From the NCBI RefSeq assembly GCF_037392515.1, contig NC_090287.1, positions 7,361,501-7,425,500 on the forward strand: a stretch of DNA of 64,000 bases, read 5' to 3'. Below are positions 1 to 64,000 of this stretch, in pieces. This DNA comes from Haliotis asinina (taxonomy: Eukaryota > Mollusca > Gastropoda > Lepetellida > Haliotidae). Each line of letters begins with the position of its first letter. Positions within the stretch are counted from its first letter, which is position 1. The notes beneath the pieces were generated by a model. That model searched no databases. It had not been told where the DNA came from and saw only the letters and a program-made list of their open reading frames with translations. Made by a program: the position numbers and the translations under genes.

Positions 1-236
1 CTTATCTGTTGTAATATACAGTAGTCTAGATTCACTATATGCTAGCATTCTGAAGCATGTTGATCTTTCAGCAGGCCTTCTGAAGGAGGGTTAATCACAG
101 ACTAATGCTTTGTCTCTGAATACATATGATTTTGATAGTGACAAACAGAGCCATATAAATTGAAAGGAGCCCCAGGGAGACCAAAGATTCAGAAGCTGAG
201 GAAATCTAGACTTCCTTCATGTAAGGCTTCAGCACT

Positions 237-352
237 GCAGAGAGGGCTTGGCAGTAGGGGAGATAATGTGGTTTAGGGACTGTGAGACAGACTATATTGC
301 AGAGAGGGCTTGGCAGTAGGAGAGATAATGTGGTTTAGGGACTGTGAGACAG
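237..352. repeat. 62-bp direct duplication
   Basis: Two adjacent copies of a segment that starts GCAGAGAGGGCTTGGCAG and ends CTGTGAGACAG, offset by 62 bp and differing by about one base. A recent local duplication with no coding sense. Confidence 0.85.
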
Positions 353-468
353 GTTAGTCAGTTAATGAGTATATTTGTTGCATGATATGAAATACAAAGT
401 CTGATGCAAGTTTTGAGGATATTATGTAAGTTTTCCTCATCAGGTGATAGAATGGTAGTCAGTGTTCC

Positions 469-470
469 TT

Positions 471-537
<67 letters not shown>
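469..537. repeat. (TTTA)n microsatellite
   Basis: About 17 uninterrupted tetranucleotide units. Confidence 0.97.
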
Positions 538-538
<1 letters not shown>

Positions 539-2049
539 ATTTGTGATTAAATGGCAGTCAGATAAAAGGGGTTAGACAAAAGAGGCAATGACAAAGAAGG
601 ATAGGATGAATTAAGATGTACTTCAGTAAGGTGGAGTATGATCATGTGTGTCAGAAACTAGCTTAATTATTATCAATCATTTTCCTGTGCCTTCTTTTAG
701 TTGCACTGATCTCCAAATCAGTCCTATTTTTGTTTCAGGTAGGGTTGTATACAATCAGAAAGGTTTCGGTCTGCACTTAGTTTTGTACCTGGGTCTGAAG
801 TTAGGTACAGAAGTACATGCACCTTTCGCACATGCACAGTAGTTGGTGAACTAACACCCATATCCTCTATCTCTTCAGCAGCCCAGGTCCATTATACCCA
901 AGCTTCCAAGTCTGAGCATCGGTGGAACTTGATTGTAGCTGTGTACGACCACCACTGCCTGCCATCCCGCCCAACTGTACAAACGCCTGTCTGCCCGCCC
1001 GCCCGCCTGCCAAAACATGCACTTTTCTTCTATTTGCTTAAAAGCACTCCACATCTTACTACACTCACTCTTGGATATGATTGGTCCATATAGTTTCCTC
1101 TCTGCTTGACTGACCAGTCACCAGCCTCCTCACTGTTCTCTTCTCACATCAGCATTGCAAATGAATGGATGTTTCCAGTTGGTCCAGCTAACTTGGCCTA
1201 ACTATTTCATTGCCTGGATTCTGCTTTTGCTGTGACTAGCATGTGCACTGTTTGACACCAGTTGCTCGTAGCGCTTCTTAGTTCTCTCTCTGCGACTAAT
1301 ACTCCTTGCTTTTTTGCTGTTTTCAGAGCAAAAAACGGCTAGAAATAAGAAAGGTGTAAGACTGTATGGGGACTCCTAACACTGACGTATATGATGGCTT
1401 GTGTGGTGGAATTCATGGACCCATGCAGTATGTTTGAAGTACCTGTCTAATGTGCATGCTATTCGTCTGCTGCCAAGTCACCCTAAGTCTCGGCTGTGCC
1501 TGGTGGTGGTGGTGATGGTGATGTGTCCTCAGTCTGCTAATGTAGATGTCTTCAAGTGTACATGTCTTGTACTCAGACTCTGTGTTACGGTGAGGTCCTG
1601 TGCACAGAGGCACTGGAATGGTACTTTGAGATATTACCACTTGGTACCATTGGTAACAATTGGAAATGGTATCCCTCAAATTATGATGCAAATATTGAAG
1701 AATTAATTCTTTTGGAAGACTTCTTGGTTGAGTGTTAGAAAATTGGTTCAAATGCATTCCTGTGATGTCGTGACAGTACCAGAAAGAGGTGACAATGTAC
1801 CTTTCATGTTCTTAATGGATGTATCATTCAACAAAAATTAATTTAAAAAATGAACAATGGTATCCATCTGTATCAACTTCCGCTGCTACCTGGTGCCATG
1901 TTAGTCTTCAGAGACAGAGGCTAACATAACCATTGTATCCCCCGATGGTGTGAATAAAGTCATGGTGCCAAATAATCATTCTGCAGAGAAAATAGAATGC
2001 CTAAAATAGAAATCATAGTTATATTGCCTTGTAAAGTTTAAAAAGTTAT
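538..2049. other. No gene seen
   Basis: Mixed-composition DNA with short open frames only, none with a recognisable domain, paired splice sites or coding-like codon use. A run of GCCC units near 990-1010 is the only local oddity. Confidence 0.5.
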
Positions 2050-2410
2050 TGAACCAGGGCATGGTACATCGTGATACTCAAAGATAAAGTAGAAGAAGTG
2101 ATACTGTATTAGTATCAAGAGGCGACCATACAGAAATGGAACCAGGAACTGATTTGATAATGGTGCCAGAGGTGGTATGCTATTGATACCAAGAGGAGGT
2201 CATATGGTATTGGCACCAGGAGGATGTGATACAAAAGTGGCTCCAGAAGATGTGATACTGTAATGGTACCAGGTGTAGGTGATATAATAGTACCAGAATG
2301 AATTGATGTGATAGGATAATGGTATCAGAAGGAGGTGATACAAAAGTGTACCAGAGGTGATACTGTAATGTTACCTAGATATGGTAATGGTACCAGGAGG
2401 AGGTGATATG
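2050..2410. repeat. Degenerate minisatellite
   Basis: Loose repetition of GGTACCAGGAGGAGGTGATA-like blocks at irregular spacing of roughly 20-45 bp, heavily diverged. It looks like an old tandem array; short open frames on both strands here are by-products. Confidence 0.5.
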
Positions 2411-2714
2411 ATCTGTGATATGCAAGCAGGATTTGGCGAGTGCTTGAAACAGCTAGACAGTGTCCAGCTCCTTGAAGGAGGAGACATAGCAGCAAGTACT
2501 GTGATACGAACACAGATCATACTGTGGGCTCTGTGATGGCACAGTATTACATGATGGATCCTTGAAAAAGAAGAGGCAGCGTGGCATGAAGGAAGTGCTG
2601 TAGTGTGCTGTGCCACCAGACCCACAACAATATTCAATATGCATATGTGATGAAGTGTATCTGCACCTGTATTCTGAGATGGTCGTATGTAGACAGAAAA
2701 CAGCATTGCTCCAA

Positions 2715-2925
2715 CATTCTGTAAGTATGGCAACTGCATTATTGGAGCAGCAAGCAACTTTATGAAAATGCATCAACTGTATTACCGTGGCAGAGAGGAA
2801 GGAAGAACGTGTAGCTATGGCAACGTCATTATTTGGGCAGAAATCAGTGTTGTGTTACTATGGCAACCGCATCACAGGCACAGATGGGATGGAACATTGT
2901 GTAACTATGGCAACTGCGTTACTGG
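2715..2925. repeat. Diverged repeat with CTATGGCAAC cores
   Basis: Four blocks of the form GTGTAACTATGGCAACTGC-ATTACTGG at about 2718, 2810, 2853 and 2898, unevenly spaced. Each holds a GGCAAC half-site of the RFX X-box type. An open frame over 2762-3124 is probably incidental. Confidence 0.45.
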
Positions 2926-5235
2926 GGTATATGTGATAAATGACTTCCATGAGGAGCTGCCAGTTGTGTGTCAGTCCAACGACCCTGGTGGTGCTAGGAG
3001 GGCGATGTTGGTATTTAATCATGCATTGTTTGGAAATGAATCGGATGAAGATATTTTCCTGATCTCAAGACAAACATTTGACATGAAAATGTCACTATTT
3101 TTGTCTGTAACCAATAGCAACTAAATTATTCTCCCCATCACAGCTTGTGTTTGTGCAACAACAGCTGCTATCTCAGCATCATCTTCATCTGCTACATCAT
3201 CAGCTTCCCCCCGAGACTTGTACGTGATGGTTACTCAAGTGCCAAATATGGGTCCATTATTTCAAATTGTATGCCTCATCACAATCTTTTCAACAAGCCA
3301 CAAGTGTGGACTACCACACTGCAAGCTCTATTACTAATGTTTGGATTGTGTCACTATCATGTAACATAATGCATTTCCATTACGTATGAGGACTTGTTAC
3401 GTTGGTAAATAAGGAGGCTCACATAACATTATATAAAAACCAGCTCTTTCATGTCTGCAGGTGCTTGTTCTAATCTCTGATGGTCAAAGATAGCAAATGT
3501 CACCATGTACAGTGACAGTGGCAAACGGTATTTTGACCTATCATTAGGTCAAATAGTCATGGTCAAGGTAAAGCAAAGAGTACTCAATATGTGACCATAT
3601 TCTTAGAGAGGTGAAGGACATTATGGCAAAAACAGACAATTATGTCCGCAGTATTTATCGTAAGGAACTTAGAACTTTAATATGTCAGGTATTTACCTGC
3701 AACAAAATCAACATTTTATTTCATTTTGTCAAGTCTGTTGTGACTACAGTACTATATATGACCATGACCATGTCTGTGTAAATGTCCATCTCTCTGCCAC
3801 CATTGCCATAAACCATCTATGACCTTGTAACCTTGACCTGACCTGTATGCATGATGAGACAACCCAAGGTCATGGTCATTGCAAGATTATGTAAATATGT
3901 AATGTCAAGACATACAACAGTTGTAGTATATCTTGCTTATGAAACCTTGCAATCTGCAGGGCCAGTTGAAATACTGCATATAGCTGAGAATGAGAATCCA
4001 TGATGTGTGCATGATCCATAACTCATTGACATATGTATTAAATTATTCCACTTGTATTATATTTTGAAGTTTTAGTATCCATTGACATAGGTCATCAATA
4101 TAATGATGCAGAGATTTGAGATGAGCAAATTAAATCAGTACTTCTCTCCATCATTTAGACTTGCCATAAGCTGTCATCAAATAAAGTTGTTTTGTTTCAT
4201 AATTTGCTTTGTTTCAAATATTTATTATTTTGCAAAATTGCACTAAAGAAGATGGTATACGCTTCATGCATATTTTACAGTATTTTTTTTATGTCCAGTG
4301 ACCAAAGTGTATTCATTTGTCAGATCATTTCAGTGTGGAATTCCAAACATGGCAGTGTGTCCAAAATCATCAACTATTTTCTTTATCTACAGGAATACAT
4401 ATCACATGGAACAATTTATCAAGTTTGAACATTTATTTTTATGAAAATGTCTCCATGAACCAACTATATACAAGGCTTCACCCTCTTGTTTAGTGTGTCT
4501 ACAAAGTATTCATGTATTTAAGCATTCATTATTTTGTTGAATATTAGAAAGAAGTTATATTGTCCTCATAAGATGACGGTAATGAAAGGCTCAACTCACT
4601 GGTTCTGGCACTGGCAAATGGCACCTACCATTACTGGGATCATATCCACATTTTACCTGGCCTCAATACCTCTTCAACTCAAAATAAGTTTAGATGCTAG
4701 TCACTTCTGAAATCAGTCACTGAAGTGTCTCTGATGGCCCCACGAGAGATTCAATACATTATTATATGCGACAATAAATTTATCTAAAAGTCACATCAGG
4801 ACAAGATGAATTTCTTTTCTGCTTTTGCGGATGAACTGACCTTTTGAAAAAGTGGAAAAAAAACTTTGGGTTAATTGTTTGATCTAAAGATCTTTTTGTG
4901 TATATCTTTCTTCAATTATTATTTTAAGAGATTTTTTTATAACATTCTGCACCAATACATTTTATTTCACATGTTCGATAATGTTGTTTTATGATATGGT
5001 GCAGCCCTGAAATGAGGCTTGTTAAAGAGGAATATAAAGAGACATATATATGAGAATTTGTGTAAAAATATTTTGTATCATAGTTGTTATGTCAGATATA
5101 TGTTTCAAGCCTAAGAAACACACTGCAAGCTATGTGTCCACCATGCTGAACCAAGGGTATTTCACATTGCTGATCAATGTCATTCAAATAGCAGCATAGA
5201 TTTCATCTTTTATCATATTTTTTTCATTCTCTACT
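2926..5235. other. No gene seen
   Basis: AT-rich sequence without a recognisable exon, RNA or mobile element. It could be intron or long 3' untranslated sequence of a gene beyond the left edge, but nothing in the sequence decides this. Confidence 0.45.
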
Positions 5236-5249
5236 GTAACCATGGCAAC
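5236..5249. promoter_or_regulatory. Perfect RFX X-box motif
   Basis: GTAACCATGGCAAC is a full match to the X-box consensus GTNRCC-N(0-3)-RGYAAC bound by RFX factors. No gene start is recognisable nearby, so function is unproven. Confidence 0.3.
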
Positions 5250-5439
5250 AGAACCAATAATAGAATGACCATAATTTGATGACAGCCTCCATGTTGGATG
5301 AAGCAGCATGATTAGTTGTTAGATATTGGGGATGATACATGAACAACCTCCTTGAAATCTTGACATGTTTCTTCTGCTCTAGTGAATGTCTTACACACAC
5401 TTGGGGTTGTGGACATCCATTAGGCTGAACGTTCATACA

Positions 5440-6060
5440 TGACACTCATTGTAGTGGACACTGGTTATTGTGGACATCCAGTAGACTGAATGTTCATAAA
5501 AGACACTCACTGTACTGGACACTGGTTATTGTGGAGATCCAGTAGACTGAATGTTCATAAAAGACACTCACTGTACTGGACACTGGTTATTGTGGAGATC
5601 CAGTATAAAGAAGTTTCATACAAAACAGTCATTATTCTGGACACTGGTTACTGTGGACATCTAGTAGACTGAACGTTCATATAAGTCGCTCACTGTACTG
5701 GACACAGGTTATTGTGGACATCCAGTAGTCTGTTAATAGAAGACACTCACTGTACTGGACAAAATGGTTATTGTGGACATCCAGTAAACTGAACCTTCAT
5801 ATAAGACGCTCACTGAACTGGACACTGGTTACTGTGGACATCCAGTAGACTGAATGTTCATAGAAGACACTCACTGTACTGGACACTGGTTACTGTGGAC
5901 ATCCAGTAGACTGAATGTTCATAGAAGACACTCACTGTACTGGACACTGGTTACTGTGGACATCCAGTAGACTGTTCATAGAAGACACTCACTGTACTGG
6001 ACACTGGTTACTGTGGACATCCAGTAGACTGTTCATAGAAGACACTGTACTGGACACAGG
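5440..6060. repeat. 61-bp minisatellite
   Basis: About ten head-to-tail copies with the core CTGGACACTGGTTATTGTGG then ACATCCAGTAGACTG and AAGACACTCACTGTA. The spacing between CTGGTTATTG blocks is 61 bp; units at the right end are shortened. There are no unique spacers, so it is not CRISPR-like. Confidence 0.9.
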
Positions 6061-9000
6061 TTATATTGGACAGAGTTAGTACTGAAAGGCAATATACTCA
6101 ATACCTGGTGTTTTAAGACTGACATATATCTTCACATTGTGTGTACAGGCCACTCTTCATACTGGAAACTAGGTATTCTGGACATGGGTTGGCTTTTCAA
6201 AAGAGTACTGGTGACCTATTCCATCACAGCAGCGTCCAGTCCAATAGGAGAATATGTAGTCTCTGTTATCCATCAAAACACTCAACTGGGGAAAAAAGCC
6301 AAAATAACTGAGAACTATTTCTAAACGGATCACTAAAAATCTGTGACACCAGGTGTTCAAGAAAAGATTCAGCATGTGGTGTCCAACCAGTATCTGTCAA
6401 CAATGGTGTGTTGGATGTTTTACATTTAACTAGGGTGTCGACATCACAGAGGTCAGAAGGAAACATGAATTTAATTCAGTGAGGTATATGTGGTATCCCT
6501 AATTGGTCATGTAGATTGGGATACCATCCCAATTCCATTTACACAAGGCGTGAGAAAACACCCTATTGTTATTTCTATATATATTTCATCATTACTCTCG
6601 TCTTTTTCTCATGATACAGATATACGTATTGGAAAATGTTACCATTGACAAGTGCCATATTAGCATGTATAACTCTGCTTTCTAATGGCATTTTAGCACC
6701 TATTCTCTACTCCTGTTTCCCTTAATGATGCTGTTTTGGAATTTGATTCTATGATAAGCGATATAGCTGTTAGAACAAATTAGTTCATTACAAAAAAAAT
6801 CCCTAGTATATCTCTTTGTGATTTTTTTTGTTATTAACAAGTATAATAGTTGTTTAAGCTACGTGTTCTTGAAAAAATTGCTCGTCATGATTCATGAATC
6901 ATTAAAACTGCATCATGGGAAGGGATTAACACACCACCACTACCTTGCTTCCGTTAATGCTTTCGGAAAGTTCAACATTGTATATTTTGCAATCCATCAT
7001 AGTCTTGTCAGCGCTATCTTCAGCTTAGCATTGCGCTCTCAATGACAAATCCAATTTTCCATATTTTGAAATATGTATCCTGTCTTGTATGTAATTTTCT
7101 ATTGTAGACAGACTGCACTCATGAAGGGTCTGAATGCATGCATAGCTGACATATCATGCACTTTGTTTCATGATACCATGTTTCCTCTATTAAGTGACGG
7201 GATAAGCAGCAGTTTAAGAAATAAGCACTGGGTCTCTAATAAGAGGTGATCATGTGTTTTGTATTCATAAATGTATTCTCCAATGATCTTAAAAATTTGT
7301 GTATTAAAGAATGGGCCCTTTAGTCATAACTCCCTGTCTCCACATAGCACAGGTTTATGGATGTTGTATAATTATCATGCTGCAATGAGGAGGTTTCATA
7401 TGAATGGGAGTTAATGCTGGATGAACAGGCCCTGGGTCTCTAATAAGCAAGGGTCTGGAAGTCCATTAAAGAAAATGAGCACCCAGGCACTTACTAGAGG
7501 CAATACGGTATATAAATTAACGATATGCAGAAATAGCACAGAATAGCAGGAAGATTGTTATGGAGTCCCAGTTCAAGGTTGGTTGGTTGGTTAACATCCT
7601 CTGCTGATAGAGTTAGTGTGATTTCCTCTGTAGAAGGAAATATTACATCAGAACAGTAGCATTTGAAATATTTTCAGATTAACAATTGAATGTTATATTT
7701 TCATGTATGAATAGCAGGAACATGGGTTTGGAACACTCAAGGATGTCATCAGAATTGTGTCCAGACATGTGCACCCTTCATTCCCAATGTGTTTGGATTT
7801 CTGTCATTCTGAAATACTGGAAATCCACTGAATCCTGTTCAATGGTGAAATTATGCAGTCAGTTTGGAGCAGATAAGTTCAAATGACCAATCAAAACGAA
7901 GCAGTGAAGCTTCATTACCCAGTCAAATTGCAGCAGAGGTGTTATGTTGCTGAATCAGCATTGTCTAATGGACAGTATGATTGATTGTATATTATGGGCA
8001 TTTATTATTGCATGACACCACAATAATGTGCTAGTACCTGGATCATCAGTGGATTTGGGGTATTGGTTGGATTGTGGAAATACCAGCCCCTTGGGAATTA
8101 GGGATGTCGTTAATGTACTTCCATCAAAGGTGCCTATACTCAAGCAGTCTCTCAAAGGATAAAACTATATGTTTTAACTTTAAAGATACAAGCAAGACGT
8201 GATACTGGAGACATGGCTTGATTTATGGGTAAACACAGAATCACAGTCATTAAAGCAAATGTCTTGATACACTGGATTGCTAACATCCACTATCTATACA
8301 ATACCACAATTTGTGTTTCTTTCATAAGCGTCATGTAGTTTGTTGGGCAGTCATTACACTGTACAAACAGACCTAAACATCAGAATTGGGTCGCATTGGG
8401 GTTGTAGTAGCATACAAAAATGGGTCTCCTAAAAAATGGCACCCAATGTAGTTTTGTTCCACGGTAGCAAGTTTGTAGACTCTGAATCAACATTAAATAT
8501 GTCACTGCTAGAACATAGAAATATTTGATGACATTTGGTCCTGGTGTTATCCTCCAATATTGACCAAGAGAAGTATTGTTATGACACACCTGTTCAACTG
8601 TATTTACCAAGGGGAAAGTGCCACTTGTTATTTCACTCCCCTTGAGCTCGAGCTGCAAAACAAGGGAGAGAACCCGTGCCAAATAAATAACCCAGTCTCG
8701 GATCGGAGACGAACCAGAGTGCTACCCGGCTGTGTGTGGCAACATACCATGTGTGTATATTACATAACATCATTGTCTATTTATCCTATATTTTAGCCGA
8801 ATGCTTGTGCTGCCAGTATGTTTTGGATCTATGTCAATCTGCAGCTGTGTGTATACTGTAGGATTTACAGGAAAACCAGCATCTGTTGGAACTTGTACAG
8901 ATACGATGGGCAAAACCCACAACATTCGCTGATGTTAGCTGTTCAGGGGTTAACTTCTTTTGACATTTGCTGATGTTGACTTTGCAGCGGTTCAAGCCCT

Positions 9001-9250
9001 GTTGGCATTTGCTGATGTTGGTTCCTGTTTATGAAGCACCATTCTCTGGGAGACATCATGTATTTGGTCTCTACAAGTGATCAGCTCTAAACTGACACTT
9101 GCAGAAATGTAGAAATAAAGTTATTAAAGTTACACTGGATTTTGTTGTCTGTCAACTGAATAAACCGAAAAAACATATGGGGGGAAGAAATGAAAGGCTT
9201 TCTAATGACGATCAGTTGGTCTTCTACCAATGTTGGCATAACCTGCAACA
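6061..9250. other. No gene seen
   Basis: No protein domain, RNA gene or mobile-element signature recognised on either strand; only short open frames of no likeness to known families. Confidence 0.45.
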
Positions 9251-9253
9251 TCA

Positions 9254-9435
9254 TGCTAAGACTTGGACTAGACAATACATCATACTAATGTTGACAACTT
9301 TCGTGACATCATGCTAAGATAAGGACTGAACAATACATCATACCCATGTTGACAATTTTAGTGACACCATGCTAAGACAAGGATTGTCCAATACATCATA
9401 CCCATGTTGACAATTTTAGTGACATCATGCTGAAG
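9254..9435. repeat. About 60-bp tandem repeat, three copies
   Basis: Three head-to-tail copies with the core CAATACATCATACCCATGTT and GACATCATGCTAAGA, at about 9272, 9330 and 9389. Copies 2 and 3 are closest to each other. Confidence 0.8.
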
Positions 9436-10054
9436 ACACATGTATTGACCAACATATACCTACAAGTGTCGAAGCAAGATTTTTAGCACACTTACAAGGT
9501 CTCTGAAATGGCATTTGCTGATCCCACAAGTACAATTTATTAATGTCTTGGCAAGACAGGGTTGAAGATTCAAGCTACCAATACCAATGTCCAGAGACAC
9601 CCCCAATACACTGGCCTCTGAAGGTAGTTCCGGTGAATTATCCTGCTTCCATCAGCTGATCTTGATCTTCAAGATCATCCTAACAAAATTCGACTAGAGT
9701 AGAGTTATCTTAGATCTGTGATTAGTCTGGAATTGAGTTCCATGAAACTGCATCAATGCTGGTCAGATGTCTGGACCATTAACCTGACCCTTATACATAA
9801 TACCAGAAATAATAATTACATTGACATATTAATTCATCAACATTTATCAATAGCATTCCTGGCAGGATAAAGCCAACAAATATTTTTGGTATCTGTTGGG
9901 GTCATAAACAGATATTGATGCAAATTAGAGAGGTCATATGCAAATATCAGGAACTACTTTCAGTGTAAACAAACATGGCATCAAGGGTCATGTCTGGATT
10001 CACGGCTGTGGCTATGGTACCATCAGTGCTCTGATCACAGTAAAGTCCTGCCAG
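9436..10054. other. No gene seen
   Basis: Unremarkable sequence between a tandem repeat and a SINE. Confidence 0.4.
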
Positions 10055-10290
10055 GTGAGTTTAGTTATACGCCGCACTCCAGCTATATTCCAGCTATATG
10101 GCAGCAGTCTGTAAATAATTGAGTCTGGACCAGATAATCCAGGGATCAAAAGCAGGAGCATCTATCTGCGCAAATGGGAACTAATGATGTGTCAACCAAG
10201 TCAGCAAGTCTGACCACCTGATCCCGTTAGTTGCCTCATATGACCAGCACGAGTTGCTGAAAACTTATTCTACCCCAGACCCTCACTGCC
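10055..10290 (-). mobile_element. Diverged abalone-type SINE (family B)
   Basis: Matches the 267-bp SINE seen whole at 18783-19048 from the GCGGCGTA tail to the ACCC head, with many substitutions and no clear target duplication. Strand is given in RNA sense, with the GTAAAACTAAACTCACTCAC tail taken as the 3' end. Confidence 0.8.
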
Positions 10291-12576
10291 AGCTTTAGTA
10301 TTAAAATATGTTAATTAGAACAAAAGCAACTAGCACTCACAACACAATGAAGGAAAGATTAAATGTTTTATTGCATATTCAATGTATGGTACATATGTGA
10401 CAGAATACTACATATTGGCATGTAGTACAAAGTATATAAAATTGATCCCTGAATCAAGTACAGGATCAGTTCTATGTACAATCTGATGGAATCGTCAAGG
10501 AAACATGTGAACACATTCACGACCAGTTTCCTTGTGTAGTTCTTTCATCAATATCAGGGTAAACTGCTTCTAAATTTGTGAATACTGGAGTGAAGCATAA
10601 TTGAGACTTTCTGCATAGCAATTCCCTCATGTTGGATGAGCGAGAGTAGGTTAAGCCTCAGCTGGATGAAGAGTCTGTATCCATCATTAACCAGTATAAC
10701 ATACCTCCATTCCATTCTTATAAATAAAAGAGTCCCTTCGCCATCACAGCTACAGTTTGAATACGGCTCAAAAGACAACTAGCCAAATTAACAAATTTTC
10801 TTTTGTTAGGTGAAAATGGCAGTGCCAGTGTGTCCTCATACTCATCCGAGACAAAACAGTACTTTCCAACAGAATGGAGATATGAGACACTGGATGTGCT
10901 CAGTACTGCAAGGATAACACTCTGTTGCACTGTGATCTCAAATCTTGGTGCTAAGTTCACAAGATGACATATTTTGATCTTACATTCACAATGTGACATC
11001 TTTTCAAAACTAAACGTTAGGAATAAGTGAGGACCCAACCTTAATGTAACCTTTCAAAATGAGCAAATACTGATGGCTTGAGACCTTTGTGTTTTACTTC
11101 AATAATGAGTTTTCTAACATATCTTCATTACAAAACTGCTATGGCCTGAGACACTGCGGAATTTACTTGGTCAATTGTGAAGCTTCCTCGATATGATGCA
11201 CATGATACAACACTACATCAAAAGTCATGTTGTGATACAATCAGCGTATCTTTGACAGAAAGTTCTTTCCATCTGTATCAACATGGTTATCTGAAACCCC
11301 ATTTTTCTGTAAACAAAGCAAACACGTGGACCATAGATCTCTCCCTACTGGCAATGTACGGAATGAATGAGTGATCTTATTCAATGACATTCAGAAAATC
11401 AAGACATATCAGTTTCATGTAGAAGGAAAGTGGGACGTGACTCCTGTCATAAATGTTTACCTCTTGAAGAAACCCACATGTATGGTGCTGACAAACCATG
11501 AAACAATCACTCAATCTGGGATTCACACCCAGAACATAGGATTCTGATAAACATAAAAGACGCAACTCAACACACAAATGGTTCCACTCATACCAGGTCA
11601 ATCCAGTAGTATCTTGAATCACATAATTCCTGGATTTTTTTCTTCATCAAAACAGAAAAGTACATATTGGCTAAGAGCGTTGTCTTTTTCACACCACTTC
11701 AAGAATTATTAAAATTTAAATATTTTAGATATTTAAATACTTACCTTACCATAGGTCTTATGCTCAATCTTAATTCAATTATGGCAGTGAATCCCATAAA
11801 CACTAAAGCAGTGTCTCCGTAATGTTCATCAGTACCATGATTAAGGACACAATAAGGAAATGTTCGAAAGTCCCAATTCATAGGCCAAAGAAGTCGATAA
11901 TTTGAGTCACTTTTGACTTTGCGCCTGCGCAGCACAATCATTTATTTCAGGCGAAAAAGAACAGGATTGCAGTCTGAAGAACTTCCATAACAAAATAACA
12001 GACCTCATGCATACTGTACAGACAAAATACATTCAACATTAACTAAATGATAAATGAAGTCTATACACTTTAGGTAATAAAAATATATTCTTATGGACAA
12101 ACACACACAGCACTTTTGTATTGATTATACAAAACTTGTTAGTTTTTGCACCAAGCAACTGAATCATATAGATCACTTAAGCAGAGAATTATAGCATATA
12201 AATCATGGCAAATCCCAGTTTTAGACACCATTGATATCACTAGCCTTTGTCCATTGGTGTCCAATTCATCCAAACCTCATTGATACATTATAGGATTGTT
12301 CATTAAGCTGTCAAAACAAGAAACTGACACTAATTAAAATAATCAACATGCTGCATGAAAAAGCTGATAGCTTCAATAGCAAATGGGACTGGATTTTTTT
12401 TCTTCAATTTAAGTTGTGTTTCCTTACTTCAGTTAGAATACAACGCCCAAACCTAATGGAAAATGCAGTTAAAACGATTGACATGAGACCATAATCAATG
12501 TACACTGAAGTGTCTCAAGGTTGACAGTTGAGAAAAATACAAGTTGGTCTACTGTTAGTGATGTGGTCAAAGGGAG
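10291..12576 (-). other. Probable ACTR2 3' untranslated region
   Basis: Sequence downstream of the ACTR2 stop on its strand. A canonical AATAAA lies on the minus strand at 10367-10372, next to a SINE. No other gene is recognisable between, so a 3' UTR of about 2.2 kb is plausible; earlier poly(A) sites are possible and transcript data would decide. Confidence 0.4.
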
Positions 12577-15500
12577 CTAACTCTTCGTTGGCTTGAGAAG
12601 TTTATCGAGCACCTTGAGTCCCTGTTCTTCATATTCCTGCCGAGATAACCAGAAGTCATTCTTATCCCGCATGATGTCAGCCAGAACTGAGCCTCCCAAA
12701 AATACCATGTGCTTCCTCCTGGGTGGATCTTCTATCCTGATCTTGAATTTCTGGAAACAGAACATCAAACTTATTTCATGTCAGAGGAATCAGACTCATA
12801 ACAATGAGAATGTGTTATCTCCATGCAAAGCAACTTCTTATCAATTTTAACAATGAAACAGTACTTGAACTTTGTATTCCCCTCTGATAAGTGTAAACTG
12901 GCACAACTCCCATGGTCTCAACTACATTTTTGGTAAAAAGCTATGTGACCTAATAGGTGTTCAAATTCAAGATGAGACTCAACCCAGAACGTGTAAGAAT
13001 CTGTTCTTAATTGACACTAATAAGAAAGACAAAATTCACCAAATATTTACATTCAACACAAACTGGTTGACATGCTCAATATCTTGGATAAATCAGACAC
13101 ATAAAGATCCAAGTCAGAACTGATACTGAGTAATCCATGCTAGAAACCCATGGCGGTCAGGCTCGCTGACTAGATTAACACATGTCATTGTATCCCAGTT
13201 GCATATATCAATGCTCACATTGTTGATCAATGGATTGTCTGTTTCAGACCTGAATCTCTACAGAGCGGTGCCAAATAGTTGGAATATTGCGGCATTAAAC
13301 AATCAGCAAACCAACTTTTAATAATAAAGTGAAGTCTTATAATGCACATATCTCCATGCAACAAAGCATGTTCAAAGCGCTAACACACTGATCATCATTA
13401 TTACCCTGTATAACCCAAGGTGCTTGTTAGGTGCTAAAAGGTTTTAGTCACATGACTTTTATCCCACTGGGTACCCATTTTCTGCTGGGTGACCAGAGGC
13501 AATTTTGAACAAACTCACTTGCCTAAGATGAGACCACATGTGCTTCATTGTGGGGCAGGACCAATGTCCTAGAAACTCTCAGGAGTCAAACTCTTCAAAG
13601 GACTCTCCGAGCTCAACGGTGCTTAACTTCAACTGATTTGTGACCCGAGCACTACGCACATGACCACTCTAACTTAGATAAACATATAGCGCCACTACAA
13701 CCACCACCACCATTTATTTCCATACCTATTCTTCAACTTACAGATAATTTTTCTACATCTCCTTTAAGAACCCTCTCCAAGTAGAGCTGTTTGATTTCTC
13801 TCTCAAGTCGACTTGGAAGACCTGGGTACATGGTGGAGCCCCCTGAGAGGACGATATGTTTGTAGAACTCTGGACGAGTGTCAATGTCTGCAGCATTGAT
13901 GGTGTTGAAGAGTAACTCTGCCACACCTACATTCTCCACATTGATCAAGTGGGGCTGGAACAAAGCTTCCGCAGCTCCGAACCTCTCACCACCCACCTTA
14001 ATAATTCGACCATCTGGGAGCTGAAGAATATAATATAAGTCTTGTTAAATAGGCAGTCTGGTCAAGTCAAGATGCAGTTTTTTTTAAACTGTAACTTGGT
14101 TCTCAGCATCATTTTCTTTACATCTTATTCTTATCATGTAGACTGGAATTCAGGGCTGTGTTCCACAATGTGATCACTCTGCTCGGATAAGATCATGACT
14201 TCTACACTGTACCAATACAGGTGTAACGATACAGTGATACATTATCGTATCCCAATACAAGACCCAGGATACAATATATCAGTTGAAAGGATGTGCATCA
14301 GATATATATGATATATTATAAATGCACTTTATGTAAATTCTAACTTAGCAAAAGTGTTCTCATGAAACAATTTTCAAAAGTACTAAGCAAAACAAAAGCA
14401 AGCCTCTTGGAAAACAAGACATAGAGCTTTCCAATCTAACTGGAATGTATCTGGTTATGTATTATATTGCAACCCCTATATCGTTACAAATCTTTTTACT
14501 ATGGCCCTAAGGAAGTCTTAGGGCTTTAATCACGTTGTCGAGATGGGTTCTTGAGGTCTTCTGTGTGGTAGAATACATGGTAAGTTATCATTCATTGTTC
14601 TATTTTTGTGTGTAAACATACATCTCAAATAAAATAAAAAAAACATGTCATCCCAAAGAGTTACACATGGATAGACTATGTGCCTGTTCAGTACTTCTTA
14701 GAGGTTGCTGCAGTCAGAGAATGTACTGAGCGACAGAGGTCATCCTTACAGGCTACAATATGGTAGGTTTAAGAATAGTACATACCAAAGTATCTGAAAA
14801 ATGAAACCTACTTTTCCCATGATAATTGTATCTACAGTACTTCACAACACTATTTGAAATAACCAGAAAACCATCAAATATTTTGTCAGAGTCCTGGCAA
14901 GATATTTGTCAAGTGGACTCCTATCCAGCAGGATCCATGCATAATCACCAACTCAAACATGATACAATAACATCAGTCACACGGATATACTAAGTTTCCA
15001 TAGATCATAAACTCTTATAACCAAGTCATAGAGTACTTTCCACCTTATGGGATTTCAATAACAAGGTGCCTGTTCAGTACTTCTAAGAGGTTGCTGCAGA
15101 GAATGTACTGAGCGTTAGGCATCATCCTTGCAGACCCAAACATCGTATGTTTATGAATACTATCCAATACAGGATAATATAATAATATTTAAAAAAAAAG
15201 AAAAACAGTGGTAATAATATTTATTTTGATGTTTATCTTTGGTAAAAGGGAAAACTATTCCCCCCTGTGAGCATGAAAACAATTTCTTTCAACATGATGG
15301 GGTAGCAACTGATCAAATAAAGAACATAAAGATTTGTCCAAGTTACAAGCATGATACTGTTAGCATGGCAAATGTCTTCACTGTGTTTTGTGTTTTTTCA
15401 ACATTTCACTGTACCAGAATCCCTGTGATGAAATCTACAGCACTTTAAATGATATACAAATGAAACCCACACATAACACTTACTCCAACATTAAAAGATT

Positions 15501-18500
15501 CGTCTTCACACTTGGATCTAACATGATCCAATGACAGAGAATTTGATCGAATGACAGGGAATTTTCTTCCTCAAAGGACGTCATTAACATGGTGCCTGTT
15601 CACTACTTTTTAAGAGGTTGCTGTAGACAAAGAATGTACGGAGCTGCAGAGATCATCACTAGACAAACACGCAAGCACAAAGCCACCCCACCCTGCCCCC
15701 AACACAGGGTTACCTGAAACAGCAGCCCAGAGTTTGTTTCAATTTGTGACACCACCATAATCATCCCATAGGCTACAGTATGCAAAATCATCAGTGCAAC
15801 AACAACTGGCTTTAGTCCATATTTAGTAGCACAATATTCACGTACAACCATGCTGTGCTGTAGGCCGTAACTCAATCACTGTTTTAAGCAATCAGTGAGA
15901 AAGCCTGGTTCCTTTAGTGCTGTCACTCGGTATTATGGCGATGAAACTCTGACGAGTAGTTTCATCTCAATATTTCACACAGGATCTAAACAGTACATAT
16001 ATCATAGGGGAAAGTCCTCCTTGAAGACTTAGCTTGCCTGTTCAGTACTTCTTAGAGGTTGCTGCAGACAGAGAACGTACTGAGCGAAAGAGGTCATCCT
16101 TACAGGCTTTATACCAGATATACTTGGTAACTGTTGCATGTTTACTCCTTCAAAAGGTTTCTGTTGGACATATTGCAACTTCAACCACAAATATCTCACC
16201 ACACTCACATACCCGGTGCCCACACACACTCTCACTTTACACTCACTCACTGCCATGCCTAACCTGTGGAACACCCGCTCGCTCATCCACCCACACCCTC
16301 GCTCATCCTCTGCCCCCTACATATATGCATCTTCTTGCAGACATACGTATGTATACTCTCACACAAACACACTCCCATACACCCAAGGCTATCAGGGAGA
16401 GTTTCAATATTCTGTTGAAACAGGAAAACCAAACAAAATACTTCCTGCATCCATCGAGTGACAACAGACCAAAACCCCTGACACAACCAAACTAAGTACA
16501 GAAACCTTGGCCATTCACCATCCAACACAGCAGTTGTTGATAATATGCACTGTACATATTTCCTCATGCTCAGCACTGAGTAGGCAGGGTTTGTACTTCC
16601 CTGTTCTATTACACCAGACATAACAAACCGCACCACCTGCACATACTACAGATGCATATGTCTTGCATTCTCAGCCCTTTGATCTACAAATTGAAAATAT
16701 ATAAACCACCCAGCCAGCCTGTTGACACCACAATCCTTAAGTCATCAAAGCCAAAGGATCAATCGTTAAGCCAATACCGAAATATACTGCTCAAGAGAGG
16801 TTAAATAACACTAAAGTTTTTCACATGACTGCAGTTAATCTGTGAAAATGGAAGAAGCAGATAAACCTTGATTATATTAGCTAGTATATAACACCTTAAC
16901 GTAAATTATTGTCATCAGAACAGAAATTTATAACCAAGTTATTCTTACCTCGTATGGTTCTACTAGGACTGTTGTTTCTAAGGCAAGTTTTTGTTCTTGT
17001 TCTATATCATAGGCGACATAGCATAGCTTTTCTTTCATCATTCGTACTGTTTCAAAGTCAGCGGAATGGTTGAAGGCATACCCTCGGAGCAGCAGCAGCT
17101 GAAACACAGTATCAATACTACAGCTACATGTGTCACAGTACTAACACAACGGTTATTATTATTTATGTAAATATATCAAGGGGAGTGGGTACTAAGCATG
17201 CTAAAAAAACAGTTAATGAAGCAGCAAAAATATGAAAATATGTGTACCAACCTTGATGAGATATTTGGTAATGTCTCGACCGGCGATGTCCAGACGCCGG
17301 GTGAGATGTGGAAGTGCAAAGCCTTCATACACAGGGCAGATGTGTGTGACACCATCTCCGGAATCTACCACAACACCCGTCAACAGACCTGGAAATACCA
17401 CAGTGGGAGAATATCACACACACTTTTCTACCGAGACAGTCTCCATGGAGCACATTCAGTACTTGTATAATAAAGACCATTAATCATTCCATCACAACAC
17501 AAGGTGCCTGTTCAGTACTTCTTAGAGGTTGCTGCAGTCAGAGAATGTACTGAGCGATATACGTCATCCTCACAGGCCACAATATGATATGTTTAGGAAA
17601 ACTATAAGGCAAAACAAATTTCATGTATGAAAACTAATAAATAATAAAACTAGCTGCAACTATTTGGATCTTATATTTGCTGAAAAGGGAAGTTTCTTTA
17701 CTGTTAGCATGATGGTGAGCGCTCTAAAGTGAGTGAGTGAGTTAAGTTTTACGCCGCTTTTTAGCAATATTCCAGCAATATCACGACGGGGGACACCAGA
17801 AAATGGGCTTCACACATTATACCCATGTGGGGAATCGAACCTGGGTCTTTGGCGTGACGAGAGAACGCCTTAACCACTACGCTACCCCACCGCCCCAGCG
17901 CTCTAAAGATTTTCAAGCAACATGTTGAGGTTATGGTAAGGAACAACCTTGACACTTAAAATAATAATGCATGGAATTAAGACACACACAATCACCAATA
18001 TAAGTATAGCAACGTATCTCTTCCAACCTAGTTTTATGTACAAGTTAAATCTAACATGACTTTCTAATACACTGATCAGTAACAAGATCTAAATATCACA
18101 GCTTCATTAAATTGCTGATTCTTAGCATTCCAGAGAAATTTCTTACTCAACTGATAGTCAATGACTAGGTGCCTGTTCAGTACTTCTTAGAGGTTGCCAC
18201 AGACAGAGAATGTACTGAGCTAGAGAGGTCATCCTCACAGGCAAGGTATTATGTCTCCAGTGTTCAAGTTTATACACACTGAGAATAGAACCCATAATGA
18301 TTACTTCTAATTGGGCAAGAAATGCAACATGAGACCACTGTGAACTTTAGACCTGAAGCGATAACCCACCTTGTGCATACAGCGTCAACACAGCCTGGAT
18401 TGCTATATGCACACTGTGAAACTGGTATCTCTCAAACATTGTCTGTAACAAAATCAAACAACTGTTCACATATTCACACCACATTCAGCAATAGAATCAC

Positions 18501-21500
18501 AAGAATATACATGACTGACTATCAGGAATCTAAAACTGAGTTGGGTTTTACACCGCTTTTAGCAACATTCCAGCAATATCACGGCTGGGGACACCAGAAA
18601 TGACTTTCACACCTTTGATTAACATATTGAGAATCAAGGATATCTAAGAAACTTTAAATAATAGTCCATGATGACTATAAAGTTTGATATTCAGAAAAAG
18701 TTGCGTGACTGGTTCACTATCACATACAATGGTATGTCAGTACGTGAATCTAAAGCTTATTTCTCCTGTACTTTACATAAAGTGAGTGAGTGAGTTTAGT
18801 TTTACGTCACACTTAGCAATATTCCAGCTATATGGCGACGGTCTGTAAATAATCGAGTCTGGACCAGACAATCCAGTGATCAACAACATGAGCATCGATC
18901 TGCGCAATTGGGAACCGATGACATGTGTCAACCAAGTCAGCTAGTCTGACCACCCGATCCCGTTAGTCGCCTCTTACGACAAGCATAGTCACCTTTTATG
19001 GCAAGCATGGGTTGCTGAAGGCCTATTCTACCCCGGGACCTTCACGGGTACTTTACATAAAGCAATGTATAATAATAAGCAATTCATAATAACCCAATTA
19101 ACAAGGACAACCTGTTAAATGATACAGAACAGTGAAAGTCAAAGATAAACTATTTAAAACATTTCATTTTTTTGACAGATGTTAAATGCTTAACTCAGCA
19201 AATTTTCAGCTACTGGTATACCAGGCAATCAGTAAATATTAGGGCATGGTGAGAGAATCCTGTGGTCAACATCGTGAAGAAATTGAGACACAGCAATATG
19301 TGACATGACCATCCAATTCTGATAGTCACCTCTTAGGGCAAGCATGGATCGCTGAATTCCAGTCATAACCTGGATCCTCACAGACAGAAAGTTAAGGCAA
19401 CTAACATTGCTGGAAACTTCAACGAGCAGCCAGCCCTACAAACTGTTTCTATTTCAATAACTGGCAAATAACAGTTTATCATTCAAGCATCCTGAAAGGT
19501 TCACAGATGTGCAGGCCGTTTTTCAACACAGTAAACTGGTGTTTCCTAACACTCAACCAAATTAAACAGACTGTACAAATTAGAGACTAGACTTACTTCT
19601 GGCAAACAAGGGTAAGTTGGACTGATGCAGAGAAAGCGTTAAGAAGCAAGCAGCTCACGGCAATGAGGAAACCCATTTGGTTTGTGAAAGGTAGAGAAGA
19701 TGTAGGCTTGTGCACATACAGTGAATGATGAAATAGATTCTGCACATAGCTGCACACACCTAGCTCAAAAGACAGGTCATGTGCTACACCAATCGAACTA
19801 CACTTGATCATGGATAACCTGGGGCCCTTTCTCTCACCATGGCAAGCACCAGTGGGCAGCACTCATACATGCTAGCACAGGTCAATTGTCAGGTTGGTGC
19901 TTAACTTATCCTTGTTTGCCAGTAGAACTATTGGTGCATCACTTTCCAACTATGCTTTTATCTAAATCACTCACTTCTATCATTTTTTCTCTATTCTTCA
20001 TTGGGTTCATTGGCGGCTCTGTCAACAGGATGCGACAATCTTTGGTGTTCAGATTCAGTTTCTCTTTACCAAAAGTATAGTCATATAAATGAATCATATC
20101 ATCCCAGTTTCGAACAACACCATTCTCCATGGGATAATTCACCTCCAACATGGACCGCAAGGCACTAGCCTCATCTCCGATCATCAGATCCTTAAAAAGA
20201 CATAAAAAAAATATGATCAAACATTCCAATAACAATCTATCCCCACAGTATCAAAACAAACATGTCCAAATGTCTGAGTTACCTCCTTCACATTCATACA
20301 GCTTTGTCCACAAGTGTCAACAATAAAATCTAATTACCATATGAAGGAAGTTACAAACCTTAACTTCAATGTTACCAATCTTTGCTGTGGATCTAATGAT
20401 TGGTCTTCCAACAAGAGATGGAAATATGTGCTCTGGGAAGTTTTGACCAGCATATCCACACTTGACAAACTGCAAACAAAATGAATAATAAGCATAAGTT
20501 GCATTCATGTTGTTGTTTTAACTTTAGTGCCAGCTATACTCATCTTACTTAAAAGATAAGATTCTGTGGATCTCCAAGATGCAAACAATGTAATGTTACA
20601 CTTCAAAGATCACCACTAATTTCTAACACTGTATGAGCTGTTTTAAGTTAAGCCAATGAGGTAATAATACATCTCATTATGTTTACTTGACTTTGGACAC
20701 ATACAGTACTAGCTAGAGTCACATAGAGTGTCTCTGTTTGATATGTAACATCAGTGTTGGAGTCCTTGAAAATTCATGCCATATTCATGATAATAGTCAA
20801 CTGGAAAACATGGAAGGATTACACACTCCATTAATTTCTTTGTTGATTAACAATAACACATTTACAGTCACATAACATTTAATAGCAAGAAAATATCATT
20901 TAAAGGGCATATCTTACACAGATACAAAAAATTCAGGAGCAATTTTCATGCTAAAGTTTAAGTACTGATCATGTAGAAGGAACCAGGTGGGTGTAACTGT
21001 GAACATAACACTGATTCTGTTACAACTGAATGTGTCAGCTTAAATCAGGAAGAACAATCACTGCCATGAGTTCACAATGGTAATGGCAGACCAAGGGCTA
21101 CACTCAGGGCGAATCTATGATTCAAGAGAAATATTTGTTTACATTCTCGTGGCTGGTTTGAAGGGATGCCATGAATTCCATATCACCTATCAACTGAGTT
21201 GACAAAACCAATCACTCATATAAGACGATTTTGACACATTTTTGGCACTGTAACATAATCATACCAAAAACATTATTGACAATATGCAATTCCATGCAAA
21301 AGTGTATATGTACTTTTGCAAGTAATGAAAATTAAAACCAGCATCTTATAATCAGATGTGTATGAGGAAAATTCAACAAGATAACACATACAAACACTAA
21401 GTAATCAGGAAGTGAAACAAAATGCTCAGAGGGAAAAGGGGGTGGGGTCATTTAGGCAACTTTTCTCGAATCCATACTTCAACACAAAGACATCGACTAA

Positions 21501-21765
21501 CCGAAAGACAGGTGTAAGCGCAATTCCCCAATGCACCACTTATAGACTGACTCTCAAATTTTGGCGTTAATAACGCTAAATGATGTGGTAGAAAACGTCA
21601 CAGTATTTCTTCAAACTTGTGACAGATAGATCGCTTCCGGGTTTTCCGGCTTCATCAAATTATGGTAAAAAAATAATAATTTGTTTAAATAGATTACGAT
21701 AATGGTTTCACACTTACTCCTGTTCCATTGTCACAGACAATAACTTTACTTGCACCACTCGCCAT
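12577..21765 (-). CDS. ACTR2: Actin-related protein 2 (Arp2), eight exons
   Basis: Arp2 is the actin-fold subunit of the Arp2/3 complex that nucleates branched actin filaments. Exons in coding order: 21718-21765, 20359-20469, 19975-20190, 18370-18442, 17252-17388, 16949-17098, 13742-14020, 12577-12750. All joins use GT...AG and keep frame, giving 395 codons plus stop; vertebrate Arp2 has 394. The start [16 protein letters not shown] is the first ATG and holds the phosphate-1 nucleotide loop; [18 protein letters not shown] (exon 5) is the phosphate-2 loop and [13 protein letters not shown] (exon 7) the adenosine-binding part. The end, [12 protein letters not shown], differs from vertebrates. 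The fourth exon (73 nt) is the most diverged: [16 protein letters not shown] where human has VMFETYQFSGVYVAIQ. Introns 4 and 6 carry snoRNA-like copies. NENF lies head-to-head 254 bp away. Identification is by direct comparison with remembered Arp2 sequence and is secure. Confidence 0.97.
13140..13320 (+). mobile_element. Decayed family B SINE in ACTR2 intron 7
   Basis: Recognisable by GTCAGGCTCGCTGACT, TTAACACATGTCAT, CCCAGTTGC, GTTGATCAATGGATTGTCTG and a GGAATATTGCGGC tail, in the sense orientation of the family and much diverged. Confidence 0.7.
14682..14753 (-). ncRNA. Box C/D snoRNA, SNORD61-like, copy A
   Basis: A 72-nt intronic unit on the ACTR2 strand (intron 6). RNA sense starts GCCUGUAAGGAUGACC and ends AAGUACUGAACAGGC. 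The first and last six bases pair (GCCUGU/ACAGGC) as a terminal stem, next to a C box AGGAUGA (consensus RUGAUGA, one change) and a perfect D box CUGA at 14688-14691. Just upstream of D, CCUCUAAGAAGU (14693-14704) is fully complementary to the conserved 18S rRNA stretch ACUUCUUAGAGG. By the D+5 rule it would direct methylation of the second U, U1442 in human numbering, the SNORD61 target. The D' box is probably CUGA in UCUCUGACUG; the C' box is weak. Expression is not shown. Confidence 0.75.
15068..15135 (-). ncRNA. Box C/D snoRNA-like, copy B, diverged
   Basis: Second copy in ACTR2 intron 6, 68 nt long because of a short deletion in the middle. D box CUGA and the 3' stem ACAGGC are kept; the 5' end is GUCUGC, so the terminal stem is weakened. 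The guide reads CCUCUUAGAAGU, one mismatch against 18S. Likely weak or dead. Confidence 0.5.
15594..15668 (-). pseudogene. Box C/D snoRNA-like, copy C, decayed
   Basis: Third intron 6 copy. It alone has a textbook C box (GUGAUGA), but its D box is GUGA instead of CUGA, the guide carries an extra base and changes, and the 5' end no longer pairs with the 3' end. Best read as a decayed paralogue that may keep the ancestral C box. Confidence 0.5.
16036..16107 (-). ncRNA. Box C/D snoRNA, SNORD61-like, copy D
   Basis: Fourth copy in ACTR2 intron 6, 72 nt. Terminal stem GCCUGU/ACAGGC, C box AGGAUGA, D box CUGA and the 12-nt 18S-complementary guide CCUCUAAGAAGU are all present. It differs from copy A at only a few bases between the boxes (for example ACGUUCUCUGUCUG for ACAUUCUCUGACUG). 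Confidence 0.72.
16200..16390. repeat. CACACT-rich degenerate microsatellite
   Basis: Imperfect CACA and CACTCA runs inside ACTR2 intron 6. Open frames on both strands here are compositional. Confidence 0.6.
17506..17577 (-). ncRNA. Box C/D snoRNA, SNORD61-like, copy E
   Basis: Copy in ACTR2 intron 4, 72 nt, with intact terminal stem, C box AGGAUGA, D box CUGA and the 12-nt guide to 18S rRNA. Its 3' end lies about 117 nt above the 3' splice site at 17389, near the distance usual for intron-hosted C/D snoRNAs in animals. The flank beyond its 5' end (CACAATATGATATGTTTA) resembles that of copy A, so the duplicated unit was larger than the RNA. Confidence 0.75.
17730..17896 (-). mobile_element. 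tRNA-derived SINE (family A), whole
   Basis: RNA sense begins GGGGCGGTGGGGTAGCG and has a tRNA-like A box (GGGTAGCGTAGTGGTTAAGG) and B box (GGTTCGATTCC), then a body and the tail GGAATATTGCTAAAAAGC-GGCGTAAAACTTAACTC with CACT repeats. It is bounded by the 12-bp target duplication AGCGCTCTAAAG (17718-17729 and 17897-17908). Inserted in ACTR2 intron 4, sense to the gene. Confidence 0.93.
18171..18242 (-). ncRNA. Box C/D snoRNA, SNORD61-like, copy F
   Basis: Second copy in ACTR2 intron 4, 72 nt. Boxes, stem and guide are as in copy E; the middle differs (GUCUGUGGCAACC for GACUGCAGCAACC). Conservation of boxes, stem and guide with change confined to the linker is the pattern expected under snoRNA selection. 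Confidence 0.73.
18535..18620 (-). mobile_element. 3' fragment of family A SINE
   Basis: Tail and end of body only (GGTTTTACACCGCTTTTAGC, then GACACCAGAAATGACTTTCA). Confidence 0.7.
18783..19048 (-). mobile_element. Family B SINE, whole, with target duplication
   Basis: Reference copy for this window, 266 bp. RNA sense runs from ACCCGTGAAGGTCCCGGGG through GGATCGGGTGGTCAGACT and GTTGACACATGTCATCGG to the tail GCTGGAATATTGCTAAGTG, GTAAAACTAAACTCACTCAC. The 14-bp duplication TACTTTACATAAAG lies at 18769-18782 and 19049-19062. In ACTR2 intron 3. No convincing tRNA promoter boxes seen in the head. Confidence 0.93.
19200..19385 (-). mobile_element. Decayed family B SINE
   Basis: Only short blocks remain (TAGTCACCTCTTAGGGCAAGC, shortened here to its core GGGCAAGCATGGATCGCTGAA, and TGGATCCTCAC). 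In ACTR2 intron 3. Confidence 0.5.
20470..21717 (-). other. ACTR2 intron 1, no embedded gene seen
   Basis: No snoRNA-like copy or mobile element is recognised here, unlike introns 3, 4, 6 and 7. Near its 5' end, 21633-21649 reads CTTCCGGGTTTTCCGG, two overlapping ETS-type GGAA cores. Confidence 0.5.
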
Positions 21766-22019
21766 GGTGGATGGACCTTGATAATGTAGTAACCCAAATT
21801 TTCGGACTCAAACGTCCATTGGTTTCCACCGGAAATGTACGCCCTTGTGACTAATGTACTAAGAAAACGGGTCACACATTGGCCATATTTGTCCAATCAA
21901 ATACAACGTTACAAATACCCCGCACCTGACGAACTAAGCTGGGCTCTGTCTCTACAAACATGTGTGCGTACATATTGCGAGCGCAAAGAAAACCGGTAAC
22001 TTGTTAACTGCGTGTCAAA
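21766..22019. promoter_or_regulatory. Shared two-way promoter of ACTR2 and NENF
   Basis: Only 254 bp separate the two start codons, which face apart. The interval has CCAAT boxes in both directions (minus strand at 21818-21822 and 21878-21882, plus strand at 21893-21897) and an ACCGGAAA ETS-type site at 21828-21835, with no clear TATA box. CCAAT and ETS sites with head-to-head housekeeping genes are typical of divergent promoters. Co-regulation is inference. Confidence 0.6.
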
Positions 22020-26181
<4,162 letters not shown>

Positions 26182-27235
26182 TCACTAATGGCTACACTTT
26201 AACATGGGCACAGTTCAAAATATTGTTTAACTATCACCTGTGTAATATCTAGAACAATGAAACCATGAGCTCATTGAACAAACTATATGAACAACTGAAC
26301 AATAATATAAATGTTTTGTGTGAAAGGTTGTTATGAATGATTGCATTCTGACCAGTGTCAAATATGTATATTTTCAGTCATTACAGTATTGCTTGTTAAG
26401 ACTGTTGACAGCAGAATGCCTTCACAGAGTTCAGAGTTCACATCGTCTACTATGTTATAAAAGAGTCAAACTCTTAAAGGTCACATGCAACCAAAAAATC
26501 AAACATAATTAAAATACAATTGTTACTTATTCATGACATTATTATATACATTGCTGCTTGTGAAAAAGCAAATAAACAAGATTATAAGCATACAATCACG
26601 ATTCAAAAGTGCAATATTTTGCACTTGAGCTTACTTCCTTCGAAAAGAAGCCCTCAGGAGACTGAACCCAGTCATAGTGGGTGGGTGTGCTCTCAAATGG
26701 AATGACAACTTCCAATTGGTTGGTTTTTATGCTGATACGCTGAGGGCTCATTGTGTGTACAGAAAGATGATCTGTTTGATAGGCGTTTTAGAAGTATGGC
26801 GAGTCACAAGAAAGAAAGATTCTTTATGGGTAACAACTTCTTTTATTGTACTTGATGTATCGGTTCAGTATGGATTCATATACTGTTGTTATACAAAATC
26901 ATGTACACTAGAAGAAGTTGTTATCCATGAAAAATGTGTATAGAGATGTTGGGTTTTGTAAATACATGTTCTCTGAATCTGAACCAGTAAAAAATCATCT
27001 CAGTATAGATGATGAACCACTGCGTAGCTGGAAACTGTCATTTACCCATGTAGAGAGCAGGACTTGAAACTGACAAGAGTTCATAATAGTTTGTTTGCAA
27101 CCCACAGACATAAAATCATGTCATGTGTACTAGTATCATACCTGCCTAATTATATAATGTGGCAGAGTCAGGACTCGGGTGCATGAGTCATAAATCAATT
27201 TATTTTGTTTATGGCTTATAGCATGATAGGTGTTA

Positions 27236-29205
27236 GAGGGGCACTGATGCGGAGCGAATAATGTTTTTCGCCAACAGTCTAATTACGAAACTGCAAATTA
27301 GTCAGCGCCCGTTTCGTTGACCGTGACGGACAAAGGGACTGGGCTCCGGTCCATATTGGCAGAATTTCTTCACCTAAACAGTCAGGAGGCCGGATGCCCA
27401 TCATATGCCTTTACTTAAAAGTAAGAAAACAACAAAGTAACAAAATATCCAAGCAGTGTAGATGTTTTCGGATGCTTGGATGGTATAGTGACTAATCCAA
27501 TTTGATCCTATTTCTGTTTTTTTACCTCGATATTTAATCATGTTATGTGAAAATATGACGTCTACAGGCATGTAGCAAGCCATTTGTTTCAGTCTGAAAG
27601 ATTGCAAAGCTTTATTGTTAGACAATTTTGAGTGTTGGCCCAGCTGTCATAGCAAACATCATATGTAAATTTTGGTAGCTTCCCTGGTTTTTCATCTATG
27701 ATAATAAAAACACACAGTTGATTTATTTGATTTTCGTGAACTAAAAACAATGACTTTACCATTGGTAGAGAAATCTGAAAATTTCCTTTTGTAAAAAAAC
27801 TGATACACCTATTCACCCAAGAACACAGCAAATGCCTGTACGTATTTCTTATGTAACGAAGTTCCGTTGGTATCCTCAAAACAGTTTCGGCCCATAAGTG
27901 TTTTCAGCCTGCATGCAACACAGAGATTACATCTTCCTTGCTGTAACTCGCGTTTGATGGTGTAAACCTACACGTGTTATTTGTCATCATTCTCTTGATG
28001 GTCAGTTAATGAATTTATAACAGGTATAATTAGTAATAACAGCACTCAGGTTACTCAACAAAGGTTCCCATTTGGCATTTCTCCTGTCTGGAGTAAATGC
28101 TCATTATTTTAAATTAAGGTCTGTAGTGGCAAATGTATTGTACGTTATGTAATATATGCATGTAAGTGATGCAAGAGAGTTTATCACCTACGTTACAAAA
28201 ACAAGCATCGATCAAAGGATTAACCGATAACACACTGATTGATTAATTTCTTTTATCTTCTACAGCGGATTTGTCAAAAGGCAGTGTGTGTAGATGTACT
28301 AATCTATACTGACTGCACTCTGTCGTAAAGCGCAAGTGTGAAAACAACATCATCCCTTCAAAGAATTAACCAATAATGCGTTGATTGATTGATGGCTCAT
28401 TATTGGTTAACTAAATTACTTAGAATGGTGGACATCATACAATTAGTTGCCAGGTGTGCTATCTTCGGTGACCAATGAGAGGTTTCTCAGGTTTTCACAA
28501 ATGTGAAAGACGTGAAACGATGTGTTATTTTTTCGCAAATTAGACTGTTGTAAGAGACACGACACAGAGCAGGATTATTTACAAGCTTCAGGTGAATGGA
28601 ATATCATTCTTTCATGTGGATATTGATGGATACATTCCTGAACAAGGTAGTAGCCTGACATTGTTGCTATAAAATTAGTCTGTTTTACATTCATTATTTG
28701 CATTTTGTTTTAATTTATTTGTTGTAGTGTTCAGCAGAATCTATATGACAGAAAACACACACTAGATCGCATATGAGTGTGAAATAGGATCCATATTGGC
28801 AGTCTATACAATGTTTAAATGTTACAGTCATGTTAGAAATTTACTATAAGTATAAGCAGACCGTGTGATCTTAAATGAATTTTCAAAATGATACAAATAT
28901 GACAATAAACTAATTAGGGTTGTGAGACAAAATATAGTGACGTACATCAGCTTCGTTATTTTTCCATCCTAATAGGGTTTTACCATTTCTACCTCTGGCA
29001 GATGATTACCCTTCAAAGTGTTTCATTTGTTTTCATAATATATTTGTAATGAAGTAAAAATGTCTTCCTCTTAGTTGATCTGTCTATAATTAAACTCTCA
29101 ATTGCGCATACAGACTGCGCAGCAGAGGTCACGAACCAGGGAGAAAAACAATAACAAAAGTTTAAACCAGTCCATGGAAATTGCTCCTCATCAGTGCCCC
29201 TTGAA
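27236..29205. mobile_element. Second inverted-repeat element nested in the first
   Basis: About 18-bp inverted ends: GGGGCACTGATGCGGAGC (27237 on) against GGGGCACTGATGAGGAGC (complement of about 29186-29203). I see no convincing target duplication and no coding frame. A 13-bp perfect inverted repeat TTAACCAATAATG (28366-28378, 28398-28410) lies inside. It could be a non-autonomous element or part of the outer one. Confidence 0.45.
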
Positions 29206-29504
29206 GTTTAAATTGCATGCGGTCAATGATTGAAGCTGTGTATTACATATTGTCTTTAGCAGACAGGCAGGCAAACATATAAACCAGACATTCAGCATTC
29301 TCTGTGACAGAGGTTGCTTACCACAATCAACAAGTATTTTTTATGTAACAAGTAGATTATTTACTTGTTTGTGTACGCAACCAAGATTAGACTACTGCTC
29401 ACAACCTCATACTCAGGGCATGCATACTGTTTCAAGCTACCCGAACCTATTCACTGTGCATGCGTTATGGGCACAGCATAGCGCAGCTGTTGAAACCACT
29501 TTTA

Positions 29505-29520
29505 CCCCCAGCGCTGGGGG
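29505..29520. repeat. 16-bp perfect palindrome
   Basis: CCCCCAGCGCTGGGGG, GC-rich in AT-rich surroundings, near the right end of the outer element; may be part of its subterminal structure. Confidence 0.6.
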
Positions 29521-29684
29521 AATTTAGAGAATCAATTGAACTCTGATTTCACAGGGGTTTTTTCATCGCATTTTTTTAAACTTTATAGGCTGAATTGGCA
29601 TTTTTGATGATTTGTTTCGGTAAGTGCATACTGAAAGGTGTCAGAATGTACAAAGTTGTGTTTTACGTTGCATGTGTCCTTTAA

Positions 29685-31090
29685 GCAGTTTTAGAAAAGG
29701 CTCTTGAGGATTCTAAGCAAAATCAAAGAATAAGCACATATGCACAGTTACTTTGATCTGCCGTCTGCATGCGAATGATACTATATTTATTCACCAATTT
29801 TAAAGATTGCATGACCAAAAACGTTTAAGATCATACTGAATGTAGAGTGTAGTCATGTTTAGTTTTTCTCTGTATAGAAAAAAACATGTGGATGTTAGTG
29901 CTGAAACAATGAAGAAATTGGTACTGATTAGCAGATATTTGCAGGTTCTGTGACAAAATATACATGTTTTTCAGACATACAAACAAAAAAAAAAATATCT
30001 ATCTATCAATCTATTTAGCACAACCTTGTAATGTTTTAGTTAGTTCCTATCAGAGTGTGAGTGAAGGTGATCTTTTAGTGGAAAATGTTATTTATTATAC
30101 AATGGTTGTGATATGCTTTATATTCTATAATATTCTTTTTGGCTCATATTTAGTTTGTTACTTGAGAACAAGACAATCCACCTAAGGTTCTCTATGAAGG
30201 TTGTACATGTTGCTATTACACACTTGCTGTGACACTGAGGTTACAAAAAGAACATGGTGTGTATGTTAGAAGATGAGGAAAAAATACAATGAATAAGGCA
30301 TATTTATTCTTCCGGTTTAGGCTGAGTGTTCATGGGTACTAGTATTTCATTGCAGAAACATTTTTCATGTTTTTTTAAGTCACAAGACCAAGCTAAGCTG
30401 TGATATTGTTAGTACAGCAAATGGCATCGTGAGTTCTCACTTTCCTAAATCTGAGGATAGTTTGATGACATTTAGAGCGTTGCAATGCTTGTATTCCAAG
30501 GTACTAAAGTAACATGTAGATCAAAACTGAAGTACTTGTCAGTCACACCTGTCCTTTTATAAAAAGAGATTCCGATTTAGTGTCCTTGTTTGTCCTAACA
30601 CTAATGATTCATGATATTTGTTTGGTTACTGCAATAGTTTTACTACCCAGAGTTGGCTCCACTCTCTTATGTTCTGAAATTACAGGTTTTGCAATGGGGA
30701 GCTGTTATGCGTTTTTATTCATGAGAAAAAAAGGGCAGTGTTTATAAATTAAATATTTAGTCATAAACAGTGAGTCATTTGTCTCATTCTGCCATTAGCA
30801 AGTACAAAACTTGTTATGGATTCATATTGTTTTTTGTACTGTTATCAGGTCAAAATTACAGTGCTGAAGTTAAAATTAATGTGTTTCAAATTACATGTTA
30901 GAAATTAGTTTGAATTCTCTCCTGTTCTGAGAATGTTTGTATGTTTTTCCACCCTGTACCCATAAGAGTGCATCAGTTTAGGCATTTTTCCTAGATTGAA
31001 AAGACATGCTGTGATATAACAGAATCAAACTGCCCAGAGTTAAACTCAACTCAGTCTTGTTAGTGAAATTCATGTGTGCATTCTCGATGG
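29685..31090. other. No gene seen
   Basis: AT-rich sequence without exon, RNA or mobile-element signature. Confidence 0.4.
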
Positions 31091-31320
31091 AACAGTTTTA
31101 ACCCCACCGCAGATTTCTATGCCTTGTATTGATTGTCTTACACACATTCCTGTTGTGAGATCTGCATTGAGTATCGAGATTCTTCACTGTATTTATATTA
31201 ACAGTTTTAACCCCACCGCAGATTTCTATGCCTTGTATTGATTGTCTTGCACACATTCCTGTTGTCGGAGATCTGCATTGAGTATTGACATTCTTCACTA
31301 TATTTATATTAACAGTTTTT
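31091..31320. repeat. Tandem duplication, about 110 bp x 2
   Basis: Two near-identical copies beginning AACAGTTTTAACCCCACCGC at 31091 and 31200, plus the first 10 bases of a third at 31311. The copies differ at a handful of positions. Confidence 0.88.
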
Positions 31321-31654
31321 GAAGACATTTTATATGTTGTTTGCACAATGTGTTCAAATTTCTCAAACTATGCAAATCTGAGACAATGTTCTTTCTTTTA
31401 AGAGCATACAGCGTTTGAACAAGTGTTTTCTGAGAACTTGTATACTGGAGGTTTGTAATAACTTGTTTTTGTTTTTGAGTATTCTTGATTTATTTCCCCA
31501 ATAAACCGATCTGATATATACTCACATTTACTTTGTCATGATATGAGACACTGCCCCCATATGGCTGGAATATTGCTGGGTGCCTCATGAAACTAAACTC
31601 ACAGTGATATAAACAGACTGGCCAAAGGAACTTTTCAACAGTTGGTGGGGAGTT

Positions 31655-31790
31655 GGACACAACACTAAGCAACATTCCAGCTTCATGGCAACAGTCTGTA
31701 AAGTATCTAGTTGGGATCAGACTATCAACCAAGTCAGCAAGCCTAATCACCAGTCTGATTAGTCCCTCTCATGACAAGCATAGGATTGAG
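31655..31790 (-). mobile_element. Partial, diverged family B SINE
   Basis: AAGCAACATTCCAGCTTCAT, CAGTCTGTAAAG, TCAACCAAGTCAGCAAGCCT and TCATGACAAGCATAGG blocks in family order. A further tail scrap is at about 31550-31600. Confidence 0.6.
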
Positions 31791-32056
31791 AAGACAAGTT
31801 CTAATCTAGCTTGTCACTTTGAGTGAAACCAGCAGACATGTAGTATGGGACATGGCACTGTACACTAAAGATTTTGTGTGAGCACAGTCTATTTTTTCCC
31901 CCGCTCTCTTCATCAAATTTGTCATCTTCTGAACACCATCAAACAATCCATTCATTTTTACTGTAAACACAACTCTTTTGACATTTGGTTATGATCTCCA
32001 GAGTACACATGTCAATAAACAAAATGAAAATAGTTATTTCTACATGATGGATGGAC

Positions 32057-32285
32057 AATGAGTGTGAGTGAGGTTAGTTTTATACTGCACTCCGCAATAT
32101 TCAGCTTTATGGTCATTGTTTGAAAGTAATCAAGCCTGGACAAGACAATCAGGTGGTAAAAGGCATGAGCATGGTCTATACATGGGCAATTGGGGTAGGA
32201 TGATGTGTCAACCAACCACCTGATCCCATTCCATCAGGAGGAGCATCAGTTGCTGTAGACAATTCTAACCAGGGACTTCAGGGGT
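32057..32285 (-). mobile_element. Diverged family B SINE
   Basis: GTGAGTGAGGTTAGTTTTAT through GCCTGGACAAGACAATCAGG and TGTCAACCAACCACCTGATC to AACCAGGGACTTCAGGGGT, with missing segments. Confidence 0.7.
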
Positions 32286-33130
32286 AATGAAAAAAGGAAC
32301 AGGAGTGCCATATTTGAAATGTTCTCGTTTGCACATAGAGGCAACCACTTAAATTCTCCCAAAATATTCTCCTTGTGCATCTCCAGTCAGTCATAATGCT
32401 GAAAGGTTTCATGACTGTAACCTTCAATGATGTCTTCATGTGTTCAAGAGGTTAAATTTAGTAATGCTTGTTGTGGTCACTGTTTGGTAATTTAGTCTCA
32501 AGATTTTATACGCTCAAGCCCTGTCAAAATTCTTCTCAAAGCTGAACATTTTGAAAACATAATTTTATTGAGTTTTATCATTTTTACACAGCGGGAAAAT
32601 CTGAATGACATAGAAAAATAATAACACTGACACAATGAAGTGGCCCAGCAGAGCAAATAAGTTTAGTTCCTTACTGTGAAAAAGTTCTTAGAAAGGATGA
32701 ATACATACAGAGCCACGGCTGCCCACCTGGAGTTTAAAATGTCAATAGACAGCCACTTAACGAAAGGTGAGGCAGCTTTAGTATTAAAATATGTTTATTA
32801 GAACAAAGGTGTCTGCAAATATGAGACCACTGAATTTCCATTGTTTCATGACAGGGAAAGAACGTACTATTGATCATTGTTGCAATATAATGTTACATGT
32901 GCTTTTTATGAAAATTGTCAAATATTCTGAAACTTAATTACCTTCTGAAAGGATATGTATACTTACAATCTTGCTTAACGTGAATCATAGATATTTAATT
33001 ATAGTCACAGGCATATACTAAGGATCTGTCTCTTTCTGGTTTGTTTTTGTTCAATATAGTGGGTCTGTTTAATTTGACAAAAAAGCACACATTCTATCAC
33101 AAACAAAACGTATGTACTACAGTGATCAAG
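32286..33130. other. No gene seen
   Basis: AT-rich sequence; nothing recognised. Confidence 0.4.
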
Positions 33131-33206
33131 AATATACGACAAAATGTTATGGATGTCAACTTCTTATTTATCAGAAGTTGGCATCCATAACATTTCGTCG
33201 TATATT
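33131..33206. repeat. 34-bp inverted repeat with 8-base loop
   Basis: Arms 33131-33164 and 33173-33206 pair over 34 bp with two mismatches around the loop TATTTATC. The inner arm TTATGGATGTCAACTTCTT is the same as the terminal sequence of the Penelope-like element at 43.6-44.7 kb, so this is probably two inverted element ends meeting, rather than a microRNA precursor. Confidence 0.75.
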
Positions 33207-34759
33207 AGAATACCGACTTCTAAAAGCCCCTCAAGAACCTCAGTGATGAAGAAGTCAAGAGGCCAGAATGATCTTTTACTGGATTTTGTCGATGGATGGT
33301 ATATTTAACACTAAAAAATAATGAAGGACTTAACGGTTTGGCAGGAGCAAAGGAGGACAATAATGTCATGTCTGTCATTCACGTTGTTTCCTTTGCGTGA
33401 AATTCGAATGAATAGAAGCGGTGGTAAAATATACACCGCGTGCCTCCGTTTACGACGCCATGAGTTTTCGGGCAGGTTCGTTGTTTAACACCAAACTCTG
33501 CTTCAGGACTATTGGGTATTTCAAGTAAACCATAAACAGGTCAAAACGTGTGCATCTCCAATAATGTGTGACTGGACAGCTGGGAAGTATGTTGTATCGT
33601 ATGGCCGATTATGCGAGTACACACCAATCCGACTCGAAACATGTTTGCACAACCTTTGGATAATCGTTGTAGATCGCTTAAAGCAACAATCACATCAACA
33701 TCACGCCGTACTAAGCCTCGAAATGGCCTTCACTCTGTACTCAGTGAGGAGAATCGAATCCGGTCTTAGGTGCGAAAAGCGAACGATTGAATCACTTGGC
33801 TACCCCACCACTCCTTTTCATAATCATTCGTGCTTGGTTAGTGAATTTCGACGAAACTGACATTCGTTCGTTCTATCACATGGTGTAATGATATGACATT
33901 GTTCCAGAGGGTATGCTCCTGGCTTTTCATCACATGCAGCGAATATTGTAAGTGCAACCCGAATGTTAAGTTTAAGCCTATTTTCACATATCTGAAGCGC
34001 AGACAAATCGTGCTCACGATAAGCTTACCGAGATGTGAGTCGATAGAACTGTCTGTTGCTTGTGCTGTCACCCCCACTCCCATCCCTACGGTCGGAAATT
34101 ACCATCGTGATTATATTTTAGTTTACTAATGACCAAGGTCATTACAGCTCCGATGGAAACAATTTTGATTTCCTTTCTGCTTCATAAGGGGTAATGTGTG
34201 GGCCTCAAGTTTTGCATTTCACAACCCGAAACCAGACAGTTTATTCAGTAGAAGGCCACAGACCCGTCATACAGTCACTTGCATACATGTTTTACATTTT
34301 TCTAATGCATAATTGCGTCCCTCTGGTATGTCCGTATCTATTATCCTTGGTTCTAATACCTGTTGTTTGTGGATATATATCTAGGTTTGTTAAAGTCATG
34401 CTTGTGCTCATTACTTTGACTGTCTGTGAGGTCTTCCAACATTAGGCTGGCGCGACGAGATGAAACTTATACACTGCACGGTCAAAGCGCCGAAAACCCA
34501 CCTCACTCACTCACATAAGACTATCACAGTATTCAGTACGAACGAGATTTAAGCTATCGTTCGTGTTTTAAGCTCCCCAAACAGACAACTCGCTGATTTG
34601 TTTAACCACGTGTCATTGTATGCAGACTGCGTGGAAAGGTGGTCAGAAATAAATTTAATCACCAGATTGTCTGACCCAATCTCGGTATCTACATGCCACT
34701 GTCATTATTCTGAGCATGTCCTTATGCAACGAACACACCTGGCGGAAATCGGGGAGGCT
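33207..34759. other. No gene seen; one decayed SINE-like patch
   Basis: Around 33680-33815 a patch (GAGAATCGAATCCGGTCTTA and TTGGCTACCCCACCACTCC) looks like a decayed minus-strand family A SINE head. The rest is unrecognised. Confidence 0.4.
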
Positions 34760-34771
34760 GAATGTTTTAAG

Positions 34772-35039
34772 TGAGTGAGTGAGTTTAGTTTTACGCCGCA
34801 CTCAGCAATATTACAGCTATATGGCGGCGGTCTGTAAATAATCGAGTCTGGACCAGACAATCCAGTGATCAAGAACATGAGAATCGATCTGCACAATTGG
34901 GAACCGATGACATGTGTCAACCAAGTCAGCGAACCTGACCACCCGATCCCGTTAGTCGCCTCTTACGACAAGCTGAGTCGCCTTTTATGGCAAGCATGGG
35001 TTGCTGAAGGCCTATTCTGCCCCGGGACCTTCACGGGTC
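34772..35039 (-). mobile_element. Family B SINE, whole, with target duplication
   Basis: 268 bp, very close to the copy at 18783. Flanked by GAATGTTTTAAG at 34760-34771 and 35040-35051. Confidence 0.93.
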
Positions 35040-35149
35040 GAATGTTTTAAGAGACTCGCTGTTACCATAATGCATTTGTATAGACTGTCTACAATGATAA
35101 GAATCTGTGTCTTGATCTTCAGTCTTCGTGATGATACTGGTTAGAATGT

Positions 35150-35370
35150 CAGAAACCCTCGCTTGTCGTTCGAGGCGACAAACGGGATCTTGTGGTTACG
35201 CTTGTTGAATGTTGATCCGTGTCTTCCAAGTTGCGTAGCTCGATCGTCATGATCCAGTCTAATGACCTTGAACAGCTAAGTCAGTGAACGTAATCTCCCA
35301 ATCCCAACAGTCGCCTTCTTATGGAAGCTTGGGTTTCTGAAGAACTACACTTACCCCGGTCTTCACGCGT
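35150..35370 (-). mobile_element. Decayed family B SINE
   Basis: Blocks TCCAAGTTGCGTAGCTCGAT, AGCTAAGTCAGTGAACGTAA, AACAGTCGCC and TTACCCCGGTCTTCACG follow the family order with heavy change. Confidence 0.5.
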
Positions 35371-35401
35371 TTATACAAGTCATTCAAATGTCCTACATCT
35401 T

Positions 35402-35555
35402 TATTGAGAGAAACAAAGGATCACAGGAAAATCCTAGCGTTCCTTAAATATTTTCCAGTTTTCATCAGCAGTTTTGTATATTGGTGTGGTGATGAAAAAT
35501 ATAAACAGAACCGGAACGCTTGGATTTTCCATCGATCCTTTCTTTGTTTCTCTCA
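35402..35555. mobile_element. Small foldback (hairpin MITE-like) element
   Basis: Imperfect inverted arms: 35403-35440 starts TGAGAGAAACAAAGGATC and reads on to AAAATCCTAGCGTTCC; 35512-35554 is its complement (GGAACGCTTGGATTTTCC to GTTTCTCTCA). About 150 bp overall, no coding content. Family unknown. Confidence 0.55.
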
Positions 35556-35595
35556 GTATCATCTTTGTTATACATGGCCACAATCTCTGCTGGTG

Positions 35596-35835
35596 AGTTA
35601 GTTAAGTCTTACGCCGCACTCAGCAATATTACGGCGGTCTGTAAATAATCGAGTCTGGGCCAGGCAATCCAGTGATCAACAACATGAGAATCGATCTGCA
35701 CAATTGGGAAGCGATGATATATGTCAACCAAGTCAGCGAGCCTGACCGCCTGATGCCGTTAGTCGCCTCTTACGACAACCATAGTCGCCTTTTATGGCAA
35801 ACATGGGTTGTTGAAGGCCTATTCTTCCCGGGTCT
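35596..35835 (-). mobile_element. Family B SINE with target duplication
   Basis: 240 bp, lacking part of the AATATTCCAGCTATATGG segment. Flanked by TCTGCTGGTG at 35586-35595 and 35836-35845. Confidence 0.9.
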
Positions 35836-35845
35836 TCTGCTGGTG

Positions 35846-38800
35846 CTGAACACATGAATTATTTAATCCGAAACACATGCACTTTATATGGCAACAATAT
35901 ATACATGAACAGTAATTAGGCACCACCCGAATTCAGTCTCACTGTTTTAAAATTTGGTTCAAACAGTCGATTATACCCAATCACGTACATCACACGATAT
36001 CAAAAAACACTATGGGTTGCACGTTCACGCGCTGCAAAGCCCCAAAATATACTGGAGTATAATGTTTTTAAGAAAAGGTGCACTACAATTCTCCAAACTA
36101 TCTTAAAAGATGCCATTGCTACTTTCCTTACCATGGAAAGACGTACACTTTCAGAATATGACACAAAGACAAGTCACTGGCATGCATGGCCCCGGGATGT
36201 CCTGGCGCAACCAGGATCGTTATTATATAAGAAATGGCTGGGCTTACACATGAATGTTGTTTTAAAAAACGTTGGTCAAGCCCTAAATACTATCTGAATA
36301 GAAAGGTTAACAACCCATCGGGCTAGTAAACACGAAACAATCTGGCTTGCCACGCGTTTGGCAACATCGGCACTAACCACTAGGTCATGTCACTAGTGCA
36401 ATAAAGGATTGTCCCGGACCTGCCCAGAACATCAAGGAAGACCATAGTCCATGATGGCTGAGTCCTGGTTCGTCTGGTAAGACGCCATTAAGAAGCTGAT
36501 GCTAAACATCACCGTCCTCGACTAGTCATCCCTCATTTGCAGAATAACGCCACTAAACATAACCATGTACCGCAGAAGCCAGGGTCTGAACACCATTAAA
36601 CATGTTGAGACGATCTTGGACGCCAAACTAGAGATTCTTGTTCAAAACTAGCCGCCACACCCCTATCCCTTCATTTGTATCCGTCCCCCGAAAAATTGTT
36701 ACGGTTGACATTTTTACGAAGAATTCGATTCCAAAGTATGTATAACAACTAGTAATATTTTCATACTTATCATATACAACAAGGGGTGGTGCTTGATTAC
36801 TGATCATGTTTGTTACTACATTATATTTGTCAATAAATGGTACAGGTGGGATCAATAGGTGTATTTGTCATAAAATGTTGTGGCGTTTAGAATAATTTCG
36901 AATGTTTCGACACAACACACATTGTACCCACGGGGGTTCCAATGGTCTTCACTATACAGCTGTAGAGGCCTCCATCGCCCTAGGTTTCTAGCAGGGCGCT
37001 ATGTCGCAGGCTGGATCCCAGGTGTCATATAACTAGGTTGAGAGCATTGTGTGGAACGCTTTTGCACTATACACAAAGTATTCCCGGAAAACGAAACAAA
37101 CAGATGCTTAAGTTTATCTTCACTTGACCCGATCCAGTAATGGAGGGCAAGAGCGAAAGCTCAGCCACTTCTCTTCCCGTTTCCACGACCACACATCACT
37201 CCACCGGACATAAGCTGGATTGTCTCCCCCTGATTAGGACTGCCGAGGAAAGACGGATCCTTTTACAATCGGCTTTGTGCTACTTGAGGATCCGACCATT
37301 GAAGCACGTACACGCCTTGCCTCAGTAAGACGATTTCACCTTGACGTCAGGTTTTAGATGTGCATTCCCCGGTGAAGAGTGACATTCTGAGACGATGTTG
37401 ATAAACAGTTTTAGAGTGGACAGGGGTCATTAAGGCCAAAGATATAGAGTGGGTGAGTGAGTGAGGTTCCACGTCCCACTGCTTCTGAAATGAAACGGCA
37501 TGCACGATGGATGTGGGTGGTATGTTTACAACTCACTAAATTGTTAGACACCGAAGTCGGGTAAAACAACGTATACTGTTGTGACCAGTACATAACAAAG
37601 TTTGGGCCAGACAAATCAGTGATTGAGAACATGTGCAACAATCCCGCCATTGGGGAATGTTGACAAGCAGTTAACCAGAAACCAGTCTGAACTACCTATT
37701 AATATAAGTCCAGAAGTTAAGGGACTGGGATTTATTCCAACTCAGAATTCGTACAAGGATGAAATCTGACTGCATTGGCAATAGTCTTTGACATACTAAT
37801 GAAACTGAGTTTTTACACACAGACATACCAGTCACACCACCGTAGTGTATCCACAGGGGACGAAGTTTGGGATGGAGAACGATGGCCGGCAAGGCCCGAT
37901 GATGTAGCGTTATAAATCTGAGCAGCACAGCTACATTCGCAGCCATAGCTTCGTTTCAGAAGTGGCGCCAGCATATAGCGTTACAGTGCACGTTGCAGTT
38001 CGGACTCAAGGGGTATCTCTGGCAGCGGATGGTCCAGGATATTTACCACAACATTCTGCACTGCTGCTGGTGCAAGTTAACATTCGTGATAAAGCAAAAC
38101 CATAGTGGCGTTAAACACAACCCTGATGCTATCTAAATCGTAATATTTTACACAAATTCCCTTTTGCCGAAGGGTCCTGAAATGTTGATACATGCATACT
38201 AAGGTCTTATGAAAACATATCGTCAGGTGTGGGCTTTCAGCGGCGTTGCCTGGAACCATCCCAACAGGTAGAGCCATGTTTAATCAGGGGAGGCGTCTTC
38301 CTTGTTCACACATACTCTGACCCCTGTCTCCTCTCATCAGTCCGGGGTCACGGTAGCGAATGACCCGCAAAAGAAGACCACGTGCATACTGTTCTCGCAT
38401 AGCCTCCCTCAGGTACTACTGTTAAGCTACTGTCGGTCTGGCACCCCTAACATACTCTGTGGATTTACAGGTGAATACTTAAGGCGTATAGGTGACGGAC
38501 GATTTTACCAAATGAAACAACGTACAATTTGTAGTGTGCATTTGTGGATGTGAAGTATGTTGAAAACGGGTCATAGTAGGTAAAACTGGAGCTGAGAGGT
38601 GTGTGTGCTGTTGGCGAATTATGAACTATAGAATTCTTCTGTAAAGGGAAAACAGTGGAGAGTTATAACATGGCTGGTCTGACTACCTGACATTCCTGGT
38701 GAGAAATGGGTAGCAGCTGGGGGTGGGGATTGGGGGCCGGAGTATATATGAAATTTATTTATTTATTATTTTTCGATTGTTCAAGATTCGATTTTATTAG

Positions 38801-39593
38801 ATACTATTAAACTAAAGATGTTTGCATATAACCATGTCAGAAGAATGCATGGCATGTGTGGCACAGTCCCCATTATCAGGGTTCTGGTGGATGCATGTTA
38901 TTTGTTGTAACATTTTCTATTAAATCCCGGTCCCAGCCCCAGCCCCATGGGTAAAACATGAGCTGCAATACAACATAACAATTATGTGTACAACATAATG
39001 ACACCATGGTGATACTATAGGTAAATCACGATTTACAGGTACAGGTAAAAACATGCATGCAGCATGGAGCTGATATTGATAGGAAAAACTAGATCTGCTT
39101 TTCTTCTAACATTCGCGTCATGTCCGTGTCGGTGACTCTGAACGTCGTCCCCGTCCCCCCATGTCCCCTCAAAAACAAACATTCCACCCTCGTGTAGGGG
39201 ATTAGCAGCTACGCTCTAATACCCTTGAGCGAGAAATGCCCCCTGTCTGACGTCGTCCAACCGATGACGCACGATGCATTGTCTGAAGGTCTGTGACCTT
39301 GTTCCCAGAGTGAGTTCAGTGGCATGGAACAAGCCCTTCCTGAACACAAGAAGAAACGTCCCCTAAAACCATGCTTAAAAGCAGAGAGCAAATATAATAG
39401 ACCATCTGACAAAACACCAGTTAGCATAACAAAGCATAACAAGAGGACGAAGATTAAATTCGAAAGCATGTGAAATAGTGTCACTGTCAGCTTACATCAC
39501 AAATGAAATGACTGGATTATATATTTTGGGGTATTACGTATGTATTTGTCCGAATACTCTGGACATTACCGTCAAATGAAAAATAGAAAATAA
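35846..39593. other. No gene seen; one decayed SINE
   Basis: A decayed minus-strand family B SINE lies at about 37450-37700 (GGGTGAGTGAGTGAGG and GGGCCAGACAAATCAGTGAT). Open frames of 60-90 codons have no recognisable domains. Confidence 0.45.
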
Positions 39594-40369
<776 letters not shown>

Positions 40370-41830
40370 CTCAAACATGAGCTGCAACACAGGGTTGACA
40401 TAGGTGAAACATGAGCTACAGCAAGGAGCTGACACAGATCAAACATGAGCTACAAGAAGAAGATGACACAGGTCAAACATGAGCTACAGCAAGAAGATGA
40501 CACAAGTCAAGCATGAGCTACAGCAAGAAGATGACACAGGTCAAACATGAACTACAGCAAGAAGATGACACAGGTCAAACATGAGCTACAGCAAGAAGAT
40601 GGCACAGGTCAAACATGAGCTACAGCATGAAACTGACACAGATCAAACATGAGCTACAGCAAGAGGCTGATATAGATCAAACATGAGCTGCAGCAAGGAG
40701 CTGACACAGGTCAAGCATGAGCTACAGCAAGAAGATGACACAGTCAAACATGAGCTACAGCAAGAAGCTGACACAGGTCAAACATGAGCTACAGCAAGAA
40801 GATGACACAGGTCAAACATGAGCTACAGCATGAAGCTGACACAGATCAAACATGAGCTACAGCAAGGAGCTGACACAAGTCAAGCATGAGCTACAGCAAG
40901 AAGATGACACAGGTGAAACATAAGCTACAGCAAGAAGCTGACACAGGTCAAACATGAGCTACAGCAAGAAGATGACACAGGTCAAACATGAGCTACAGCA
41001 TGAAGCTGACACAGATCAAACATGAGCTACAGCAAGAGGCTGATATAGATCAAACATGAGCTACAACAAGAAGATGACACAGGTCAAACATGAGCTACAG
41101 CAAGAAGCTGACACAGGTCAAACATGAGCTACAGCAAGAAGCTGGCACAGGTCAAACATGAGCTACAACAAGGAGCTGACACAGGTCAAGCATGAGCTAC
41201 AGCAAAAAGATGACACAGGTGAAACATGAGCTACAGCAAGAAGCTGACACAGGTCAAATATGAACCACAGCAAAAGGCTGACATAGGTCAAACGTGAGCT
41301 ATAACAAACCATGAGCTACAGCAACATGAAGTACAGCTGATCAACGTGAGCTGCAACACAAAGCTGACATAGGTCTAACAAGTGCTAGAGCAAGAGGCTG
41401 GTATGATCAACTTGAGCTGCAACACCAAGCTATTACAGGTCAAACATAATCTGCAGCGGAGAGCTGGTGTGGGTCAAACTTGAGGTGCAACACTGAGCTG
41501 GTATTGGTCAAACATGATCTGCAACACAAAGCTGGTACAGATCCAACATGGTCTGCGATACATAGCTGATAGAGGTCTAACATGGTTTGCAACACAGAGC
41601 TGATATAGGTCAAACGTGATCTGCAACACAGGGATGATATAGGTATAGGTAAAACGTGATCTGCAACACAGAGCTTATACACGTTCAACATGACCTGCAA
41701 CAAAGTGATGTTACAGGTCCAACCAGATCTGTAACAGAGAACTGATATTGGTCCAGTATGGTCTGCAACAGAGCTGATATTGGTCAAACATGATCTGCAG
41801 CAATGTGCTGGTATAGGTAAAGCATGAGGC
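40370..41830. repeat. 34-bp minisatellite
   Basis: Unit AGCTACAGCAAGAAGATGAC then ACAGGTCAAACATG, repeated about 28 times to 41330 with variants (AAGCTGAC, AAGATGAC, GAGGCTGATATAG), then about 14 much more diverged units to 41830. Adjacent units vary but keep period. No protein reading frame is kept across it. Confidence 0.92.
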
Positions 41831-42423
41831 GCAGCTAGAAGTCGGTTAAGTGGCTACGTTCAGTGTGCGACTGTGTGTCCAATGATTTGAGAGTTTCGAG
41901 AAGTAGGTATCCAGTTCACAATACCCTCATTCAAGACCGATGTGTGGGAGTAGCGAGATGTAAACTTGCTTTCATTTCTTTCAAGTACCTTTCATAGGCC
42001 AGAATGCCGTGATGTGGATCGCCACGTGGCAAGCCAGACCACAGTAACCTGTGCCGTGTACACAAAGTCATGCGATCTGAACGACCACTAAAAATATGGT
42101 TGAATGGAACGTTGGAGAGCTTGAGATTTACTGATTCGCCTGTGATCTGTCTGTTTGAGAAGAATGAACAGTGTCTCCAACGACATTGGTGTGGTCTGAT
42201 GGTATGAAAACATAATTAGAGATGAAAATACTCTAGTTATCAGCTCTTTAAAGATTTCTCAACAAGTTATCAAACAAATACGTTGTTGTTTTACGCCGCA
42301 CGCAGTGTTTATACTTTTATCACAGCGCTCTAAATCAGCGCGAGTCAAACCAGTGTGAGCGAATGCTTCACCACCCGCGCCGTCGGATGACGGACTTTAC
42401 TCTCAAACAAAAGCATTTGACCT
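41831..42423. other. No gene seen; SINE scrap
   Basis: A short GTTTTACGCCGCACGCAGTG scrap at about 42287 is a family B tail. Nothing else recognised. Confidence 0.4.
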
Positions 42424-42536
42424 GAGTGTGTGTCTGTGTCTGTCTGTGTGTGTGTGTGCGCGCGCGCGCGAGTGTGTGCGCGCGAGTGTGTGTGTGCGTG
42501 TGTGTGTCGGTGTGTTGGTGTGTGTGTTAGTGTCAT
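42424..42536. repeat. (TG)n/(CG)n mixed microsatellite
   Basis: TG and TCTG units interrupted by CGCGCGCG runs, a purine-pyrimidine alternation that could favour Z-DNA. Confidence 0.92.
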
Positions 42537-43124
42537 CCATTTTGTACCTGACAAACTTTAATGATTATGCTTACAAATCATCGAACGATGAAGTCATTGG
42601 TGAGTTAGATGACATGTGTGTATGTATGATTCACACTATATATATGCTTCTCCTTAAATCCCTCATCAAATATTGAAACTAGTATTCGTTTTGAAATAAA
42701 CCAGGATTTCAGATCGTCCGTTTTTTAATTTTTTCAATAGATCACATGTTGTGACCATTTTTTTCGCACCCGGAAGTGTCTCGTGACAAGTCGAGGCATA
42801 GATAAAGGACGATATGTAACATTAGGCCAAGTACATGTATCAAGCGAAATACCAGGATATGACATAGTGCTTTACTCGCACGAACGAGTTTTTTGGGGGT
42901 TAAAAATAGCTATCTAACATATGTTGTTCCATCTATAAGATGTCACCTAACAAATTCAATCGATTTGTCATAAGTGGGTTGAGTCATTACTTGGCTATGT
43001 ACATGCTTATGGTATATAGTCTATTCAGTGGCTGCTAAAGCAGCTGAACACAGGACAAGGCTTTTCTTGCTGTTTTTGTAAGATATTCCTGAAAAGTCAG
43101 GTTTCTTTCATAAACCGACATCCT
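42537..43124. other. No gene seen
   Basis: Unrecognised sequence before the 30-bp array. Confidence 0.4.
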
Positions 43125-43592
43125 GCTGCCGACGTTCCCCGCATGATGTGTATGTCCTCCATAACATACAAATTGTTGTCTACGTTCCCCACAAGACACA
43201 TTCTGCTGTCTGCGTTCCCCACAATACACATTCTGCTGTCTGCGTTCCCCACCTGTTGTGTATGTTCCCCATAACACAATATTGTTGTCTACCTTCCCCA
43301 AAGTACTCATCCTGCTGTCTACGTTCCCCACAATACACATCCTGCTGTCTACTTTTCCCACAAGACACATCCTGCTGTCTACGTTCCCAACCTGTTGTAT
43401 ATGTCCTCCATAACATACATATTGTTGTCCACGTTCCCCACAATACACATCCTCTATCTGCTTTCCCCACAATACACATGCTGCTGTCTACGTTCCCCAC
43501 AATACACATCCTGCTGCCTACGTTCCCCACAATACACATCCTGTTGTCTACGTTCCCAACCTGTTGTATGTGTCCTCCATAACATACATATT
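43125..43592. repeat. 30-bp minisatellite, left part
   Basis: Units of CCCCACAATACACATCCTGC then TGTCTACGTT, mixed with a longer type containing CAACCTGTTGTATATGTCCT and CCATAACATACATATTG. The same array resumes at 44722-44873 and 45717-45800, showing that two elements inserted into it. Cysteine-rich open frames here on both strands come from the repeat. Confidence 0.92.
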
Positions 43593-43959
43593 AAGTCTTT
43601 GAAGGGCATTTAGAAGTGAAATGCATAAGAATGAAGATTTTATGGATGTCAACTTCTTTATATGAGAACACAACGTTTCGGAGTTAATGCTTACTCCTTC
43701 ATCAGGTGATTGAGAATGGGGTACAGAGTTATATTTATATGTACAGGTAAAGCAATAACAAAGTAACAAGTGGAATGACTTAACGAAAGCTGGAAGCCAG
43801 TATAAACAAGCGCTGATTGGAAACCGACAGTTATGATAACAATGATAGAAGCCAATGGTAATACATTACAGATGATGGGATATGTTTACATAACACAGGT
43901 AGGGGGTAAGGACGATGTACATGATAGGGGAAAAGGGTGGAAGCCAATGGTGGATGATG

Positions 43960-44210
43960 CCAACACCAGAATGAAGGAACACCAGACCTCTGTCAGCAAA
44001 CTCGACCAGAAATCGGCCATCTCTGAACACATTCTCAAGAACCCTGGACATTCAATCCGATGGGAGGACACTAGGATACTATCTACCAACAACAACAACT
44101 GGCGCCAAAGGAAACTGCAAGAAGCCATCGAGATCCGGAGACAGAAACCAGCAATCAACCGGTACCAAGGATTGTACCTACCAAGTGCCTGGGACTTATT
44201 GATAAATTAA
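43960..44210 (+). CDS. C-terminal fragment of Penelope-like GIY-YIG endonuclease region
   Basis: The frame reads RMKEHQTSVSKLDQKSAISE, HILKNPGHSIRWEDTRIL, RRKLQEAIEIRRQKPAINRY and ends GLYLPSAWDLLIN. The R-x-KEH, SAISEH, GH-I-W and EAI-IR-INR-G-YLP pattern is that of the end of the GIY-YIG endonuclease domain of Penelope-like elements, which nicks the target for reverse transcription. The reverse transcriptase and the GIY-YIG start are missing, so it is not functional alone. Codons upstream of 43960 in the same open frame (from 43833) belong to the inverted arm, not to the protein. Confidence 0.8.
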
Positions 44211-44641
44211 TCTCATCTATCTGTGTACATTCTATCTATGTATCTATGTAATCCATGTATAGCCAATCTACCCGTGTACATCCTTATCTACTTGTGTTTG
44301 TACATCATCTACCCCCATGTAAACATGCCCATCAACCCTCATGCAGTCATGTACATCATCCTTATCCCCAATCATGTGTTATGTAAACATCATCCACCAT
44401 TGGCTTCCACCCTTTTCCCCTATCATGTACATCGTCCTTACCCCCTACCTGTGTTATGTAAACATATCCCATCATCTGTAATGTATTACCATTGGCTTCT
44501 ATCATTGTTATCATAACTGTCGGTTTCCAATCAGCGCTTGTTTATACTGGCTTCCAGCTTTCGTTAAGTCATTCCACTTGTTACTTTGTTATTGCTTTAC
44601 CTGTACATATAAATATAACTCTGTACCCCATTCTCAATCAC

Positions 44642-44672
44642 CTGATGAAGGAGTAAGCATTAACTCCGAAAC
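44642..44672 (+). ncRNA. Hammerhead-ribozyme-like core in the retroelement arm
   Basis: CTGATGA, then a stem GGAGT/ACTCC with an 8-base loop, then GAAAC: the order of the hammerhead catalytic core. Penelope-like elements are known to carry hammerhead motifs in their terminal repeats. One extra A precedes the stem and I find no convincing stem I, so activity is doubtful. The inverted arm holds the same motif on the minus strand at 43675-43705. Confidence 0.4.
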
Positions 44673-44721
44673 GTTGTGTTCTCATATAAAGAAGTTGACA
44701 TCCATAAAATCTTCATTCTTA

Positions 44722-44873
44722 AACATACATATTGTTGTCCACGTTCCCCACAGCACACATCCTCTATCTACTTTCCCCATAATACACATCCTGCTGTCTA
44801 CGTTCCCCACAATACACATCCTGGTGTCTACGTTATCCACGATACACATCCAGCTGTCTACGTTCCCCACAAT
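44722..44873. repeat. 30-bp minisatellite, middle part
   Basis: Five units of the array interrupted at 43593; the CCACAAT at 44867-44873 is the left target copy of the next insertion. Confidence 0.9.
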
Positions 44874-45716
44874 CACAGGCAAACTGTTGCGCAAATAGGG
44901 TTGCGCAGCGTAGAGAATATGACCAGTCTTCTTATACGCGAGCAAAGCGAGCAAAGGTTGGCAACGCACTTCCCCTGCTTCGGTTCAAAAAATATTTTTC
45001 ATGTCAAAATAAAATATCGCTACTATGAAAGGTACACACACACTTCCTCACTAGGTTGTGCTCTCAGATTTCCAACTCAGATTTCCAACCCTATATTTAA
45101 TAATTACTCACGTGAAAGATGTTTTATTCAGCATTCTAAGCGCCACTCGTGGTATTCAGATCGTTTTTCGCTTCCATTACCCCTGCCAGTTTCCGGTTCA
45201 ACGGAGTGGAGGAACAAGAATAAGCAGAAATCAAAAGGAGATACCACATTGCGTAATTCTGTCATGAACCTGTTTGGGTTTATTTGTCTTAACTGTCGGC
45301 GTTATCGTTAGATTTTTTGTAACATTTATTCTACAATAGAAACACTGCTGACGCAATTGTCGTATGAAGCATACGGAACAAGAATCTGTTCCTTCACTGC
45401 GTTGAACTGGAAGCTGAAAGGGGTAATGGAGGCGAAGAACGGTCAGATGTACCACGAGTTGCGCTTAAAATGTTTAATAAAACATATTTCACGTGAGTGC
45501 TTATTAAATATGGGGGTTGGAAATCTGAGAGCACAACCTAGTGAGGTAATGGGAGCGTACCTTGGATGCTGGCGATATTTTATTTTGACATGAAAAATTA
45601 TTTTTTGAACCGAAGCGAGGAAAGTGCGTTGCCAACCTTTGCTCGCTTCGCTCGCATATGAGACTGTTCATATTCTCTATGCTGCGCAACGCTATTTGCG
45701 CTACAGTTTGCCTGTG
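44874..45716. mobile_element. Long-arm foldback transposon
   Basis: 843 bp made almost wholly of two inverted arms (about 44874-45225 and 45376-45716) around a 150-bp middle. Ends read CACAGGCAAACTGT on both strands. The arms differ at roughly one base in ten, so the element is older than the neighbouring retroelement or its arms diverged before insertion. CCACAAT is duplicated on both sides (44867-44873, 45717-45723). No transposase; family not recognised. Confidence 0.85.
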
Positions 45717-45800
45717 CCACAATACACATCCTGCTGTCTAGTTCCCTACAATACACATCTTGTAGTCTACGTTTACCGTAACACACATTCATTGTTTACA
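45717..45800. repeat. 30-bp minisatellite, right end
   Basis: Three diverging units (ACAATACACATCCTGCTGTC, then CTTGTAGTCTACGTT) before the array fades. Confidence 0.85.
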
Positions 45801-47692
45801 TTTTTTACATGTATTTTAACTTCAGTTAAAGCACAGTTAACCACAGTGCGAGTAGACATCTATTTGACCGGGGTAAGTCAACCTTGGCCAGATCAACAAG
45901 CTCAAGAGTTGGTCTTTTCTCATAGGTAAAATAAAGTGTACACCTTGAGGTTAAAACCTACATTTTACCACGTGTTTGCCAAGTCAAGACACTGTTTTCC
46001 TTATCTTATCTTCCAACAGTTGCCTTTTTGCCACGCCGAAGGTTATCGCAATATTAGCGCATGTGTCATAATTTACAACTGAAAACTTCGACGATGTAAT
46101 TTGCTAGTAACATCACAATAAGGACATAGCTGCTCGCACATCCTTTTATATTCCTTGAATCAATATTTGTGTCGTGTGCTAATTTATCTGTATTGGTATG
46201 TTGAGTAAACGAGTGAAGTTTAAAAACACGAATACTTCGTGAAATGTCAGCTAAATGTGAAAGGAAAGGTCACACTGAGTCAGACCCAAATGCATTTGCT
46301 GATGGCAGTGTGAGAGTCGTAATTGGCGGGGAACAGTCGCGGAATCGAACCTAATCTAAGTGTATCCTGAGCGACATGTTGACCTGATCCAGGACTGGAC
46401 ACAAATGTCCCTCTCAGGATACAATCAGACAGGACGCCTCGTATCATCATGATAGTCAGCCTCCCATGTCTGTTGTATGAGACGACTTACCGGATCGGGT
46501 GCTCAGGTTCACAGACTTGCTTGACACGTCATCATGTCCCAGTTGCACAGATAAATATTTTAAGGATATTGAAAGGGTTTTGTTGCCTTCATTTGCGGCG
46601 CCATAAAAGGATGAACACCGCAATATTCACGCATTCATTCCGGTATCATAGCGTATTGTTTCAGTAATTAATTATTTTTTCAAGCTCCAGCTGTTTCCAT
46701 TGGGGGGTTTCCAATGAGAATATCTTTACGAAGCCATGAAATGCTACTAGGTAGGACTGGGAAATATGTTCAAAGAGGAACGCTCAAACTTAGAAATCTT
46801 TAAGGATAAAACTGAGGGTCTTTCCGCTAACTGCTCAGAAACAATACTGATTATTCAATGTGACTGACTTGCCTTGTTTGTGTGTGCACATGTATTGTCA
46901 CAGCATAAGTCCTTGGATTGTTGCACTCGGTTATGGGTAGCTGAAATACTGCTCAGTGCAGCGTTTAACAATAAACCAGCAAGCTTGTGTTCAAAGTTCA
47001 GTCAAACCAGGACGTATTACACGTATTACGTGTTCCAGTTCGTAACAGAAGAGTAGCAAGCCACTTCCTTCGAGTAAAGTTGCAAAGCTTCATATTTCGG
47101 TGATATTAAGGACTTGCACAAAAAATATGTAACAAGCCCGGGCTCTCTTTTATTATGGTAGCCACGTCCTTGCGCAACTCTGACAAAAACAGCTTTTAAT
47201 TGCAGTGTCCAGTACTAAAAAAAGTACGCCTGCTGTGTACTTTTTGGAATGTGATTCAAATGTACAGCGACCTGCAAAATGCACTCAGGCAACATAGCGG
47301 GTCTTTTCCTACAACTACTTTACTATATCTGGTGGATTCATTACACAGAAGATGTTTCACACAGCTGTCTACTGTGGGTTCACTGTAAACTATTTTTATG
47401 TATGCGATTGCTTTCATGAAATAGATGAAGCTCCCTATCAACCATTTTAATGTCACAGGTGGTTTCATTATAGTAGAACATTTAAAAGTATGTTAATCAT
47501 AGAGGGAAGGTTTTTGTACAACTACTTCAGGCAATTTCAGTTCAATCTGCGCCTTCTTAAAATAGTTTCCACCATAAACACTACATCAATGGGTGACTGT
47601 GTTCACCGTGGAAAAGGGATGTATGTGCCGGTTTGTCTTACACGATTCTGAAACCTAAAAACCTAACAATATGCAGCGAGAGCGAGCGAAAC
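45801..47692. other. No gene seen; SINE scrap
   Basis: About 46460-46560 matches the middle of a plus-strand family B SINE (ACCGGATCGGGTGCTCAGG, then CTTGACACGTCATCATGTCC). Otherwise unrecognised. Confidence 0.45.
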
Positions 47693-48062
47693 TATGGATT
47701 ATGCCAAACTAATCAACATTCCAGTTATATGGCGGCGGTCTGTAAGTAAAGGAATCTGGAGTGAGTGAGTATAGTTTTATACCGCACTCAGCAATATTCT
47801 AGCTGTATGGCGGCGGTCTGTAAATAATCGAGTCTTGACCAGACAATCCAGTGATCAACAACAGGAGCATCGATCTGCGCAATTGTGAACCGATGACATG
47901 TGCCAACCAAGTCAGCGAGCCTGACCACTCGATCCCGTTAGTCGGTATTTTATGGTAAAAACGGGTTGTTGAAGACCTACTGTACCCCGGACCTTCACGG
48001 GTCAAAGGGAGTCTGGACCAGGCAATCCAGTGATCAACAGCATGAACATCGGTCTGCTCACC
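47693..48062 (-). mobile_element. SINE inserted in a SINE (both family B)
   Basis: An outer copy begins at about 47700 (AACATTCCAGTTATATGGCG), stops at GGAATCTGGA and resumes at GGGAGTCTGGACCAGGCAAT (48007) up to TCGGTCTGCTC. Between them sits a complete younger copy, 47761-48004, from GTGAGTGAGTATAG to TTCACGGGT. The repeated AGGGAGTCTGGA/AGGAATCTGGA is the target duplication. Confidence 0.85.
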
Positions 48063-48466
48063 TGTCAACGCTGGAAACAATCTGTAGGAGGGTCATTTTC
48101 ATTGATGGGAGATTTTGAATGGAACAAGGGTTCCGAGGGAAAGATGCCACCGCATCTCTTGACGGCGTCACAGCTACATCACACTCAAAGTGCCAGTAAC
48201 CCTTTTAGGCTGATGGTTGTTATTATCTGATTTTGTGAAGTCGACACAGAAATGTTTAAATCTCAAACCCACATTGTCCTCGCAGCGTGAAAATCTGAGG
48301 ATAAAATACCACAACATTTAACAAAATCGATCCTCGTGACCACAACACAAACATCAACGCGAGTCAGAAAGCTCGCGGCGCACGTGCTTCCACGTGCCAG
48401 GCCAGGTGACACACATTACTTCAGCCTCGTCTTGAAATTGAGTATCTTCAGCGTCCAGCCATCAAC
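48063..48466 (+). promoter_or_regulatory. Upstream region of GALNT gene with two E-boxes
   Basis: CACGTG palindromes at 48381-48386 and 48391-48396, exactly one helical turn apart and about 80 bp above the start codon, in a GC-rich patch. CACGTG is bound by USF, MAX/MYC and TFE-type factors. No TATA box seen. Promoter role is inferred. Confidence 0.45.
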
Positions 48467-50134
48467 ATGGCGCGTATGGGCAGTTTAAAGGTGAAAATTC
48501 TGTTGGGCTCAGCGATCGTTGTGCACGTAATCAACATTGTTGTCATTTACAAACTAGGACTGATTACCCGTGTTGCGAAGACTGGTCGGCGTGACCTTAA
48601 TCTACTCGAACAAAACATATCCAACAAAGAATTTGACCAAATTCGTGAAGGTATTTTTCCAATGAATTCGTTTATTGAGGTGTCACGATTCTTTATCAAT
48701 GTCACAAAATCTAACCAAATCCCATTGGACAGACACATTCCAGATACGCGCCCTTACGAGTGCAGAAAGGTCAATGTATCCGGTGCAGCCCTCCCGTCAG
48801 TGTCCGTTATAATTCCAATGCATAACGAACCGTGGTCGACTTTACTGCGAACTGTTCACAGCGTCATCAACAACAGTCCATCACATCTTCTACATGAAGT
48901 TATCATTATAGACGACAAGAGTGATCTCCCTTTCCTTGGTAAACCTATGACGTTCTACCTCCGTCGATTCCCTAAAGTCTCGCTTATACGATCAACACAA
49001 CGCCTAGGTACTATGAAGTCGCGGAACATGGGAGCCAAAGTAGCTCAAGGGGAGGTTCTAGTTTATTTAGATTCCCACACAGAAGTGAATATCGGCTGGC
49101 TGGAGCCAATAGTTTGGGAAATATACAAAAACAGACAAACCGTCATTCAACCAGCAATTGATACCATTGACGCCATGACACTAGAGTACCGGAAGTATAT
49201 GGAGAACATGCGCGGAGAATTCAAATGGAGCCTCGGTTTCACGTTTGCCCCAATTCCACCTAGAACCTTGCTGAGCAGAACCAGCACTGACCCAATAATT
49301 ACTCCCGCCATTGTTGGGTGCTGTTTTGCCGTGGATAGAAAATACTACTTGGATTTGGGAGGCCTTGATGAAGGAATGAAGACTTGGGGTGCGGAGGACG
49401 TGGAGTTCTCCCTGCGGGTTTGGATGTGTGGTGGCAATATGAAGATCCTGGAGTGTTCTCGTGTTGGTCATATCTTCAAGTCAGGACATCCATTTGCCGT
49501 GTCGTATGATGATCTTCTACACAATGAACAACGCATTGCAGAGATGTGGCTTGGGGAACACAAGAGGATTTTCTATGCAGTTCATGAAGGTAGAGTGTCC
49601 CGCTCCGCCGATATCGGTGATCTGTCTACAATCAGAGGAACTCAACGCAATCTAAACTGTAAACGTTTCACTTGGTACCTTGAAAACGTCCTTCCAGAAC
49701 TTGAAGTTCCACCATTATCGTCTGTTAAATTCGGTAAAGCTGAAAATGCAGCAAGTTCTCTTTGTATCGGATTGGACAGTACTTTTCCAAATTCGTTTCA
49801 TCTCATTCCGTGTTGGGGTTATGGGTCTAGTAACATAGCGCTCACGCAAAACGGATTTCTGAAGGTGAAGGACAAATGCATGGGGTCCGAGTACAGGTAC
49901 ATTGTGTTGAAGCCGTGCAGCATCGATGACATTAGTCAACAGTGGACCTTCACAGCCAATCATCAGCTGATGTGGCATGATGGGAAAAGTTGCATGATGC
50001 ACGTGAGCGACCCCGATCCTGCGACCGGTCACCGTCAGACCATTATGTTGATGCCATGTGAAGTCAGGAAGGAGCATATAAAGTTTACACACTGGACGTT
50101 CACTTACAGCCTCTCGTTTCCTCACAATATCTAA
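48467..50134 (+). CDS. Polypeptide N-acetylgalactosaminyltransferase, intronless
   Basis: Golgi type II membrane enzyme (GT27) that transfers GalNAc from UDP-GalNAc to Ser/Thr, starting mucin-type O-glycans. Single exon of 555 codons, within the family's usual 500-650. A short cytosolic tail precedes a membrane anchor at residues 11-29 (ILLGSAIVVHVINIVVIYK). The GT-A domain starts VSVIIPMHNEPWSTLLRTVH (112 on), with IIIDDKSD (146), the metal-binding D-x-H in LDSHTE (201-206) and WGAEDVEFSLRVWMCGG (307-323). VGHIFKSGHPF follows, then a C-terminal ricin-type lectin domain (about 425-550) with QQW at 491. Two oddities: most family members have DSHCE and WGxEN where this has DSHTE and WGAED. The first ATG has a good context (AACATGG). 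Lack of introns suggests a retrocopy ancestor or intron loss. The paralogue cannot be named safely. Confidence 0.93.
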   Translation: MARMGSLKVKILLGSAIVVHVINIVVIYKLGLITRVAKTGRRDLNLLEQNISNKEFDQIREGIFPMNSFIEVSRFFINVTKSNQIPLDRHIPDTRPYECRKVNVSGAALPSVSVIIPMHNEPWSTLLRTVHSVINNSPSHLLHEVIIIDDKSDLPFLGKPMTFYLRRFPKVSLIRSTQRLGTMKSRNMGAKVAQGEVLVYLDSHTEVNIGWLEPIVWEIYKNRQTVIQPAIDTIDAMTLEYRKYMENMRGEFKWSLGFTFAPIPPRTLLSRTSTDPIITPAIVGCCFAVDRKYYLDLGGLDEGMKTWGAEDVEFSLRVWMCGGNMKILECSRVGHIFKSGHPFAVSYDDLLHNEQRIAEMWLGEHKRIFYAVHEGRVSRSADIGDLSTIRGTQRNLNCKRFTWYLENVLPELEVPPLSSVKFGKAENAASSLCIGLDSTFPNSFHLIPCWGYGSSNIALTQNGFLKVKDKCMGSEYRYIVLKPCSIDDISQQWTFTANHQLMWHDGKSCMMHVSDPDPATGHRQTIMLMPCEVRKEHIKFTHWTFTYSLSFPHNI

Positions 50135-50585
50135 AGCATAACATCACAAATATTGTTTCATTAGCATTAAATCTGTATATAAAATGTTTGACTGCTCTTG
50201 CTGCATCTCTGTTGTACACCTCCGTGATAATGCTGAAATATTGCTAAAAGTGGCGTAAATCTAAATTCACTCGCACACTTTTGCTTCATTTACACAAGGT
50301 AGACGGGTATGCTATGGTCGTTACTTGGGAATATTTGAAAGTCGGTTCGATTCAGTTGTTGGGTGTATTTGGCTCACAGCAGTGTAGTATAGGTCATCAG
50401 GATCTCCATCAAATTTCCACCTACCATTTTACGAAATCGCGCAATAAATCGGACAGATGTACAGATCTAGATTCGACCAAACGTTTCTTGCATTGTCGAC
50501 GGCGTCAATCAATGTTCATATTAATGGACCCTCACTGGACACTGCTAAGAAAAGGTCCCCAAAGCCGATTGCTTGTTGTATCAGG
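50135..50585. other. Downstream of GALNT gene; SINE tail scrap
   Basis: Includes likely 3' untranslated sequence; TATAAA at about 50177 is a possible variant poly(A) signal. A family A tail scrap (TGAAATATTGCTAAAAGTGG) is at about 50232. Confidence 0.4.
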
Positions 50586-50935
50586 CGAAAGTGTGTGAGT
50601 GAGTGGTATGGGTTTAATGCTGCTTTAAACAATGCTCCATTGAGTTTATTGTGAGCTGAAAGGTGTTATATTGCACTGATACATCAACATAGATGCACCT
50701 GTGAGTACTTTGCATTGTTTGTTTATTCTTTATCGCCGCACTCAGATAAATATTCCAGCTATATGGTCTGTAATAATCGAGCCTGGACCTGACAATACAG
50801 TGACCAACAGCATTAGCATCGGGGTTAAGGTGACGTGTCAACCAAGTCTAAAAGCCTGACCACCCCATTCCGTTAGTCGCTCATACGACAAGCATTGCTT
50901 ATTGAGGGCCATTTCTGACCCGTATCTTCATAGAA
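50586..50935 (-). mobile_element. Diverged family B SINE pieces
   Basis: GTGTGAGTGAGTGGTATGGG at 50591 starts one piece; a second piece from 50728 (TTATCGCCGCACTCAGATAA) to 50935 keeps ATATGGTCTGTAATAATCGA and GTGTCAACCAAGTC. Confidence 0.7.
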
Positions 50936-52002
50936 GGTGTGAGTTCCGGTGTGGATAATGCCGGATGTAAATGCTAGCCTACTGAACTGTCATGCCGTGG
51001 CTGTAAGATGGAAAGGCCACTCAGACACAGTACTCTCTCAGAAGCAACACGCCCACGCCCTATCTCGTCAATGCAAAAGGCCAGGCTTGGTAGCAACAAA
51101 TACACATTTTAACGTCTTTTTCTTTACGGTTAGAGGCGGTAGGGGATCGAACCAATGACATTCCGTTCACTGGGCAGCCGCTCTCTCCACTCGACCAAAG
51201 ATGAGATCTGAGAAACTTAGAGGTTCAGTGTTGTCAGTCATAGCCCAACAATATGGCATCATCTCGTAAAGGTTCAAGTTTTGAACCGGATAATCCGTGA
51301 CTAAAAACAAGACCATGTACCCTTGCCTACCAGAAGGTAATGACCTCTCACAGCCTATAAAGCCCGTAGGACTGACTATGTTAATGTGTTACAGTTTCAC
51401 ATTGGGAATCCAGAGGGCTTGATCAGGTTTGGAACACACACGCTTCGGAAAGTGACCTTCGGATCCCTATGACACAAAAATAACAAATAAACATTCTTGT
51501 TACCGACATATTTGGGTATATTGCCTGGCTTTGTTCAACGTGGATGGTGAAAGAACATTGTGTTCTTCAAATTGAAGTCCGGCGAGCATTTCTTGACGGA
51601 CATTCCAAAACCAAATCAAGTACACTGAATTATGACTTGAGAAAGGTCCATTATCTCTGGAGTATGGAAAGTGAACAGTAACAAGGCATGTTTGTATACG
51701 TGTGTATAATCAGTTCTCTCACGAAACTGGAATGTGAATGAATTTGTAGAAGAAGTCGTGATGAGACCAACCCTGGCCCACGAAGCCGGCGTGGCAGGTC
51801 CCTGCTGTTACAAGTGGTCGCCATGTTTGCTCTGCTTGAGCCGGATTTGAGGGTTGTTCTCATGAGTCTTGCATTTCTTTTCGCCGGTTAATGGTTTACC
51901 AATACATAGTTATGTAATTTTATCCAAAGATGAGAAAATGATGAAGCAGAAAATGTGCAGAGTGACGTCCAAGTGTCTTGGGGTTCCGAAGACAGTGAGA
52001 AA
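50936..52002. other. No gene seen; decayed SINE
   Basis: A heavily decayed minus-strand family B copy may span about 51240-51460. Ends at the left border of the Ngaro-type element. Confidence 0.4.
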
Positions 52003-52224
52003 AATAATAGCATTTAGCGTTAACCGCTAAATTGTGTTATTGATGGCGTGGCTATACCACGTGCCTTTGTTTATAAATATTACCTTGGCTCGCGCAGCTG
52101 CAAACATTACGTCAAATCATGACGTCATCAGTTGTTACGTCATCACAACACGCGACAGATAACGGTGCTTCACTTCTCGCGTCTCCGCCGAACACTACTT
52201 ACCGTCGCTCACTACCATATTAAC
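52003..52224 (+). repeat. Ngaro split repeat A1 with promoter-like motifs
   Basis: Its outer end has ATTTAGCG and CGCTAAAT as inverted 8-mers around a 5-base centre (52011-52031), a possible recombinase site. About 100 bp in are three CRE-like motifs: TTACGTCA (about 52108), TGACGTCA (about 52120) and TTACGTCA (about 52135), which ATF/CREB factors bind. A2 at 57066-57287 repeats all of this. Confidence 0.75.
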
Positions 52225-52256
52225 ATCGATAAGCAGGTTAACGTCGCCAATCTGTA

Positions 52257-53504
52257 ATGGGACCAAAAAGAAGAGCAGCATTACAGCACAGGCTAGTCCC
52301 GGCACCTGCAGCTGGAAAGAAACGCAGATCAACAAGGGGTAGCAGTACCATCAGCACATCAAGTCCGCCGGTGGATATTCAAGGGACGACCTTGGGGACG
52401 ACCTTCGATCCTCCTAGGAACGCTCCAATGCAAGGTAGGTTTAGCTTAGCTTCAGAATTGCATCAGGGAATGAACAATCCCATTCAGATAGACCCAAACT
52501 TATTATTAGCTACACCGTCCCTAACACCCGCGCCGGTTACCCAATCCACGGCAGCGCAGCCGGCGGCAGACGCGCACCCCAGTAGTCAGCAGGCGGTAGA
52601 TGCACGCACAGGGTTTAATCCGGATTTAGATGCATGCACAGTTCCTTCTGCATCAAGCATTCAGGCCACGATACAATGGCTTTCTAATCTAGCTTCGGGT
52701 GGGGGATCTTCACAGCGAAGCCTCCCCACGTACAGGCAGGTACCCGATGCCACTGCGGTTAATGCGGGTTTGCCTCAGCTTTCCTACAAAACGGACCACA
52801 TCGGTGCTCATGTGAAAGATTCGGTCAGGCAAAAAATATGGAACGGCGAGTTCGTAGACTTCCAAACACTCCTCCCTTCTCAAAACGTTGCGCAGGATGG
52901 CGATGTACCGTTACAAATGGTTTTTAACCAGGCAGGTCAGGTCATGTTTAAACCGGCAAGTAAACAATCTTCTAAACCCCTCAGTATTGCCTCCTGGACT
53001 ACGGCCTTCCATATTTTTATGAGTATTTACCTGCAAAAACACCCAGGTGCAGTTCAAGAACTGTTAGGATACGTTGACGCAGTTCGGGGCGCCGCACACA
53101 AGTACGGTAATGACTCGTGGTACACCTATGATTATTATTTCCGCCATAAAATGGCTAGAGATCCCACGCGTTCCTGGGGAGCCATCGACGGCGATCTGTG
53201 GCTCCGTTACATGGTTCACGGTAGGCAGTCCTACAATCTCACAGACACTAAGTCCAGCACTGCTGGTTCCGTCACTGCTGTCACTGATAAGCAAGTCTGC
53301 TGGGATTTCAATTTTTCCCAATGTTCAAGATTATCTTGCAAGTACCCCCACAAATGTTCCAAATGCAAAAGTTCAAACCATAGTGCCCGTCAGTGCAATT
53401 CTTTTCGTAGCAAACCAACAAACAATGCACAAGTGCAACTCCGAAACAGGGCCAGCTTACCCCCATCTCCCGATGTCGTTAGCTCCGGTACCCATAAAAT
53501 ATAA
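52257..53504 (+). CDS. Ngaro Gag-like protein
   Basis: Open frame of 415 codons from the first ATG after A1. The N-terminus is basic (RRAALQHRLVP, KKRRSTRG), the middle Ala/Pro/Ser-rich, and the C-terminal third has a Cys/His cluster (CWDF-x-QCSRLSCKYPHKC, CSKC-SNHSARQC) like the zinc knuckles of Gag proteins. The Gag role is taken from its place in the element. It overlaps the start of the next open frame, as is usual in the family. Confidence 0.8.
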   Translation: MGPKRRAALQHRLVPAPAAGKKRRSTRGSSTISTSSPPVDIQGTTLGTTFDPPRNAPMQGRFSLASELHQGMNNPIQIDPNLLLATPSLTPAPVTQSTAAQPAADAHPSSQQAVDARTGFNPDLDACTVPSASSIQATIQWLSNLASGGGSSQRSLPTYRQVPDATAVNAGLPQLSYKTDHIGAHVKDSVRQKIWNGEFVDFQTLLPSQNVAQDGDVPLQMVFNQAGQVMFKPASKQSSKPLSIASWTTAFHIFMSIYLQKHPGAVQELLGYVDAVRGAAHKYGNDSWYTYDYYFRHKMARDPTRSWGAIDGDLWLRYMVHGRQSYNLTDTKSSTAGSVTAVTDKQVCWDFNFSQCSRLSCKYPHKCSKCKSSNHSARQCNSFRSKPTNNAQVQLRNRASLPPSPDVVSSGTHKI

Positions 53505-55104
53505 CACACTGATTCCATGGATCGATGCGTACTATGCAGTGTGCTCAAAAGATGCCGATCTATTACGGGTAGGTTTTACCTCAGGTTTTAATTTACAGTT
53601 CACTGGTTCGTTCACTCCTAACAACGCTCCCAACCTTAGATCAGCAAGGCAGTTTCCTCAAATTGTCAACACCAAGCTACAAAAAGAAATCTCTCTTGGT
53701 CGTATCGCCGGGCCTTTCCCCTCATGCCCGATTCAAAACCTCAAGGTTTCTCCCGTTGGTTTAGTCAAAAAGAAATCAGACACATCAAGTGTCACCACAA
53801 TCGCGGATAACTACCGTCTTATACACCACCTCTCCCATCCCCGGGGATCGTCCGTAAACGATGGAATTTCCGCGGAATTTTGCTCCGTTCAGTACTCACG
53901 ATTCGATGAGGCGGTTAGTTTAGTGCAGCAATTAGGCAAGGGAGCTCAGTTAGCAAAATTTGATGTTAAGTCAGCCTTCCGTTTACTACCAGTCCGTCCG
54001 GAAGATTTCCACCTGTTAGGTATGTATTTTGAAGGAAATTACTATTTTGACAAATGTCTCCCTTTCGGTTGTTCGATATCATGCGCTCTTTTTGAAACAT
54101 TTAGCCGTTTCTTGCAGTGGTGCATAACCAAACACACACACAGTGCATCCATCATGCATTACCTAGACGATTTCCTGGTGGGAGGTCGCGCCCAATCAGG
54201 CAAATGTAAATACCTGTTAGATTCAAGCATTCAGCTTTTTCGACATTTCGGTATTCCCATAGCCCAGGAAAAAACAGTTCAACCAACCACGACCATCAAA
54301 TTCCTAGGCATAACCATAGACACTATCTCTATGGAGATTAGGATACCACCTGAAAAAATCAATCACTTGTGTCAAGAAATTGTCGCCTTACTGCAGTCAC
54401 AAAAGCGCAAACTAAAAGTTCACCAGTTACAATCTTTGTTAGGCAAGCTGTATTTTGTGTGTCGCGCAGTTAGGTGCGGGAGGGCTTTTTGTAGACGCTT
54501 GACTGATGCCCTTTGCGGAAACGTCTACCCCTATCATAGGATAAGACTCACTAACGGTATGAAACAGGACCTGCAAGTATGGTTACAGTTCCTGCAGCAT
54601 TACAATGGCGTATCCGTTTTTCATGATTCTATTTGGCTGTCTGGTCAGCATTTACGTCTTTTCACGGATGCATCTAGCACACACGGCTTCGGGGCGTATT
54701 TCCAGGGCAGCTGGACATGTGCGTCCTGGCCCCAAGCGTGGATACAAAAAGGCTACACCAAGGATATGACACTCCTTGAATTATTTCCTATTGTGGTAGC
54801 GTTAAAACTGTGGGGAAATTGTTTGAGCAACAAAAAGGTTATGTTCACATGTGACAACCAAGCAGTCGTACATATTATCAACAAGCAGTCATCCAAGAAC
54901 AAGAGGGTCATGGCACTAGTAAGGTGCTTAGTATTACTCTCCTTGCAGCACAACATAATATTTCACGCCAAGTACATTAGCACGCATGAAAATGCTATAG
55001 CTGACGCTCTTTCGCGCTTTCAGTGGCACCGATTTCACCAAATGGCTCCAGACGCGGACCCGACACAGACCAGCTTACCAAGAGGCATTTGGGAGATTGT
55101 ATGA
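53074..55104 (+). CDS. Ngaro reverse transcriptase and RNase H
   Basis: Open frame of 676 codons; family likeness is clear from about 53600 on, while the part before that overlaps the Gag-like frame and is probably not translated this way. Reverse transcriptase marks: VSPVGLVKKK, KFDVKSAFRLLPV, LPFGCSISCALFE and the catalytic MHYLDDFLVG (54154-54183). An RNase H domain follows, with LRLFTDASSTHGFGA, LLELFPIVVAL, TCDNQAVVHI and NAIADALSR. The order matches DIRS/Ngaro elements. It copies the element's RNA into DNA. Confidence 0.92.
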   Translation: MTQFGAPHTSTVMTRGTPMIIISAIKWLEIPRVPGEPSTAICGSVTWFTVGSPTISQTLSPALLVPSLLSLISKSAGISIFPNVQDYLASTPTNVPNAKVQTIVPVSAILFVANQQTMHKCNSETGPAYPHLPMSLAPVPIKYNTLIPWIDAYYAVCSKDADLLRVGFTSGFNLQFTGSFTPNNAPNLRSARQFPQIVNTKLQKEISLGRIAGPFPSCPIQNLKVSPVGLVKKKSDTSSVTTIADNYRLIHHLSHPRGSSVNDGISAEFCSVQYSRFDEAVSLVQQLGKGAQLAKFDVKSAFRLLPVRPEDFHLLGMYFEGNYYFDKCLPFGCSISCALFETFSRFLQWCITKHTHSASIMHYLDDFLVGGRAQSGKCKYLLDSSIQLFRHFGIPIAQEKTVQPTTTIKFLGITIDTISMEIRIPPEKINHLCQEIVALLQSQKRKLKVHQLQSLLGKLYFVCRAVRCGRAFCRRLTDALCGNVYPYHRIRLTNGMKQDLQVWLQFLQHYNGVSVFHDSIWLSGQHLRLFTDASSTHGFGAYFQGSWTCASWPQAWIQKGYTKDMTLLELFPIVVALKLWGNCLSNKKVMFTCDNQAVVHIINKQSSKNKRVMALVRCLVLLSLQHNIIFHAKYISTHENAIADALSRFQWHRFHQMAPDADPTQTSLPRGIWEIV

Positions 55105-55988
55105 CAGAATCTCATATACTTATCGTGTCTTCTTTATCACGCAACACTAGACGCACTTATTACACGGCGCTGCAATGTCTCGAAACGTTTAGGCGCGCGT
55201 TTAGTCTACCATTAGGAGGACCCATTTGCCTAGACCAACTTCTGCAATTCATAGGCTACATGTCAATTCAAGGTAAATCCCCTCGTACTGTAAGAGCTTA
55301 CATTTCAGCCTTATCCACCTGGAATAGACTAAATAACCTTATCAATCACTGTGAACATTTTTTGGTTAGAAAAGCCATCATTGGGATGCACAAGATTAAA
55401 GTTAGGAGGGACATACGAAAGCCCATCACATTTCCAGTTCTTCAGCGCATCGTAGGTGTTTTGCCTGCTATCTGCAGATCTTCTTACGAGGCTCAGGTTT
55501 TTAAGTCAGCATTTACCTTAGCCTTTTTTGGTTTCCTCAGGGTCAGCGAGTTGGTTTGCAGTTCACAAGCCGACGATTCAAAAACTTCACTACAAATTAA
55601 TGATGTTTCATTTTCAGGCGAGGGATTAACCTTGCGCATAAGATTTTCTAAAACCGACCAGTTCGGTAGAGGAACTCTGCTTTCAATTTCTCCTACTGCC
55701 TCAGAGCTATGCCCCGTTAGAGCTCTCTCTCTGTATCTCGCGTCCAGACCACGCACTAGCTCACAGCTGTTTGTCCATTTTGACGGCTCACCATTAACGC
55801 GCTATCAATTTCAGGCGATTCTCAATAAGTCGCTATCACATGTCGGTTATGACGCGACCCAGTATACATCACATTCTTTCAGAATAGGCGCTGCTACAAC
55901 TGCGGCGATTAATGGTTTGGATGAAAGTATAATTCAGCAGTATGGTAGATGGACATCTTGTGCATACCAGGGTTATATTAGGATCTAA
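55023..55988 (+). CDS. Ngaro tyrosine recombinase
   Basis: Open frame of 321 codons whose beginning overlaps the RT/RNase H frame. SAM-like N-terminal part (SSLSRNTRRTYYTALQCLET, SPRTVRAYISAL), then a catalytic domain with FLRVSEL, HSFRIGAATTAAINGL and GRWTSCAYQGYIR, which carry the Arg, His-x-x-Arg and Tyr of the recombinase active site. It would insert a circular DNA copy, in place of the integrase of other retroelements. Confidence 0.92.
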   Translation: MAPISPNGSRRGPDTDQLTKRHLGDCMTESHILIVSSLSRNTRRTYYTALQCLETFRRAFSLPLGGPICLDQLLQFIGYMSIQGKSPRTVRAYISALSTWNRLNNLINHCEHFLVRKAIIGMHKIKVRRDIRKPITFPVLQRIVGVLPAICRSSYEAQVFKSAFTLAFFGFLRVSELVCSSQADDSKTSLQINDVSFSGEGLTLRIRFSKTDQFGRGTLLSISPTASELCPVRALSLYLASRPRTSSQLFVHFDGSPLTRYQFQAILNKSLSHVGYDATQYTSHSFRIGAATTAAINGLDESIIQQYGRWTSCAYQGYIRI

Positions 55989-56105
55989 TAAAGTAATCAC
56001 GCATAATTAACTGATTCTACTTAATATTTACTAGCTTTGCTCTTACCAATTACATTGTAGCAATTTTTTCTGCTGTCCGATCTCTATGTTACAGATCTGG
56101 CCTGG

Positions 56106-56639
56106 GTGATTGGTGACAGCTACATGGCCAGGGCAAAGGGGAGCTTGGAACAACGCTTGCAACGTCTCGGCCGTACACGGTGGCAGGTCCGAGGCGGGAG
56201 GCGATGGAGCCACTTCCGAGCTTCGCTTAACAGTCTTTTGGCTTCCGCGTCTAACACCAGTCCCAAATGGCTCGTGATCCACTTAGGCTCGAATGACTTG
56301 TCCCAAACGTCCGCCAGGTCCATATATGAAGACATTATGTGTGATTTGCTGTATGCCAAGCTACGTATGCCTGATACGACGCTGGTGTGGTCTTTCATGT
56401 TGCCACGGGTTGCGTGGCCGGCTGCTATGGACATCAAAAAGCTTGAACTTTCTCGTAAAAAGCTAAATCGAAGACTCTCAAACAGAATCTATGAGCTTCA
56501 TGGGATCAGCGTCCGCCACGACCAGTTTGATCCGGTCAAATGTGGCCCGGAACATTACTTGGCGGACGGGGTGCACCTGTCAACCACTGCAATGGACATT
56601 TTTGTGCACAATATTGTTAGTGCTTTAACTGCTAATTAA
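56106..56639 (+). CDS. Ngaro SGNH hydrolase
   Basis: Open frame of 177 codons of the SGNH/GDSL hydrolase type: block I IGDSYMAR, block III HLGSNDLS and the Asp/His pair in ADGVHLS near the end. Such an esterase-like frame downstream of the recombinase is known in Ngaro elements of several animals; its use to the element is unclear. Block I lies ahead of the first ATG at 56124, so splicing or read-through of the kind the family uses probably supplies the start. Confidence 0.85.
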   Translation: MIGDSYMARAKGSLEQRLQRLGRTRWQVRGGRRWSHFRASLNSLLASASNTSPKWLVIHLGSNDLSQTSARSIYEDIMCDLLYAKLRMPDTTLVWSFMLPRVAWPAAMDIKKLELSRKKLNRRLSNRIYELHGISVRHDQFDPVKCGPEHYLADGVHLSTTAMDIFVHNIVSALTAN

Positions 56640-56785
56640 CTCGGATAAATAGAAATAACGGCAGTAAGTGAGCACGCGCTTCCATTATTTCCCAGCACAG
56701 TGTAAGTCGTTCATGCTGTTCGCGTATCCACTATTTTCTAATATCTATATGTTGCTGTGTGGATGGCCGGCGATTTATATCGCGG
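56640..56785 (+). other. Ngaro 3' non-coding leader to B1
   Basis: Between the hydrolase stop and B1; unique to the element here. Confidence 0.5.
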
Positions 56786-57070
56786 TGGCCTGCTTGGGGT
56801 GAGAAGCTATCAATCGCTATGCTGCTGGTTGTCCGCTTTCACAGCAGAAACCAAAAAATCGTAATTCCAGCCTGCTTCACAGTAGGTGGAACTCATCGCT
56901 CGCTACGCTCACCTCGTCTGCTTGTCACAGCGGAAAGGTGATTATGCATTAATACCATGCTCTCGCTCGCTGCTGCTGCTCCTTCTCACCCCCGTAGCCA
57001 TCCACACATATTGGCCATTACTCCCAAGATAATATCTTCCTTTTCATTTAAAACGCAAGTCCAGCAATAA
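56786..57070 (+). repeat. Ngaro split repeat B1
   Basis: 285 bp, TGGCCTGCTTGGGGTGAGAA to CAGCAATAA, matching B2. Confidence 0.9.
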
Positions 57071-57287
57071 TAGCATTTAGCGTTAACCGCTAAATTGTGT
57101 TATTGATGGCGTGGCTATACCACGTGCCTTTGTTTATAAATATTACCTTGGCTCGCGCAGCTGCAAACATTACGTCAAATCATGACGTCATCAGTTGTTA
57201 CGTCATCACAACACGCGACAGATAACGGTGCTTCACTTCTCGCGTCTCCGCCGAACACTACTTACCGTCGCTCACTACCATATTAAC
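57066..57287 (+). repeat. Ngaro split repeat A2
   Basis: 222 bp, matching A1; shares AATAA with the end of B1. Confidence 0.9.
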
Positions 57288-57414
57288 CCTCCCTCCCTTC
57301 CCGTGCTCACTTATTTCCGTTATTTGATTGGGTGTACATTAAATCTAGAAGTATTAACATTGATATTCATTGTACCTTTATTCACTTTGCTGAATTAAAA
57401 CGTCATAGTGTGTA

Positions 57415-57699
57415 TGGCCTGCTTGGGGTGAGAAGCTATCAATCGCTATGCTGCTGGTTGTCCGCTTTCACAGCAGAAACCAAAAAATCGTAATTCCAGC
57501 CTGCTTCACAGTAGGTGGAACTCATCGCTCGCTACGCTCACCTCGTCTGCTTGTCACAGCGGAAAGGTGATTATGCATTAATACCATGCTCTCGCTCGCT
57601 GCTGCTGCTCCTTCTCACCCCCGTAGCCATCCACACATATTGGCCATTACTCCCAAGATAATATCTTCCTTTTCATTTAAAACGCAAGTCCAGCAATAA
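57415..57699 (+). repeat. Ngaro split repeat B2
   Basis: 285 bp, matching B1; right border of the element. Confidence 0.9.
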
Positions 57700-58534
57700 C
57701 GTTGGTTTAAATGTTAAAACTCGTGGGACCTTGAGTCGGCCCCTATCATTCGGTAACAACAATCAGAACACTGCGTCGTTTGCAACGTAATGAGACAACT
57801 ATTTCTGTTACGGCAGCGCTTCAAAACTCAAATATCACGAGAATTTAGTTGGTTAATCCTGGCTTTAATGGAAACAGTTTATGTTAAATTCCGATAGCGT
57901 TTCTGTAGGAATTTCGCCAGCTTTGTTTATATATTGGGTCGTTAGTGAAACTGTTGGCGCATGTGCCACACAAAATGGTCATTATCAGCTCTTCACGTAA
58001 TGTTTTCTCACATGTTCCGAATACTTTGTGCTTGACTAATTTTGTTCAAACAGTCGTGTAAAGGAAAATTAGCATTGCTTACATAGTCAAGATAATTGCC
58101 TATGGAGTCAAAGCTTCCATAAACTTTTTGTGTTTTTTTCGTCCGCGACTACTGATCATTTAGGGATGATAGGTTAGCACGGTAGTGAATGCACTGGCTA
58201 GCCAAGGTAATGACCATAACTCTGTTTTCATTGTCTTTAGTTTTGATATTTGCGGTATTATTAAATGACCCAGTCTGATGAATAAGAGCAGCCATATGTC
58301 ACCAGAACTGCAACATGAAACTGACGGATTGATAAAAACGCAATATAACCACTCACATACGACAATACCAAGAGATCACTCACATGGCAATATATGACCT
58401 TCATAGTTGTTGAAGAAGTGAACGGTCGTCACTTGGAGTCGACGAAAACAATAACCCCAGCTCACTCTGAAGTAGAGCACTTTGGCATTTATAGAAACGG
58501 CACACAGGCGGCAACAGCAAAAGGGAAAGAGGGG
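57700..58534. other. No gene seen
   Basis: Unrecognised sequence right of the Ngaro-type element. Confidence 0.4.
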
Positions 58535-58545
58535 TAGGTCCAGAG

Positions 58546-58812
58546 CGAGCGAGCGAGTTTAGTTTTACGTCGCACTTCGCAATATTCCAGCTATATGGCG
58601 ACGGTCTGTAAATAATCGAGTCTGGACCAGACAATCCAGTGATCAACAACATGAGCATCGATCTGCGCAATTGGGAACCGATGACATGTGTCAACCAAGT
58701 CAGCTAGTCTGACCACCCGATCCCGTTAGTCGCCTCTTACGACAAGCATAGTCACCTTTTATGGCAAGCATGGGTTGCTGAAGGCCTATTCTACCCCGGG
58801 ACCTTCACGGGT
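58546..58812 (-). mobile_element. Family B SINE, whole, with target duplication
   Basis: 267 bp, almost the same as the copy at 18783, including the variant ATATGGCGACGG and CAGCTAGTCTGACC, so both derive from one subfamily. TAGGTCCAGAG is duplicated at 58535-58545 and 58813-58823. Confidence 0.94.
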
Positions 58813-58969
58813 TAGGTCCAGAGAGCAATATTAAACTTTCAGAATGATAAAAAGAGCAAACAGACATCTCTGGATTGATGAAAAGAGCAGCCAGTAAAGA
58901 CAGCAGTATGAAACTTACGGAATTAGAAAAGTCTTGCAATACCAGACTTCGTGAATGTGATGAGGTCCG

Positions 58970-59060
58970 GGGTGGAATAGGCCTTCAGCAACCCATGCTT
59001 GCCATAAAAGGCGACTATACCTGTTGTAAGAGGCAACTAGCGGGATCGGGTGGTCAGGCT
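58970..59060 (+). mobile_element. Head fragment of family B SINE
   Basis: GGTCCGGGGTGGAATAGGCC to GGGATCGGGTGGTCAGGCTT; the 3' half is missing. Confidence 0.8.
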
Positions 59061-59219
59061 TTTTTATTTATTTGTTTTTATTGTTCCCAATAAAATGAGT
59101 ACAGAGATATGAAAGACCATAAAGAGGAACATCTGTACACAGCAACTAGTCGGCTCAATAGAGACAGGGTACATTCAGTACATCAAATATCAATATCAGT
59201 AAGATGTTTAGGTTACACA

Positions 59220-59880
59220 GTCAGTCAGGGTGAAATACAGGGATGAGAGGAAAACATTTGGCTAATACCCGTTCACTTTTTTTAGTGCTTCCGAAAGTGA
59301 TGGACGTCAGCGTGCCTATAGACGCGTGGGAGAACGTAATGCACAGGCCTGTGTCTTGGAGAGGAATCGCTTTGGTAGTCGTTCCCTGATGATTTGCGGT
59401 GGAATAACAGTACGCCAAACAACTCCTTTGGTGATTGTTTAGGGCAATTTAACTGGTGTGGACTACAGGAATCAGAGTCTTTGACCTGTTAAAATTCCTT
59501 TTCTGCCACGTCATGGCCCTGGGTTAACATTCTAACAGGACAATGCACGAAAAGGGTTGCAATAGATTTCTTGCAACACCACAACGTTGACTTACTGCCT
59601 TGGACTGCAAATTCACCGGATCTCTACCCGATGAGGCATGTTTGGGACGAGATGGATCGACCTCTACGTCGTCTTCCTCATCCGCCAGATAACGTCCTTG
59701 ACCTTGCAAAAGAACTTGAGAGAATCTGGCATGACATCCCACAAGCCTTCCTTGCACGTTTGATAGGCTCTATGCGTTGTTGGTGCACTGCTGTTCTCAA
59801 TGCATACCCGTTATTGGGCGTGTGACATGGTCGTTTGACCCCTGTCCTGCTTGTGGACTCGTGACATCATAGTCATTTAC
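59220..59880 (+). pseudogene. Tc1/mariner-type transposase relic
   Basis: Two pieces of a Tc1-like transposase in different frames. From 59296: SDGRQRAYRRVGERN then LERNRFGSRSLMICGGIT, the part around the second catalytic Asp. From 59571 to 59825: QHHNVDLLPWTANSPDLYPM then RHVWDEMDRPLRRLP, where the D34E-type Glu (WDEMDR; usually HVWDELDR) is kept, ending CTAVLNA. The frame is shifted and stopped between them and the DNA-binding N-terminus is not seen, so it is dead. A plain cut-and-paste DNA transposon; terminal repeats were not found. Confidence 0.88.
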
Positions 59881-60404
59881 TTTTCAACTGAAATTCTTCC
59901 GACTTGTTATGGTCTCATGATCCGTCTATTAAAGTTTATATGTACCTTTGACATTGTTATCGTACTTATCAACTGGGATAATATTTTGACAATGCACACT
60001 TTCTTTATATGGCTAGTATATATTCTGAACATTTCCTACAAATTGTAATATATCCTTGAAAGGAATATTGCATGGGTTACATGGCTTTTTAAAAAGAATA
60101 GTGTGAGCGTAGTGAATTTCATGGCGTTAATAAAGGTCTTGATATCATTCGTGCGTAAAACGAAAAGTTTGTAATATTTTTTTTTTTAACTGATCAGTCT
60201 GATTTTTTCATATTTGTCATTCAAGATGAATTTGAAAATATTCTTTCAAGGCAGGAGATTAAATCTTCTGTAGGGTTAGGTAATGTGTTAAAACTATGAA
60301 ATAATTTGGAGAGAGCCAATCTCTTAATACCAGTATTGTCTTTTTCTCCAAGTTACCAGTAATCTATTAATTTCTTCCAATCTTTTCCTTGTGCTACCAT
60401 CAGT
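59881..60404. other. No gene seen
   Basis: AT-rich sequence, nothing recognised. Confidence 0.4.
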
Positions 60405-60630
60405 GAAGATCCGGGTCAATATTGGTCTTCGGCAACCAATGCTTGTCAAAAGAGCGACTAGCGGGATCGGGAGGCTTGCTGACTTGGTTGACACACATCG
60501 TCCGGTCCTAGTTGCGCAGATCGATGCTCATGCTGTTGATCACAGGATTGTCTGGTACAGACTCGATTATTTACAGACCGCCGCCCTATAGCTGGAATAG
60601 TGTTGAGTGCGGCGTAAAACTCACTCACTT
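60405..60630 (+). mobile_element. Family B SINE, moderately diverged
   Basis: GATCCGGGTCAATATTGGTC through GACTAGCGGGATCGGGAGG and GTTGATCACAGGATTGTCTG to GTGCGGCGTAAAACTCACTC, with short gaps. Confidence 0.85.
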
Positions 60631-60994
60631 ACAATGATGAAAAGAGGAATTGATTGTCAACAGTTGTTTTCATTTTTGTATGTAATGATGATTTTCAAAA
60701 GTATATAATCTACAGGACTGGTAGCACAATTGACGTCACGACATTGATTCATTGAAATCTAACAAGTCAGATCGTCGTGAGGTCATGGCCATACAATACC
60801 AGACTTTGTGAATGATAAAAAGACTTTCGGATTTATGAAGTGAATAGCCAGATCTCACTTAGGTAGCAATGGGAAACTTCCAGACTGATAAAACGAGCAT
60901 TCGGGGGGTTACTAAAGCGACAATATGAAAAGGTGTCCTATCATTGCTAATATTCTGGTGTTATTAGTTAGTGAAAACAATGTTGCAATTGTAG

Positions 60995-61080
60995 TCTGGA
61001 AGCTTCTAGAGTATCTGAAAAATTCTAGTCTAACCCAGAGAGTGGTAGAAAGTTCTAGAAGTTCTTTGTGTATACAAAGG
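60995..61080 (+). promoter_or_regulatory. Heat-shock-element cluster with TATA-like box
   Basis: GAAAGTTCTAGAA at 61048-61060 is a perfect three-unit heat shock element (GAAnnTTCnnGAA). Another cluster, TCTGGAAGCTTCTAGAG, is at about 60995-61010. TATACAAA follows at 61071-61078, spacing usual for an HSF-driven promoter. No heat-shock protein frame is seen downstream before the satellite; a donor-like AAGGTAAAT at about 61281 could end a 5' leader exon. Confidence 0.4.
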
Positions 61081-61633
61081 GGCACGTTCTTGTGTTGGTC
61101 ACCTGACGTTTCATTAATAACAGCAGATGCATGAAGAGCACCTGTAACCTGGATTTCCAGACCAGGTCTATTTTGAAGCTGGACCACTTGACGTTGGTTG
61201 AGACAGTATGATCATATGAACTGACGTACAAAAGAAAGTACACCGACGGCGCTTTTAGACTGTCCCCCGACCCCACAAACAAGGTAAATATTTCGAAGGT
61301 GTTATGATAGAATATTACAAGTCACAAGCACATTTTTCCTGCTGTTGCGGTAATCCAACGCAGTTGGTGCTGATGATGTTACCGTGAGCATCCAGTTGCG
61401 CAGATGGAGAATGCGGAGGTGATGGGCATCTGTCGGGCTGGTTACTCGAGATCTTCCAGTTGTCTGGCCAGTCTGGGTGACGTCACTCATTAGCCCGATT
61501 ATGGTCTGCAATGTACAGTCTAACATTCAAGCAAATGGCTAGACATTCCGACGACCTGTTCTCGCTCCCATGCTGATATTCTTGACATTTTGAATTGCAT
61601 TATGCCTTTAACATGTATACCACTAACAATCTC
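61081..61633. other. No gene recognised
   Basis: Short open frames only; see the promoter-like cluster just upstream. Confidence 0.4.
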
Positions 61634-61750
<117 letters not shown>

Positions 61751-62829
61751 GGGGCGTGTGTGTTTATTTTTTGTTTTGGATTTTTGTTCTGTTAAAATAA
61801 CCCCAAACTTGAGGTGTGTACCTATGACAGTTTAGTTAAACAGTTTTATTTGGTTACATTCCGACACATGGTTTCATTTTCTCTTGACTTCGAAATTTGG
61901 GCGTCTGTCGTTCTCGAAAACCTTCACATCACTCCAAAACTTGACAGAAATAACATATGTTGGATTATTTATATAAATATTACCAGAAACATTCATATCC
62001 AAATATGACATACATAAATGTGCTACTTCCGATGTTTCAAAAAGGATAATTAAAACACCATGTCGTGTCTAAGTTGTATTACTAATCACACTCAACATTC
62101 AACAAAACGGTTCATGAGAACAAACAAACCGGAAAACATTATATCATATTATACCCTTGCAATGTACCGCCGTGATATTGCTTGAATATTGCTAAAAGCG
62201 GCGTAAAACCAAACTCACTCCTTGCCATATAAGGACAGATACAAATTTCTTATAAGCTGCTGATTTTACCTTTTACATTTCTTACACAACAGATTTTTTA
62301 CTTTTCCTGATATTTTGTTCGTTGCTTTGTCCAGACTGGTGCGAAGGGTTGGGTAGGAATGTCCGACATAAATGGTCGGTCCAGCCCGAATTGACATTGT
62401 TTCCGTGTCTCACAAAAAGACCCTGATTAACCTTGAATTTAAAGCTTCAACTGGGTTTGACAATGACAGATTATGAGGGAAGGGATCAGATCGCTAGAGA
62501 GAAACTGTCAACAGGGAAAGCTTGTCTATTTTAGTCCCCGTTTGAAACAAAGCGTCACACATCCCCCCGACGCCGGGAACCCGGTAATGAAAGGTAGATG
62601 CCTTGACGAGGACAGGGACGGACTGATGCCTAGTTGCCTCACGTCCCCGCCCCTAGGCGGCTAAATATTGACTCAAACTCGCTTCGGGCCGTAGTTAGTC
62701 GTCCAGTCAGAACATTTGTTGATGGATTTGAACCGGCAGAGATGAGCGTGGCTGCACCTCTGTGGAAAGACCTACAAAAGGCTCAGGACAAGACCTCAGA
62801 GAGGGAGGGGCTGTCCATTGTCGTAATTT
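61751..62829. other. No gene seen; SINE tail scrap
   Basis: A family A tail (GAATATTGCTAAAAGCGGCG, then TAAAACCAAACTCACTCC) lies at about 62170-62222. The GC-rich stretch 62560-62680 holds an open frame (62634-62876) of unknown meaning running into the satellite. Confidence 0.45.
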
Positions 62830-64000
62830 GCACTTCACTTTTGACTGGCGCAGTCGTAACATATAGTCTACGATAGACTGATGACGTAATCTATACTTTA
62901 CTATAGACTGATGGCAGTGGTAACATATACTCTACTGTAGAGTCGGGGTAGTGTTAGGTTATACTTCATTATAGACTGATGGCAATGGTAACATATACTC
63001 TACTGTAGACTCGGGACAGTATTAGGTTATACTTTATTATAGAGTAACGACAATGGTAACATATAGTCTACTGTAGACTCGAGACATTATTAGGTTATAC
63101 TTCATTATAGAGTAACGAAAATGGTAACATATAGTCTACTGTAGACTCGAGACAGTATTAGGTTATACTTCATTATAGAGTAACGAAAATGGTAACATAT
63201 AGTCTACTGTAGACTCGAGACAGTATTAGGTTATACTTCATTATAGAGTAACGAAAATGGTAACATATACTCTACTGTAGACTCGAGACATTATTAGGTT
63301 ATACTTCATTATAGAGTAACGACAATGGTAACATATAGTCTACTGTAGACTCGAGACAGCATTAGGTTATACTTCATTATAGAGTAACGAAAATGGTAAC
63401 ATATAGTCTACTGTAGACTCGAGACAGTATTAGGTTATACTTCATTATAGAGTAACGAAAATGGTAACATATAGTCTACTGTAGACTCGAGACAGTATTA
63501 GGTTATACTTCATTATAGAGTAACGAAAATGGTAACATATAGTCTACTGTAGACTCGAGACATTATTAGGTTATACTTCATTATAGAGTAACGACAATGG
63601 TAACATATAGTCTACTGTAGACTCGAGACATTATTAGGTTATACTTCATTATAGAGTAACGAAAATGGTAACATATAGTCTACTGTAGACTCGAGACAGT
63701 ATTAGGTTATACTTCATTATAGAGTAACGAAAATGGTAACATATAGTCTACTGTAGACTCGAGACAGTATTAGGTTATACTTCATTATAGAGTAACGAAA
63801 ATGGTAACATATACTCTACTGTAGACTCGAGACATTATTAGGTTATACTTCATTATAGAGTAACGACAATGGTAACATATAGTCTACTGTAGACTCGAGA
63901 CAGTATTAGGTTATACTTCATTATAGAGTAACGAAAATGGTAACATATAGTCTACTGTAGACTCGAGACAGCATTAGGTTATACTTCATTATAGAGTAAC
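62830..64000. repeat. 68-bp satellite with four-monomer higher order
   Basis: Head-to-tail 68-bp monomers (TAACATATAGTCTACTGTAG, ACTCGAGACAGTATTAGG, TTATACTTCATTATAGAGTA, then ACGAAAATGG) run off the window end. The first few units from 62830 are diverged; about 15 homogeneous ones follow from 62990. Each holds the near-palindrome AGTCTACTGTAGACT. Every fourth unit has GACAATGG instead of GAAAATGG, giving a 272-bp higher-order period. Confidence 0.95.

Follow-up and report, generated by a model that had tools for sequence, protein, structure and literature searches.

Related box C/D-like units recur in the introns of the ACTR2 (Arp2) gene of Haliotis asinina, which raises the question of what these units are and how one host gene came to carry several of them. 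Within the 64-kb window, the whole stretch of DNA that was analysed, there are six such units (c1-c6; Table 1), all on the minus strand, which is the ACTR2 sense strand, with four in intron 6 and two in intron 4. We place a probability of about 88% on their being intron-encoded U61-type box C/D guide genes aimed at 18S rRNA and duplicated locally within ACTR2. The sequence-only reading had described six copies of a roughly 72-nt SNORD61-type unit on the gene's strand, and the coordinates and exon map confirm their number, strand and placement. Its proposal of a U61-type guide amplified locally in ACTR2 is likewise supported by the boxes, the D+5 geometry, the 18S pairing, the location in sense introns, the nearest Rfam clan and the restriction of genomic matches to ACTR2. 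The description of all six as SNORD61-type copies needs qualification, as two of the six are damaged, the C box is off consensus and the SNORD61 cut-off is missed.

Table 1. Positions of the intronic units, the parts of c1 and the ACTR2 host gene in the window, with the nearest Rfam model
Feature	Position	Strand	Description	Nearest Rfam model
c1	14682-14753	-	intact C/D unit of 72 nt in intron 6; 3' splice site 661 nt away	SNORD125, 26.7 bits, E 0.11
c1 terminal stem, 5' half	14748-14753	-	GCCUGU	
c1 C-like box	14740-14746	-	AGGAUGA, 6/7 of RUGAUGA	
c1 anti-guide arm	14718-14729	-	UCAGUACAUUCU, pairing with guide 3' half and D box (7+4 bp, one bulged A)	
c1 guide	14693-14704	-	CCUCUAAGAAGU, 12 Watson-Crick pairs with 18S ACUUCUUAGAGG	
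c1 D box	14688-14691	-	CUGA	
c1 terminal stem, 3' half	14682-14687	-	ACAGGC	
c2	15068-15136	-	69 nt, intron 6, both boxes retained	
c3	15594-15664	-	decayed, intron 6	
c4	16036-16107	-	intact 72-nt unit, intron 6	SNORD61, 27.7 bits, E 0.89
c5	17506-17577	-	intact unit of 72 nt in intron 4; 3' splice site 117 nt away	snoU61, 22.4 bits, E 0.33
c6	18171-18242	-	intact unit of 72 nt in intron 4; 5' splice site 127 nt away	SNORD61, 27.6 bits, E 0.92
ACTR2 exons 2-8	12577-20469	-	one open Arp2 frame, GT/AG borders	
ACTR2 exon 2	20359-20469	-		
ACTR2 exon 3	19975-20190	-		
ACTR2 exon 4	18370-18442	-		
ACTR2 intron 4	17389-18369	-	hosts c5, c6	
ACTR2 exon 5	17252-17388	-		
ACTR2 exon 6	16949-17098	-		
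ACTR2 intron 6	14021-16948	-	hosts c1-c4	
ACTR2 exon 7	13742-14020	-		
ACTR2 exon 8	12577-12750	-		

The host gene is read from exons 2 to 8, with exon 7 matching Arp2 at E 7.4e-52; exon 1 is likely at about 21735, and the numbering of the two introns as 4 and 6 stands. A literature search for ACTR2 as a snoRNA host gene returned nothing, and among the papers listed for snoRNAs in Haliotis or mollusc introns, as far as their available text goes, none is about snoRNAs in ACTR2. Vertebrate C/D RNAs are often quoted as lying roughly 70-80 nt from the 3' splice site. The ACTR2 units, at 117, 661, 782, 1047, 1573 and 2015 nt, are mostly far from that spacing. In the window, a unit-derived 20-mer with up to three mismatches occurs at five places against 0.00 expected from 100 shuffles. 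A covariance model trained on c1-c6 necessarily recovers all six (74.8-104.2 bits), and gives weaker matches at 47228-47290 on the minus strand (15.2 bits, E 0.03, without the GAUGA core) and at 29597-29642 on the plus strand (E 1.6).

The anatomy of the units is that of a box C/D RNA with a C box off consensus. In the intact copies c1, c4, c5 and c6, the terminal stem has 6 bp and the bulge 3 nt, the core reads GAUGA, the guide is 12 nt long and CUGA directly adjoins the stem; as had been claimed, stem, C-like box, guide and D box agree letter for letter among them while the linkers vary. The D box adjoins ACAGGC in these copies and the weaker terminal stem in c2; c2 carries one substitution in the guide, two in the stem and a 4-nt deletion. 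The C box reads AGGAUGA in five of the six copies, retaining the GAUGA core with G for U at position 2, and the decayed c3, with GUGA for CUGA and both guide and stem broken, is the only copy with a consensus-type C box (GUGAUGA). A kink-turn consists of a stem, a 3-nt bulge, tandem G.A pairs, a U.U pair and a G-C pair, and this spacing is present at sequence level in all four intact copies. A strict descriptor (6-bp stem, 3-nt bulge, GATGA, 30 to 79 nt, CTGA, stem) matches the window four times, at c1, c4, c5 and c6, against a mean of 0.017 and a maximum of 1 in 60 first-order Markov sequences. C' and D' boxes are often degenerate among box C/D snoRNAs and are not taken here as a class requirement; inspection of the six-copy alignment by eye found neither a conserved D'/C' pair nor a conserved second guide above D', a position that reads CUGA in c1 and c5 and CUGU in c4 and c6. 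The unit as a whole is an imperfect palindrome with matching ends and fairly sharp edges.

The guide points to a single site in 18S rRNA. In the rDNA stretch fetched from this genome (9413 bases, of which 5000 are N, with 28S not identified in the stretch), the best pairing of each intact copy is 12 Watson-Crick pairs at 18S ACTTCTTAGAGG, and the target is present in all three rDNA loci found. Counting up from the D box, the fifth guide base lies opposite the second U of ACUU within 18S AACUUCUUAGAGG. Given the shared guide and spacing and the published U61/SNORD61 entries, this base, which is U1433 when the local 18S is bounded by Rfam, probably corresponds to human U1442. In the available part of the table in PMC8817022, human Um1442 is guided by U61, and the same row holds Arabidopsis Um1281 (AtU61) and Dictyostelium Um1456 (CD1) and no yeast entry; yeast snR55 was considered as the U61 counterpart and is wrong, being paired there with U33. 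A 24-mer with the vertebrate 18S letters has no match in this genome, because the local 18S has a single different base, located downstream of the target. The conserved part of 18S was also sought in viral contigs, with no match. Elsewhere in the rDNA, outside 18S, c4 forms 14 pairs (11 Watson-Crick) and the decayed c3 also 14 (12 Watson-Crick), both at 8668-8681 of L014; pairings near guide size thus also arise in the unannotated remainder of the stretch.

If the units are such guides, ACTR2 would be transcribed and spliced, and introns 4 and 6 would be debranched and trimmed to protein-protected 72-nt units, whose C/D kink-turn would bind the SNU13/NOP56/NOP58/fibrillarin core. Through its 12-nt guide above the D box, the RNA would then pair with 18S, and fibrillarin would methylate the base opposite the fifth guide position. 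The family would supply a candidate guide for a single conserved methylation of 18S, and the several copies may serve dosage.

Comparison with known families places the units closest to SNORD61 (RF00270). Its consensus has the same 12-nt guide and the same 1-nt spacing to CUGA as the ACTR2 units, and because guide and D-box spacing are identical, the two share their 18S target. SNORD61 is also intron-encoded, in a different host gene: in humans it sits in an intron of RBMX, according to the part of PMC6381762 available. The ACTR2 units differ in having AGGAUGA where the SNORD61 C box is AUGAUGA, an unpaired A where the first base above the D box is U, a 6-bp terminal stem, no conserved D'/C' pair, four intact copies and an internal arm pairing with guide and D box. 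The C box is off consensus, and therefore the SNORD61 cut-off of 43 bits is not reached, the best score being 27.7 bits. In an Rfam search in e-value mode over 9 kb, the four intact copies appear on the minus strand, all nearest to clan CL00067 (SNORD61, SNORD125, RF01200, and snoU61, RF01170), and c2 and c3 are absent. No unit attains its Rfam gathering score, and since unrelated families score nearby in the same table (24.9, 24.7 and 23.7 bits; E 3.5, 1.5 and 4.4), each single match is weak. With SNORD61 named beforehand, division by 4227 families brings E to about 2e-4.

Could the unit instead be a SINE- or MITE-like sequence, a short mobile element or repeat whose likeness to a snoRNA is due to chance and that landed repeatedly in ACTR2? 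Its 72-nt size, fairly sharp ends and palindromic form with matching ends would suit such an element. Genome-wide searches argue otherwise. An exact search for guide plus D box, CCTCTAAGAAGTNCTGA, finds four occurrences in 1.143 Gb, always in these ACTR2 copies; the control pattern, read backwards, has one match. A whole-unit search with c1 placed all five scored matches in ACTR2 and recovered five of the six known copies; since it missed c3, diverged copies elsewhere are possible. A 12-nt 18S guide at D+5 would also be unexpected in a mobile element, and the flanks common to some pairs of copies fit local DNA duplication rather than insertion. We regard a mobile origin as very improbable.

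Conservation of the units over their flanks bears on whether the copies are still functional. The intact units are 90-96% alike in pairs, and all nine columns that vary among them lie outside the 35 stem, box and guide columns (P = 0.0015, a value that, like the one given below for the internal arm, treats related copies as evidence, with functional columns defined from the hypothesis). In the adjoining 40-nt flanks, 10 of 12 comparisons among intact copies are at background (at most 0.55, the 95% level of unrelated intron pieces), and the first 10 bases just downstream are somewhat alike (mean pairwise 0.51 ungapped). These observations, together with the restriction of the exact guide-plus-D pattern to ACTR2, speak against the view that the whole family consists of non-functional relics of former snoRNA genes, with the true guide elsewhere or the site unmethylated. 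A genome search with the Rfam SNORD61 model for such a guide elsewhere returned nothing and says little, because 61 of 730004 candidates were scored and the ACTR2 copies were missed too; 8 of 14 control genomes were positive. The relic view would draw on a C box that is off consensus in five of the six copies, on an internal hairpin covering guide and D box and on two clearly damaged copies; we consider it improbable, though the least so of the three alternatives discussed here.

As functional guide genes, the units would have multiplied by short DNA-level duplications inside ACTR2, after which four copies were presumably kept, one weakened and one decayed. Flanks are in common for c1-c5 (27/40 upstream), c2-c3 (27/40 downstream) and c3-c6 (20/40 downstream), and the 40-45 bases flanking each unit show no conspicuous poly-A tail; for both reasons DNA-level duplication is preferred, and retroposition was set aside. 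Parallels exist. A comparable duplication is seen in Suberites sponges, whose RPL13A gene carries an H/ACA RNA and a duplicate of it in the neighbouring intron, and nematodes and platypus are cited there as precedents (PMC3412847, in the portion available). The ACTR2 family differs in its six copies, up to four per intron, its C/D class and a host that does not encode a ribosomal protein. Several snoRNAs in one intron are also a recognised arrangement (PMC12205218, likewise in part), whereas all the ACTR2 members are copies of one guide. The locus is a clear case of one guide multiplied in the introns of a non-ribosomal gene. As a local duplication it is credible and for the most part ordinary, and its one unusual feature is the internal hairpin.

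In this hairpin, 7+4 bp join an internal arm to guide and D box in c1, c4, c5 and c6, a pairing matched in 0 to 4 of 3000 shuffles; both arms are also retained in c2. The arm over guide and D box is a new feature noted here, and holds none of the nine variable columns (post hoc P = 0.025). Such pairing could also mean that the unit acts within the ACTR2 pre-mRNA itself, in its structure or splicing, as a hairpin in the intron or a precursor like that of a microRNA, its likeness to a guide being secondary. In mammals, snoRNAs encoded in introns have been described that base-pair with the intron of their host and influence splicing (PMC10324135, in its available part). The predicted overall folding is nevertheless not exceptional (z of -1.45, -0.33, +2.79, -1.64, -1.21 and -1.79 for c1 to c6, c3 and c4 with one extra base), the large one-sided internal loop is unlike a microRNA precursor, and the kink-turn spacing and 18S guide would be left unexplained. 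We give this explanation very little weight, no more than a mobile origin.

Within the guide-gene interpretation, the hairpin and the odd C box provide a test of how much departure from the C/D consensus is tolerated. In the predicted fold of the naked RNA, the D box is buried together with positions 56-61, half of the guide. It is a speculative, rather unlikely possibility that the unit is a self-masked guide RNA, in which the target mimic UCAGUAC-A-UUCU would cover the D box and near guide half as a built-in switch. The far guide half, CCUCUA, largely open, would then act as a toehold on 18S, and guide and D box would be freed only by the correct target or by assembly factors; the internal arm would be retained by selection, and several copies would offset weak assembly. 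In the energy estimates, the 12-bp duplex with 18S is stronger than the self-duplex (-19.8 versus -11.7 kcal/mol).

A multi-copy putative C/D guide of the U61 type in the introns of ACTR2 is well supported by the sequence comparisons. All six copies that the sequence-only reading had assigned to ACTR2 introns were located, and the division it described, four in one intron and two in another, corresponds to introns 6 (2928 nt) and 4 (981 nt). The host is Arp2/ACTR2, with a single open frame across exons 2-8, GT/AG borders, and a probable exon 1 near 21735 encoding VIVCDNGTG. Against solved chains, exon 7 matches Arp2 at up to E 7.4e-52 and the best actin at 2.2e-21. A model made from the six copies recovers all six at 74.8-104.2 bits, as expected of its own training set, and finds no unit copy in introns 3, 5 and 7. 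Its next-best match is far lower (47228-47290, 15.2 bits, E 0.03) and has no GAUGA core, and a further weak match lies at 29597-29642 (E 1.6).

Copies of the putative snoRNA unit in ACTR2 introns (window positions)
Copy	Position	Strand	Intron	State
c1	14682-14753	minus	6	intact
c2	15068-15136	minus	6	damaged
c3	15594-15664	minus	6	damaged/decayed
c4	16036-16107	minus	6	intact
c5	17506-17577	minus	4	intact
c6	18171-18242	minus	4	intact

Written as RNA, each intact unit opens with GCCUGU, followed by a 3-nt bulge and GAUGA; after the interior come the guide CCUCUAAGAAGU, a single A, CUGA and ACAGGC. This layout has the spacing of a C/D kink-turn with a 6-bp terminal stem. A search of the 64-kb window for this exact arrangement returned four matches, namely the intact copies; 60 first-order Markov sequences matched to it in composition gave a mean of 0.017 and a maximum of 1. 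Five of the six copies have the C box AGGAUGA, one base away from RUGAUGA; the decayed c3 has GUGAUGA. Across the whole assembly (1,143,192,487 bases, 159 contigs), a search with c1 gave five matches, every one an ACTR2 copy, and missed c3; the guide plus D box pattern CCTCTAAGAAGTNCTGA matched only the four intact copies, and its backwards-read control matched once.

The 18S of the same genome was located at three loci, all of which contain the target ACTTCTTAGAGG. Pairing was computed against one 9413-base rDNA stretch, in which Rfam identifies a eukaryotic SSU at 258-1922 (1409.8 bits); bases 1914-6913 of the stretch are N and cover the last few bases of this match. For each intact copy, the top pairing is a 12-bp duplex of the guide with ACTTCTTAGAGG, and the perfect 12-bp match is lost in c2 and c3. 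Pairings of comparable size occur elsewhere in this stretch, as at 8668-8681, where, with G-U allowed, c4 forms 11/14 Watson-Crick pairs and c3 12/14, so the argument for the target is its place and not pairing length alone. Counted from the D box, the guide's fifth base lies opposite the second U of ACUU, which is position 1433 in the 18S as bounded by Rfam (1665 nt). Because guide and spacing are common to the unit and Rfam SNORD61, it follows from this likeness, rather than from a human-H. asinina 18S alignment, that the targeted base would be the U1442 equivalent. In the table of one study, human Um1442 is guided by U61, Arabidopsis Um1281 by AtU61 and Dictyostelium Um1456 by CD1, with a yeast entry absent (PMC8817022); a horse study pairs SNORD61 with 18S U1442 (PMC12288042).

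The C/D covariance search suggested by the sequence-only reading placed the intact copies nearest to U61-clan families, all below cut-off, and no Rfam family reached its cut-off over the window. Searched by E-value over 9 kb, the intact copies matched SNORD61 (two), SNORD125 and snoU61, all of CL00067 and on the minus strand; c2 and c3 were absent from these results, and unrelated families at other places in the 9 kb scored up to 24.9 bits. Among these clan matches, SNORD125 alone passes E 2 in the whole-window search. The units are therefore U61-like in target and layout and, by score, lie outside RF00270.

The intact units are mutually 90-96% alike, and none of their nine variable columns falls within the 35 stem, box and guide columns (P = 0.0015; c2 and c3 excluded as damaged). 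Against a background of unrelated intron pieces (mean 0.48, 95% level 0.55), two of 12 comparisons of their adjoining 40-nt flanks exceed 0.55 (c1-c5 upstream, 0.68; c5-c6 downstream, 0.56), and 8/30 do so across all six copies. Likeness over the first 10 downstream bases averages 0.51. Ungapped remnants of shared flank comprise c1-c5 upstream (27/40), c2-c3 downstream (27/40) and c3-c6 downstream (20/40), and the gapped upstream comparisons c1-c2 and c2-c5 (0.66 each) are also prominent. A neighbour-joining tree, drawn without support values, separates c2 and c3 from the other four copies. This pattern of alike units and remnant flank likeness would be explained by short local DNA duplications, after which the flanks decayed and the core was kept up by selection or gene conversion.

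Unit bases 25-36 (UCAGUAC-A-UUCU) of all four intact copies can pair, through 7+4 Watson-Crick pairs and one bulged base (G in c4), with bases 56-66 (AGAA-GUACUGA), which comprise the D box and the guide's near half. This pairing length was matched in 0, 0, 1 and 4 of 3000 interior shuffles for c1, c4, c5 and c6, in a single-base test picked after the fold was seen and on non-independent copies; the 7-pair run by itself arose in 63 to 101 of 3000. None of the nine variable columns lies inside the arm (P = 0.025). Compared with dinucleotide shuffles, the folds of whole units are unexceptional: z ranges from -1.21 to -1.79 in the intact copies and is -0.33 in c2 and +2.79 in c3. In the predicted ensemble, the unpaired probability is 0.01-0.04 for guide bases 56-61, 0.02-0.10 for the D box and 0.71-0.91 for guide bases 50-55, and the predicted guide-18S duplex energy is -19.8 kcal/mol versus -11.7 for the self-duplex. 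In the consensus of known families, the unpaired value is 0.58 (SNORD61) and 0.19 (SNORD125) for the guide, and 0.36 and 0.67, respectively, for the six bases after it, so partial guide self-pairing alone is not unique to this unit; the predicted burial of the D box is the stronger difference. As such a structure competes with the kink-turn, either proteins would outcompete the hairpin during transcription, which we judge likeliest, or the internal hairpin may have a role of its own. The duplication of snoRNAs into neighbouring introns and their clustering inside one intron are already described (PMC3412847 and PMC12205218, respectively); within the literature searched, ACTR2 as host, the copy number and the self-masking arm are new.

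Several other features were recorded. A dispersed repeat family of ~286 nt occurs at 18781-19066 and four more places (34770, 35577, 47756, 58544), with one copy within ACTR2 intron 3. A near-perfect long hairpin at 33131-33206 (33121-33215 folds at -48.2 kcal/mol) resembles Rfam microRNA precursors on both strands, at sub-cut-off scores (mir-8196, E 0.021; MIR1319, E 0.025), and looks like a MITE-type palindrome. An inverted repeat at 43621-43959 / 44388-44726 has 339-nt arms, 99% complementary, around a 428-nt spacer, and tandem arrays with periods of 34 nt and 68 nt (34 x 2) lie at 40269-41773 and 62824-63939. Direct repeats of 100% identity at 56786-57070 / 57415-57699 (285 nt) and 52003-52224 / 57066-57287 (222 nt) may reflect either an assembly effect or a duplication that is very recent. 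Outside this genome, the bacterial MAG contig JAGWVP010000167.1 starts with ~105 bases of eukaryotic 18S rRNA (1-105), apparently a chimera or contamination.
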